Origin: Zobellia amurskyensis
GTDB taxonomy: Bacteria; Bacteroidota; Bacteroidia; Flavobacteriales; Flavobacteriaceae
NCBI RefSeq assembly: GCF_009725985.1
Contig: NZ_RCNR01000035.1
Coordinates: 1 to 48,140, forward strand
DNA: 48,140 nt
Direction: 5' to 3'
Both the position numbers and the translations under genes were made by a program. The notes below the pieces were generated by a model that did not search any database, had not been told where the DNA came from, and was given only the letters and a program-made list of their open reading frames with translations. Below are positions 1 to 48,140 of the stretch, piece by piece; position 1 is the stretch's first letter, and every line of letters starts with the position of its first letter.

Positions 1-74
1 ATAAATATTTAGAGCGTAAGCGTAACGAAAAGAAGATTTGAACGTCATAAGAGTATGTTAAATTATTGTAAAAC

Positions 75-108
75 TTTGGAAACTTTTAATGTTTTTAAAG
101 TTTCCAAA
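75..108. promoter_or_regulatory. Perfect inverted repeat, probable TetR operator
   Basis: Two 12-base arms, TTTGGAAACTTT (75-86) and AAAGTTTCCAAA (97-108), are exact reverse complements separated by 10 bases. The repeat lies immediately upstream of the -7 box at 111-118 and of the TetR start at 128. TetR proteins usually bind such palindromes and repress their own operon, so autoregulation of the efflux operon is a natural inference. It could also act as an RNA hairpin if transcription starts further upstream. Confidence 0.75.
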
Positions 109-110
109 CC

Positions 111-118
111 TATCTTTG
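111..118 (+). promoter_or_regulatory. Bacteroidota -7 box of the TetR-RND operon
   Basis: TATCTTTG matches the Bacteroidota primary-sigma consensus TAnnTTTG exactly and lies 9 bases before the ATG at 128. I see no convincing -33 TTG at standard spacing; that region is taken up by the inverted repeat. The predicted transcription start falls just upstream of the ATG, giving a very short leader, and this argues against the in-frame ATG at 89. Confidence 0.6.
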
Positions 119-127
119 CACCCATCT

Positions 128-733
128 ATGAAAGAAAAAATTTTAGATAAAGCAACGGATATGTTTTTGAACCTAGGGTTCAAGAGTGTTACAATGGACG
201 ATCTTGCCCAAGAGATGGGCATCTCAAAAAAAACTATATATACACATTACGCCAACAAAACGGCATTGGTACAGGAATGTACCGCCCATCTTTTCAGTGC
301 CATATCAGCAGGTATAAACCAAATCTGTTCCCTAAATAAAAACCCAATTGAAGAACTTTATGACATTAAAAAATTTGTGATGGTCAACTTAAAAGATGAA
401 AAATCATCTCCACAGTATCAATTGCAAAAATACTATCCAAAAATTCACGCTACCCTTAGGGATAAGCAATTTGAGGTAATGCAAGATTGTGTGTTGGATA
501 ATATAAATAGGGGTATTGAAAAAGATATTTATAGAGAAGGCCTAAATGTAGAGTTTATTTCAAGAATTTATTTTTCCGGAATAACAAGCATTAAAGACCA
601 TCGTCTTTTTCCAATGGAAAAATTCCCCATGCAAGATTTAATGGACAATTATCTAGAGTACCACATACGGGGCATTGTTACCCCAAAAGGAAGAAAAGTG
701 TTAAATGAAATTATCAATTCAAACCAAGAATAA
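128..733 (+). CDS. TetR/AcrR family transcriptional regulator
   Basis: This is a one-component repressor, probably controlling the efflux operon that follows. The N-terminal helix-turn-helix is clear (MDDLAQEMGISKKTIYTHYANKTAL, roughly residues 24-48, split here as MDDLAQEMGISKK and TIYTHYANKTAL), and the rest is an all-helical ligand domain typical of the family, about 200 residues in total. I chose the ATG at 128 rather than the in-frame ATG at 89 because the latter lies inside the inverted repeat and upstream of the -7 box. The next gene starts on the base after the stop codon, so the two are co-transcribed. The inducing ligand cannot be read from the sequence. Confidence 0.9.
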   Translation: MKEKILDKATDMFLNLGFKSVTMDDLAQEMGISKKTIYTHYANKTALVQECTAHLFSAISAGINQICSLNKNPIEELYDIKKFVMVNLKDEKSSPQYQLQKYYPKIHATLRDKQFEVMQDCVLDNINRGIEKDIYREGLNVEFISRIYFSGITSIKDHRLFPMEKFPMQDLMDNYLEYHIRGIVTPKGRKVLNEIINSNQE

Positions 734-2098
734 ATGAGAAATATATATTTGACTTCACTAGCACTGCTAACGGCCGTGCTCGGAATTTCTCAAGACCCGC
801 CCGAAAAAACCTATAGCTTCACATTAGAAGAAGCTATTGAATTTGCTTTAGAAAACAACTATAGCGCTATTAATGCGGGACGAGATGTTTTAGATGCTCG
901 AAAGCAAAAATGGGAAACCATTGCAGATGGTCTACCTCAAATAAACGGTTCGGTAAGCTATCAAAATCAGTTAAAACAGCCGGTTTCTTTGATTCCCGCA
1001 GAATTTGCTGGCGGAACACCGGGAGAATTTGTTCCCATAGTATTTGGGCAAGCCCATCAAGCATCCGCTACTGCAACCCTAACCCAGAAAATTTTTGACG
1101 GTTCTTATATTGTTGGTGTACAGGCTACAAAATCATTCCTAAGCTACAGTGCCAATAACGAAGAGAAAACCGATCAGGAGGTCAGAAAATCTGTTGTAGA
1201 AGCTTATGGAAACGTTCTATTGGCCAAGGAGAGTGTCGCTATTCTAGAAAAGAATAAAGCCAATCTAGCCAAAAATCTTTTTGAAACGAACAAGCTATAT
1301 GAAAACGGTTTGGGTGATGAGGAGAGCGTAGAGCAATTGCAGATTACCCTGTCTTCCATAGAAAGTCAATTAAAAAATACCATCCGACTAGAAAACATTA
1401 CACGTCAAATGCTGAATCTTGTTATGGGTATTGCTATTGACGCCCCCACCAAACTAGAGGAAGACCTAGACAATCTGGCCGAGTCTCAGATTGATTTCAC
1501 CCTGATGGAAACAGACTTTAATATGGCAAATAATGTGGACTATAAATTAGCCATAAACTTAACAGAGCAAAGGTTCTTTGAATGGAAACTGGCAAGAAGC
1601 CGAGCTTTACCAACGCTTAGCACTTTTATAAACTATGGCTCTACCGCTTATTCGGACAGTTTTACTTTCTTTAAAAGTGAACAAGATTGGTTTGACTCAT
1701 CTGTTTTGGGTCTTGACCTCAGTATTCCATTGTTCAGTTCAGGTAAACGTAGTGCAAGTACGGCACGGGCCAAAATTGCCATGGAAAAAGCAAAAACACA
1801 GTTATCCGAAGCAGAAGAACAAATACAACTTCAGCTTGAAAGAGCTAAAAGCGATTATATACTTTCTATTGAAGAGTACGAAACAGCAAAGCAGAATTTA
1901 GGTTTGGCCGAACGTATTGAGAACAAAAACCAGATTAAATACTCCGAGGGTATTGCCAGTAGTTTTGACCTTCGCCAGGCACAAACACAACTTTACGATG
2001 CACAACAAGGCTATTTGCAATCTATGGTGGAAGTCATCAACAAAAAAACCGAATTAGAGGTTATTATAAACGAACCCATATCTAATCTTAAGCAATAA
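734..2098 (+). CDS. TolC family outer membrane efflux protein
   Basis: This is the outer-membrane channel of a tripartite pump. A signal peptide (about residues 1-20) is followed by two similar alpha-helical hairpin halves with long coiled-coil helices (for example SKRSASTARAKIAMEKAKTQ-like heptads near the C-terminal half). The length of 454 residues is normal for the family. It starts directly after the TetR stop codon and is followed after 27 bases by the adaptor gene, the usual order regulator, channel, adaptor, pump in Flavobacteriia. Export substrate is unknown; this clade exports drugs, detergents or small metabolites. Confidence 0.92.
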   Translation: MRNIYLTSLALLTAVLGISQDPPEKTYSFTLEEAIEFALENNYSAINAGRDVLDARKQKWETIADGLPQINGSVSYQNQLKQPVSLIPAEFAGGTPGEFVPIVFGQAHQASATATLTQKIFDGSYIVGVQATKSFLSYSANNEEKTDQEVRKSVVEAYGNVLLAKESVAILEKNKANLAKNLFETNKLYENGLGDEESVEQLQITLSSIESQLKNTIRLENITRQMLNLVMGIAIDAPTKLEEDLDNLAESQIDFTLMETDFNMANNVDYKLAINLTEQRFFEWKLARSRALPTLSTFINYGSTAYSDSFTFFKSEQDWFDSSVLGLDLSIPLFSSGKRSASTARAKIAMEKAKTQLSEAEEQIQLQLERAKSDYILSIEEYETAKQNLGLAERIENKNQIKYSEGIASSFDLRQAQTQLYDAQQGYLQSMVEVINKKTELEVIINEPISNLKQ

Positions 2099-2125
2099 GA
2101 TAAATAACATAACAAACTTTTTACG

Positions 2126-3310
2126 ATGAAAAAAATACTATACTTAGCAACTACCGCTCTACTTTTTTCCGCTTGTGGCGAGAAGGAAGCGTCTGTTAGC
2201 GATATCATTTCACAGGGTAATATAGAAAGTATACGAGCCAAGAAAACCGAACTTTCAGAAAAACAAAAGTCTCTGGAATTAGAGTTGCAGAAGCTTGATT
2301 CCGTCATTGCCACGATGAACCGCGATGAAAAATTGCCATTGGTAACCACCGTAACGGCAAAGGCCGAAAAATTTGACCATTTTTTAGAACTCCAAGGTAA
2401 CGTTAAGACCAAACAAAACGTTCTTGTATACCCAGAAATGGCGGGTACTTTACAACGTGTGTATGTAAAAGAAGGACAAAGAGTAACCTCTGGTCAGATT
2501 TTAGCAACCATAGATGATGGCGGCATGAGCAGTCAATTGTCTCAATTTAAAACACAGGCAGAACTTGCTAAAACCACTTTTGAGCGCAGAAAACGCCTAT
2601 GGGAGCAAAAAATAGGTTCTGAATTAGAGTATTTATCGGCAAAAACCAATTACGAAGCAGCTGAAGACGCCGTAAAACAAGCGCAGAGTCAATTAGGTAA
2701 GTCGTCCATAAGAGCTCCGTTCTCAGGTATTATAGACAATGTAATAAAAGACCAAGGCACCGTAGTTTCACCAGGACCTGGATCGGAAGTATTCCGTATC
2801 GTAAACCTGTCGGATATGTATATTGAAGTAGATGTTCCTGAAACGTATTTAGCGGGTATTCAAGTAGGCAAAGAGGCTAAAGTATATTTTCCTGTCTTAG
2901 GAGATACTGTGATGACCAAAGTTAGACAGACCGGTAACTTCATCAACCCTAGCAATAGAGCTTTTACCGTAGAAATTGCCGTTCCCAATAAGAAAGGGAA
3001 TATTAAGCCAAACCTTACGGCTAAGGTTAATATTAATGATTATTCCAGCGAAGAGGCTATTGTTATTCCCCAAAGTATTATATCAGAAAATGCCGAAGGA
3101 GATCAGTATGTATACATTGCGGAACCTACAGATGGCGAGAATGAAGCTATCCTGAAGAAGAGTATAATTAAAACCGGAAAAACACAGGGGAGCCATATTG
3201 AAGTCCTATCCGGTATAAACGATGGGGACCATATTATAGAGGAAGGTGCCAGAAGTGTGAAAGATGGACAGAAGGTTAAAATTCTAAATAACCAGACCGA
3301 TGAGCAGTAA
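2126..3310 (+). CDS. RND efflux periplasmic adaptor subunit (membrane fusion protein)
   Basis: This lipoprotein bridges the pump and the TolC-like channel in the periplasm. The signal peptide ends in a lipobox (LLFSAC, lipidated Cys17). A coiled-coil stretch at about residues 30-65 comes first, then a biotinyl-lipoyl-like half (VYPEMAGTLQRVYVKEGQRV), the helical hairpin, the second lipoyl half (SIRAPFSGIIDNVIKDQGT) and the beta-barrel domain. The length of 394 residues is usual. Its last 11 bases overlap the start of the pump gene, which implies translational coupling and equal dosage. Confidence 0.93.
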   Translation: MKKILYLATTALLFSACGEKEASVSDIISQGNIESIRAKKTELSEKQKSLELELQKLDSVIATMNRDEKLPLVTTVTAKAEKFDHFLELQGNVKTKQNVLVYPEMAGTLQRVYVKEGQRVTSGQILATIDDGGMSSQLSQFKTQAELAKTTFERRKRLWEQKIGSELEYLSAKTNYEAAEDAVKQAQSQLGKSSIRAPFSGIIDNVIKDQGTVVSPGPGSEVFRIVNLSDMYIEVDVPETYLAGIQVGKEAKVYFPVLGDTVMTKVRQTGNFINPSNRAFTVEIAVPNKKGNIKPNLTAKVNINDYSSEEAIVIPQSIISENAEGDQYVYIAEPTDGENEAILKKSIIKTGKTQGSHIEVLSGINDGDHIIEEGARSVKDGQKVKILNNQTDEQ

Positions 3311-6300
3311 ACAGCAAAAAAACGCTAATAAAGAGTTTAGCCTATCTTCTTGGGCCATAGACAACCCTTCGGTCATTTATGTAATGATTGCCATATTCCT
3401 ATGGTTGGGGCTAAAGTCATACTTTGCTATGCCTCGGGAAGATTTTCCTGAAATTGTAGAGACCAAGATTTACATTAGTACAATTTATCCGGGAAACACC
3501 GCAGAGGATGTAGAACGATTGATAACGGACCCTCTAGAAGACCGTCTAAAAAACGTGAGCAACGTAGTTGAGGTTACCTCAACTTCTCAAGAGGACTATT
3601 CTATTATTACCGTAGAGTTTGACGAAGAACTTTCCGTAGAACAGGCCAAACAAAAGATAAAGGATGAAGTAGATGGCGAAAAGGCTAGTGAAGATTGGCC
3701 CACGTTCAATAACGCAAAAGTTGAACCCAACGTCTTTGATCTGAATCTGTCTGAATCGTTCCCGATCATGAACGTAAATTTTACGGGGGATTATCCCGTA
3801 GAAAAGCTGAAAGAGTTTGCCGAATATTTACAGGATGAGATTGAAGACCTCCCTGAAGTTAAGGAGGTAAATATTCGTGGGGCACAGGAAAAAGAGGTGG
3901 AAGTTGCCGTAGACGTCTACAAAATGATGGCTTCTAAAGTAAGCTTTCAAGATGTTATCAATGCTATAAGCAATGGAAACTCTACCATGTCCGCAGGCAA
4001 TATTTTATCCGGTGGCCAACGGCGTACTATCCGTATTTTGGGCGAGGTCAAAGACCCAAAAGAACTGAATGATTTTGTGGTAAAATCAGAAAACGGAGCA
4101 GTCTATTTAAAGGATATTGCCGAGGTGACTTTTTCCGAAGAAGAAAAGACAACCTACGCCCGTGAATTTGGAACAAGCGTGGTCATGCTAGATATCAAAA
4201 AACGTTCGGGTAAGAACATGATCGAAGCGACTACAAAAGTCAGGGAAATTGTAAAAAAGGAGCAAGAAAACTATTTCCCCGCAGATTTGAACATTACCAT
4301 TGCCAATGATTCATCCGGCAGAACACTGAACCAAGTAGATGACCTTGTAAACAATATTATTTTTGGAATCATCTTGGTGGTTGCGGTTCTCATGTTCTTT
4401 TTAGGGTTTAGAAACGCTCTTTTTGTCGGCTTTGCCATACCTATGTCTATGTTCATGTCATTTATGATATTGAATAACTTGGGCTACACCTTGAACACAA
4501 TGATTTTGTTCGGTATGATTATGGGGCTTGGTATGATGGTAGACAACGGTATTGTTGTTGTTGAGAACGTTTACCGTTTAATGAGTGAAGGTATGTCCCG
4601 CACCGAAGCCGCTAAAAAAGGTATTGGAGAAATTGCGTTTCCTATTATTATTTCAACACTGACTACGGTGGCCGCCTTTGTACCACTAGGTCTTTGGCCG
4701 GGTATCTTTGGGCAGTTCATGATTTATTTCCCAATTACCCTATCCGTAGTTCTGGGGTCATCCTTGTTCGTAGCTATTTTCATGAACTCCATGTTAGTTT
4801 CTCAATTCATGGAAATTGGAGAAAAAGAACTGACCGTAAAGCAGCTGATTCGCATCAGTGCCATTTTATGTGGTTTTGGGGTTTTCATTTTAATTTTTGG
4901 AGGAGCTATGAGCGGCTTAGGATCAGTAATGATTGTAACCGCAATAATGTTCTGGATATATAAATATGCCCTTAAAAAGTGGGCCATCAGCTTTCAGAAC
5001 GGAGCTATGGTACGTTTTGAGAACTGGTATGAAAGACGAATTGCACATGCCCTAAGAGGCAAGAACGTGTATTGGTATTTTGGAATTACCTTTTTATTGT
5101 TAATTGGTGTTTTCATGGCATTTGGTGCATCTTTAGGAAGTGGACGGACCAAAGTGGAGTTCTTCCCTGACAATAAGCCAAATGAGATCTATGCCTACAT
5201 AGAATACCCTCAGGGAACAGCTATTGAAAAAACCAATAGGCTTACCAAGGAAATTGAAGAAAGAGTATTTGCCGTTGCCAATCAAGATAAATACACCAAT
5301 GGTGATTTTAATTATTTGGTAGAATCTGCGGTGTCTCAAGTTGGTGAGGGAGCAGGAAACCCTCAGACCGACGGTGGTTCCGCTGCGGAAATGCCACACC
5401 GTGGAAAGGTAACCGTATCTATGCGCGAGTATAAGTATAGAGAAGGGCGTGATACGGAAAAACTGCGTGGAGAAATACAGGAGGCTCTTACTGGAATTTA
5501 CCCCGGTGTTGCCATTTCCGTAGAAAAAGAAGCCAATGGACCGCCAGCTGGCTACCCCATCAATATAGAATTAGAAGGTAAAGATTACACCGAATTGATT
5601 AGTACAGCCGAGGATGTTAGAAACTTTATCAACACCAAAAATATAGCCGGTATTGAAGAATTAAAAATCGACGTAAACAAGAGCAAACCTTCTATGCAGG
5701 TGGTTGTTGACCGCGAAAAAGCAGGTGAGCTAGGTGTCTCCGTAGGTCAAGTAGGGCTACAGTTAAGGCGTTCGCTTTTTGGTGAAAAAGCAGGAGTATA
5801 TAAGCTTGATGGTGATGATTATGACATTAACGTTCGGTTTAACGAAGACATTAGATATAACAAAAATGCCTTGTTCAACCAGAATATTATTTTCAGAGAT
5901 CCAGCAAACGGGCAGATTAAAGAAATACCTGTTTCGGCAGTAGCCAAACAACAAAATTCTTCCGGTTTCAGTGCTATAAAGCACAAGGATAAAAAGAGAG
6001 TGGTTACTGTATACTCTCAATTAAAACCTGGATTCAGTGATGCGGGAGCTATTGTAGCGGAAATCCAGAAAGAAATGGAAAGTTTTAAAGAGCTTCCTGC
6101 AGATGTAAAAATAGATTTCACCGGTCAAATTGAAGAGCAGAACAAGCAAATGCAATTTTTGGTAGGTGCCTTTTTCTCTGGACTAGGATTAATCATGCTC
6201 ATTTTAATTTTCCAATTTGGAGGCATCTCCAAACCATTAATTATTATGATTGCCATTTTCCTGAGCTTCATAGGCGTTTTTGGCGGATTGATGATAACCG

Positions 6301-6806
6301 GATGGTCTTTTGTTATTATGATGACCATGATGGGTATTATTTCCCTTGCAGGTATTGTTGTGAATAACGGGGTAGTACTGTTAGATTATACGCAGATACT
6401 TATAGACCGTAAGAAAGTGACTTTAGGACTAAATGATAAAGACCTCATTTCTTTGGAAGAAGTAACAGAAATCATTACTAAAGGAGGTAAAGCTAGGTTG
6501 CGCCCTGTAATCCTTACGGCGATTACTACCGTTCTAGGACTTATTCCTTTGGCAATTGGCCTGAACATTGATTTCTTTTCATTGTTCTCTGAGTTTGATG
6601 CAAAAATCTACATGGGAGGTGACAACGTAGTCTTTTGGGGACCATTGGCATGGACAGTTATCTTTGGATTGATAGTTGCAACTTTCTTAACCTTGATTAT
6701 TGTTCCGGTATTATTCAATATTATCTATAGAATAAAGATTGCCGTTTGGGGAAGAAAAAAGGAACGTCCAATACAAACCGAAAACAATTTGGAAGCATCG
6801 GTTTAA
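3300..6806 (+). CDS. RND efflux transporter permease (AcrB/HAE family)
   Basis: This is the proton-driven inner-membrane pump of the operon. At 1168 residues it has the two-fold repeat of the family: TM1 (about 25-45), a large periplasmic porter domain, TM2-6 (about 350-500), then a second set from about 610 onwards. The TM4 proton-relay region reads GMMVDNGIVVVEN, with Asp415 followed by Asn where AcrB has a second Asp; this DN form keeps one acidic relay residue. The C-terminal part (GIISLAGIVVNNGVVLLDY) is the TM10 counterpart. It overlaps the adaptor gene by 11 bases, and a bidirectional terminator follows. Confidence 0.94.
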   Translation: MSSKQQKNANKEFSLSSWAIDNPSVIYVMIAIFLWLGLKSYFAMPREDFPEIVETKIYISTIYPGNTAEDVERLITDPLEDRLKNVSNVVEVTSTSQEDYSIITVEFDEELSVEQAKQKIKDEVDGEKASEDWPTFNNAKVEPNVFDLNLSESFPIMNVNFTGDYPVEKLKEFAEYLQDEIEDLPEVKEVNIRGAQEKEVEVAVDVYKMMASKVSFQDVINAISNGNSTMSAGNILSGGQRRTIRILGEVKDPKELNDFVVKSENGAVYLKDIAEVTFSEEEKTTYAREFGTSVVMLDIKKRSGKNMIEATTKVREIVKKEQENYFPADLNITIANDSSGRTLNQVDDLVNNIIFGIILVVAVLMFFLGFRNALFVGFAIPMSMFMSFMILNNLGYTLNTMILFGMIMGLGMMVDNGIVVVENVYRLMSEGMSRTEAAKKGIGEIAFPIIISTLTTVAAFVPLGLWPGIFGQFMIYFPITLSVVLGSSLFVAIFMNSMLVSQFMEIGEKELTVKQLIRISAILCGFGVFILIFGGAMSGLGSVMIVTAIMFWIYKYALKKWAISFQNGAMVRFENWYERRIAHALRGKNVYWYFGITFLLLIGVFMAFGASLGSGRTKVEFFPDNKPNEIYAYIEYPQGTAIEKTNRLTKEIEERVFAVANQDKYTNGDFNYLVESAVSQVGEGAGNPQTDGGSAAEMPHRGKVTVSMREYKYREGRDTEKLRGEIQEALTGIYPGVAISVEKEANGPPAGYPINIELEGKDYTELISTAEDVRNFINTKNIAGIEELKIDVNKSKPSMQVVVDREKAGELGVSVGQVGLQLRRSLFGEKAGVYKLDGDDYDINVRFNEDIRYNKNALFNQNIIFRDPANGQIKEIPVSAVAKQQNSSGFSAIKHKDKKRVVTVYSQLKPGFSDAGAIVAEIQKEMESFKELPADVKIDFTGQIEEQNKQMQFLVGAFFSGLGLIMLILIFQFGGISKPLIIMIAIFLSFIGVFGGLMITGWSFVIMMTMMGIISLAGIVVNNGVVLLDYTQILIDRKKVTLGLNDKDLISLEEVTEIITKGGKARLRPVILTAITTVLGLIPLAIGLNIDFFSLFSEFDAKIYMGGDNVVFWGPLAWTVIFGLIVATFLTLIIVPVLFNIIYRIKIAVWGRKKERPIQTENNLEASV

Positions 6807-6827
6807 ATGCTAATCTTCATTACATAA

Positions 6828-6853
6828 AAAAACCCGCCAATTGGCGGGTTTTT
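6828..6853. terminator. Bidirectional terminator between RND operon and susD-like gene
   Basis: A perfect palindrome with 13-base arms (AAAACCCGCCAA-type left arm, TTGGCGGGTTTT-type right arm) carries an A run on one side and a T run on the other, so it can terminate transcripts from both convergent genes. The centre AATT would form the loop. Confidence 0.85.
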
Positions 6854-6877
6854 GATTTTGTATATTAAACCATAAGA

Positions 6878-8221
6878 TTATTTGTTTTCATTGGCCGGTA
6901 CTGGAAGAGCGGCAGGAACGTTGTCCGTAGCCCTATCGTTTGGCAATTCTGCCAATTTACCAAACCTTCTCATATCAATCCATCTATGCCCTTCACCAAA
7001 CAATGAATACCTCCTATTGTACAGCAACTCATCTTCTAAAGCTGTGGCCGTAGTAGCTCCGGCATATGCAGGTAAACCAGCAGCAGTTCTTAGAACATCA
7101 AGAGCGGCAACCGCCTCGGTAGGGTTAGTTGCCATGTTCGCTTCTGCGTACAACAAAATAAGTTCTTCATTTCTTATGATTGGAACATCATCAGTAAGAC
7201 TTGCGTAAATAGCTACATCATGAGTTCCTATTAGTCCAGAAGCATCTCTATTTTCAAGTCTTTCAACAGCTTTGCCTACTCTACCATCTCCGTCTTCAGC
7301 ATCGGTAATAAAACTACCGTGAGCTACTCTAACATTCGCTTCTTGGTTAAGTGCTATAAAAAGTGGGTTTGAAAGATCCGCCCCGCTCAAACTAAAGTTA
7401 TGATAAACACCGTTTCTTAAGTCTCCGTTCAAATCAAAAAACGAATCTTCGAGTGCAGCCAACACTGCTGGGTAATTACCACGGTAAGCCTCAACTCTTG
7501 CCAACAACGCTCTGTTGAACTCAAGCAAATCTGCTGGCGTCAAAGGCAATTGGTCACCTGAGGTTGCATCACTTTTCCTTAAGTCATCATAACCTGGTGT
7601 CATATTAAACGGAAGCTCATCTCCACCGGAATTTAAATCGGTTGCCGCAGAATTAAGCAAATCAGCTATGGCATCTAGTGCCCCTGTTCTATCTACGAAA
7701 GCTCCTAAACTTTCAGAATCGGAAACATCAATACGAATACCATTATCATGTTGATTGTTGCTTAACATTAATAATTCATGAGCCTTAAGAGTACTGATAG
7801 TTCCTCTTGTTGCCGATATTTCAGCATCGGAGAGGTCCGAAGTGGTGTTATCCAACCCTTCTAGGATGAGGTTTGCATCTTTTATTGCTGCATACCTGGC
7901 CCCCCATGGTGTTGTCACATAAAAAGTATTGTTATTTAAGTTTCCTACTACAACATCACCTTCATATCTTGGGTCCGAAGAAGTAAAGTAATAGTACTCT
8001 CTACCCACAATACTTAATACATCTGTATTTGTAGAAAGACCTACACGCATGTCGGACAGAACACCGGAAAGCGCCTGTGGCAACTCCCCTCTAGATAGGT
8101 CGTCAGATATTGACGACGTACTCGCACCATTCAAACTCTCGCCACCATCTAGTTCACATGCCGTTACTAGAAAAATAGCCGCTATAATGGTTACTATTTT
8201 TAGTTGTTTTATTATTTTCAT
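6878..8221 (-). CDS. SusD/RagB family nutrient-binding outer membrane lipoprotein
   Basis: This is a surface lipoprotein that forms the lid of the SusC-type transporter encoded just upstream. The lipobox is LVTAC (Cys22), followed by a short acidic stretch (ELDGGE) that resembles a surface-export signal. The C-terminal signature of the family is visible: ILLYAEANMATNPTEAVAALDVLRTAAGLP and then RRYSLFGEGHRWIDMRRFG (written here across a break at RRYSLFGEGHR / WIDMRRFG). At 447 residues it is shorter than many SusD proteins (about 500-600). It follows the susC-like gene by 20 bases, so they form one operon. The ligand is unknown. Confidence 0.93.
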   Translation of the reverse strand: MKIIKQLKIVTIIAAIFLVTACELDGGESLNGASTSSISDDLSRGELPQALSGVLSDMRVGLSTNTDVLSIVGREYYYFTSSDPRYEGDVVVGNLNNNTFYVTTPWGARYAAIKDANLILEGLDNTTSDLSDAEISATRGTISTLKAHELLMLSNNQHDNGIRIDVSDSESLGAFVDRTGALDAIADLLNSAATDLNSGGDELPFNMTPGYDDLRKSDATSGDQLPLTPADLLEFNRALLARVEAYRGNYPAVLAALEDSFFDLNGDLRNGVYHNFSLSGADLSNPLFIALNQEANVRVAHGSFITDAEDGDGRVGKAVERLENRDASGLIGTHDVAIYASLTDDVPIIRNEELILLYAEANMATNPTEAVAALDVLRTAAGLPAYAGATTATALEDELLYNRRYSLFGEGHRWIDMRRFGKLAELPNDRATDNVPAALPVPANENK

Positions 8222-8241
8222 TTTGCTAATTTTTTTTAAAA

Positions 8242-11211
8242 TTAAAACTGCACCGATATATGCATCATGTATCTTTTAGATGAAGGAAACGGAGTTACCT
8301 CTACACCGGAAGAAAGACCTGTGCCCCCAAAATTGGAAACCTCGGGATCATAACTGTTGTAATCAAAAATATTAATCAAGTTATTTCCAGAAAGCCCAAC
8401 TTTTACACTAGACACAACTCCATTGAACCAGTCTTGAATATTCTTTTCCGGCACTGTATAGTAGAAACCAAGCTCACGCAACCTAAGGTAAGAAGCATCT
8501 TCAACAAAGGGTGTTGCGTTACCAGCAAAAATACCGTTATCAACACGATAAACACCATTTGGAATAACACCATCGGGGTCAATTGTAATCTCATCATAAT
8601 CAGCGCTTGTACCACCAAAATCTGATAAAAGCTTAGAAAGGTTGATATTGTCACCACCCTTTTTCCAATGCCATAGGAAGGAAAGCGCAAAGTTCTTATA
8701 TTTTATACTATTGTTAAGTGAAGTCTGAAAATCCGGAGCTGCATCTCCCAACTGTACAACATCTCCATCTAAATTTGTACCCACTATTTGAGTTACACTT
8801 TGACCCTCTTCAATTCTAAATGTACCTAGACCTGTACCAAAACCACCGGTATCGTAAGCAGGAACATCCATACGTACCATTTCGGATACGTTAGTCCACC
8901 AGTTCAGCGTGGCATCCCATGTAAAATCCTCCTTGTTTATAATGGCTGCGTTCAAGGCTACTTCAATCCCGTTATTCTCCAATTCGCCCGCATTTTCCCA
9001 TTTAGTAGAGAAACCGCTAGAAGGCTCTGTATTGGCCAACAACAACAGGTCGTCAACATTCTTTTTGTAGTAGGTTAGTTCTAAACCTAAACGATTTTTG
9101 AACATCCCAAGGTCAATACCCAATTCAAGCTCTTTCTGTCTTTCTGGCAAAATATCAGGGTTACCCTGTGTTAATGGCACTATAATACCAACATTACCTC
9201 CAATAAGTGTGCTTTCGTAAACGGTGTAAAGCGAACCGAACCTTGCAAAAGTACCGGCCTCACCATAAGCTGCTCTAAACTTTAGACGATTTACCAAAGC
9301 GTCTTCACTCCAAAAACCAAAACTGTTCAAGTTAACGGCCAATGAAGCTTTAGGGTAGAAAAACAATTCGTTAATATCCGAGTTGTTAGTAGACTTGTCT
9401 CCACGCACACCAAGAGTACCAATAAATTTATCTTGATAATTAATACTTTCTTGCACAAAGAAACCAAAATCTTCTTGCTCCAATCTTGTCTGAGTAACTC
9501 TCTGATTGGCACTTTGATCTAGATTTGTTTCCGAGGCGATTAAATCAGAAGCAACAACACTAACCGTATTTCTAGAAAACTGCTCATTAGTAACACCTAA
9601 TTGGGTGTTGAAGGATAGATCATTATCGGTAAAATAGTTGTGAACAAAGAATCCGGAATAATTGGCATTCTTATTATTCGTGTTGGTTATACCTGATACC
9701 CCGTTTACACCACCTTGATCAGGACGTTGGAACTGAAGTTCTTTTGGAAAAATTACCTTGGCCTCCATGTTATACGTATCAACACCTACACGTGCAATGA
9801 ATTTCAAGTTTGAATTCTCTTTCCTAAAAATGTTCACATCTAAATTTCCACCAATAATAAATCTGTTTACACGTTCATTGTTCGTGAACAAATCTCTTGT
9901 TTGCAATGGGTTAGAAGAGTTGTTTGGGTGATCAGGATAGTTGCCATTGGCATCTGGCTCAAGAAAATCCCAAGGACGGGTGTTCGTTAAAGCTACACCA
10001 ATAGTTGTACCCGTATTATCATTATTAAAGAATCCTCTGTCCGCAGATGAACTTATATAGTTTGTGTTCAATCCTAATTTGATGTTATCGTTGAATTTAT
10101 GCTCAACATTCAATCTAAAAGAGCTCTTTTTATAACCTGTATTCTTTACAATACCATCTTCATCGTTATTTGAAATACCAGCATAGAACGTAGTTTTGTC
10201 GCTACCACCAGAAGCACTTACATTAGTGTTGGAAATTAAACCTTCTTCACCAAATATTTCTTTTTCATAATCTCTCAGTTTTCCAGCGGATGCTGCAGCA
10301 GCATAAAGAGCGCCTTCACCATATTGCTCTTCGGCCAATGCTTCGGACCAATCTCGCTGTCCTTGCAATCTAATAATCTTATTAAAACCAAACCCTTGAG
10401 AGAAATTCACCTTTGTCTTACCTGCTTTTCCCTTTTTGGTAGTTATGATAACCACACCTGCAGCACCTCTAGAACCATAAATAGCAGCTGCGGAAGCCCC
10501 TTTTAGTATTTCTATGTTTGCTATGTCGTCTGGGTTTAAATCAGCAATTCTATTTGTAGCGTTATCTTGATTGGAAGCACTACCTCCTGCGGCTGCTCCT
10601 GAAACATCATTTAAACCACCAGACGCTATACTACTGTTATCAACATACACACCATCTACAATATACAGTGGCTGTGAGTTTCCATTAATAGAAGTAATAC
10701 CCCTAAACTTTATAGACATTCCACCACCTGGCGCACCAGAATTGGAACTAACCACGGCACCGGTAAATTTACCTGCTAAAGCACCATCTAAAGTTTTGGG
10801 CGGTGTTACTCCTGCCAGCTCCGCTGCAGATACTGTGGCTACAGCATTGGCCAAGTTTTTTCTTTTTACCGTTGTAGCCAAACCGGAAACAACAACCTCA
10901 TCTAACCCCATAGCAGATTCTTCTAAAACCATATTTAAGGTTGAGGCACTAGTTACCTTGACTTCTTTTGAGGCATAACCCAGCGAAGAAAACACAAGGG
11001 TGGTAGGAAATTCATTTACAGAGATTTCATAATTACCATCAAAATCAGATGTTGTCCCATTTGTTGTTCCTTTCACTACAATACTCGCCCCTGGAAGTGG
11101 CAAATCAGTAGCATCGGTAATATTTCCTGTAATCGTTCCTTGAGCAAATACCGTAATTGGCAGAGTCAAAAACGCAAGGAAATACAACTTTCTAAGTAAA
11201 GTTTGTTTCAT
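8242..11211 (-). CDS. SusC/RagA family TonB-linked outer membrane protein
   Basis: This is a TonB-dependent outer-membrane transporter that pairs with the SusD-like lipoprotein. The order is: signal peptide (about 1-24, ending TVFAQ), a carboxypeptidase-D-like beta-sandwich (GTITGNITD onwards, to about residue 95), the plug domain with the SusC signatures PLYIVDGVYVDN and NIEILKGASAAAIYGSRGA, then the barrel ending in the aromatic ISVQF. I place the start at the ATG at 11211; a TTG two codons upstream is less likely. There is no ECF sigma factor, anti-sigma factor or hybrid two-component gene nearby, and no STN domain, so regulation is not evident. Substrate is unknown. Confidence 0.93.
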   Translation of the reverse strand: MKQTLLRKLYFLAFLTLPITVFAQGTITGNITDATDLPLPGASIVVKGTTNGTTSDFDGNYEISVNEFPTTLVFSSLGYASKEVKVTSASTLNMVLEESAMGLDEVVVSGLATTVKRKNLANAVATVSAAELAGVTPPKTLDGALAGKFTGAVVSSNSGAPGGGMSIKFRGITSINGNSQPLYIVDGVYVDNSSIASGGLNDVSGAAAGGSASNQDNATNRIADLNPDDIANIEILKGASAAAIYGSRGAAGVVIITTKKGKAGKTKVNFSQGFGFNKIIRLQGQRDWSEALAEEQYGEGALYAAAASAGKLRDYEKEIFGEEGLISNTNVSASGGSDKTTFYAGISNNDEDGIVKNTGYKKSSFRLNVEHKFNDNIKLGLNTNYISSSADRGFFNNDNTGTTIGVALTNTRPWDFLEPDANGNYPDHPNNSSNPLQTRDLFTNNERVNRFIIGGNLDVNIFRKENSNLKFIARVGVDTYNMEAKVIFPKELQFQRPDQGGVNGVSGITNTNNKNANYSGFFVHNYFTDNDLSFNTQLGVTNEQFSRNTVSVVASDLIASETNLDQSANQRVTQTRLEQEDFGFFVQESINYQDKFIGTLGVRGDKSTNNSDINELFFYPKASLAVNLNSFGFWSEDALVNRLKFRAAYGEAGTFARFGSLYTVYESTLIGGNVGIIVPLTQGNPDILPERQKELELGIDLGMFKNRLGLELTYYKKNVDDLLLLANTEPSSGFSTKWENAGELENNGIEVALNAAIINKEDFTWDATLNWWTNVSEMVRMDVPAYDTGGFGTGLGTFRIEEGQSVTQIVGTNLDGDVVQLGDAAPDFQTSLNNSIKYKNFALSFLWHWKKGGDNINLSKLLSDFGGTSADYDEITIDPDGVIPNGVYRVDNGIFAGNATPFVEDASYLRLRELGFYYTVPEKNIQDWFNGVVSSVKVGLSGNNLINIFDYNSYDPEVSNFGGTGLSSGVEVTPFPSSKRYMMHISVQF

Positions 11212-11371
11212 TTTCAAAGTTTTGAATTAGTTAATTTCAAAGCAATATAGTTAAGAATTATCATAAAACTAAAACTTGTGTTAAATTTTAGCATTTATAC
11301 TAACCTCCTATTCCAAGGCTATAAAAATTATTCGCCATGATAATTTTTTAGCCGATACCATCATATCTTCT

Positions 11372-11379
11372 TACATTTG
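11372..11379 (+). promoter_or_regulatory. -7 box of aspS
   Basis: TACATTTG matches TAnnTTTG exactly, 24 bases before the aspS ATG, in the 192-base region between the divergent susC-like gene and aspS. No clear -33 TTG is visible at standard spacing. Confidence 0.5.
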
Positions 11380-11403
11380 CTCTTTTAAAATCAACACATA
11401 CAC

Positions 11404-13158
11404 ATGTACAGAAGCCATACTTGCGGAGAATTGCGCGAAACTCATATAAACACAAAGGTTACCCTATCTGGATGGGTGCAAAAAACTCGTGATAAAGGGT
11501 TTGTTGTTTGGGTAGATCTTCGTGACCGCTACGGTATAACCCAATTGGTTTTTGATGAAGACCGCACCTCTTCAAAATTATTGGAACAAGCAAGACATTT
11601 AGGGAGAGAATTTGTTGTACAGGTAACAGGCGAAGTCATAGAAAGGTCTTCAAAAAACCCTAACCTTGCTACAGGTGATATTGAAGTTTTGGTAGATGAG
11701 GTTATTATTCTCAACGAATCCAAAACACCTCCTTTCACCATAGAAAATGAAACTGATGGCGGTGAAGACCTTCGGATGAAATATCGATATTTAGATATCC
11801 GCAGAAATCCTGTTAAAAACAACCTTATTTTTAGAAGTAAGGTTTCCATGGAAGTGCGAAAGTACTTAAGTGACCAAAATTTTATAGAGGTTGAAACACC
11901 TTATTTGATAAAATCAACTCCGGAAGGCGCCCGAGATTTTGTGGTACCTAGCCGTATGAACGAAGGTCAATTTTACGCTTTACCGCAATCGCCCCAGACT
12001 TTTAAGCAGTTGCTTATGGTAGGCGGAATGGACAAGTATTTTCAAATCGTAAAATGCTTCCGCGATGAAGACCTTAGAGCGGATAGGCAACCCGAGTTTA
12101 CGCAGATTGACTGCGAAATGGCTTTTGTGGAGCAAGAAGATATCCTTGATGCCTTTGAGGGGCTTACCAAACATTTGCTAAAAGAAATTAAAGGTGTAAA
12201 AATATCTGCATTTCCTAGAATAACCTATGATGACGCTATGCGTATTTATGGTAACGATAAGCCGGATATCCGTTTTGGGATGGAATTTGGTGAATTGAAC
12301 GCTGTAGCACAACATAAAGATTTTGGGGTATTCAATTCTGCTGAATTAGTGGTTGGTATTGCTGTACCCGGTGCGGCAAGTTATACACGTAAAGAATTAG
12401 ATGCCTTGGTGAATTGGGTAAAACGTCCACAAGTTGGTGCCAACGGAATGGTTTACGCAAAATACAACGAAGACGGAAGTTTTAAATCTACCGTAGATAA
12501 ATTTTACGACCAAGAAGATTTGGCCAAGTGGGCCGAAGCTACTCAAGCAAAACCAGGAGACCTTATTTGTGTTCTTTCTGGGGATGCCAACAAAACTAGA
12601 GCTCAATTAAGCGCTCTTAGAATGGAACTTGCCGAAAGATTAGGCCTAAGAAATGCCGATGAGTTCGCTCCGTTATGGGTTATTGATTTTCCTTTATTGG
12701 AACTTGATGAGGAAACAGGCAACTACCACGCCATGCACCATCCATTTACCTCACCAAAACCAGGTCAGTTAGAATTATTGGAAACCGACCCGGGTGCTGT
12801 ACGTGCCAATGCTTATGATTTAGTATTGAACGGAAATGAAATAGGTGGTGGTTCTATTCGTATTCACGATAGGGATGTACAGAGCACAATGTTCAAGCAC
12901 CTAGGCTTTACTCCAGAGGAAGCACAAGCCCAATTTGGTTTTCTAATGGATGCGTTTCAGTACGGAGCTCCACCACATGGAGGTATTGCATTTGGATTAG
13001 ACCGTTTGGTATCTATTCTTGGTGGCCAAGAGACCATTAGAGACTTTATTGCTTTCCCAAAGAACAATAGTGGACGAGATGTTATGATTGATGCCCCTGC
13101 AGCAATTGACCAAGAGCAGCTTCGCGAACTCAGCTTGAAAATCGATATTAAAGCATAG
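11404..13158 (+). CDS. aspS: Aspartate--tRNA ligase
   Basis: This class II aminoacyl-tRNA synthetase charges tRNA-Asp in the cytoplasm. The N-terminal OB-fold anticodon-binding domain ([20 protein letters not shown], about residues 20-40) is followed by the catalytic core with motif 1 ([20 protein letters not shown]), motif 2 ([19 protein letters not shown], about 218-236), the bacterial GAD insert (about 280-420) and motif 3 ([13 protein letters not shown]). The length of 584 residues is the normal bacterial size. Bacteroidota forms with this layout are usually discriminating AspRS, which I have not tested. The gene stands alone with its own -7 box and terminator. Confidence 0.98.
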
Positions 13159-13163
13159 AAATC

Positions 13164-13191
13164 AAATCCCGCTCACAGGCGGGATTTTTTT
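13164..13191 (+). terminator. Terminator after aspS
   Basis: Nine-base arms AAATCCCGC (13164-13172) and GCGGGATTT (13179-13187) enclose a six-base loop, and a T run follows. This is a canonical intrinsic terminator 6 bases after the stop codon. Confidence 0.9.
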
Positions 13192-13218
13192 AATACTTTT
13201 AGGTAGCAAACTTTTCTA

Positions 13219-15003
13219 ATGCCCACCAAACTAAAAAGACTATCTACCCGATTCTTAAAGTGGCGATATAAGAATATCTCCAACAAAACCTTTACGCACA
13301 TCATGAGCGTTCTGGTTGGACTTTTGGCAGGTCTGGCATCGGTTACACTAAAGAACATTGTTTACTTTATAGAAGTTTCGCTAGAACGCGGTATCTTCAT
13401 ATCCAATAACGGACTCTATTTCATTCTACCTATAATTGGCTTGACACTAGTCTATCTCTACGTTAAGTACATACACAAAGAACAATTACAGCATGCCGTT
13501 TCTTCCATTCTTTTTTCGCTCTCCAAGAAAAAAGCTATAATAAAACCAAAACATATATACACCCAATTGATTGCTGCGCCCCTTACCATTGGTTTTGGTG
13601 GATCTACAGGGTTACTGGGACCGGCAGTAGCCTCTGGGGCCGCTATAAGTTCTAGCTTGGGGCGTTTCTTCCATATTAACGCAAAAACAAGATCTCTTTT
13701 AATCGCCTGTGCATCAGCTGGCGCAATTGCTTCAATATTCCAATCGCCCATTGCAGCTATTATTTTTGCGGTGGAAGTATTTAGTTTAGATTTTACCATG
13801 CTTTCAATGCTTCCGCTCTTGCTGGCCTCTATTTCAGGAGTGCTTACCTCATATTTCTTTTTGGGCAATGAAGTACTTTTCAAATTTACACTAACACAAA
13901 GTTTTGAAGTAAAGGATACGTTTTTTTATATAGCACTAGGCGTAGGTACAGCTTTTGCCTCAATCTATTTTACACGGATGTATTTTGGCATTCAAAAACT
14001 GTTTTCCCGATTAAAAACACCTAAATACAAACTGTTAGTAGGTGGTCTGGCCATTGGCATCATGCTCTATTTAATTCCTCCGTTGTATGGTGAAGGTTTC
14101 AGTTTTATAAACGATCTTTTACACGGTGACCACATTAAGGCTCTTGGAAAAACCCCTTTTGACAAATACACCCAAAACATCTGGGTGGTAATCGCATTAC
14201 TATTCGGTATAACCATTTTTAAAGCCGTTGCTATGACCACTACATTAGCCGCTGGTGGTGCAGGGGGTATCTTTATACCTACCATGGTTATGGGCAGCGC
14301 ATTAGGAAACGTAATGGCCAAAATCATCAACAACTCGGGCCTTGATGTTTCTGTCTCGGAGAGTAATTTCACCTTAATTGGAATGGCGGGTCTTATTGCA
14401 GGTGTGCTTCACGCCCCATTAACAGCCATATTCCTAATTGCTGAAATTACTGGGGGTTATGAACTTTTTGTACCCTTGATGATTACAGCCGCTATCTCCT
14501 ATTTGATCACCAAAAATGCCATTGATTATACCATTTACACACGAGAACTTGCTCAAAGTGGAGATTTACTTACCCACAATAAAGACCAATCGGTATTAAC
14601 ATTGATGCAGCTGGATGATGTTATTGAAAAAGACTTTAAAACAGTTTATCCCGACATGACTTTAGGTGAAATGCTGCATAAGTCGGTTGCAAAATCTGGT
14701 CGGAATATCTTTCCAGTGATAGACAAAAAACAATCTCTTGTGGGCATCATTTTATTGGACGACATTAGAGAGTTTATGTTTGACACCTCTCTATATGAAA
14801 CTACCAAAGTGGAAACCTTTATGCACAATGCACCAGAACATATTTTTCACGGTAAGGATAGCATGCAAAAGGTGATGCAAAAATTCCAGACCAGCGGTGC
14901 GTGGAACCTTCCCGTAATTAAAAACGGAAAGTATGTTGGCTTTGTTTCCAAGTCTAAACTTCTAACCGCCTACCGTAGAGAACTCATTAATTTTACAAGA
15001 TAA
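13219..15003 (+). CDS. ClC family chloride channel/transporter with C-terminal CBS pair
   Basis: This is an inner-membrane anion channel or exchanger with about ten membrane segments (residues about 30-440) and two CBS domains at the C-terminus (about 470-590: KDFKTVYPDMTLGEMLHKS and PEHIFHGKDSMQKVMQKFQT regions), which usually bind nucleotides and gate transport. The N-terminal anion motif reads GGSTGLLGP (127-135): the position of the gating glutamate (GxEGP in CLC-ec1) is Leu133. The second anion motif GGIFIP is intact. Loss of the gating glutamate may change it from a coupled antiporter to a passive channel. A terminator separates it from aspS, so it has its own promoter, which I could not define. 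Confidence 0.92.
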   Translation: MPTKLKRLSTRFLKWRYKNISNKTFTHIMSVLVGLLAGLASVTLKNIVYFIEVSLERGIFISNNGLYFILPIIGLTLVYLYVKYIHKEQLQHAVSSILFSLSKKKAIIKPKHIYTQLIAAPLTIGFGGSTGLLGPAVASGAAISSSLGRFFHINAKTRSLLIACASAGAIASIFQSPIAAIIFAVEVFSLDFTMLSMLPLLLASISGVLTSYFFLGNEVLFKFTLTQSFEVKDTFFYIALGVGTAFASIYFTRMYFGIQKLFSRLKTPKYKLLVGGLAIGIMLYLIPPLYGEGFSFINDLLHGDHIKALGKTPFDKYTQNIWVVIALLFGITIFKAVAMTTTLAAGGAGGIFIPTMVMGSALGNVMAKIINNSGLDVSVSESNFTLIGMAGLIAGVLHAPLTAIFLIAEITGGYELFVPLMITAAISYLITKNAIDYTIYTRELAQSGDLLTHNKDQSVLTLMQLDDVIEKDFKTVYPDMTLGEMLHKSVAKSGRNIFPVIDKKQSLVGIILLDDIREFMFDTSLYETTKVETFMHNAPEHIFHGKDSMQKVMQKFQTSGAWNLPVIKNGKYVGFVSKSKLLTAYRRELINFTR

Positions 15004-15035
15004 GGTGTAAAAGGTTTTGTAATTTTACCGCTACT

Positions 15036-15287
15036 ATGAAATACCTTGTATCCATAATAACTTTAGCCTGTATTACCGCCATCATTTATGGCTTTAATAT
15101 TCAACAGGAAAATCTACCCTTAAGCCACAAATTCATAGGCTTTGGAACACTAGGGCTGTTCCTTGTTGCCATGCCCCTATTCCTTTTTACTTATAGCAAA
15201 GGAAAAAAAATGAAAGATTATATGCTCACCGAAGAGAACGTTAGGAAGATGAGGAAAAAAGAAGCAGAAAAGACTGATAATCAATAG
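15036..15287 (+). CDS. Small membrane protein of unknown function
   Basis: This 83-residue protein has two predicted membrane helices (about 3-19 and 34-53), then a short charged tail ending in a run of Lys and Glu (RKMRKKEAEKTDN). Such a layout puts the tail in the cytoplasm. It starts 32 bases after the ClC gene and a near-consensus -7 box (TAATTTTA) lies just before it, so it may be read both with ClC and alone. I do not recognise a named family. Confidence 0.75.
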   Translation: MKYLVSIITLACITAIIYGFNIQQENLPLSHKFIGFGTLGLFLVAMPLFLFTYSKGKKMKDYMLTEENVRKMRKKEAEKTDNQ

Positions 15288-15380
15288 GCTTTATCCAAAT
15301 TATTCTCACTTTTACGTTATCCTTAATCAAAAAAATTTATAATTTAGTTGGAAACTTTTATCAACTAATTCTAATTAATC

Positions 15381-15575
15381 ATGACTGGCACAGTAAAATT
15401 TTTCAATGAATCTAAAGGATTTGGCTTCATTACAAACGACGACACGGGAAAAGACATTTTTGTACATATAACGGCACTAAACGGTACAATTCTTAATGAA
15501 GGAGACAAAGTAGAATACGCTGAAGAAGAAGGCCGAAAAGGTATTGTAGCTGCACAAGTTCAGGTTATGGGCTAA
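15381..15575 (+). CDS. Cold-shock domain protein (CspA family)
   Basis: This is a single-stranded nucleic-acid-binding protein of 64 residues, the typical compact OB-fold size. RNP1 (KGFGFI, 13-18) and RNP2 (IFVHI, 27-31) are both present. It probably melts mRNA structure or controls translation in the cytoplasm. It is preceded by a 93-base gap with a near -7 box (TAATTTAG at about 15339) and followed by its own terminator, so it is probably monocistronic. Cold induction is common but not universal in this family and cannot be read from the sequence. Confidence 0.95.
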
Positions 15576-15597
15576 GATATAAGCTATCTAAATTATC

Positions 15598-15623
15598 AAC
15601 CCTGGCCTCGGCTGGGGTTTTTT
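15598..15623 (+). terminator. Terminator after the cold-shock gene
   Basis: A nine-base stem with two G-U pairs (AACCCTGGC, 15598-15606; GCTGGGGTT, 15611-15619) and a four-base loop is followed by a T run. It lies 22 bases after the stop codon. Confidence 0.8.
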
Positions 15624-15642
15624 CATACTTACAATTAAAGTA

Positions 15643-16092
15643 CTAGTTCATATTTCTTCTTTCAATAAAAAACCGCTTTAACAAATCACTTGCCTCGTTT
15701 TCCATGAGTCCGCCTATTATTTCTGTTTTTGGATGAAGTTTGGTCCCCATTACGCCACAACCTCTCTGAGGGTCTTTAGCCGCATAGACAATCTTTGATA
15801 TTTGACTCCAATAAAGAGCTCCCGCACACATTTGGCAAGGCTCAAGCGTTACATATAACGTACAGTTCTGTAAATACTTACCCCCTAAAAAATTAGCTGC
15901 CGCTGTAATCGCCTGCATTTCTGCATGGGCCGTAACATCATTTAATTGCTCCGTAAGGTTGTGGGCACGAGCAATAACACGGTCCTGTATAACAATAACC
16001 GCCCCAATGGGCACCTCTCCTTTTTCATAAGCAGCTTCTGCTTCTTGAAGTGCTTTTTTCATGTAATAGGTGTCATCAAAAGGCTGTAGCAT
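15643..16092 (-). CDS. tadA: tRNA adenosine(34) deaminase, TadA-like nucleoside deaminase
   Basis: This zinc enzyme converts adenosine 34 of tRNA-Arg(ACG) to inosine. The deaminase motifs are clear: HAE (His56, Glu58) and PCxxC (Pro85, Cys86, Cys89). The length of 149 residues and the C-terminal helix (LLKRFFIERR) fit TadA rather than cytidine or guanine deaminases, although close nucleoside deaminases cannot be excluded. It is transcribed alone, from a perfect -7 box on the minus strand at 16117-16124, and ends facing the cold-shock gene. Confidence 0.88.
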   Translation of the reverse strand: MLQPFDDTYYMKKALQEAEAAYEKGEVPIGAVIVIQDRVIARAHNLTEQLNDVTAHAEMQAITAAANFLGGKYLQNCTLYVTLEPCQMCAGALYWSQISKIVYAAKDPQRGCGVMGTKLHPKTEIIGGLMENEASDLLKRFFIERRNMN

Positions 16093-16104
16093 GAGTCTGA
16101 ATTA

Positions 16105-16132
16105 AAAAATGATAATCAAAAGTATCATTTTT
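16105..16132. promoter_or_regulatory. tadA -7 box inside an inverted repeat
   Basis: On the minus strand TACTTTTG (16124-16117) matches TAnnTTTG and lies 24 bases before the tadA ATG. It sits within a perfect inverted repeat, AAAAATGATA (16105-16114) and TATCATTTTT (16123-16132), with an 8-base spacer. The repeat could be an operator covering the promoter, but the AT-rich arms allow coincidence. Confidence 0.5.
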
Positions 16133-16160
16133 AGCACAACCTATGGTATACCCTTTTTAC

Positions 16161-16506
16161 AAAAAACTAAAAAATGGTCCCGCCCAGTTCCCCCGAAAAG
16201 AACGAGACCTTAAAATTTTTTATATGCTAGTTATATAGCTTGGTATTAGATTTTACAACTCTAAAATCAACCATATATTAGAACGTTAGAAATAATCTTA
16301 AATGACTGCGAAGAAAGTGCACGATACCCCTCTCTAAGCCAGTTAACATTTCATATATAACGGCAGGAGCGCGACCATGGTATTAGTCCCTAATTTGATG
16401 AAGATTTGTTTTCATTTTGGTCGGTTTGGTTTGATCACTCTCTTTTTATTTTATATAAATTGGCATAAGAACATCCAAATTAAGCACTATGTATACATGT
16501 ATATAC
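16161..16506 (-). ncRNA. Candidate small RNA (unidentified)
   Basis: On the minus strand a promoter-like pair (TTG at 16538-16536, 16 bases, then TAATTTTG at 16519-16512) is followed by about 340 bases without an open reading frame. It ends in an imperfect hairpin (GGTC/GACC outer stem at 16176-16179 and 16206-16209; GTTC/GAAC inner stem) and the T-rich tail ATTTTTTAGTTTTTT (16175-16161). The promoter starts directly after the PAS-LuxR terminator. I found no conserved core of RNase P RNA and no tmRNA tRNA-like end. Identity is unknown and existence is inferred. Confidence 0.3.
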
Positions 16507-16536
16507 ACTCTCAAAATTAGACCTTTAACTAATACC

Positions 16537-16561
16537 AAAAAATACCCAATAGTGGGTATTT
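16537..16561 (-). terminator. Terminator of the distal PAS-LuxR gene
   Basis: On the minus strand AAATACCC (16561-16554) and GGGTATTT (16547-16540) form an eight-base stem with a six-base loop followed by a T run. It lies about 25 bases after the stop codon of the regulator. Confidence 0.85.
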
Positions 16562-16586
16562 CCACTAACCGAAAGCACCAAATCTG

Positions 16587-17357
16587 TTAAAATAAATGGT
16601 TTTGGTTGCAGTAATTAACAATTTCAATAGATGATTTAAACTTGAGTTTTGATAAAATATTCTTTCTATGGGTTGCCGTAGTGTGCGTACTAATATTTAG
16701 TTTATTGGAGATTTCTTTGGTACTATGGCCTTTAGCCAAAAGTCTAACAATATCAAATTCACGATTGCTTAAACAGTCGATCAATAAGCTTTCGGAATAG
16801 TTCTTATAAAACAAGGTTTCATATTCATTCTGGTGATTCAGTTTTTTACAGACTCCTACCATGGGTTGTTTCTTAACATTAGCCAGTATGGTATTCTGGG
16901 AAAAGCCCAAAATAGGTTTGCCCTTACTATCAAAATACAATGGCGTTTGGTGTACCTGAATGTTCACGTACTTCCCTTTCTTATTTTTTAGCCTATAGTT
17001 CCAGGAATACACACAATTTATGCGTTCATCAATTGCCACATTGCCCATTGTAAAGCACATGAGATCATCTAAAATTAACAGCCAATTAGAAATGTCTTCC
17101 GGGTGTATATTGGAAAAGTGAAAAGCCATCCCTTTCTCCAGAGCGTCTTTTTTCTTATAACCCAATAATTTTTCGTAGTTCTCGCATATATATTCATACT
17201 TCTGATCCACTGTGTTTTGGACCAAAATATACGATTGCATTTTAGGCAGGTATCTATCTAGCTCTTCAAGTTTCTTGATATGTTTTTCTACCGCAGCATG
17301 ATCAATTGTGGCGTCAGTACTGAACGTTCTCGCGTATGATTCCAAGTTCAATCCCAT
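16587..17357 (-). CDS. PAS domain-containing LuxR family transcriptional regulator
   Basis: This 256-residue protein has an N-terminal PAS-like sensor (about residues 40-165, with YICENYEKLLGYKKKDAL and the PAC-like NYRLKNKKGKYVNIQVHQTP) and a C-terminal LuxR helix-turn-helix (about 192-250: LSNREFDIVRLLAKGHSTKE, ISNKLNISTHTTATHRKNIL). There is no receiver domain, so it is a one-component regulator. It is a paralog of the next regulator upstream, with the same architecture and a very similar terminator. The two genes have separate terminators, so they are probably separate transcripts. Signal and targets are unknown. Confidence 0.88.
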   Translation of the reverse strand: MGLNLESYARTFSTDATIDHAAVEKHIKKLEELDRYLPKMQSYILVQNTVDQKYEYICENYEKLLGYKKKDALEKGMAFHFSNIHPEDISNWLLILDDLMCFTMGNVAIDERINCVYSWNYRLKNKKGKYVNIQVHQTPLYFDSKGKPILGFSQNTILANVKKQPMVGVCKKLNHQNEYETLFYKNYSESLLIDCLSNREFDIVRLLAKGHSTKEISNKLNISTHTTATHRKNILSKLKFKSSIEIVNYCNQNHLF

Positions 17358-17498
17358 CTTACTTCATTTAGTGGTAAAAACATAGTCAGATAAATGCATA
17401 TCAGGTATATGGCATGATAGCACCAATTTTAAGCAAGACGATCAATGTGTAAAATTAGGGGGAGAAGATAAAGCCCAAACTTAAATGACTCTGTGACG

Positions 17499-17523
17499 AA
17501 AAAAAATACCCTCTACAGGGTAT
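17499..17523 (-). terminator. Terminator of the proximal PAS-LuxR gene
   Basis: On the minus strand ATACCCT (17523-17517) and AGGGTAT (17512-17506) form a seven-base stem with a four-base loop, followed by an eight-base T run. It resembles the terminator of the neighbouring paralog. Confidence 0.85.
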
Positions 17524-17550
17524 ATTATCTACTTCTAATTCCTTCAGCCG

Positions 17551-18291
17551 TTATATTATACCGTTTTTCTTACAAAAGAAAATTAGGTCGGTTACGGTAT
17601 TTACACCTGCCTTTCTAAAAATTGTTTTTCTATGGGTAGATACGGTGTGTATACTTATAAATAAAGCATTTGCTATTCTTTCGCTCGTATAGCCTTTATC
17701 AATTAAGTTAATAATCTCTTTTTCTCGAGGAGTAAAAAAATTATCATAGACGGCATATATAAGCCTCTTAAACTCATCCAAGTCAACACCGTACGCATCA
17801 AAATACCATTCTACACGGTTACTACTATCTATAAACGAGATATCCGTTAAAAGTGAAAAATTACTTACCATTCTGCCTTGGTTGTCCAGTTCATAAGAAG
17901 ATGATTGGCGTAACATTCTAATATATGTACCATCTTTCTTTTTAAACCGAAACGACAAAAATAAGTGTGCATGCCCCTTTCTTAAATCGGTTTTTACCAC
18001 ATATTTCACTGCTTCTTGGGTAAGTCTGTTTACCAACTCCCGCTCATCTGGGTGAATGTAGTGAACCAAATCCTCCGTATTAAACTCACTAAGCGTATAA
18101 CCCGTTAATTTCTCTAAGCCTCTCTCATAAATAATTCCTTCCTTGACCCAATTTGCTACATATAAACATTGTTTGGAATTCAATGGAAAGTTATCCAATG
18201 TTGCTAAGGAAATTGATTCATATTCATAATCAGAGATACTCCTTTTCACCTCATTACGGAAAACCCTCATATGGTCGCGGTGCTTATCCAT
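17551..18291 (-). CDS. PAS domain-containing LuxR family transcriptional regulator
   Basis: This 246-residue paralog of the downstream regulator has a PAS-like sensor (about 38-160: ERGLEKLTGYTLSEFNTEDL, then FRFKKKDGTYIRMLRQSSS) and a LuxR helix-turn-helix at the C-terminus (about 186-243: FTPREKEIINLIDKGYTSER, IANALFISIHTVSTHRKTIF). Its start overlaps the stop of the alpha/beta hydrolase gene by 8 bases (ATGGATAA), so the two are translationally coupled. That suggests the hydrolase and the regulator serve one response. Its signal is unknown. Confidence 0.88.
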   Translation of the reverse strand: MDKHRDHMRVFRNEVKRSISDYEYESISLATLDNFPLNSKQCLYVANWVKEGIIYERGLEKLTGYTLSEFNTEDLVHYIHPDERELVNRLTQEAVKYVVKTDLRKGHAHLFLSFRFKKKDGTYIRMLRQSSSYELDNQGRMVSNFSLLTDISFIDSSNRVEWYFDAYGVDLDEFKRLIYAVYDNFFTPREKEIINLIDKGYTSERIANALFISIHTVSTHRKTIFRKAGVNTVTDLIFFCKKNGII

Positions 18292-19084
18292 TTATCACCG
18301 AGTTTAAAAAAGCGAAAAGTAGCGAGTTAAATGCAGATGTAGCGTCCAATTGTGGGACATGTGCGCTATTTTCAATTATTTGCACCTGGTCTTTCCACAA
18401 AAAGGGTATGAACAGTTGCTTCACATATTCAATATTCACCAAGTCATCATCAGCACCAAATACCAAAGTAATGGGTATGGTAGCTTTTGATAGAATTTCA
18501 GTTTCATCTGCCAATTGCCCTGAAGCCAATGCCACACCTAGGGCTTCCCTAAACTCCGGTTTGGTTCCCTTTATAAGTTTTGGAAAATCTATAGTTCCAT
18601 CCAATTTATCAACCCCCAACATTTCAATTAATGATTGAATGTTATCCGGCCCAAGGTCTTTTTGGAAAAGCAGCCCCACCCGCGTATCAGGCTTAAAGGC
18701 TTCCATAACATTAACAGGTCTTTTTAAGGGAGGTGCACCAATAACAAAGAGACCAATACAATTGGTAAGAGAAGGTAATAACTCTATAGCCAAATGCCCT
18801 CCCAAGGAATGCCCTACAAGAATAACCTTCTCATAGACTTCAATATTCTCTTTAAGTATTTTTAGCAAATCAGGAATGGCATAAGAATGATGTTCAGGGG
18901 AATTCCCATGCCCCGGCAAATCCACAGCCACAAGAGACATAGCACTGAACAGTTCTGAGGACAATTGATTTACCCAAACTACAGAGCTTTGCGAGTTTCC
19001 ATGAAGAAATACTACCGTAGTAGACGCCATAGTGGATTGCACACTATTATACAAAGGATTACCCACCTTGGAAAGGGAAAGCAT
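18284..19084 (-). CDS. Alpha/beta fold hydrolase
   Basis: This is a cytoplasmic 266-residue hydrolase of the alpha/beta superfamily. The oxyanion-hole motif HGNS (28-31), the nucleophile elbow GHSLGG (Ser93), an acidic residue after strand 7 (ADDD, about 211-214) and the catalytic His242 (NSAHVPQLD) make a full triad. No signal peptide is visible. Substrate is not predictable; esters, lactones and C-C bonded substrates all occur in this family. It is the first gene of an operon with a PAS-LuxR regulator and lies divergent from dxs across 122 bases. Confidence 0.88.
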   Translation of the reverse strand: MLSLSKVGNPLYNSVQSTMASTTVVFLHGNSQSSVVWVNQLSSELFSAMSLVAVDLPGHGNSPEHHSYAIPDLLKILKENIEVYEKVILVGHSLGGHLAIELLPSLTNCIGLFVIGAPPLKRPVNVMEAFKPDTRVGLLFQKDLGPDNIQSLIEMLGVDKLDGTIDFPKLIKGTKPEFREALGVALASGQLADETEILSKATIPITLVFGADDDLVNIEYVKQLFIPFLWKDQVQIIENSAHVPQLDATSAFNSLLFAFLNSVING

Positions 19085-19158
19085 AAGCTGGCTGGTAATG
19101 GTTAGTTCTCAACAAGATAATATTTTTTTGTAGATTTTTTTTGAAGTATTAAAAAGAA

Positions 19159-19189
19159 TTGTCTTAGCACTGCTAAACACCTATTTTTG
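19159..19189 (+). promoter_or_regulatory. dxs promoter
   Basis: TTG (19159-19161), 20 bases, then TATTTTTG (19182-19189) matches the Bacteroidota -33/-7 pattern. A small inverted repeat TTAGC-ACT-GCTAA (19164-19176) lies between the two boxes. The predicted start of transcription is about 10 bases before the TTG start codon of dxs. Confidence 0.65.
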
Positions 19190-19206
19190 CAACTTACACT
19201 GCTAAT

Positions 19207-20982
19207 TTGGAATCACTTTTAAGCCATATTACCTACCCTGAAGATTTGCGTAAGCTGGCATTACAGCAACTTCCGCAACTTGCCCAAGAACTAAGGGAAT
19301 TCATAATTGATATTGTGGCTACCAAAGAAGGACATTTAGGCGCAAGTTTAGGGGTGGTTGAACTTACTATTGCGTTACATTATGTATTCAACACCCCAGA
19401 TGACAAACTTATTTGGGATGTTGGGCACCAAGCCTACGGACATAAAATATTGACGGGCAGGAAAGAGATTTTTGAAACAAACCGTCAATTGGGAGGTATT
19501 AGCGGATTTCCCAAACGAAGCGAAAGTACCTACGATGCTTTTGGCACCGGACATAGTTCCACCTCCATTTCAGCTATTTTGGGTATGGCCATGGCTGCAC
19601 AATTAAACAATAAAACCGACAGGCAACATATTGCCGTGATTGGAGACGCCTCCATAGCAAGTGGCATGGCTTTTGAGGCATTGAACCATCTTGGCTCTAC
19701 AAATTCCAATGTATTGGTTATACTTAACGACAATGCTATTGGCATAGACCCAAGTGTTGGTGCTCTTAAAAAATATTTGACCAATGTAAAAAAAGGTACA
19801 GCGAAAGACGAAAATATATTTGAATGTCTCAACTTTCACTATACCGGTCCATTAGATGGGCATAATATGGATACATTGATCGATGAACTAAATCATTTAA
19901 AATTGGTATCCGGGCCAAAATTATTACATGTTATAACCACGAAGGGAAAAGGCTTAAAAAAAGCTGAGGAAAATCAAGTTACCTACCATGCTCCAGGTAA
20001 ATTTGATAAACTTACGGGTGAGTTACAGAAAAAACCGGTTAGAGAAAACGAACCTGCAAAATACCAAGATGTTTTTGGACATACATTGGTAGAATTAGCC
20101 CTAAAGAACAAAACCATTGTTGGCATAACCCCGGCTATGCCCACAGGAAGTTCTCTAAAATATATGATGGAGCAAATTCCCGATAGGGCGTTTGATGTTG
20201 GTATTGCGGAACAACATGCCGTAACCTTAGCGGCAGGTATGGCGTCTGAAGGTCTAATACCATTCTGTACCATTTACTCCACCTTTTTACAAAGGGCATA
20301 CGATCAGGTTATACATGATGTAGCCATACAGAATTTGCCCGTTATTTTTTGTTTGGACAGGGCCGGCATTGTTGGCCAAGATGGCGCAACACATCATGGG
20401 GTATATGATATTTCTTATTTGAGGTGTGTCCCTAATCTCTATATTTTCGCTCCAATGAACGAGACGGAACTGCGTAATATGATGTACACCTCCCAACTGG
20501 GCTTAAAACACCCTATAGCCATTAGATACCCTCGGGGAAGAGGTGTCCAAGAAAAATGGCAGACTCCTTTTAAAAAAATTCAAATTGGAACAGCAAGGGA
20601 ATTAAAAACCGGATCTGAGCTTGCGATATTAACCATTGGCCACATAGGCAACATAGTTTCAGATATCATAAAAGATATGGCCAAAAGTGAAAAAATAGGT
20701 CATTTTGATATGCGTTTTGTTAAACCGTTGGATAAGAATCTACTTATAAATATATTTAAGCGATATAAACACATAATTACGGTTGAAGATGGCAGCAAAA
20801 TGGGTGGTTTTGGATCTGCAATCTTAGAACTAGCCAATGAATTGGGTTACACGAAGAAAATTCATATTCTAGGTATTGACGATATCTTCATTGAGCATGG
20901 AACCGTAGAGCAATTACACCAACAAGCCAACATTGACCGCCAAAGTATAACAGAACAAATAAAAATGCTATTAAATGAATAA
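19207..20982 (+). CDS. dxs: 1-deoxy-D-xylulose-5-phosphate synthase
   Basis: This thiamine-diphosphate enzyme joins pyruvate and glyceraldehyde 3-phosphate, the first step of the MEP isoprenoid pathway. Domain 1 carries the substrate and cofactor residues (GHQAYGHKILTGR; the cofactor motif starting GDAS at 146-149 and NDNAIGIDPSVGAL). Domain 2 has the catalytic glutamate in VGIAEQHAVTLAAG (Glu335), and domain 3 is a transketolase C-terminal domain. The length of 591 residues suits Bacteroidota. The start is a TTG: no ATG fits the conserved N-terminus, and the promoter lies just upstream. It overlaps the DUF3078 gene by 8 bases. Confidence 0.96.
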   Translation: MESLLSHITYPEDLRKLALQQLPQLAQELREFIIDIVATKEGHLGASLGVVELTIALHYVFNTPDDKLIWDVGHQAYGHKILTGRKEIFETNRQLGGISGFPKRSESTYDAFGTGHSSTSISAILGMAMAAQLNNKTDRQHIAVIGDASIASGMAFEALNHLGSTNSNVLVILNDNAIGIDPSVGALKKYLTNVKKGTAKDENIFECLNFHYTGPLDGHNMDTLIDELNHLKLVSGPKLLHVITTKGKGLKKAEENQVTYHAPGKFDKLTGELQKKPVRENEPAKYQDVFGHTLVELALKNKTIVGITPAMPTGSSLKYMMEQIPDRAFDVGIAEQHAVTLAAGMASEGLIPFCTIYSTFLQRAYDQVIHDVAIQNLPVIFCLDRAGIVGQDGATHHGVYDISYLRCVPNLYIFAPMNETELRNMMYTSQLGLKHPIAIRYPRGRGVQEKWQTPFKKIQIGTARELKTGSELAILTIGHIGNIVSDIIKDMAKSEKIGHFDMRFVKPLDKNLLINIFKRYKHIITVEDGSKMGGFGSAILELANELGYTKKIHILGIDDIFIEHGTVEQLHQQANIDRQSITEQIKMLLNE

Positions 20983-22117
20983 TTCCCCAACCCCATTTTA
21001 TCTATTTATTCTTTTTTTTAGCCTGTGTCTATCATATGTTTCCGGTCAGAATCAAGATTCACTACCGCCGGGACGAGAAATGGAAATTGATAGTATGGTT
21101 ATGGTAGTTGACACAACAGTAGTAGATACTGTAGTCATTAGAAAAACCCAAGAAAAAATAAAATTTGTTCCACGTAGCGTAGATTTAATGAATCCAGTGG
21201 TATCATTTAAACGCACCAATGCCCTTAATGAAAAACCCAACCGTTTTAAAGTTCCTTCTTTTTGGACGACGGTCAATAAACTTGGCGCGAATTTTAGTGA
21301 AGTAGCCTTCGTAAACTGGAACGCTGGTGGTAACAACTCTATCTCTGCCCTCGGAAATGCCCGATTTGAACGAAATTATAAGTTTCGGTATATTCAATGG
21401 GACAATTATATGGAGATGCGTTACGGCCTTAACGTACAGGATGAGCAAAAGCTAAGAAAAACCGATGACGCTATCCGTTTCAGCTCTACTTTTGGCCTTC
21501 AACGAGACACTATCAGTAATTGGTATTATTCTGCAAAAGCCAACTTTAACACTCAATTCTCCAACGGTTACAAATATCCGGACCGATCATCCCCGATCTC
21601 TCGTTTTATGGCACCTGGCTATTCGTTTTTGGGTGCAGGAACCTCTTATATCACCAAAGATCAAAAATTCAACCTTTATATATCACCTATAACCCAAAAA
21701 GCTACTTTTGTTTTAGACGAAGAATTAGCTAACAAAGGAGCTTTTGGTGTTAAAAAAGCTGTCTTGGATGCTGATGGAAACGTCTTGGAACCAGGGGAAA
21801 AAATATTTCTGGAATTTGGCTTTCTGGTTACTAATCAATACGAAAAAGAGGTATTCAAAAACATGCTCCTGAAGCACCGTTTAAGTCTATACACAGATTA
21901 CCTTCAAAAATTCGGTAACATAGATGTAGATTGGGAGCTTAACTTTGATTTAAAGGTGAACAAATATGTAGTAACCACGATCGGCACCCATATCATCTAT
22001 GATGATGATATTCTCTTTGACGAACAAAAGGATGCCAGCGGCACAGTGGTAGATTCGGGAAGCCCACGTATACAGTTTAAACAACTATTAGGTGTTGGCG
22101 TATCGTATGCCTTTTAA
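20975..22117 (+). CDS. DUF3078 domain-containing outer membrane-associated protein
   Basis: This exported 380-residue protein has a signal peptide (about 1-24, ending YVSGQ), a linker, and a beta-rich body with alternating aromatic strands (WTTVNKLGANFSEVAFVNWN; ISALGNARFERNYKFRYIQW) that ends in an aromatic residue (SYAF), suggesting an outer-membrane barrel. The DUF3078 family is found in Bacteroidota, and its biochemical role is unknown. Its start overlaps the dxs stop by 8 bases (ATGAATAA), so expression is coupled to isoprenoid synthesis. Its last 4 bases overlap the 3' end of the convergent dgt gene. Confidence 0.85.
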   Translation: MNNSPTPFYLFILFFSLCLSYVSGQNQDSLPPGREMEIDSMVMVVDTTVVDTVVIRKTQEKIKFVPRSVDLMNPVVSFKRTNALNEKPNRFKVPSFWTTVNKLGANFSEVAFVNWNAGGNNSISALGNARFERNYKFRYIQWDNYMEMRYGLNVQDEQKLRKTDDAIRFSSTFGLQRDTISNWYYSAKANFNTQFSNGYKYPDRSSPISRFMAPGYSFLGAGTSYITKDQKFNLYISPITQKATFVLDEELANKGAFGVKKAVLDADGNVLEPGEKIFLEFGFLVTNQYEKEVFKNMLLKHRLSLYTDYLQKFGNIDVDWELNFDLKVNKYVVTTIGTHIIYDDDILFDEQKDASGTVVDSGSPRIQFKQLLGVGVSYAF

Positions 22118-23457
22118 AGTTGTTTACCCATAATCTTATTATGTATATGTACTGCAGCACTATCGGACAGGCTCGCAACATAACAACATGTATTCAACAA
22201 AATATGGTACACGGACTCATCTGTTTTTCTATAAAACTCCGGAAGTGTCTTTAACATTAACGTATCATAATTGGAAGCCTTATTTTCCTTTTTACGGATT
22301 AGTGCGTTGGTGTACACATCCAAGATATCCGAAATAATTTTGTAGCCGGCAATTTCCTTTTCAATTACTTCTTGAGAGCGATATATTTTTTCAACGCTTA
22401 ACGAAATAATATCCTCAATCTGCGCCTTAAAAGCACTCCGGTCCAGTAAACTTGTATCAAAAGTACCGTTTAGTATTTTTTCTTCATTTTCTATAAATAC
22501 AGAAATAGCATCACTTATTAAAGTATTTATAGCAAGCGCACGCAAATAGCTAAGTCTATCTTCCTTATATTTTAAAGAATTATACTTTTTGGTATTTATT
22601 GAGTTTTTAACCAATTTTATAAGGTACTCCAAAGCATAATCTTCCGATATAAGTCCCAGATTAATACCGTCCTCAAAATCGATAATGGTATAACATATAT
22701 CATCTGCAGCCTCTACCAGGAAAGTCAACGGATGTCTTGCAAAAGAAATATCATCACCATCCCTAGTTTGCAATAGACCTAAATCCGTTGCCACTTCTTG
22801 GAAAGCTTCTTTCTCCGGTTGAAAAAAACCGAATTTTTTATCGGCTATATGCTTGGTTGCTTTCTTCGGCAAGGATTCTTTTGGATACTTCATAAATGCA
22901 CCCAATGTGGCGTAACTTAATCTTAGACCGCCAACTACTCCCTCCCGAGATTGTGACAAAAGTCTAAAACCATTGGCATTACCCTCAAAATCAACAATGT
23001 CCTGATATTCTTTTCCAGATAGAACCGATTGGTATTTTTTACCGTTCCCGGTGATAAAATATTCCCCTATTGCTTTTTCTCCGCTATGACCAAAAGGTGG
23101 GTTTCCAATATCGTGTGCTAAGGCTGCAGCAGCTACTATAGCGCCAAAATCATTAAATCTATACCCGTATGTTTCACTTAAAAAAGGATGCTTTTCTAAA
23201 ATTTTTTTTCCCGCAATCCGGCCTAGGCTCCTACCTACTACGGAAACTTCCAAGCTATGGGTCAATCGGGTATGAACAAAATCGGTTTTTGATAGCGGAA
23301 TAACCTGAGTCTTATCCTGCAAACTTCTAAAAGCACTTGAAAATATGATGCGATCATAATCTACTTCAAATCCCAATCTTGTCTCGTCCTGCTCCTTTCG
23401 TAGTCTTTTATGCGTATCGCCTTGGCGCTTAAGAGACAGTAAATTTTCCCAATTCAT
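22114..23457 (-). CDS. dgt: Deoxyguanosinetriphosphate triphosphohydrolase (dGTPase)
   Basis: This HD-domain enzyme hydrolyses dNTPs, classically dGTP, to the nucleoside and triphosphate, helping to balance the dNTP pool. The metal site is visible: RLTHSLEV (His67), AHDIGNPPFGHSGE (His115, Asp116, His124), and a later VEAADDICY segment. The length of 447 residues fits the family. It converges on the DUF3078 gene with a 4-base overlap of stop regions and no terminator between them, so the two transcripts must overlap at their 3' ends. Confidence 0.93.
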   Translation of the reverse strand: MNWENLLSLKRQGDTHKRLRKEQDETRLGFEVDYDRIIFSSAFRSLQDKTQVIPLSKTDFVHTRLTHSLEVSVVGRSLGRIAGKKILEKHPFLSETYGYRFNDFGAIVAAAALAHDIGNPPFGHSGEKAIGEYFITGNGKKYQSVLSGKEYQDIVDFEGNANGFRLLSQSREGVVGGLRLSYATLGAFMKYPKESLPKKATKHIADKKFGFFQPEKEAFQEVATDLGLLQTRDGDDISFARHPLTFLVEAADDICYTIIDFEDGINLGLISEDYALEYLIKLVKNSINTKKYNSLKYKEDRLSYLRALAINTLISDAISVFIENEEKILNGTFDTSLLDRSAFKAQIEDIISLSVEKIYRSQEVIEKEIAGYKIISDILDVYTNALIRKKENKASNYDTLMLKTLPEFYRKTDESVYHILLNTCCYVASLSDSAAVHIHNKIMGKQL

Positions 23458-23618
23458 AACAGTTCTTTAAGTCCCGCAAGTTACATTTTTTCAATTTCAA
23501 TATCCTTTTCAAACCCAAAGAACACACCATTATTTAACCTTAAGAAAATCAATACTTAAACTTCAGGTAACCCTAATTTAACATACCACAGTTTTCTTTG
23601 CCAAGAAAATAAGAACCA

Positions 23619-24011
23619 ATGAAAACGACCCTATTTTTTTTCGCCTTTATATGTACGTTAAACCTTTTTGCGCAAGAAGAAGGAGCTATTAGAGGGACCA
23701 TTTACGACATGGAAATGAACAATGAGCCTTTGTTATTTGCAGATGTGCAAATTAAGGGCACTAAATTCAAAACCCAGACCAACTTTAGAGGCAACTTTGA
23801 AATCTCTAATGTAGAACCAGGAAGCTACATACTTAAGGTTAGTTTTTTAGGATACGAAGCCTACGAGGTTCCTGTAGAAGTTTTAGCTTCCAACACCTTA
23901 GAAATTACTCAAGGTTTGCAAGCGCAGACATTAGACTTATCAAATATGTCATTTGCTGATGAAGATATTTTAAAAAATAATGAAACCGCACTTACTAGTT
24001 TAGATAAATAG
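23619..24011 (+). CDS. Secreted carboxypeptidase-like regulatory domain protein (stand-alone)
   Basis: This 130-residue protein has a signal peptide (about 1-18, ending NLFAQ) and a single carboxypeptidase-D-like beta-sandwich (GAIRGTIYDMEMNNEPLLFA, DVQIKGTKFKTQTNFRGNFE), the domain that normally heads SusC-type and other TonB-dependent receptors. No plug or barrel follows: the frame ends and a terminator comes next, so it is a free domain, not a visible remnant. The tail (about 108-130) is acidic and unrelated to a TonB box. It may bind or modulate an envelope protein; this is inference. Confidence 0.82.
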   Translation: MKTTLFFFAFICTLNLFAQEEGAIRGTIYDMEMNNEPLLFADVQIKGTKFKTQTNFRGNFEISNVEPGSYILKVSFLGYEAYEVPVEVLASNTLEITQGLQAQTLDLSNMSFADEDILKNNETALTSLDK

Positions 24012-24035
24012 CTGTTTCTAATATATCATAAAATA

Positions 24036-24072
24036 AAAAAGGGAGTTTCCACAATGTGAAAACTCCCTTTTT
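24036..24072. terminator. Bidirectional terminator
   Basis: GGGAGTTT (24041-24048) pairs with AAACTCCC (24060-24067), extended by A/T runs on both sides (24036-24040 and 24068-24072). It serves the two convergent small genes. Confidence 0.9.
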
Positions 24073-24088
24073 CTATACAATAGATTTA

Positions 24089-24448
24089 TTAGTCCTTAGA
24101 AACGACGGCTGATTTCTTCTCCTTATTAATAACATTTGCAATAACATTGTTATCAAACTCCACTTCCTTTACAGTCCCATCAGTATAAAAATACCATTTT
24201 CCTGTTCTAACACCTTTATTGTAATTTCCTTTTGATACTTTCTCACCCATTTCATCAAAACTAATCCATTGACCGTGTAATTTCCCTGCCAAGTCAAAAG
24301 TACCTTTTTGACTTACCTCTCCATTATCGTGAAAATAAGTAGCCTCCACTAAATTGGTTTCCTTATTTAATTTTACCTCTTTTTCTTTCTGAGCATACCC
24401 TACTGTCATTGTTAAGGCAAGGGCGAAAAGTATAATTGAATTTTTCAT
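24089..24448 (-). CDS. Secreted MORN-like repeat protein
   Basis: This 119-residue protein has a signal peptide (about 1-19, ending GYAQ) and about three MORN-like (YwqK-type) repeats: EATYFHDNGEVSQKGTF, LHGQWISFDEMGEKVSKGNY and RTGKWYFYTDGTVKEVEF. Such repeats form short beta hairpins. In Flavobacteriia close relatives are sometimes labelled as a nicotinic acid mononucleotide adenylyltransferase, but there is no nucleotidyltransferase motif here, and true nadD is at 29921. Function is unknown. A perfect minus-strand promoter lies upstream. Confidence 0.82.
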   Translation of the reverse strand: MKNSIILFALALTMTVGYAQKEKEVKLNKETNLVEATYFHDNGEVSQKGTFDLAGKLHGQWISFDEMGEKVSKGNYNKGVRTGKWYFYTDGTVKEVEFDNNVIANVINKEKKSAVVSKD

Positions 24449-24489
24449 GAATGTATGTTTTTAAATGATTTTATGGCTCTTTGTTCCTT

Positions 24490-24516
24490 CAAAGATAGAT
24501 AAATTTACGTTAACAA
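24490..24516 (-). promoter_or_regulatory. Promoter of the MORN-like gene
   Basis: On the minus strand TTG (24516-24514), 16 bases, then TATCTTTG (24497-24490) matches the Bacteroidota promoter. The -7 box lies about 41 bases before the ATG. Confidence 0.7.
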
Positions 24517-24813
24517 CACTATTAGTTAACATTAACTTTACATTGAAAACAATGAAATTCTTGTTTTATTGCTTTAAGAGCACTATAAATTTCCAAAAAA
24601 ACGGATTCCATGCTGTTTAAATCAACCTGAATATCTTAATTTACCCCATAAATACGACCGATAGTCGTCTAGGCCTTTAGAATGAAAGAATTGTTGCTCT
24701 TAAGATAGGAGCGAACCAAGGTGACAAACTTGGGCTATAATATAAGGTTACTTCATAACCTTATATTAACGTAATTCATAAATTATAATATCATTTTTGT
24801 GCACATTTTATTT
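24517..24813. other. Intergenic stretch with a row of hairpins upstream of the PiT gene
   Basis: The 365 bases between the MORN-like gene and the phosphate transporter (24449-24813) hold no gene. The right part has four inverted repeats in series: ACGAC/GTCGT (24654-24668), GCTCTTA/TAGGAGC (24696-24712, one G-U pair), CCAAG/CTTGG (24716-24733), and TAATATAAGGTTA/TAACCTTATATTA (24738-24768, 13-base perfect arms, 5-base loop). The last three are separated by only 3-4 bases. They could be a structured leader RNA or operators. The left part (24517-24650) shows nothing distinct. Confidence 0.5.
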
Positions 24814-27066
24814 ATGATGGGCGAGAACTTTTACCTTTTCATGATTATTGCATTAGCAGCACTTGCTATAACCGATTTAGTTGTCGGGGTAAGTAACGAT
24901 GCAGTTAACTTTTTAAACTCAGCGATCGGCTCAAAGGCCGTTTCGTTTAAAACCGTAATGATAGTTGCCAGTGTTGGCATTGCCTTTGGCGCAGTATCCT
25001 CAAGTGGCATGATGGAGGTGGCCAGAAAAGGCATTTTCAACCCTGAGCATTTTGTTTTTGCGGAAATCATGATTATTTTCATGGCAGTAATGATTACGGA
25101 TATCCTACTATTGGACTTTTTCAATACATTAGGGATGCCCACATCTACTACTGTTTCTATTGTTTTTGAGCTCTTAGGTGCCGCAGTTGCCATCTCTTTA
25201 GTGAAAATCATGGGTAATGATGGCGGTATGTCAGATTTATGGACCTATATCAATACGGACAAGGCTACTGAAATTATTCTAGGTATTCTCCTATCCGTAG
25301 TTATCGCTTTTAGCATAGGTGCATTGGTGCAGTTCGTTTCCCGTTTATTAATATCATTTAAGTTTGAGGAAAAACCCAAATGGGTCGGCGCTCTTTTTGG
25401 AGGCTTCGCATTAACTTCTATCATCTACTTTATTCTTGTAAAAGGCCTTAAAAGCGCTTCTATTTTCAGTCCTGAAGTTCTTGAAATGATTGCCAATAAA
25501 CAGTTCTTGTTCATTTTGAGCAATTTTGTATTGTGGACCTTAATATCTTGGATGGTTTCCGCATTGGCAAAAATAAATATATATACTATTGTAATTGTAA
25601 TGGGTACGTTTGCCCTTGCCATGGCTTTTGCCGGTAACGATCTTGTTAATTTTATTGGTGTTCCATTGGCCGCTATGGAGTCCTATACTACATGGAGTGC
25701 ATCTGGTATTGATGCGGATCAGTACACAATGGAGGGACTTGCATCGGCTGTTCAAACACCTCAATACTTGTTACTATTATCAGGTATGATTATGGTGATT
25801 ACGCTTTGGTTTTCCTCCAAAGCTAAGAACGTAGTTAAAACTAGTGTAGACTTATCTAGACAGGATGAAGGCGATGAGCGTTTTCAACCCAATTTTCTTT
25901 CTAGGCAAATTGTAAAGTTTTCGATTAAAGCTTCAGAAAACATAGCAAGCATTATTCCTGATTCAATTTTAAGGAAAATGGACACTCGTTTTGAGAAGCC
26001 CTATGTATACGTACCTAAAAGTAGAGTGCAAGATTTACCTGCTTTTGATTTGGTCCGGGCATCAGTCAACTTAATGGTAGCTAGTGTACTTATCTCTTTG
26101 GCAACCTCAATGAAACTGCCACTTTCAACTACCTACGTCACCTTTATGGTTGCCATGGGAAGTTCTTTGGCAGATAGAGCATGGGGAGCAGAAAGTGCCG
26201 TTTATCGTGTAGCAGGTGTTCTTAATGTTATTGGCGGATGGTTTTTTACAGCGATCAGTGCTTTTACAGCAGCAGCACTAATTGCCTATATCATCCATTT
26301 AGGAGGTATTTGGGCCATTGGCGCTTTATTGATCATTGCTTTCTTTTTAATTGGAAAAAACTACCTCTCCCATACCAAAAAGTTGAAAGAGACTAAATTG
26401 GAACAAAAGCTGGAAAGGGCGGAAAGCAACTCTATTATTGGAGTTATTGACGAAAGTGCGGCAAACATTTCACTTGCTATTAAAAGGGCGAACAAGATTT
26501 ATACGCAAAGTATAGATGGTTTGGCTAAACATGATATAGACACACTTAAGAAAAGTAAAAAGGGTATAAGTAAGTTTGATAAAGAGGTAGAAGACCTACG
26601 TGATAACATTTTTTACTTCATTAAAAACCTAGATGAATCTAGTGTCAGTACCAGTAATTTCTATATTTCTATTTTGAGCTATCTCCAAGACATGACTCAA
26701 TCTTTGGAATATATTGCAAAAGCCGGGTACAAGCACGTACACAACAATCATAAAAAATTAAGGTTCAACCAGATTAAAGATCTTAAGGAGACTGATGGAT
26801 ATCTAGATGAGCTCTTTAAAGAAATAGAGAACATATTTGAAACTAAAGATTTCTTAAAGTTAACTGAGCTTATCATTCATAAACAAGAGCTGTTCAAAAA
26901 GGTAGATCTAAAAATTCACAAACAAGTAGAACGCACACGAACTGATGAATCCAGCCCAAAGAACACTGCATTGTACTTTAGTTTGCTTTTGGAAACCAAA
27001 GATCTTCTTGTGGCTACAATGAACTTGCTTGAGACTTACGACCAACACGCAAATACCAAGGTATAA
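24814..27066 (+). CDS. Inorganic phosphate transporter, PiT family, with PhoU-like C-terminal domain
   Basis: This inner-membrane phosphate permease has the two PHO-4 repeats: GVSNDAVNFLNSAIGSKA (about residues 24-41) and SMKLPLSTTYVTFMVAMGSS in the C-terminal half, with about ten membrane segments overall up to residue 520. From about residue 530 it continues as a soluble helical domain resembling PhoU, likely cytosolic and regulatory. I chose the ATG at 24814 (24817 is equally possible); an in-frame GTG at 24799 overlaps a near -7 box (CATTTTTG, 24792-24799). Cation coupling (H+ or Na+) cannot be told. A row of hairpins precedes it. Confidence 0.9.
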   Translation: MMGENFYLFMIIALAALAITDLVVGVSNDAVNFLNSAIGSKAVSFKTVMIVASVGIAFGAVSSSGMMEVARKGIFNPEHFVFAEIMIIFMAVMITDILLLDFFNTLGMPTSTTVSIVFELLGAAVAISLVKIMGNDGGMSDLWTYINTDKATEIILGILLSVVIAFSIGALVQFVSRLLISFKFEEKPKWVGALFGGFALTSIIYFILVKGLKSASIFSPEVLEMIANKQFLFILSNFVLWTLISWMVSALAKINIYTIVIVMGTFALAMAFAGNDLVNFIGVPLAAMESYTTWSASGIDADQYTMEGLASAVQTPQYLLLLSGMIMVITLWFSSKAKNVVKTSVDLSRQDEGDERFQPNFLSRQIVKFSIKASENIASIIPDSILRKMDTRFEKPYVYVPKSRVQDLPAFDLVRASVNLMVASVLISLATSMKLPLSTTYVTFMVAMGSSLADRAWGAESAVYRVAGVLNVIGGWFFTAISAFTAAALIAYIIHLGGIWAIGALLIIAFFLIGKNYLSHTKKLKETKLEQKLERAESNSIIGVIDESAANISLAIKRANKIYTQSIDGLAKHDIDTLKKSKKGISKFDKEVEDLRDNIFYFIKNLDESSVSTSNFYISILSYLQDMTQSLEYIAKAGYKHVHNNHKKLRFNQIKDLKETDGYLDELFKEIENIFETKDFLKLTELIIHKQELFKKVDLKIHKQVERTRTDESSPKNTALYFSLLLETKDLLVATMNLLETYDQHANTKV

Positions 27067-27186
27067 TCCTCCGTATTGTTTTGTGGCTCAATCGGGAACA
27101 ACTTAAACGTTGCGTTCAGTTCATCGAAAAAAAATACCTTTCCACCAATTTAGCCGTTAGTAAAAAGATACCCAAATCTTTATCTA

Positions 27187-28140
27187 ATGCGCCTCATAAA
27201 CTATGTAACACCAGCAATATGTTGTTTTGCCCTGTTCTTATCCTGCAGTAAAGACAGCACAAATTCCTCTATTCAAGAGGAAGAAGAGTTAACCACCAAT
27301 CTAGATTTAAATGCTAGAGCAGCGGCTAAAAAGTTATATGTAGATTACTATTTAGCTTCCAACAGTGATAATTCTGAGGCAGCATGGACTGGCAACGAAC
27401 AGACCTGCCAACCCGGTACCGTTCCGGAACCTATCAGAGATAAAATTCTAATGAGGCTGCATTATTTCCGGAAAGCCGCAGGTTTACATAATACCATTAT
27501 TGAGAACGTTACCAAGAGTAACAAATCGCAACAAGCAGCTCTTATGATGCACGCAAATACAGCATTGAACCATTTCCCTCCCGACAGCTGGAAGTGCTTT
27601 ACAAACGAGGGTAAAGAAGCTGCTGCAAACGCTCTATTAACATCAACCAAGAACTCAGCATCTATAGATTCTTATATCCGGGACTGGGGCAACGAAAATT
27701 ACCCTGTAGGACACAGAAGATGGTTGTTATGGCCCAGATTACAAGAAATAGGTATAGGAAATACCAGTCGGTACAACGCAGTTTGGGTTTTAGGAAATGC
27801 AGGCAGTGTTCCGGACGATGCTCCTGAATTTGTAGCCTGGCCCCCTGAAGGATACCTACCAAACAAATTAGCCTATTCCAGATGGTCCTTTTCTATTGCT
27901 AATGCCGATTTCTCAAATACAAGCATTTCTATGAGAACCGAGAATGGGAATTCCATTTCGATTGAAATAGAAGAACTAACAGGAATATACGGTGATAATA
28001 CAATTGTATGGTTACCCGAAATAAACACCAACAATTTGACCGAAGACAGCACTTACTCCATAACTATTGACAATGTTCTCATTAATTCCGAACCTCAAAA
28101 ATTCGAATATAATGTGACTCTTTTTAATCCAGATAATTAA
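27187..28140 (+). CDS. CAP/SCP domain lipoprotein
   Basis: This exported lipoprotein of 317 residues has a lipobox FLSC (Cys20). The middle resembles the CAP (SCP/PR1) fold: LMRLHYFRKAAGL (about 95-107), ALMMHANTALNHFPP (His-containing), and GHRRWLLWPRLQEIGIG (about 175-191). A beta-sandwich-like region follows (about 230-317), possibly Ig-like. Bacterial CAP proteins have no agreed enzymatic role. It stands alone, starting 120 bases after the PiT gene, with a near -7 box TACCTTTC upstream. Confidence 0.78.
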   Translation: MRLINYVTPAICCFALFLSCSKDSTNSSIQEEEELTTNLDLNARAAAKKLYVDYYLASNSDNSEAAWTGNEQTCQPGTVPEPIRDKILMRLHYFRKAAGLHNTIIENVTKSNKSQQAALMMHANTALNHFPPDSWKCFTNEGKEAAANALLTSTKNSASIDSYIRDWGNENYPVGHRRWLLWPRLQEIGIGNTSRYNAVWVLGNAGSVPDDAPEFVAWPPEGYLPNKLAYSRWSFSIANADFSNTSISMRTENGNSISIEIEELTGIYGDNTIVWLPEINTNNLTEDSTYSITIDNVLINSEPQKFEYNVTLFNPDN

Positions 28141-28250
28141 GGGACACACTACTTTAAAAAATAAATCTACTAACTTTAAATTTTGTTTCTTTTATAACAA
28201 TCTGTTCGTTTTCATAAGTATAAATTGTATCTTAACCTCTTAGATATGCT

Positions 28251-28664
28251 ATGGAAACACCGCTACCAATCAAGCACGAATTACTAGACGAACATGATTT
28301 CGGCTTTGCCAAGTTTTGGTTCTACCCCAATTATATAGTTGGAGAATTTGCCGAAGGCGCTGATGTAAGCAAAGAGGATTCCATAGGTCCAATCACATTT
28401 ATCAAACGCATTTACAGTACAACTGTCCCTTTTATATACATTTCCAATAGAAAAAATTCATATTCTATGGACCCAATGGGATATAAGGATATTGTAGATA
28501 TGTTTCCAAACCTTATAGGCATGGCCATCGTGTCTGACAACAAGTACAGGCGTATGATTGCCACACTTGAAAAAATGTTCATTAAAAAACCAATCGGTGT
28601 ATTTCACAAGTTAGAAGAAGCTTATGAATGGGCCACTCAAAACATAGAAGAATTAAATAAATAA
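28251..28664 (+). CDS. Conserved hypothetical protein, STAS/SpoIIAA-like
   Basis: This soluble 137-residue protein has no signal peptide or membrane helix. The order of strands and helices (FAKFWFYPNYIVGEFAEGAD; TVPFIYISNRKNSYSMDP; MAIVSDNKYRRMIATLEKMF; PIGVFHKLEEAYEWATQN) fits the SpoIIAA/STAS-like fold seen in many short flavobacterial proteins. The final motif is the typical helix in which a Leu-Glu-Glu-Ala stretch follows a strand. No partner kinase or phosphatase lies nearby. The function is unknown. Confidence 0.7.
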   Translation: METPLPIKHELLDEHDFGFAKFWFYPNYIVGEFAEGADVSKEDSIGPITFIKRIYSTTVPFIYISNRKNSYSMDPMGYKDIVDMFPNLIGMAIVSDNKYRRMIATLEKMFIKKPIGVFHKLEEAYEWATQNIEELNK

Positions 28665-28850
28665 TCCTTTTCGTTCCTTATTTTATACCCTACAACGTTT
28701 ACCTCCCAATCTAGTCCCCAAAATTATTCCTACTTAAATTGTTGTCTTTCGAGATACATGGTCAGTTTTTTTCTTTTGAAAAACGGACAATTTTTTTGTG
28801 CTTTTTTTTAACCAAACTTGACTAAGGATATCAATTTAAATCACATTATT

Positions 28851-29918
28851 ATGAGCAAGCGTTTACTACTTCTTCTACTCTTGTCCTTACCATACAATAT
28901 AGTTGCACAAGAGAATCTTCTACTAAAAGACTATAGACCGGAAAGCATTTACAACACCTCCAAAACATTAGTAAAGCAAGCTAAATATCCTACAATAGAC
29001 TTCCACTCGCATCCGTATGCAAAATCAGAAAAAGAATTAGAAGAGTGGATAGCAACAATGCAAAAACATAATATTGAAAAATCTATCATTCTCACCTACT
29101 CTACAGGCAAACAATTTGATAGTATATATGACATGTACGCTAAATATGGTGACCAAATTGAGGTTTGGTGCGGTTTTGACTATACGGGACATAATGAAAA
29201 GGGATGGTCCAAAAAAGCCGTAAAGGAACTTGAAAGGTGCTTTGCAAAAGGCGCAAGAGGTGTAGGCGAGCTGGGAGACAAAGGCCTGGGGCTCTTCTAT
29301 TCCAAACCTTCCGATGCTCCTGGTCTCCATATGGATGACCCTCGTTTGCAACCGCTTCTAGAGCGATGTGGCGAGCTAGGCATGCCTATAAGTGTTCATG
29401 TTGCCGATCCGTATTGGATGTACCTGCCTATGAACGAGAAAAACGATGGCTTGATGAATGCCTATACATGGAAGGTAGACACATCAAAAGAAGGTGTTCT
29501 TTCCCATGAGGAGTTGCTCACAACATTATCTAACGCAGTTAAAAATAATAGTGGGACGACATTTATAGCCTGCCATTTAGCAAATACCAGTCATGACCTT
29601 GAAATTTTAGGCAAACTATTAGATGCACACCCAAATCTATACGCAGATATATCCGCGCGATATGCCGAAGTAGCACCAGTACCCAGACGAACCAAAGATT
29701 TCTTTGAGAAATACAAAGACCGATTGGTATATGGAACTGATATGGGTATGGATGAGACCATGTACCAAACCACTTTCAGAATTCTAGAAAGTGCGGATGA
29801 ACATTTTTATGCTTGGGATTATTTTTCTTATCATTGGCCTCTTAACGGGCTTGATCTAAGCGATGAGGTGCTGAAGAAAATATATCATGAAAATGGTAGA
29901 AAAATACTGAAACGCTAA
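28851..29918 (+). CDS. Secreted amidohydrolase (amidohydrolase-2 type TIM barrel)
   Basis: This protein of 355 residues has a strong signal peptide (MSKRLLLLLLLSLPYNIVAQ, 1-20) and a metal-dependent hydrolase barrel: the first strand has HxH (TIDFHSH, His52 and His54), later strands give SVHVADP and ACHLANTSH, and the last metal ligand is in YGTDMGMD. The family includes decarboxylases, lactonases and deaminases, so the reaction is open. I chose the ATG at 28851; an upstream in-frame TTG at 28818 would bury the signal peptide. It ends 2 bases before the stop of the convergent nadD. Confidence 0.85.
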   Translation: MSKRLLLLLLLSLPYNIVAQENLLLKDYRPESIYNTSKTLVKQAKYPTIDFHSHPYAKSEKELEEWIATMQKHNIEKSIILTYSTGKQFDSIYDMYAKYGDQIEVWCGFDYTGHNEKGWSKKAVKELERCFAKGARGVGELGDKGLGLFYSKPSDAPGLHMDDPRLQPLLERCGELGMPISVHVADPYWMYLPMNEKNDGLMNAYTWKVDTSKEGVLSHEELLTTLSNAVKNNSGTTFIACHLANTSHDLEILGKLLDAHPNLYADISARYAEVAPVPRRTKDFFEKYKDRLVYGTDMGMDETMYQTTFRILESADEHFYAWDYFSYHWPLNGLDLSDEVLKKIYHENGRKILKR

Positions 29919-29920
29919 TT

Positions 29921-30505
29921 CTATCTGTAAAAATTCATCTCGTCCATGTATTTCCACACAGTATCTGGCAGTAACGGACGGATGTTTTTACCCTCTTTGT
30001 GGTTTTTACGAATAAAAGTCGAAGAGATTTCCATTATAGGCGCACTTACACTATGAATTTTAGCATGCCCCTTAAATTGATGATCAACTTGACCTTCTGA
30101 AATTCTTGGATATACATAAAGATTGTAATCGCTTAAAATCACCTCATAGTTCTTCCACTTATGAAGACTTTTAAGATTATCCTCACCCATTATTAATGCG
30201 AATTCATGGTCTGGACCATATTTTTCTCGTAAATGAACCAATGTATTTACGGTATAATTCGGCTGTGGAAGCCCAAATTCAATTTTACTTGGCTTAAGTC
30301 TAGGGTAATCTTTTGTAGCTTCATAAACCATCTGATACCTATGATTGTCCGCCAACAAAGTCTTTTTCGTTTTAAAAGGACTCTGCGGTGTAACTACAAA
30401 CCAAACCTCATCTAGGTTGGAAAATTCAACCATGTGGTTCGCAATAATCAAATGCCCTATGTGTATAGGGTTGAACGTACCAAAATAAAGACCTACCTTT
30501 TTCAT
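29921..30505 (-). CDS. nadD: Nicotinate-nucleotide adenylyltransferase
   Basis: This cytosolic enzyme transfers AMP to nicotinate mononucleotide in NAD synthesis. The nucleotidyltransferase motif GTFNPIHIGH (residues 9-18) and the ISSTFIRK motif (about 160-167) are both present. The length of 194 residues is normal. It is the last gene of the minus-strand YicC-gmk-nadD operon, 32 bases after gmk, an arrangement that is common in Bacteroidota. Confidence 0.95.
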   Translation of the reverse strand: MKKVGLYFGTFNPIHIGHLIIANHMVEFSNLDEVWFVVTPQSPFKTKKTLLADNHRYQMVYEATKDYPRLKPSKIEFGLPQPNYTVNTLVHLREKYGPDHEFALIMGEDNLKSLHKWKNYEVILSDYNLYVYPRISEGQVDHQFKGHAKIHSVSAPIMEISSTFIRKNHKEGKNIRPLLPDTVWKYMDEMNFYR

Positions 30506-30537
30506 ACGCTAAAATCAAACTTGGTTACTTCACAAGG

Positions 30538-31122
30538 TTATTCCTCAGTTTTAGCACCTACGAATTCAGCTACTAAATCATGAGCCTCCTCTAATGCAGT
30601 ATCCAAATCGTAATTCTTTATTATCTTATCAAATTGTGGAGCAGTTGCCAGTTCTACTGATGCCTTTGCAATACGCATATTGATTTTATCCTCGCTCTCC
30701 GTACTACGTTTTTTGAGGCGTATTTTCAGTTCATCAACACTTGGTGGTTTTACGAAAACGGCCAAGGTCTTATCTGGGAACTTTCTTTTGATACGCAGAC
30801 CACCTGCTACATCAATATCAAAAATTACATTTTTACCTTCGGCCCATAGTCGCTCTATTTCCGTTTTCAAGGTTCCGTAAAAATTATCTCTATAAACCTC
30901 TTCCCACTCTAGAAAATCATCTTGTTTAATATGATTTTTAAACTCCGAAATAGACATAAAATAGTAGTGCTCACGGTTTTTCTCCTTAGCCCTTCTGGGC
31001 CTTGAAGTGGCCGATACGGAAAACGCAAGGTTTAGTTCTTCTTGCTTTAAAAGATGACGTACAATGGTGGTTTTACCACTTCCAGAGGGTGCCGAAAATA
31101 TAATTAGTTTACCGCCTTTCAT
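30538..31122 (-). CDS. gmk: Guanylate kinase
   Basis: This enzyme phosphorylates GMP to GDP in the cytosol. The P-loop APSGSGKTT (11-19), the GMP-binding segment (SATSRPRRAKEKNREHYYF, about 38-56) and the lid region (KRSTESEDKINMRI) are typical. The length of 194 residues fits. It is the middle gene of the operon, 26 bases after the YicC gene and 32 bases before nadD. Confidence 0.96.
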   Translation of the reverse strand: MKGGKLIIFSAPSGSGKTTIVRHLLKQEELNLAFSVSATSRPRRAKEKNREHYYFMSISEFKNHIKQDDFLEWEEVYRDNFYGTLKTEIERLWAEGKNVIFDIDVAGGLRIKRKFPDKTLAVFVKPPSVDELKIRLKKRSTESEDKINMRIAKASVELATAPQFDKIIKNYDLDTALEEAHDLVAEFVGAKTEE

Positions 31123-31148
31123 GAGTTCACTTAATTTGTTTTGATACG

Positions 31149-32006
31149 TTAAAGCACGTTGAGCATTTGCTCTTTAATTTTCTCGAGTTCATCTTTCATT
31201 TGAACCACCAACTGTTGCATTGGAGCATAATTAGCCTTGGAACCTATAGTGTTAATTTCACGACCAATCTCTTGGGCAATAAAACCTAACTTCTTACCAT
31301 TGGAATCCTCAGATTTTAATGTACTTGTAAAATAATTAAGGTGATTGGCCAAACGTACTTTCTCTTCGGTAATATCGTACTTCTCTAGATAATAAATAAG
31401 CTCTTGCTCAAACCGATTACCATCAAGATCAGTTTTAAGGTCACTAACGGCCTTGTTCAATCGTTCACGAACATCAGTTTGACGATCCGGATCCATTGTT
31501 TTTACCTGTTCCAACAAATCTTGTAAGTTAGTAATCCGCTCAATAAAGTCCTTTTCAAGTACCTCACCTTCTTCAGACCTAAATATGTTTATTTCTTTTA
31601 AGGCCTCATGAACCGCAAGCTTTATAGACTCATACTCCGTCTCATCTATGTCCTCACGAGCCGTTTTTAGCGAGTCGGGCATTCTAAGGGCCATATCTAG
31701 CAATTTAATATCATCACCATCAGCAATGGCTTTTAATTGCTTCATATAGTTCTTTACCGCTAACTCGTTTACTTCTGTAGAGGTTTCTCCGCTTGTAAGT
31801 TCTAAGTACAGTCCAAAATCGACCTTACCCCTCATCAAAGAACTTGCAATGGTCTTGCGAAGCTCCAATTCCTTTTCACGGTACGCAGAAGGCATACGTG
31901 CGTTTAAATCAAGGCTTTTACTGTTTAGGGATTTGAGCTCTACGGTAATCTTTTTTGTCGGAAGCTGTATAACATGCTTGCCGAAACCGGTCATGGACTG
32001 AATCAT
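31149..32006 (-). CDS. YicC family endoribonuclease-like protein
   Basis: This 285-residue protein has both YicC domains: the N-terminal part starting MIQSMTGFGK with the conserved LKSLNSKSLDLNARMP, and the C-terminal DUF1732 part (GKKLGFIAQEIGREINTIGS, KANYAPMQQLVVQMKDELEK). Enterobacterial YicC has been reported as an endoribonuclease, which is likely but unproved here. It is the first gene of the YicC-gmk-nadD operon, with a perfect -7 box (TATATTTG on the minus strand) 20 bases upstream. Confidence 0.92.
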   Translation of the reverse strand: MIQSMTGFGKHVIQLPTKKITVELKSLNSKSLDLNARMPSAYREKELELRKTIASSLMRGKVDFGLYLELTSGETSTEVNELAVKNYMKQLKAIADGDDIKLLDMALRMPDSLKTAREDIDETEYESIKLAVHEALKEINIFRSEEGEVLEKDFIERITNLQDLLEQVKTMDPDRQTDVRERLNKAVSDLKTDLDGNRFEQELIYYLEKYDITEEKVRLANHLNYFTSTLKSEDSNGKKLGFIAQEIGREINTIGSKANYAPMQQLVVQMKDELEKIKEQMLNVL

Positions 32007-32025
32007 AAATTGCTATGAATTTTGG

Positions 32026-32033
32026 CAAATATA
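32026..32033 (-). promoter_or_regulatory. -7 box of the YicC-gmk-nadD operon
   Basis: TATATTTG on the minus strand (32033-32026) matches TAnnTTTG exactly and lies 20 bases before the YicC ATG. No matching -33 TTG is visible. Confidence 0.55.
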
Positions 32034-32092
32034 ACGTAATTACAGAAAGTAGAAGTCCCTGTAACACATAAACTAGGCCCCTTATTTAATAG

Positions 32093-32125
32093 ATAGCCCC
32101 ATCTCAAATTAAGAGACGGGGCTAT
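32093..32125 (-). terminator. Hairpin after the DUF1080 gene
   Basis: ATAGCCCC (32093-32100) pairs with GGGGCTAT (32118-32125), with an inner TCTC/GAGA stem and a single mismatch. It lies about 100 bases after the minus-strand DUF1080 gene. There is only a weak T run, so termination may depend on other factors. Confidence 0.5.
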
Positions 32126-32228
32126 GAATGTAATTTTATAAGAGGATTTACCTACGACAATATTTATAATGTCTAGAGCTCCTTGTCTATGAGATCAAAA
32201 AAATTAGTGCCACCCATTGTTAAGACTT

Positions 32229-32984
32229 CTAAAGCTCTTTAATCTTTATATCTCTAAAAGAAACTATATTACCATGATCTTGTAAACCAATCTTGCCTGC
32301 AGTGAATTTTCCAAAATGATCCCAATCTGCAAATTTGGATTTGGACACCATAACGTTCCACATTTCATTGCCAACCGGAAAATCTACAATATCAGTGCCG
32401 TTTAAGGAAATACTACCTTTTTGCTCTTTGTGATTTACCGTAATTACCATGGTATTCCATTCCCCAACAGGTTTGGTAACATCTTCTGAAGGCGCTACCA
32501 TGTCATATAATGAGCCAGCTTGATGAGTGGTGCCATTTTTGGCATCTGGATGTTTCTCGTTATCCAAAACCTGTACCTCCGGACCGGTTTGGTATGCTTC
32601 GGATAATTCAGGAGTTTCATTTACTCCCCAAAATACGCCACTATTACCTCCTTCTGAAATTTTCCATTCTAAAGACAATATAAAGTCTGTGTATTCATTT
32701 TCTGTGACCAAGTTAAATGCATCCCCTTTTTTTCTATCCGTAGGAGGGTAAAAAACCATGGCGCCATCTTCCAATTTCCAGTTATCGGAAACGCCTTCTT
32801 TGTTATATTCTTTCCAACCATCAAAAGAAGAACCGTCAAAAAGTACAGTCCACTCTTGAGGTGGTTTCTCTGCTTCCGCTTCAGCTATACGGTCAGATTC
32901 CATTTCTTTCTGGGTTTTTTCGGCCTTATCCTTACACCCAAAGGCAATCATTGCCATAAAAGCGACTAACATTAGATTCTTCAT
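32229..32984 (-). CDS. DUF1080 lipoprotein, 3-keto-disaccharide hydrolase family
   Basis: This exported lipoprotein has a lipobox AFGC (Cys17) and a single concanavalin-like beta-sandwich of about 190 residues: VLFDGSSFDGWKEY (about 47-60), EGGNSGVFWGVNE, GPEVQVLDNEKHPDA and the final GKIGLQDHGNIVSFRDIKI. Members of this family cleave 3-keto-glycosides made by FAD- or NAD-dependent oxidases. The GMC oxidoreductase, isomerases and Gfo/Idh/MocA gene nearby support that role. It has its own hairpin downstream, and another terminator separates it from the isomerase gene upstream, so it may be transcribed alone or by read-through. The substrate is unknown. Confidence 0.9.
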   Translation of the reverse strand: MKNLMLVAFMAMIAFGCKDKAEKTQKEMESDRIAEAEAEKPPQEWTVLFDGSSFDGWKEYNKEGVSDNWKLEDGAMVFYPPTDRKKGDAFNLVTENEYTDFILSLEWKISEGGNSGVFWGVNETPELSEAYQTGPEVQVLDNEKHPDAKNGTTHQAGSLYDMVAPSEDVTKPVGEWNTMVITVNHKEQKGSISLNGTDIVDFPVGNEMWNVMVSKSKFADWDHFGKFTAGKIGLQDHGNIVSFRDIKIKEL

Positions 32985-33017
32985 AAGTCTTAAAGTTTAA
33001 ATTTTTCAATATTCAAA

Positions 33018-33054
33018 AAACGATTCTCTAGCCTTTGCAACATGAGAATCGTTT
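33018..33054 (-). terminator. Terminator after the sugar isomerase gene
   Basis: On the minus strand two perfect 11-base arms (AAACGATTCTC and GAGAATCGTTT) enclose a 15-base loop, followed by a T run. It sits in the 101-base gap before the DUF1080 gene and would limit read-through into it. Confidence 0.8.
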
Positions 33055-33085
33055 CATATAATTTACAATGTATTGGATTTCTATT

Positions 33086-34141
33086 TTATGAGGTACCCAA
33101 TATCTTTCTCAGCATTTCTTTATCTACTGCTGAACCTGCAAAATCATCAAAGGTTTTCTCTGTTGCTTCAATAATATGATCCTGAATAAAAATAGCACCT
33201 TCGCGAGCTCCTTGTTCAGGACTCTTGATACAGCACTCCCATTCCATTACTGCCCAAACATCGCAACCGTATTGTGTAAGTTTGGAGAAAATGGTTTTAA
33301 AATCGATTTGACCATCACCCAAAGAACGGTATCTGCCGGCACGATCGCCCCAGTCATTATACCCACCAAAGGCTCCTTTCTTACCTGTTGGGTTAAATTC
33401 CGAATCCTTTACGTGAAACGATTTTATAAACTCATGATAATGATCTATGTACTCAATATAATCCAACTGTTGCAAAACAAAATGACTTGGGTCATAAAGG
33501 ATATTTACACGCTTGTGATTCCCGGTGGCAGCAAGAAAACGCTCAAAGGTATCACCATCATGTAAATCTTCACCTGGGTGAATCTCATAACAAACATCTA
33601 CACCTTGCTCATCAAAATGATTCAAGATCGGCATCCATCTTTTAGCCAATTCTTCAAAACCCATTTCTACTAAACCGGCCGGTCTTTGTGGCCATGGGTG
33701 CCATGTATGCCAAAGTAATGCCCCAGAGAAAGTAGCGTGAGCGTTAAGCCCCAATCTTCTACTTGCCGTTGCTGCTTTTTTAACAACATCTACGGCCCAT
33801 TCCGTACGTGCTTTTGGATTGTTCTTAACCGCATCAGGTGCAAAATTATCGAACATTAAATCATAAGCAGGATGAACCGCTACCAACTGACCCTGAAGGT
33901 GAGTGGAAAGTTCCGTAATTTCAAGACCGTATGAGTTTACTTTTCCTTTAAGCTCATCACAATAATCCTGACTCTCGGCAGCCTTATCCAAATCTATTAA
34001 AAAATTTTCCCAAGTAGGGATTTGAATTCCTTTGTAACCTAAATCTGCGGCCCATTTACACATGCCATCCAACGTATTGAACGGCGCCTTACCGTCTACA
34101 AATTGCGCTAAAAAAACGCCAGGCCCTTTAATTGTTTTCAT
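33086..34141 (-). CDS. Sugar phosphate isomerase/epimerase family TIM-barrel protein
   Basis: This 351-residue AP-endonuclease-2-like TIM barrel has no signal peptide, so it is cytosolic. Recognisable elements are ADLGYKGIQIPTWE (first strands), VCYEIHPGEDLHDG (Glu metal ligand, about 190), VNILYDPSHFVLQQLDYIEY (Asp and His ligands), HVKDSEFN and VMEWECCIKSPE (last Glu). Metal-dependent isomerase or epimerase activity on a sugar or keto-sugar is likely. It diverges from the first GMC gene, sharing a 155-base regulatory region with AT-rich inverted repeats. Confidence 0.88.
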   Translation of the reverse strand: MKTIKGPGVFLAQFVDGKAPFNTLDGMCKWAADLGYKGIQIPTWENFLIDLDKAAESQDYCDELKGKVNSYGLEITELSTHLQGQLVAVHPAYDLMFDNFAPDAVKNNPKARTEWAVDVVKKAATASRRLGLNAHATFSGALLWHTWHPWPQRPAGLVEMGFEELAKRWMPILNHFDEQGVDVCYEIHPGEDLHDGDTFERFLAATGNHKRVNILYDPSHFVLQQLDYIEYIDHYHEFIKSFHVKDSEFNPTGKKGAFGGYNDWGDRAGRYRSLGDGQIDFKTIFSKLTQYGCDVWAVMEWECCIKSPEQGAREGAIFIQDHIIEATEKTFDDFAGSAVDKEMLRKILGTS

Positions 34142-34202
34142 GTTTCTATTGTTTGTATTTAGTAACGGGCAATTCCTTTTTCAGATCAGTATATAGAAAA
34201 AC

Positions 34203-34263
34203 CCTATATTTAATATTTATAAACATCTCAAACCTTATCTTCTAGAGAAGTTATAAATATAGG
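34203..34263. promoter_or_regulatory. Inverted repeats between divergent isomerase and GMC genes
   Basis: CCTATATTTA (34203-34212) and TAAATATAGG (34254-34263) are exact reverse complements, and directly inside them ATATTTATAA (34213-34222) and TTATAAATAT (34251-34260) also match. The arms flank about 30 bases. The composition is very AT-rich, so this is a tentative operator. No clean -7 box is visible for either gene. Confidence 0.35.
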
Positions 34264-34296
34264 AAATACAACAGGTTTAATACAAGAAATACTACC

Positions 34297-36000
34297 GTGA
34301 ATAAAGAAGAAATATTCGACGCTATTGTTGTCGGGACCGGAATTAGTGGCGGCTGGGCCGCTAAAGAATTATGTGAGAACGGATTAAAAACTTTGGTACT
34401 TGAGCGTGGCCCAATGGTACAACATGTTGTTGATTATCCCACCATGAATGATGACCCTTGGGATTATCCGTTAAAGGGAGAGCTCTCTAAGGAGGATAAA
34501 GAAAAATACCATGTTCAGGCACGCGTGGGCTGGGCACCAAAGGAAGATGTAAAACATTTTTTTGTAAACGATCTTGACCACCCTTACGTAGAGACCAAAC
34601 GTTTTGATTGGATTAGAGGATACCAAGTAGGTGGCAGGTCATTAACTTGGGGCAAACAAAGTTACCGCTGGAGCGATCTTGATTTTGAAGCGAATAAAAA
34701 AGAAGGTATCGGTGTAGACTGGCCTGTACGCTACAAAGATATTTCTCCATGGTATGATAAAGTTGAAAAGTATATTGGGGTTAGTGGTGAAAATCTAGGG
34801 CTTCCCCATTTGCCTGATGGTATCTTTCAACCTAAAATGGACTTAAATTGTGTTGAGGAAGATTTTAAAGCTTCCGTTGCAGAGAAATTTGAAGATGGCC
34901 GTTTGATCACCATAGGCCGCGCCGCGCATATTACCGACCCAGAAGCCGATTTTGAAGGCAGAGGTACATGTCAAAATAGAAATCGATGTTGGCGTGGTTG
35001 CCCTTTTGGCGGATATTTTAGCAGCAACTCCTCTACGCTACCTGCCGCAGAACGCACTGGGAATATGACGTTGCGACCCAACTCCATCGTTTATGAAGTA
35101 ATGTACGATGATGCCACAAAACAGGCTACGGGTGTAAAGGTAATTGATGCCGAAACCAATGAAAAAATAGAGTTCAAAGCAAAAGTAATTTTCCTTTGCG
35201 CATCCGCAATGGCATCCGTAGGTATCCTTATGCAATCAAAAAGCGAGCGCTTTCCAAATGGAATGGGTAATGATTCTGATGCACTGGGACGTGGCATTAT
35301 GGACCATCACTATAAACTAGGTGCTTTTGGAAAAGTAGACGGACATTTAGACAAATATTATCAAGGCAGAAGACCTAATGGTTTTTACATTCCTAGATTC
35401 GTTAATTTAGACGAAAAGACCAAACGGAAAAATTACCTACGTGGATTTGGTTACCAAGGAAGTGCCAGCCGTGAAGATTGGTCAGCTTCCATAGCAGAAA
35501 TGGGGTATGGAAAAGAGCTTAAAGAATCTATCCTTAAACCAGGTCATTGGCAAATTGGAGTTACCGGTTTTGGTGAATTTTTACCGTACGATGATAACCG
35601 TGTAACCCTTAGCGAAACTGAAAAGGATAAATGGGGTCTTCCGCAATTAGATTTTGACGTAGAGTTCAAAGAGAACGAATACGAAATGCGTAAAGACATT
35701 AAAAAGGAAATTGTAGATATGTTCAAAGCTGCCGGTTTTAAAGATGTAGAACCTTACGAAGAATCTAGCGGACCAGGGTTAGGTATTCATGAAATGGGAG
35801 GTGCACGTATGGGACACAGTTCCAAAACTTCTATCATCAATAAAAATAATCAAATTCATACCGTGCCTAATGTATATGTTACGGATGGCGCTTTTATGTC
35901 ATCATCAAGCTGTGTGAATCCGTCGCTTACCTATATGGCATTTACTGCTAGAGCAGCAAACCACGCTGCAGAACAATTAAAAGCAGGAAAATTTTCATAA
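34297..36000 (+). CDS. GMC family FAD-dependent oxidoreductase
   Basis: This 567-residue flavoprotein probably oxidises a sugar hydroxyl. The FAD Rossmann motif is GTGISGGWAAKEL (about residues 13-25), and the C-terminal domain ends in NVYVTDGAFMSSSSCVNPSL with HEMGGARMG before it. A C-x5-C-x3-C-P motif (Cys225, Cys231, Cys235) resembles the 3Fe-4S ligands of Burkholderia FAD-glucose dehydrogenase. The start is a GTG; no ATG lies before the FAD motif. It has no signal peptide and no small subunit beside it; export with the Tat subunit at 46899 is possible. It is a close paralog of the gene at 45187. Confidence 0.92.
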   Translation: MNKEEIFDAIVVGTGISGGWAAKELCENGLKTLVLERGPMVQHVVDYPTMNDDPWDYPLKGELSKEDKEKYHVQARVGWAPKEDVKHFFVNDLDHPYVETKRFDWIRGYQVGGRSLTWGKQSYRWSDLDFEANKKEGIGVDWPVRYKDISPWYDKVEKYIGVSGENLGLPHLPDGIFQPKMDLNCVEEDFKASVAEKFEDGRLITIGRAAHITDPEADFEGRGTCQNRNRCWRGCPFGGYFSSNSSTLPAAERTGNMTLRPNSIVYEVMYDDATKQATGVKVIDAETNEKIEFKAKVIFLCASAMASVGILMQSKSERFPNGMGNDSDALGRGIMDHHYKLGAFGKVDGHLDKYYQGRRPNGFYIPRFVNLDEKTKRKNYLRGFGYQGSASREDWSASIAEMGYGKELKESILKPGHWQIGVTGFGEFLPYDDNRVTLSETEKDKWGLPQLDFDVEFKENEYEMRKDIKKEIVDMFKAAGFKDVEPYEESSGPGLGIHEMGGARMGHSSKTSIINKNNQIHTVPNVYVTDGAFMSSSSCVNPSLTYMAFTARAANHAAEQLKAGKFS

Positions 36001-36008
36001 TGATGTAT

Positions 36009-36064
36009 AACGACCGATAAATCAACCTGATATTCTAAAATATCACTAAAATTGTTCGGTCGTT
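36009..36064 (+). terminator. Nested hairpin after the first GMC gene
   Basis: AACGACCGA (36009-36017) and TCGGTCGTT (36056-36064) form an outer stem around an inner TGATATT/AATATCA hairpin (36028-36045). A short T-rich stretch follows. It may terminate the GMC transcript before the ASCH gene. Confidence 0.5.
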
Positions 36065-36127
36065 TGTATCTTGTTGAACTATATTTCTCACGTATAGCGT
36101 GAAGAATTAGCTAACCGCAATAACTAT

Positions 36128-36592
36128 ATGGAAAACGCTTCAGCCCGAAATTTATGGGGAGATTATCTAGACAAGCACTTAGAACATGCTTTTGCAGATA
36201 CACCCAAAGTAGTTCATTTTTGTAATAACGAATTAGATGCCAACGAATGTGCCGCATTGGTAAAAAAAGGCATCAAACGTGCCACATCACCTAGTTTGTT
36301 AGGTTTACAGCACCTTAAACAACCATTGCCCAAAATAGGCGACTTCATGATTGTTACCAATTGGGAAGGTGAAGCACAGTGCATTGTTAGAACCACAGCC
36401 GTAAAACTAAAACCTTATTTTAGTATTGATGAAGCGCATGCACGTTTAGAAGGTGAAGGGGACAAAAGTTTAGCATATTGGAAAAAAGTGTATTGGGATT
36501 ATTATACCAAGGAATTGACCGCTTTTAACCGCAAGCCTAATGAAAGCATGATTATTGTCTGTCAAGAATTCGAAAAAGTTTTTGAACGATAA
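36128..36592 (+). CDS. ASCH domain-containing protein
   Basis: This cytosolic 154-residue protein carries a single ASCH domain, a small barrel related to PUA that is thought to bind RNA or nucleotides: VKKGIKRATSPSLLG, PKIGDFMIVTNWEGEAQCIV, the conserved EGEGDKSLAYWKKVYWDYYT and a C-terminal MIIVCQEFEKVFER. Some ASCH proteins hydrolyse acetylated cytidine derivatives, but that activity cannot be assigned here. It lies between the sugar-oxidation genes with its own intergenic spaces, so a link to sugar use is not evident. Confidence 0.88.
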   Translation: MENASARNLWGDYLDKHLEHAFADTPKVVHFCNNELDANECAALVKKGIKRATSPSLLGLQHLKQPLPKIGDFMIVTNWEGEAQCIVRTTAVKLKPYFSIDEAHARLEGEGDKSLAYWKKVYWDYYTKELTAFNRKPNESMIIVCQEFEKVFER

Positions 36593-36634
36593 TCTCTTTC
36601 TTTAAAATCAACTTAAATAAATTCAACAAAAGCT

Positions 36635-36662
36635 AGGGCGGGTCTACAATAGATTCCGCTCT
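36635..36662 (+). terminator. Hairpin after the ASCH gene
   Basis: An imperfect stem (AGGGCGGGTCTA against TAGATTCCGCTCT, one bulge and some G-U pairs) with a three-base loop lies about 40 bases after the stop. No T run follows, so the call as terminator is weak. Confidence 0.35.
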
Positions 36663-36759
36663 AAAATAAGTGTGGCCCATAATGAGCACCTATGCTATAT
36701 TGTGATACTTAGAGCTACTTTATTCTAAAGTTTTTCTACCTTGTACAGCATCAATGTAA

Positions 36760-39984
<3,225 letters not shown>

Positions 39985-40006
39985 TACACTCAAGAAAGAA
40001 CTTTAA

Positions 40007-40039
40007 AAAAGGGGATATTTTGTATTAATATCTCCTTTT
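40007..40039. terminator. Bidirectional terminator between GH2 and M23 genes
   Basis: AAAAGGGGATAT (40007-40018) pairs with ATATCTCCTTTT (40028-40039) with one G-U pair and a nine-base loop. A and T runs allow function on both strands. The last codons and stop of the M23 gene lie inside it. Confidence 0.75.
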
Positions 40040-40891
40040 ATAAAAAGCACCTTCTTTAGGCACACTGACCTTACCATTTGTATTGATTCTGAACTGGACA
40101 GGAACGGAAATAGTCTCAATTCCTTCTTTTGTTAACCTCTTCATGAACACCTCATAATGAAGATGAGGGCCAGTAGTATAGCCCGTGGCACCCGATTCAG
40201 CAATGAATTGACCAGCAACAACCGAATCTCCAATTTGGACCTGTATACTATGTTGTTTTAAGTGGGCATAGCCAGAAAAAGTTCCATCCTTTTGGAAAAT
40301 TATAACGTGGTTTTGAAATTTTCCACACTCAGGTTTTGGACAGCCTTTATCGTTACTATCTTCAGCATCTACAACTATCCCATCTCTAGCTGCATATACC
40401 TTTGTACCTTCAGGCAGTTGAAAATCTAGAGAATACGCACTATTTCCTTTATGACTCGCCGCTCCATTATATCCTTGTCCTAGCAAATAAGATTTAGTTG
40501 GTGGTAAAGGCAATGAATAAACAGCCTTTTTGTCGTAAGTAGTATTAGTAACATCTCCAAAATAATGTTTGAAACTATAATTATATATTCCCTTTTTAGA
40601 AGAATCTACTTTTTTAAAACTCGTCAATAATATCCGTGTTGTTTTTTCTGGTATAATAAAAATTTCATTGTTATTTGCAGATTGAAAATTTTCTAATTCA
40701 TACGAAAGTTCAACAGAAATAGGGAAGTCCTCTCCATTATCTGCATAAATATTAACCACATCACCTTTAGCAATGTGGTATACCCTGAGCTTTGTTTTAA
40801 CAAATGCCAAAGTGACCAATAGAATCAAACTAGCGATTAGAAAAATTATTGATTTAATTATAAAGGTAGTTTTTAAACTTTTTCTATCCAT
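40025..40891 (-). CDS. M23 family metallopeptidase, membrane-anchored
   Basis: This 288-residue protein has one N-terminal membrane helix (about 11-31) and a periplasmic LytM/M23 domain (about 140-255). The zinc residues are all visible: His147 (SHKGN), Asp156 (SLDF), and His243/His245 (TGPHLHYE), with His210 in GYAHLK. It is therefore likely active on peptidoglycan cross-bridges or as a regulator of amidases. It is transcribed alone and its 3' end overlaps the terminator shared with the GH2 gene. There is no sign that it belongs to the sugar pathway. Confidence 0.9.
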   Translation of the reverse strand: MDRKSLKTTFIIKSIIFLIASLILLVTLAFVKTKLRVYHIAKGDVVNIYADNGEDFPISVELSYELENFQSANNNEIFIIPEKTTRILLTSFKKVDSSKKGIYNYSFKHYFGDVTNTTYDKKAVYSLPLPPTKSYLLGQGYNGAASHKGNSAYSLDFQLPEGTKVYAARDGIVVDAEDSNDKGCPKPECGKFQNHVIIFQKDGTFSGYAHLKQHSIQVQIGDSVVAGQFIAESGATGYTTGPHLHYEVFMKRLTKEGIETISVPVQFRINTNGKVSVPKEGAFYKRRY

Positions 40892-41062
40892 TTACGTTTG
40901 ACTCATTAAATTTTCTTCAGAAGTACTTATCCAAATTTTGAAAAACTAGCAGAATACTAAAAAGAATTCAAGATTCAGCACGCATACTAATACCAAATAA
41001 ATACCTCTATAAAAGTAAGAATATAAATGTTAATTAAAATAATTTTATTTCTTTCAGAAAAA

Positions 41063-41099
41063 CAAAAACCCCGAAAGTAAAATAACTTCGGGGTTTTTG
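41063..41099 (-). terminator. Terminator of the isomerase-DinB-MFS-Gfo/Idh operon
   Basis: Perfect 13-base arms (CAAAAACCCCGAA, 41063-41075; TTCGGGGTTTTTG, 41087-41099) follow the last minus-strand gene by about 25 bases, with a T run on the minus strand. Confidence 0.85.
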
Positions 41100-41123
41100 T
41101 TTTAATGGGGTGTTTTAGAGAGA

Positions 41124-42263
41124 CTAATCTTCCAATTCAACCCAAGTGTTTCCATTTTTATGAGACTCCACTGTAGCTTCAATGAAGTTCATACCACGAA
41201 CACCATCGGTCATTGTTGGATACTCGCCACTATCGTATTGCTCTCCTCTAATAGCTTTGGCCACACCAAGGTAGATATTAGCCATAGAATCAAAAATACC
41301 TTCAGGGTGTCCTGGAGGAAGTTTTGTCCCACCTAAAGAGAGTTCACTGTTATACGCATGACCTGGTTTGTAAATCTGAGTTGGTTTTGTATCACTCATT
41401 ACATACAGATAATTAGGGTTCTCCTGCTCCCATCTGAAAGCCCCTTTTTCGCCATAAATGGCAATTCCAAGACCATTTTCTTCGCCCGTAGCTACTTGAC
41501 TGCTTCTAATCACACCTTTAACATGGTCACTCATTCTGATAAGCACAGTTCCATCTACATCCATCTGGTTGTCTTCATACAGATAGTTGAAATCGCTCAA
41601 AATAGACTTGATTTTTAAGCCTGTGGTATATTCTACCATATTAAAAGCATGCACACCTATATCTCCAATACAAGAACTGATTCCCGCTTTTTTGGGGTCC
41701 AAACGCCAAACAGATGAACGTTTTTCCTGATCATGAATAATTTCATTGATCCATCCTTGATAGTAAACCGCATCAACTTTATGTATTCGGCCTAGCTCTC
41801 CATTCTTTATCATTTCGCGCATTTGGCGCACCATTGGGTAACCCGTATAGGTATGTGTTAAAGCAAAAACAGTACCCGCCTTTTCATGAGCAGCTTGTAA
41901 TTTTTTAGCTTCATCTAACGTGGTAGTCATTGGCTTTTCGCAAATAACGCTAAAACCGTTTTCCAACAATTTTAAAGCCATTGGAAAGTGAAGAAAGTTA
42001 GGCGTAAGAATAGAACATACCTGAATACGCTCATCCTCCGGCAACTTCATTTCTTCTTCGATCAGCGTATCAAAATCTTTATAGATACGATCTGTTGGCA
42101 CATCTATTTCTTTGGCGAAGGCCATATTCTGATCAAAATCCGGGTTAAAAACAGCCCCAACAATTTGATAGTTATCATTTATATGCGATGCTACACGATG
42201 TAGTACACCTATTAGAGAGTCTCCTCCTCCTCCTAAAATTCCGAGTCTGATTTTTTTTGGCAT
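41124..42263 (-). CDS. Gfo/Idh/MocA family NAD(P)-dependent oxidoreductase
   Basis: This cytosolic 379-residue sugar dehydrogenase has a Rossmann start (LGILGGGGDSLIG, about 7-19), the EKP motif (Glu109-Lys110-Pro111) and a catalytic-site pair in CIGDIGVHAFN (Asp201, His205). Family members oxidise or reduce sugar carbons with NAD(P), among them 3-keto-glucose reduction in 3-keto-glycoside pathways. No Tat signal is present, unlike some relatives. It is the last gene of a minus-strand operon, 85 bases after the MFS permease with a possible attenuator between, which suggests that it handles the imported sugar. Confidence 0.92.
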   Translation of the reverse strand: MPKKIRLGILGGGGDSLIGVLHRVASHINDNYQIVGAVFNPDFDQNMAFAKEIDVPTDRIYKDFDTLIEEEMKLPEDERIQVCSILTPNFLHFPMALKLLENGFSVICEKPMTTTLDEAKKLQAAHEKAGTVFALTHTYTGYPMVRQMREMIKNGELGRIHKVDAVYYQGWINEIIHDQEKRSSVWRLDPKKAGISSCIGDIGVHAFNMVEYTTGLKIKSILSDFNYLYEDNQMDVDGTVLIRMSDHVKGVIRSSQVATGEENGLGIAIYGEKGAFRWEQENPNYLYVMSDTKPTQIYKPGHAYNSELSLGGTKLPPGHPEGIFDSMANIYLGVAKAIRGEQYDSGEYPTMTDGVRGMNFIEATVESHKNGNTWVELED

Positions 42264-42284
42264 TTTGTAATCCTTTTAATTAGT

Positions 42285-42308
42285 AAAAAGCCTGCTTTTA
42301 GGCCTTTT
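42285..42308 (-). terminator. Possible attenuator between MFS and Gfo/Idh/MocA genes
   Basis: On the minus strand an AGGC/GCCT stem extended by A/T pairs with one bulge encloses a six-base loop and ends in a five-base T run. It is short and may only partly stop transcription. Confidence 0.35.
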
Positions 42309-42348
42309 GTGTTCCTTATTTTTTAAGAGTTTGAATTTAATAAAATAA

Positions 42349-43575
42349 CTATGATTTATAAGCTATTTTTTCATTTTTGAACAAAATGACGAACAGTAGT
42401 AGCACTAGAAACGCAAAAGCGGAAGGATATAACCAAATTGTACTCCAGTCATGTTGTCCGCCTTCTATCAAATAGGCATCCGTAATGGCGCCGGCTATCC
42501 AGAAACCAATTAGCATACCCACTCCGTAGGTAGCCAAGGTAATTAAACCTTGAGCCGCACTTTTATATTTTGCACCAGCTTTACTGTCCGTATAAATCTG
42601 CCCGGAAACAAAGAAAAAATCATAACACACCCCATGCAAGGCAATTCCTGTCAACAACATAAAGACCAACTCCCCAGTATCTCCATATGCGAACATCAAA
42701 TATCTTACGCCCCAAGCCAGCATGGCCGCCACAATGGTCATTTTAAAACCGAACCGTTTAAAAAAGAATGGTAAGAGCAAAAGAAAAAGAATTTCTGAAA
42801 TTTGACCTATCGTCATCTTCCCTGCAGGGTTCGCCACTCCTATTTCACCTAAAAACTGACCTGCATGCTGGTAATAGAAAGCCAAAGGAATACAAATAAG
42901 AACCGAGGCCAAAAAGAAAATCAAAAAATTACGGTTCTTCAACAGCGCCAAGGCATCTAATCCCAAAATATCCGCAAGTTTAATTTTTTGTGATTTATCT
43001 GCTGTTGGCGGCGTTTTAGGTAAAGTAAAACTAAACACACCCAATATAGCCGATGAAACCGAAGCCATTAAAAACGTATTGCGTAAAAAACCTTCAGTAA
43101 TGCCTTCTTGTGAATCCCAGTTAAAAAAGCTAATAAGTAGACCTGCGGTTATCCATCCAACAGTTCCAAAAACACGCACTAGGGAAAATTCTTTGGCCGG
43201 ATCTTTCATTTGGTTAAATGAAACGGAATTCACCAAAGCCAAAGTAGACATGTACATAATCATGTAAGCCAACAGAAACGGGAAAAAGCCTAAAAAATCT
43301 ACTGCCTGATACATCACATACATTAGCGCAGCACCTATTAGATGCAGCACCCCTAAAATACGTTCTGCATTAAAATACCTGTCGGCAATAAGACCAATAA
43401 TAAAGGGCGCTAAAATAGCGCCCCATGATTGTGTTGAATATGCTAATGCAATTTCACTTCCTGTAGAACCCAATGTATTTGGGAGATAAATACCCAAAGT
43501 AACGAACCAACCGCCCCAGATAAAGAATTCCAAAAACATCATTACTGAAAGCTGTGTCTTTATCTTTACTGTCAT
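42349..43575 (-). CDS. MFS transporter, nucleoside:H+ symporter (NupG-like) family
   Basis: This 408-residue inner-membrane permease has twelve predicted helices. The N-terminus (LSVMMFLEFFIWGGWFVTLG, then YLPNTLG and SWGAILAPFIIGLIADRYF) and helix 10-11 region (GVCYDFFFVSGQIYTDSKAG) are hallmarks of the NupG-like family. In Bacteroidota such permeases often lie beside Gfo/Idh/MocA and sugar isomerase genes, so a sugar or keto-sugar cargo is more likely here than nucleosides. It is 9 bases downstream of the DinB-like gene and upstream of the Gfo/Idh/MocA gene in one operon. Confidence 0.88.
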   Translation of the reverse strand: MTVKIKTQLSVMMFLEFFIWGGWFVTLGIYLPNTLGSTGSEIALAYSTQSWGAILAPFIIGLIADRYFNAERILGVLHLIGAALMYVMYQAVDFLGFFPFLLAYMIMYMSTLALVNSVSFNQMKDPAKEFSLVRVFGTVGWITAGLLISFFNWDSQEGITEGFLRNTFLMASVSSAILGVFSFTLPKTPPTADKSQKIKLADILGLDALALLKNRNFLIFFLASVLICIPLAFYYQHAGQFLGEIGVANPAGKMTIGQISEILFLLLLPFFFKRFGFKMTIVAAMLAWGVRYLMFAYGDTGELVFMLLTGIALHGVCYDFFFVSGQIYTDSKAGAKYKSAAQGLITLATYGVGMLIGFWIAGAITDAYLIEGGQHDWSTIWLYPSAFAFLVLLLFVILFKNEKIAYKS

Positions 43576-43584
43576 ATGTGAGCG

Positions 43585-44028
43585 CTAATGTTTGTACGTA
43601 ATATAATTTGTTCTAATTGACTCTAATCCATTCGCCTCAAAATCCATATCAATTAAAGCTCTGTAGTGCGTAGATTCATTTATAATATGAAAAAGCATGT
43701 CTTGCATAGTATGGATCAGCAGTATGTCTTCGCTGTTTTCAAAATCTATTCGCTTCTCAAAATCTTCGGCTTCAGAAGTAATGTCAAATGAATTACGTTG
43801 GTTTTCATAATGAATATCACCCCAAGTATTGACCTCGTGTAATTGACCCATTTTATACTGAGGCTCGCGTTTAGCAATATGCTCATTATAAATATGATGC
43901 ATATTCAAAATATCTGAAAACAACGCAATGCTTTTCTGCGGCATGACATTGAGAGCGGCACTGGCCTCGATAATTCTTTTGTTGCAATAGAAATTATAGT
44001 CGAATAGTTGATTGAAAAATACTTTCAC
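43585..44028 (-). CDS. DinB-like four-helix-bundle protein
   Basis: This cytosolic 147-residue protein shows the DinB/YfiT layout: a helix with HHIYNEHI (about 44-51), and a later helix with HIINESTHYRALI (about 113-125), giving the histidines that usually bind a metal. The start is a GTG; no better start lies upstream. DinB-like proteins include thiol transferases and isomerases. Its position inside a sugar operon (22 bases after the Tat isomerase gene, 9 before the MFS gene) hints at a metabolic role, but the function is unknown. Confidence 0.8.
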   Translation of the reverse strand: MKVFFNQLFDYNFYCNKRIIEASAALNVMPQKSIALFSDILNMHHIYNEHIAKREPQYKMGQLHEVNTWGDIHYENQRNSFDITSEAEDFEKRIDFENSEDILLIHTMQDMLFHIINESTHYRALIDMDFEANGLESIRTNYITYKH

Positions 44029-44050
44029 GGCAACGGGTATCTATTAAAAT

Positions 44051-45046
44051 TTAACTGATTTCTTTGGACGCTTTTAATAGCAGTTCTCTTGTGGCTATGA
44101 TACCATCTTCCTCGCTTAGCACTCTACCCTCATACTCAACTCCAACAAAACCTGTATAACCATGGTCTTTTACCATTTGGAGCATTTTTACGTAGTCTAT
44201 TTCAGTTTCGTTACCATCCGCATCAAAATCATGTGTTTTGGCACTTACTGCTTTGGCGTAAGGCATTAATTCTTTTACTCCTTTGTATTTATCGTACATA
44301 ACTTCACACTCACGACTATCCTTTTTTCGTGTTATACAGAAGTTTCCAAAATCGGGCAGCGTACCACAATTGTCCATTGCAACAGCTTTCATGACCTCGG
44401 CATGCATGGCACCGTTAGAAGATAGTCCGCCGTGGTTTTCAACTAATATATTAATATTCTTTGTTTTGGCATAGGTAGACAGTTTGGTAAGACCGTCTAT
44501 AGAATTTTTCTTCCATTCTTCGGGCTCACTGCTACCGTTAAGGTTTACACGTATGGAATGGCACCCCATAGCTGCAGCGGCATCTACCCATTTTTTGTGC
44601 TTTTCTACCGTATCATCTCTCTCTTTTTCATCACTCACGGCAAGATTTCCTTGTCCATCGATCATGATCAAAACATTTTGCATTCCGTGCTTTTTAGCCT
44701 CGGCATTGGATTTTTCTACAAAAGCAGCCATTGCCTCGTCGGAATAACCAGCGTCGGCCAATTCTGGATTATACAATTGGCTTACATATTCTAAACCAGA
44801 AAAACCCCAGTTCTTAGCTTTTTCCGCAAAGGTATACGGATCCACACCATCTTCTTTGATCATTCTATGGATAGACCATTGTGCTAAAGACAATTTAAAG
44901 AAAGGTTCTACAATTGCTTCTTCCATTTCTGAAGTTGCATCAGTCGTTTTTTCACTTTTTTTGGTTTCCTTACATGCAGCAACACCAAGGATTGAAAGTG
45001 CCAAACCGGCCTGAGAGCTATTTCTTATAAAGTTTCTTCTTTTCAT
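44051..45046 (-). CDS. Tat-signal lipoprotein, sugar phosphate isomerase/epimerase-like TIM barrel
   Basis: This 331-residue protein starts with a twin-arginine signal (KRRNFI, 2-7) and a lipobox-like GVAAC (Cys25), then an acidic linker and an AP-endonuclease-2-like barrel: AKNWGFSGLEYVSQ, HSIRVNLNGSSEPEE, NILVENHGGLSSNG (Glu ligand), LPDFGNFCI, AKTHDFDADG and FVGVEYEG (last Glu). It would fold in the cytosol and act at the periplasmic side of the membrane. It is the first gene of the four-gene minus-strand operon and diverges from the second GMC gene. A metal-dependent isomerase or epimerase of an oxidised sugar is my inference. Confidence 0.88.
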   Translation of the reverse strand: MKRRNFIRNSSQAGLALSILGVAACKETKKSEKTTDATSEMEEAIVEPFFKLSLAQWSIHRMIKEDGVDPYTFAEKAKNWGFSGLEYVSQLYNPELADAGYSDEAMAAFVEKSNAEAKKHGMQNVLIMIDGQGNLAVSDEKERDDTVEKHKKWVDAAAAMGCHSIRVNLNGSSEPEEWKKNSIDGLTKLSTYAKTKNINILVENHGGLSSNGAMHAEVMKAVAMDNCGTLPDFGNFCITRKKDSRECEVMYDKYKGVKELMPYAKAVSAKTHDFDADGNETEIDYVKMLQMVKDHGYTGFVGVEYEGRVLSEEDGIIATRELLLKASKEIS

Positions 45047-45186
45047 TATTTGAGATTAGTTTGTTGAAATTTAAGGATTTGGAGGTAGATTACCCATAAA
45101 TGTGCCTCCTTAACAAGATGTATAGCGAATAAATGTAGAAAATTAATTTAATATTTAATAAATTTAGGGACTAAACAATTTTGTAC

Positions 45187-46899
45187 ATGAGCAAATTTTA
45201 TTACAACGAAGAGCAAGAGTCTTACGACGCGATCGTGGTAGGTACAGGAATAAGTGGAGGCTGGGCAGCAAAGGAGCTGTGCGAGGCCGGACTTAAAACC
45301 TTAGTGCTAGAGCGCGGACGTATGGTGACGCACATCGAAGACTATGAAACTGCGAACATGGACCCCTGGGATTTTCCTAACGGAGGAAAGCCAACAAAAG
45401 AGGACATCGCAAAACAGGAAAAACAAAACCGCACAGGCTATACCACCAATGCCGCAAGTAAAATGTGGTTCGTCAATGACCTTAAACACCCATACAACGA
45501 AATACAGCGTTTCGATTGGATGAGAGGTTATCATGTAGGTGGTCGTTCATTACAGTGGGGCCGCCAGAGCTACCGTTGGAGCGATATTGATTTTGAAGCA
45601 AATAAAAAGGACGGTATAGCCGTAGATTGGCCAGTACGTTATAAAGATATCGCACCTTGGTATGCAAAAGTAGAAGACTATATAGGTGTTAGTGGAGAGG
45701 CGTTAGACCTTCCACAATTGCCAGATAGCAACTTTTTACCGCAAATGGAACTAAATTGTGTTGAAGAACACTTTAAAGAAAAGGTAGGCGAGGAATTTGA
45801 TGGCCGTGCTGTAACCGTTGGTAGAGTTGCTCATATTACGGGAACCAAGAACTTTGATGGCCGTACTAAATGCCAATATAGAAACAGATGTATAAGAGGG
45901 TGTCCTTTTGGAGGATATTTCAGTAGCCTTTCTTCTACATTACCTGCGGCAGAAGCTACAGGAAACATGACCTTACGTCCAGATTCTATTGTACACGAAG
46001 TCATTTATGACCCGGAAACAAAACTAGCTACGGGTGTTAAAGTCATTGACCGAGTTACTAAAGAGGCTCATGAATTTAAAGCCAAAGTTATTTTTCTTTG
46101 CGCTTCATCCATAGCTTCCACTTCTATATTAATGCAATCAAAATCTGATCGTTTCCCTAATGGTATGGGTAATGATTCCGATCAATTGGGCCGTAACATT
46201 ATGGACCACCATTTAGGTGTAGGTGCTTCTGGTAAATTTGATGGGTTTGATGATAAATACTATAAAGGAAGAAGACCTAACGGTGTTTACATCCCTAGAT
46301 TTAGAAATATTGGTGGTGATACCAACAGAAAAGACTACAAACGTGGCTTTGGCTACCAAGGTGGTGCAAGTAGAGGTGACTGGCAAGATTTAGTTGCCGA
46401 ACTTTCTTATGGTAAAGATCTAAAAGATGCCATTTTGAAACCAGGTGGGTGGACTATTGGTATTGGTGGTTTTGGCGAGGTACTTCCTTACGAAGACAAC
46501 CGCATGACTCTAGACTATGATAAATTAGATGATTGGGGACTACCAACCGTTACTTTTGACGCTGGATTTAAAGAAAACGAATTGAACATGCGTAAGGACA
46601 TGATGCAATCTGCTATTGAGATGCTTGAAAAAGCAGGCGTAAAGGATGTTAAAGGTCATGATCGCGAAACAGGTTTAGGTTTAGGTATTCACGAAATGGG
46701 TACTGCTCGTATGGGTAGAGATAGAAAAACATCTGTATTAAACGGCAACAACCAAGTACATGATGTTCCTAACGTTTACGTAACAGATGGTTCTTTTATG
46801 ACCTCTGCAAGTTGTGTAAACCCATCTTTAACCTATATGGCATTTACAGCAAGGGCAGCAGACCATGCTGTAAAACAACTTAAAAAAGGAAATATATAA
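45187..46899 (+). CDS. GMC family FAD-dependent oxidoreductase (large subunit)
   Basis: This 570-residue paralog of the GMC protein at 34297 has FAD motif GTGISGGWAAKELCE (about 19-33), the same C-x5-C-x3-C-P motif (Cys229, Cys235, Cys239) and the same C-terminal NVYVTDGSFMTSASCVNPSL. I chose the ATG at 45187 over an in-frame TTG two codons upstream. It has no signal peptide; the next gene, which overlaps its stop by one base (TAATG), carries a Tat signal, so the two probably leave the cell as a folded complex. Likely role: periplasmic dehydrogenase of a sugar ring hydroxyl, passing electrons through FAD to the respiratory chain. Confidence 0.93.
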   Translation: MSKFYYNEEQESYDAIVVGTGISGGWAAKELCEAGLKTLVLERGRMVTHIEDYETANMDPWDFPNGGKPTKEDIAKQEKQNRTGYTTNAASKMWFVNDLKHPYNEIQRFDWMRGYHVGGRSLQWGRQSYRWSDIDFEANKKDGIAVDWPVRYKDIAPWYAKVEDYIGVSGEALDLPQLPDSNFLPQMELNCVEEHFKEKVGEEFDGRAVTVGRVAHITGTKNFDGRTKCQYRNRCIRGCPFGGYFSSLSSTLPAAEATGNMTLRPDSIVHEVIYDPETKLATGVKVIDRVTKEAHEFKAKVIFLCASSIASTSILMQSKSDRFPNGMGNDSDQLGRNIMDHHLGVGASGKFDGFDDKYYKGRRPNGVYIPRFRNIGGDTNRKDYKRGFGYQGGASRGDWQDLVAELSYGKDLKDAILKPGGWTIGIGGFGEVLPYEDNRMTLDYDKLDDWGLPTVTFDAGFKENELNMRKDMMQSAIEMLEKAGVKDVKGHDRETGLGLGIHEMGTARMGRDRKTSVLNGNNQVHDVPNVYVTDGSFMTSASCVNPSLTYMAFTARAADHAVKQLKKGNI

Positions 46900-47546
46900 T
46901 GGATAGAAGAAAAGCACTCAAGAATATGGGTATGGCATTGGGTTACACCGTTGCCACCCCAACTTTGCTAAGTATTGTTCAAAGTTGTAAGAATGAGACG
47001 GTCCTTGAATGGACTCCTGAGTTTTTTACGAAAGACCAAGGAGCGGTATTGACCAAATTGGTTGATATTATTCTTCCAAAAACAGATACACCCTCAGCTT
47101 CGGAAACCCAAGTGAACATTTTTATTGACCGGTTTGCGGACCAGGTCATGGAAAAGGAACAACAAGATTTCCTTAAAATGTCTATGGATAGGTTTATTGA
47201 AAAAGCGTTGAAAGATGCTGGCAAAGAGAAAGCTGCAGATTTATCTCCAGAAGAATTAGAGCCCGTTCTTGCCGCTGCTTTAAAAGCAACGAAGGAAGAC
47301 GAGGTGACAAACAATTTAGCTGTTAAACAGTATAATGAGGCTATTGCCCAAGGTAAAGAAGCCCTTCTAGATGATGGTATTGCTCGCTTTGCTTTTGCAA
47401 ACAACCTTAGAGGAATGACAATTTGGGGTTACAAAACTTCCGAATATGTTGGCGAAAAGGTTTTAGCTTATCTGCCAGTTCCCGGCGAATATATTGCTTG
47501 CGCAGATACGCAAGAACTGACGGGTGGCAAAGCTTGGTCACTTTAA
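46899..47546 (+). CDS. Gluconate 2-dehydrogenase subunit 3 family protein (small subunit)
   Basis: This 215-residue protein has a twin-arginine start (MDRRKALKNM, Arg3-Arg4), a hydrophobic stretch and a possible lipobox (IVQSC, Cys30), then the helical subunit-3 domain (LTKLVDIILPKTDTPSASET and the C-terminal LRGMTIWGYKTSEYVGEKVL, PVPGEY). In characterised dehydrogenases this subunit carries the Tat signal and escorts the FAD subunit across the membrane. It is translationally coupled to the GMC gene. No cytochrome c subunit is visible in this window, so the electron acceptor is unclear. Confidence 0.92.
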   Translation: MDRRKALKNMGMALGYTVATPTLLSIVQSCKNETVLEWTPEFFTKDQGAVLTKLVDIILPKTDTPSASETQVNIFIDRFADQVMEKEQQDFLKMSMDRFIEKALKDAGKEKAADLSPEELEPVLAAALKATKEDEVTNNLAVKQYNEAIAQGKEALLDDGIARFAFANNLRGMTIWGYKTSEYVGEKVLAYLPVPGEYIACADTQELTGGKAWSL

Positions 47547-47567
47547 TAAAGACAACAAAGCCTATAG

Positions 47568-47611
47568 AAGAGTCGTCGGTAAATTACTATTTACTTACGG
47601 CTCTTTTTTAT
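47568..47611 (+). terminator. Terminator after the GMC-subunit 3 pair
   Basis: AAGAGTCGT (47568-47576) pairs with ACGGCTCTT (47597-47605, one G-U pair), with an inner GTAAAT/ATTTAC stem, followed by a T run. It would end the GMC transcript before the next isomerase gene. Confidence 0.8.
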
Positions 47612-47642
47612 TTTACGATTACTCATCCAACCTATATACAAA

Positions 47643-48140
47643 ATGAAAAGAAGAAACTTCATTCAAAAAACCGCTCTTACAGGTGGAGCTATTTCGCTAG
47701 GAAGCAATTTTGCCTACTCTAGCCAAACTAGTAACTTTTTAAAACCACATAAATTCAATCTTAAGTATGCCCCACATTTGGGTATGTTTAAAGAATTAGC
47801 AGGCGACGACCCCATAGACCAAATTAATTTTATGGCAGATCAGGGTTTTACTGCTTTTGAAGACAATGGCATGATGAAGCGCGATGTTGCCCTACAGACC
47901 AAAATGGGAGAAACTCTTGCAAAAAGAGGTATGACCATGGGTGTTTTTGTTGTTGACAAAGGTGGCAATATGAACAATACCCTTGCCGCGGGGAAACAAG
48001 AATACATTGATATTTTTTTAGATGGATGCAGAAGAGCTGTTGAAACTGCAAAACGTGTAAATGCCAAATGGATGACCGTTGTACCCGGTGGCTTTGAACG
48101 AAAGCTACCTATTGGAGTTCAAGATGGCAACGTTATAGAA
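47643..48140 (+). CDS. Tat-signal hydroxypyruvate isomerase-like TIM-barrel protein (3' end missing)
   Basis: The open frame starts at an ATG at 47643 and runs through 166 codons to the window edge without a stop. It begins with a twin-arginine signal (MKRRNFIQKTALTGG), similar to the isomerase lipoprotein at 44051 but without a clear lipobox, and continues as a TIM-barrel start (LKYAPHLGMFKELAGDDPID, MADQGFTAFEDNGMMKRD, AKWMTVVPGG). The layout resembles hydroxypyruvate isomerase and related AP-endonuclease-2-like enzymes. It would be the third TIM-barrel isomerase of the locus. The active-site residues of the second half are not seen. Confidence 0.82.
   Translation, partial: MKRRNFIQKTALTGGAISLGSNFAYSSQTSNFLKPHKFNLKYAPHLGMFKELAGDDPIDQINFMADQGFTAFEDNGMMKRDVALQTKMGETLAKRGMTMGVFVVDKGGNMNNTLAAGKQEYIDIFLDGCRRAVETAKRVNAKWMTVVPGGFERKLPIGVQDGNVIE

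Follow-up and report, generated by a model that had tools for sequence, protein, structure and literature searches.

A probable membrane-split 3-keto-glycoside pathway in a gene cluster of Zobellia amurskyensis

Within a 48,140-nucleotide stretch of Zobellia amurskyensis DNA (contig NZ_RCNR01000035.1, the window), genes for GMC dehydrogenases, TIM barrels, a DUF1080 lipoprotein, a permease and a Gfo/Idh/MocA oxidoreductase lie side by side, which raises the question of whether they serve one pathway and what chemistry it follows. A profile search of the open reading frames places all named families at the positions given in Table 1, within 32229-48140 and with Pfam support. The family inventory of the initial annotation is thereby borne out, except for the name "DinB-like" attached to a small open reading frame, which finds no Pfam match even at E 0.1 and no NCBIfam match. 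The gene set is real and co-occurs far above chance. Its probable role is a 3-keto-glycoside pathway with steps on both sides of the inner membrane, running through oxidation, beta-elimination, import, hydration and reduction. The families, their co-occurrence, the signal-like starts and the homology to a hydratase underpin this reading, all of the evidence being sequence, gene order and predicted structure; from these we infer the individual reactions in this organism, the substrate, the electron acceptor, the compartments and the imported molecule.

Table 1. Features of the cluster, with positions in the window
Feature	Description	Position	Strand	Evidence
DUF1080	Lipoprotein, PF06439, 3-keto-disaccharide hydrolase family	32229..32984	-	Pfam 8e-48
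HYD (TIM barrel A)	2-hydroxy-3-keto-glucal hydratase homologue	33086..34141	-	TIM-barrel Pfam 129 bits; 8ro4 match
GMC1	Paralogous GMC dehydrogenase without own subunit-3 gene	34297..36000	+	Pfam
ASCH	ASCH-domain protein, clade-specific	36128..36592	+	Pfam
GH2	LacZ-type beta-galactosidase, signal-like start	36772..39984	+	NF052611 1079 bits, cut-off 999
M23	M23 peptidase	40025..40891	-	Pfam
GFO	Gfo/Idh/MocA oxidoreductase, candidate cytosolic 3-keto-sugar reductase	41124..42263	-	Pfam; 3v5n E 1.2e-89
MFS	Permease, Nuc_H_symport family, candidate importer	42349..43575	-	Pfam 7.6e-115, 385 bits
Small ORF	Family unassigned; earlier termed DinB-like	43585..44028	-	
TIMB	Exported lipoprotein-like TIM barrel, candidate 3-keto-glycoside lyase	44051..45046	-	Pfam 90 bits; VENHGG motif
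GMC2	FAD-type GMC dehydrogenase, candidate C3 oxidase	45181..46899	+	Pfam
SUB3	Twin-arginine Gluconate_2-dh3 subunit, PF13618	46899..47546	+	Pfam 6.7e-29, 101 bits
TIMC	Tat-type exported epimerase-like TIM barrel	47643..48140, cut by contig end	+	Homologues; intact copy L152

Recurrence of the gene set across Bacteroidota

Two sets of HYD loci were compared. The close set holds the best 80 of 583 loci, ranked by identity to HYD, and the distant set holds 40 HYD loci from other Bacteroidota out of 45 HYD matches, the genome itself and four near relatives (G182, G134, G130 and G107) being left out of the tally. Twenty 20-kb regions, placed by hand on contigs of HYD-carrying genomes far from the HYD gene, served as controls. 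The family profiles derive from these same loci and so fit the close ones best. Distances between TIMB and GMC were taken by hand, as were family labels and the overlap between genomes with HYD and genomes with GMC.

Among the 40 distant loci, GFO is present in 34, the MFS permease in 26, DUF1080 in 20, GMC in 18 and SUB3 in 16, while the 20 controls contain a single DUF1080 and none of the others. Co-occurrence in relatives, singled out beforehand as a point on which the reading could fail, therefore holds against the controls. DUF1080 is found in 79 of the 80 close loci. Of the 34 distant loci with GFO, 33 have it next to HYD on the same strand, less than 300 bp away, which ties the hydration step to the reductase. 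Eleven protein clusters occur in at least 6 of the 40 distant loci, and only two of them (a second Gfo-like protein and c10) fall outside the set. At the level of genomes, HYD (E <= 1e-60) was detected in 43 of 198 sampled Bacteroidota, and GMC2 (E <= 1e-120) in all 43 of these versus 15 of the 155 without HYD (Fisher p 4e-31, genomes counted without correction for phylogeny). GMC is absent from the fetched stretch in 22 of the 40 distant HYD loci, and 6 of the 7 HYD loci of one family (f5) also lack GFO, so that HYD is found away from the other genes as well. Six plasmid records were inspected, chosen by eye among 25 and 15 of the 311 and 171 matches. Related sets occur on plasmids of Pseudoalteromonas, Hymenobacter, Ketogulonicigenium and Croceicoccus, some of them proteobacterial, and an Azospirillum plasmid (L162) carries, of the set, only HYD and GFO.

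Of the loci with GMC, 14 of the 18 distant ones and 70 of the 76 close ones also encode a lyase-type TIM barrel with an export signal. Two layouts are seen among the relatives. They differ in their lyase-type barrel, and a small cytochrome c is part of one but missing from the Zobellia type. By profile and a crude CxxCH scan, no cytochrome c was found in the window or in the 80 close loci; one is present in 16 of the 18 distant GMC loci. Another contig of the same genome encodes a PKD-cytochrome fusion, and a weaker match lies in a 901-aa frame.

GH2, M23, ASCH and the small open reading frame lie outside the widely conserved core. GH2, seen in 4 of the 80 close loci and in none of the 40 distant ones, is a lineage insertion, and M23 proves to be the bystander it had been suspected to be, with no occurrence in the 80 close or 40 distant loci. 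ASCH and the "DinB-like" gene, under the same suspicion, are frequent among the close loci (74 and 66 of 80, respectively) but missing from all 40 distant ones; ASCH probably stands outside the pathway. Promoter-like sites (46 observed against 47.3 expected) and TANNTTTG (70 against 64.5 across the whole window) were uninformative, and terminator-like sites numbered 26 against 13.6 in shuffles, yet 25 of the 26 fall inside listed genes.

Candidate enzymes on either side of the membrane

The two GMC proteins are 68% identical, with GMC1 in a separate clade. GMC2 matches the large subunit of fructose dehydrogenase (E 3e-41), and both window proteins carry a C-x5-C-x3-C motif (at position 225 in GMC1 and 231 in GMC2) that aligns with three cysteines of that subunit, which bind a 3Fe-4S cluster. 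Among 150 GMC homologues (>600 bits, >500 aa) the cysteine motif is universal (150/150), and the catalytic His and Asn motifs, read as HEMG..RMG and NPSLT in both window proteins, recur in 149 and 146, respectively. The reading frames of GMC2 and SUB3 share a single base at the GMC2 stop. Export calls here and below rest on simple sequence patterns and reading by eye: SUB3 begins MDRRKAL, with the arginine pair at residues 3-4, and among 61 close SUB3 proteins the strict Tat pattern picks out just 7, the window copy reading RRKAL. No solved structure matched SUB3 at E 0.1. GMC2 is a candidate for oxidation of glycosides at C3, with SUB3 as its candidate partner for export and electron transfer.

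The three TIM barrels, all of which had been described as isomerase-like, differ from one another. HYD is a presumably cytosolic hydratase homologue, while the two exported barrels are of lyase type (TIMB) and epimerase type (TIMC); the earlier description seems to suit TIMC alone. HYD matches a solved 2-hydroxy-3-keto-glucal hydratase (8ro4, which we take to be AtHYD of Agrobacterium) over residues 1-349 of 351 (E 3.4e-164, 549 bits), and hydration of a 2-hydroxy-3-keto-glycal is its candidate activity. Residues E186, H188, D217, H220, H243, E300 and E302 are kept in at least 99% of 126 homologues; these acidic and histidine side chains would suit a metal site, possibly for Mn. No signal peptide was seen in HYD, and the simple Tat and lipobox patterns are found in 0 of 80 close homologues and in one each of the 40 distant ones, pointing to a cytosolic protein.

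TIMB starts with an arginine pair and Cys25, invariant across 37 sequences, and has a VENHGG motif in 72 of 74. The nearest characterised folds to its predicted structure (pLDDT 89) are C-glycoside deglycosidases, which fill 12 of the 20 best PDB rows (several chains from one entry), with TM by query of 0.61-0.65 and rmsd of 4.5-5.3; an epimerase appears at rank 15 with a similar E-value. Its ENH aligns with the EIH of 9m3b, an E-x-H active-site motif, in a segment that scores only 6.4 bits. TIMB has no sequence match at E 0.01 to the AtOGE-type lyase chains 8bvk and 8tct/8tcd/8tcs, which the c8 protein of another locus does match, and a search of a viral fold library with TIMB gave nothing useful. 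Overall there is moderate evidence that TIMB is lyase-like rather than isomerase-like.

The 166-aa TIMC fragment finds no Pfam match; the intact copy, from a genome of the same genus (L152), has 305 aa. E185, D218, H221 and E280 (L152 numbering) are invariant in 24 sequences, and the Tat pattern is present in 42 of 42 close homologues. Sequence and fold comparison point to the hydroxypyruvate isomerase / ketose 3-epimerase family, members of which outrank the 3-keto-glycoside 4-epimerase YcjR (6wn6; E 0.003 by sequence, rank 33 by fold), though all NCBIfam models score far under cut-off (best 109 of 353 bits).

DUF1080 fills its whole Pfam profile (1-187/187; 163 bits, cut-off 26.8) and, by eye, has a lipobox-like Cys17, making it a candidate exported cleavage enzyme. 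GFO passes no NCBIfam equivalog cut-off. The permease likewise scores under the NCBIfam nucleoside permease cut-off (374 against 446 bits).

A probable route across the inner membrane and its alternatives

The "isomerase" reading of HYD gives way to that of a hydratase homologue through the near full-length 8ro4 match, which implies an elimination step ahead of HYD. The likely route is thus oxidation, beta-elimination, hydration and reduction, not oxidation, hydrolysis and isomerisation, and the earlier proposal that DUF1080 cleaves and the keto-sugar is then isomerised loses its footing. The broader proposal is supported: a pathway for 3-keto-glycosides in which the GMC subunit, DUF1080 and two of the TIM barrels bear export signals, a transporter is included, and a Gfo enzyme acts in the cytosol. 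GMC2 with SUB3, and perhaps GMC1, would be exported by Tat and oxidise a glycoside at C3. DUF1080 and/or TIMB, also exported, would cleave the 3-keto-glycoside by beta-elimination to give the aglycone or second sugar and a 2-hydroxy-3-keto-glycal, the assignment between the two being ambiguous. TIMC may epimerise 3-keto-sugars next to the ketone. The keto product would be imported by the MFS permease, hydrated from glycal to 3-keto-sugar by HYD in the cytosol, and reduced to the normal hexose by GFO. It is possible, if doubtful, that the glycal itself, formed by the exported lyases, enters through the NupG-like permease and that TIMC, or its counterpart in the other layout, acts as an extracytoplasmic 3-keto-sugar epimerase working next to the ketone.

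DUF1080 might instead account for the whole of the exported cleavage by net hydrolysis. Free 3-keto-hexose would then enter the cell and GFO would suffice to process it, while HYD dealt with spontaneous elimination products or another intracellular source. One study describes a DUF1080 relative, BT2157, as a 3-ketotrehalose hydrolase, proposes another as a 3'-ketolactose hydrolase and assumes LacABC with DUF1080 to be enough for glucose release (PMC9007349), and HYD has no nearby DUF1080 in 20 of 40 distant loci. The nearly constant adjacency of HYD and GFO in distant loci that have GFO, and the frequency of the exported lyase-type barrel beside GMC speak against hydrolysis by DUF1080, which we regard as unlikely. 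A polyol or inositol-like, non-glycosidic substrate, oxidised by GMC and processed as a ketone by IolE/IolG-like TIM barrels and GFO, is very improbable: the IolE dehydratase model does give HYD 59 bits (cut-off 290), and the IolG model gives GFO 54 bits (cut-off 355), yet both weak matches fall far under cut-off, HYD scores 549 bits against the keto-glucal hydratase, and DUF1080 is a recurrent neighbour.

Gene order might also reflect mere shared ancestry in one flavobacterial clade, without joint function. YicC, Gmk and NadD are kept beside the cluster in 72, 72 and 71 of the 80 close relatives, about as often as the set itself, and for this reason synteny in those relatives was dropped as proof of function. 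In the 40 distant loci all three are absent, while between 16 and 34 loci retain each of GFO, MFS, DUF1080, GMC and SUB3, and 9 of the 11 recurrent clusters belong to the set discussed, which leaves shared ancestry a next to negligible chance.

Relation to known systems

The split 3-keto-glycoside route looks like a known pathway type in a distinct, membrane-split variant. The GlycDH of Agrobacterium is presumably a GMC enzyme, as is, we assume, the LacA/LacC complex of Caulobacter; LacB, which we take to be a cytochrome c, has no counterpart in the Zobellia cluster, and the likeness to Caulobacter is drawn at the level of families. In Bacteroides thetaiotaomicron, BT2156-BT2160 is said to combine DUF1080 with keto-glycoside chemistry, as in the Zobellia cluster, and reportedly uses Gfo-type glycoside 3-dehydrogenases; the Zobellia GFO scores only 37 and 19 bits against the BT_2158 and BT_2159 NCBIfam families. 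A literature search that covered few subscription journals found no account of this Bacteroidota cluster with HYD.

The precedents in Agrobacterium (PMC10628242), Bacillus smithii (PMC7676230) and Caulobacter (PMC9007349) come with assays or mutant fitness data. The GlycDH / AtOGE / AtHYD / Gfo operon of Agrobacterium tumefaciens performs oxidation, elimination, hydration and reduction, and resembles the Zobellia cluster in its glycoside dehydrogenase, hydratase and Gfo reductase; a Rhizobium GlycDH homologue is co-expressed with a TAT-signal protein (PMC10628242). Unlike that operon, the Zobellia cluster has no AtOGE-type lyase (an OGE-like TIM barrel lies on another contig, L142), and it includes DUF1080, TIMB and the MFS permease. 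The candidate cleavage enzymes of the Zobellia cluster carry export signals. In the LacABC lactose 3-dehydrogenase cluster of Caulobacter crescentus, too, genes for a dehydrogenase, a sugar reductase and a transporter stand together with DUF1080 and two sugar epimerase-like genes; no Pedobacter DUF1080 mutant had a phenotype on lactose, and the fate of 3-ketogalactose is left open (PMC9007349). The levoglucosan pathway LgdA-B1-B2-C of Bacillus smithii runs through the same four steps and likewise employs a Gfo reductase and a pair of isomerase-like proteins, but starts with an NAD-dependent dehydrogenase, unlike the Zobellia GMC, and a term search of the text returned no DUF1080 (PMC7676230).

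The analysis connects a widespread and mostly vaguely annotated gene set with a specific chemistry, moves one gene labelled "sugar phosphate isomerase" to a likely role as a hydratase homologue, and sets out two layouts that swap one lyase-type protein for another. Given the share of sampled genomes with HYD, the route may be common in the phylum. If the extracytoplasmic role suggested for TIMC is true, that epimerase would steer galacto-configured glycosides into the gluco pathway, explaining the fate of 3-ketogalactose. The split pathway, if right, would open a way to study the bacterial use of extracellularly formed 3-keto-sugars, the fate of 3-ketogalactose included.

Gene Content and Arrangement

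From 32229 to the end of contig C35, which with its 48,140 bases is the entire window within a 5.14 Mb genome, the genes are arranged as divergent units (see table). Pfam agrees with the families named in the initial annotation for all but the DinB-like label of the small ORF, which finds no Pfam match. TIMC is truncated by the contig end, and a same-genus genome (locus L152) holds an intact copy with ribonucleotide reductase-like genes after it, identified by their protein starts alone. Few of the 80 close loci, which are the best 80 of 583 by identity to HYD, show a close homologue of the amidohydrolase upstream in the window.

Features of the window by unit, with related sets elsewhere; gap, bases to the preceding line of the unit
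Unit	Feature	Position	Strand	Gap
1	HYD, putative hydratase (TIM barrel A)	33086-34141	-	
1	DUF1080, PF06439 lipoprotein		-	
2	GMC1, GMC family		+	
2	ASCH	36128-36592	+	
2	GH2		+	
3	M23		-	
4	TIMB, predicted exported VENHGG barrel	44051-45046	-	
4	Small ORF, 147 aa	43585-44028	-	22
4	MFS, Nuc_H_symport-family permease		-	9
4	GFO, Gfo/Idh/MocA	41124-42263	-	85
5	GMC2, GMC family		+	
5	SUB3, Gluconate_2-dh3 subunit		+	
5	TIMC, epimerase-like barrel	47643-48140	+	
	CAP-domain protein, upstream	27187-28140		
	Amidohydrolase, upstream	28818-29918		
	L140, own genome (G000), C1	8887-12135		
	L142, own genome (G000), C16	7757-11129		
	G053 (same family), C1	143148-145976		

Co-Occurrence Across Bacteroidota and on Plasmids

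Gene order is strongly kept in the 80 named Flavobacteriaceae loci, a synteny that is weak evidence because neighbouring housekeeping genes are kept about as often. HYD identity across them is 89–99%, mostly above that of adjoining Gmk, YicC and NadD, a comparison biased by the choice of loci on HYD identity; the window HYD is 98–99% identical to proteins of Zobellia russellii and Z. uliginosa. ASCH (74/80 close loci, 0/40 distant) and the small ORF (66/80 and 0/40) are conserved inside the cluster of close relatives, with no apparent role.

HYD was found in 43 of 198 sampled Bacteroidota genomes (30 of 102 genera), and 40 distant loci were drawn from HYD-bearing genomes in nine families, with labels hand-read. 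The expected co-occurrence was borne out in these, the core families recurring in 16–34 of 40 loci (GFO 34, MFS 26, DUF1080 20, GMC 18, SUB3 16) versus at most one of 20 controls. These control regions, of the same size and hand-placed in 20 HYD-carrying genomes, two being near relatives outside the 40, held one DUF1080 and no other family of the set. Small cytochrome c (17), an OGE-like barrel termed c8 (14) and an epimerase-type barrel termed TIMClike (15) also appear among the 40, with TIMB in 2 and TIMC in 1; the profile tally for YicC, Gmk, NadD, ASCH, GH2, M23 and the small ORF was 0/40. HYD and GFO lie on the same strand within 300 bases in 33 of the 34 distant loci having both, and in family f5 GFO is missing from 6 of 7 HYD loci. 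All six core families stand together in 13/40 distant and 53/80 close loci, some of which are shortened by the flank limits of ca. 10 kb and by contig ends. GMC2 (E <= 1e-120) occurs in 58 of the 198 genomes, covering all 43 with HYD, an overlap that was hand-read and whose Fisher test ignores phylogeny. In G053 a GMC gene adjoins TIMB and HYD is absent from the genome at E 1e-60; the GMC–TIMB pair can therefore stand without the hydratase.

The six plasmid records examined also carry members of the set by profile (HYD 5, GFO 5, GMC 5, DUF1080 3, SUB3 3, MFS 1). The Pseudoalteromonas plasmid holds, consecutively, Gfo, HYD, MFS, DUF1080, GMC, subunit 3 and an OGE-like TIM barrel; its GMC is distant (31% identity), the OGE-like match is 24%, and MFS and subunit 3 are labelled from the record annotation, with no match to window proteins. 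Ketogulonicigenium has HYD, Gfo, GMC (56%), an OGE-like gene and a weakly matching subunit 3, with an ABC transporter in place of MFS. Hymenobacter (Bacteroidota) carries GMC, subunit 3, permease, Gfo, HYD, cytochrome c, TIM barrels and DUF1080, Croceicoccus has Gfo, HYD, GMC and, by annotation, subunit 3, and Azospirillum has only HYD and Gfo from the set. The Catenovulum stretch examined lacks HYD and comprises TIMC (46%), a heme-protein gene, DUF1080, GMC (60%) and subunit 3.

Elsewhere in the own genome, L140 is a second GMC–SUB3–TIMC set with SusC/D-like, sulfatase-like and fucosidase-like neighbouring ORFs, judged by eye from their starts only. L142 is a differently built set, in which a distant GMC with 33–35% identity to the window GMCs accompanies a Gluconate_2-dh3 subunit and a TIM barrel of OGE-like type (29% to c8). 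The genome has 16 DUF1080 matches, two of which, on C77, may be a single gene, and redundancy could therefore hide single-mutant effects.

The Hydratase Homologue and the Proposed Route

TIM barrel A had been read as isomerase-like; instead, HYD residues 1-349 match, near full length and with 549 bits, 8ro4, deposited as 2-hydroxy-3-keto-glucal hydratase. An Agrobacterium operon comprises glycoside dehydrogenase, lyase, hydratase and Gfo reductase, the hydratase evidence being termed preliminary (PMC10628242), and a Bacillus levoglucosan route was rebuilt with four purified enzymes for oxidation, elimination, hydration and reduction (PMC7676230). As cleavage via elimination needs a hydratase of the HYD type, the window most likely encodes a non-hydrolytic keto-glycoside route.

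Cleavage would take place outside the cell, with hydration and reduction inside. Export signals were assessed across the locus protein sets by crude patterns, which call no HYD signal in the 80 close homologues and one each (Tat, lipobox) in the 40 distant. A lipobox is present in 92/110 close and 8/16 distant DUF1080 proteins, and is called in 10/79 close GFO proteins, where the matches are probably false; the strict Tat motif occurs in 7/61 close and 2/9 distant SUB3 proteins.

A C-x5-C-x3-C motif is kept in all 150 GMC proteins and aligns with its counterpart in fructose dehydrogenase, which would favour a dehydrogenase over an oxidase. The window cluster lacks the small cytochrome c seen in the other layout; elsewhere in the own genome, the best match is a cytochrome domain that follows a PKD domain, on contig C86. 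Among six genomes with TIMB beside GMC, two have no cytochrome match and four have matches in long frames only, save one 249-aa frame and one weak match in a 157-aa frame; the same search in four other-layout genomes gave one match each, in frames of 121–136 aa.

TIM Barrels and the Two Layouts

TIMB has a twin-arginine start and Cys25, invariant in 37 sequences; among the 74 copies in close relatives, 35 begin with a Tat-like stretch and 65 with a lipobox. The nearest fold to its predicted structure (pLDDT 89.3) is the uncharacterised 4ovx, and C-glycoside deglycosidases occupy 12 of the 20 best rows, with epimerases close behind. Its ENHGG motif, kept in 72/74 close relatives, aligns with the E-x-H of C-glycoside deglycosidase in a very weak segment. 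TIMC groups with hydroxypyruvate isomerases and ketose 3-epimerases, under every curated cut-off, and retains E185, D218, H221 and E280 in 24/24 sequences and a Tat-like start in 42/42; YcjR (6wn6, 3-keto-glucoside 4-epimerase) is among its more distant matches. The one c8 protein tested matches AtOGE, the Agrobacterium 3-keto-O-glycoside lyase (8bvk), at E 2.5e-15, and matches 8tct, 8tcd and 8tcs, entries generally named only, better. Tat-like starts are found in 17/17 c8 proteins and an AtOGE-like H-x-H pattern in 15/21, and TIMClike fits the strict Tat pattern in 1/15, most starts being RR-x-A-L or alike by eye.

In 11 of 18 distant GMC loci, c8, TIMClike, cytochrome c and DUF1080 occur jointly. 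Of 76 close GMC loci, 41 have TIMB, TIMC and DUF1080 without cytochrome, 29 more are short of TIMC only and 6 have neither TIM barrel; the flank may cut these. TIMB (74 loci) and c8 (14) never share one of the 120 loci, an exclusion that may be a simple lineage effect; the window's own family, f1, contains both layouts (L109 and L117 versus L098), and of the 45 TIMB-bearing genomes, 17, in five families, place TIMB no more than 6 kb from a GMC gene (hand-read). In both layouts, then, the more complete loci hold one TIM barrel of the lyase type and one of the epimerase type.

The window fits the Caulobacter LacABC/DUF1080 kind, for which mutant fitness implicates LacABC and DUF1080 in lactose utilisation, together with a transporter, a reductase and two epimerase-like genes; that work names Bacteroidetes relatives and leaves the fate of 3-ketogalactose open (PMC9007349). 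Added here, with respect to the literature covered, are the assignment of HYD as a putative hydratase, the distinction among the TIM barrels of a hydratase, a lyase-type and an epimerase-type protein, a proposed topology of outside cleavage with inside hydration and reduction, and the two layouts.
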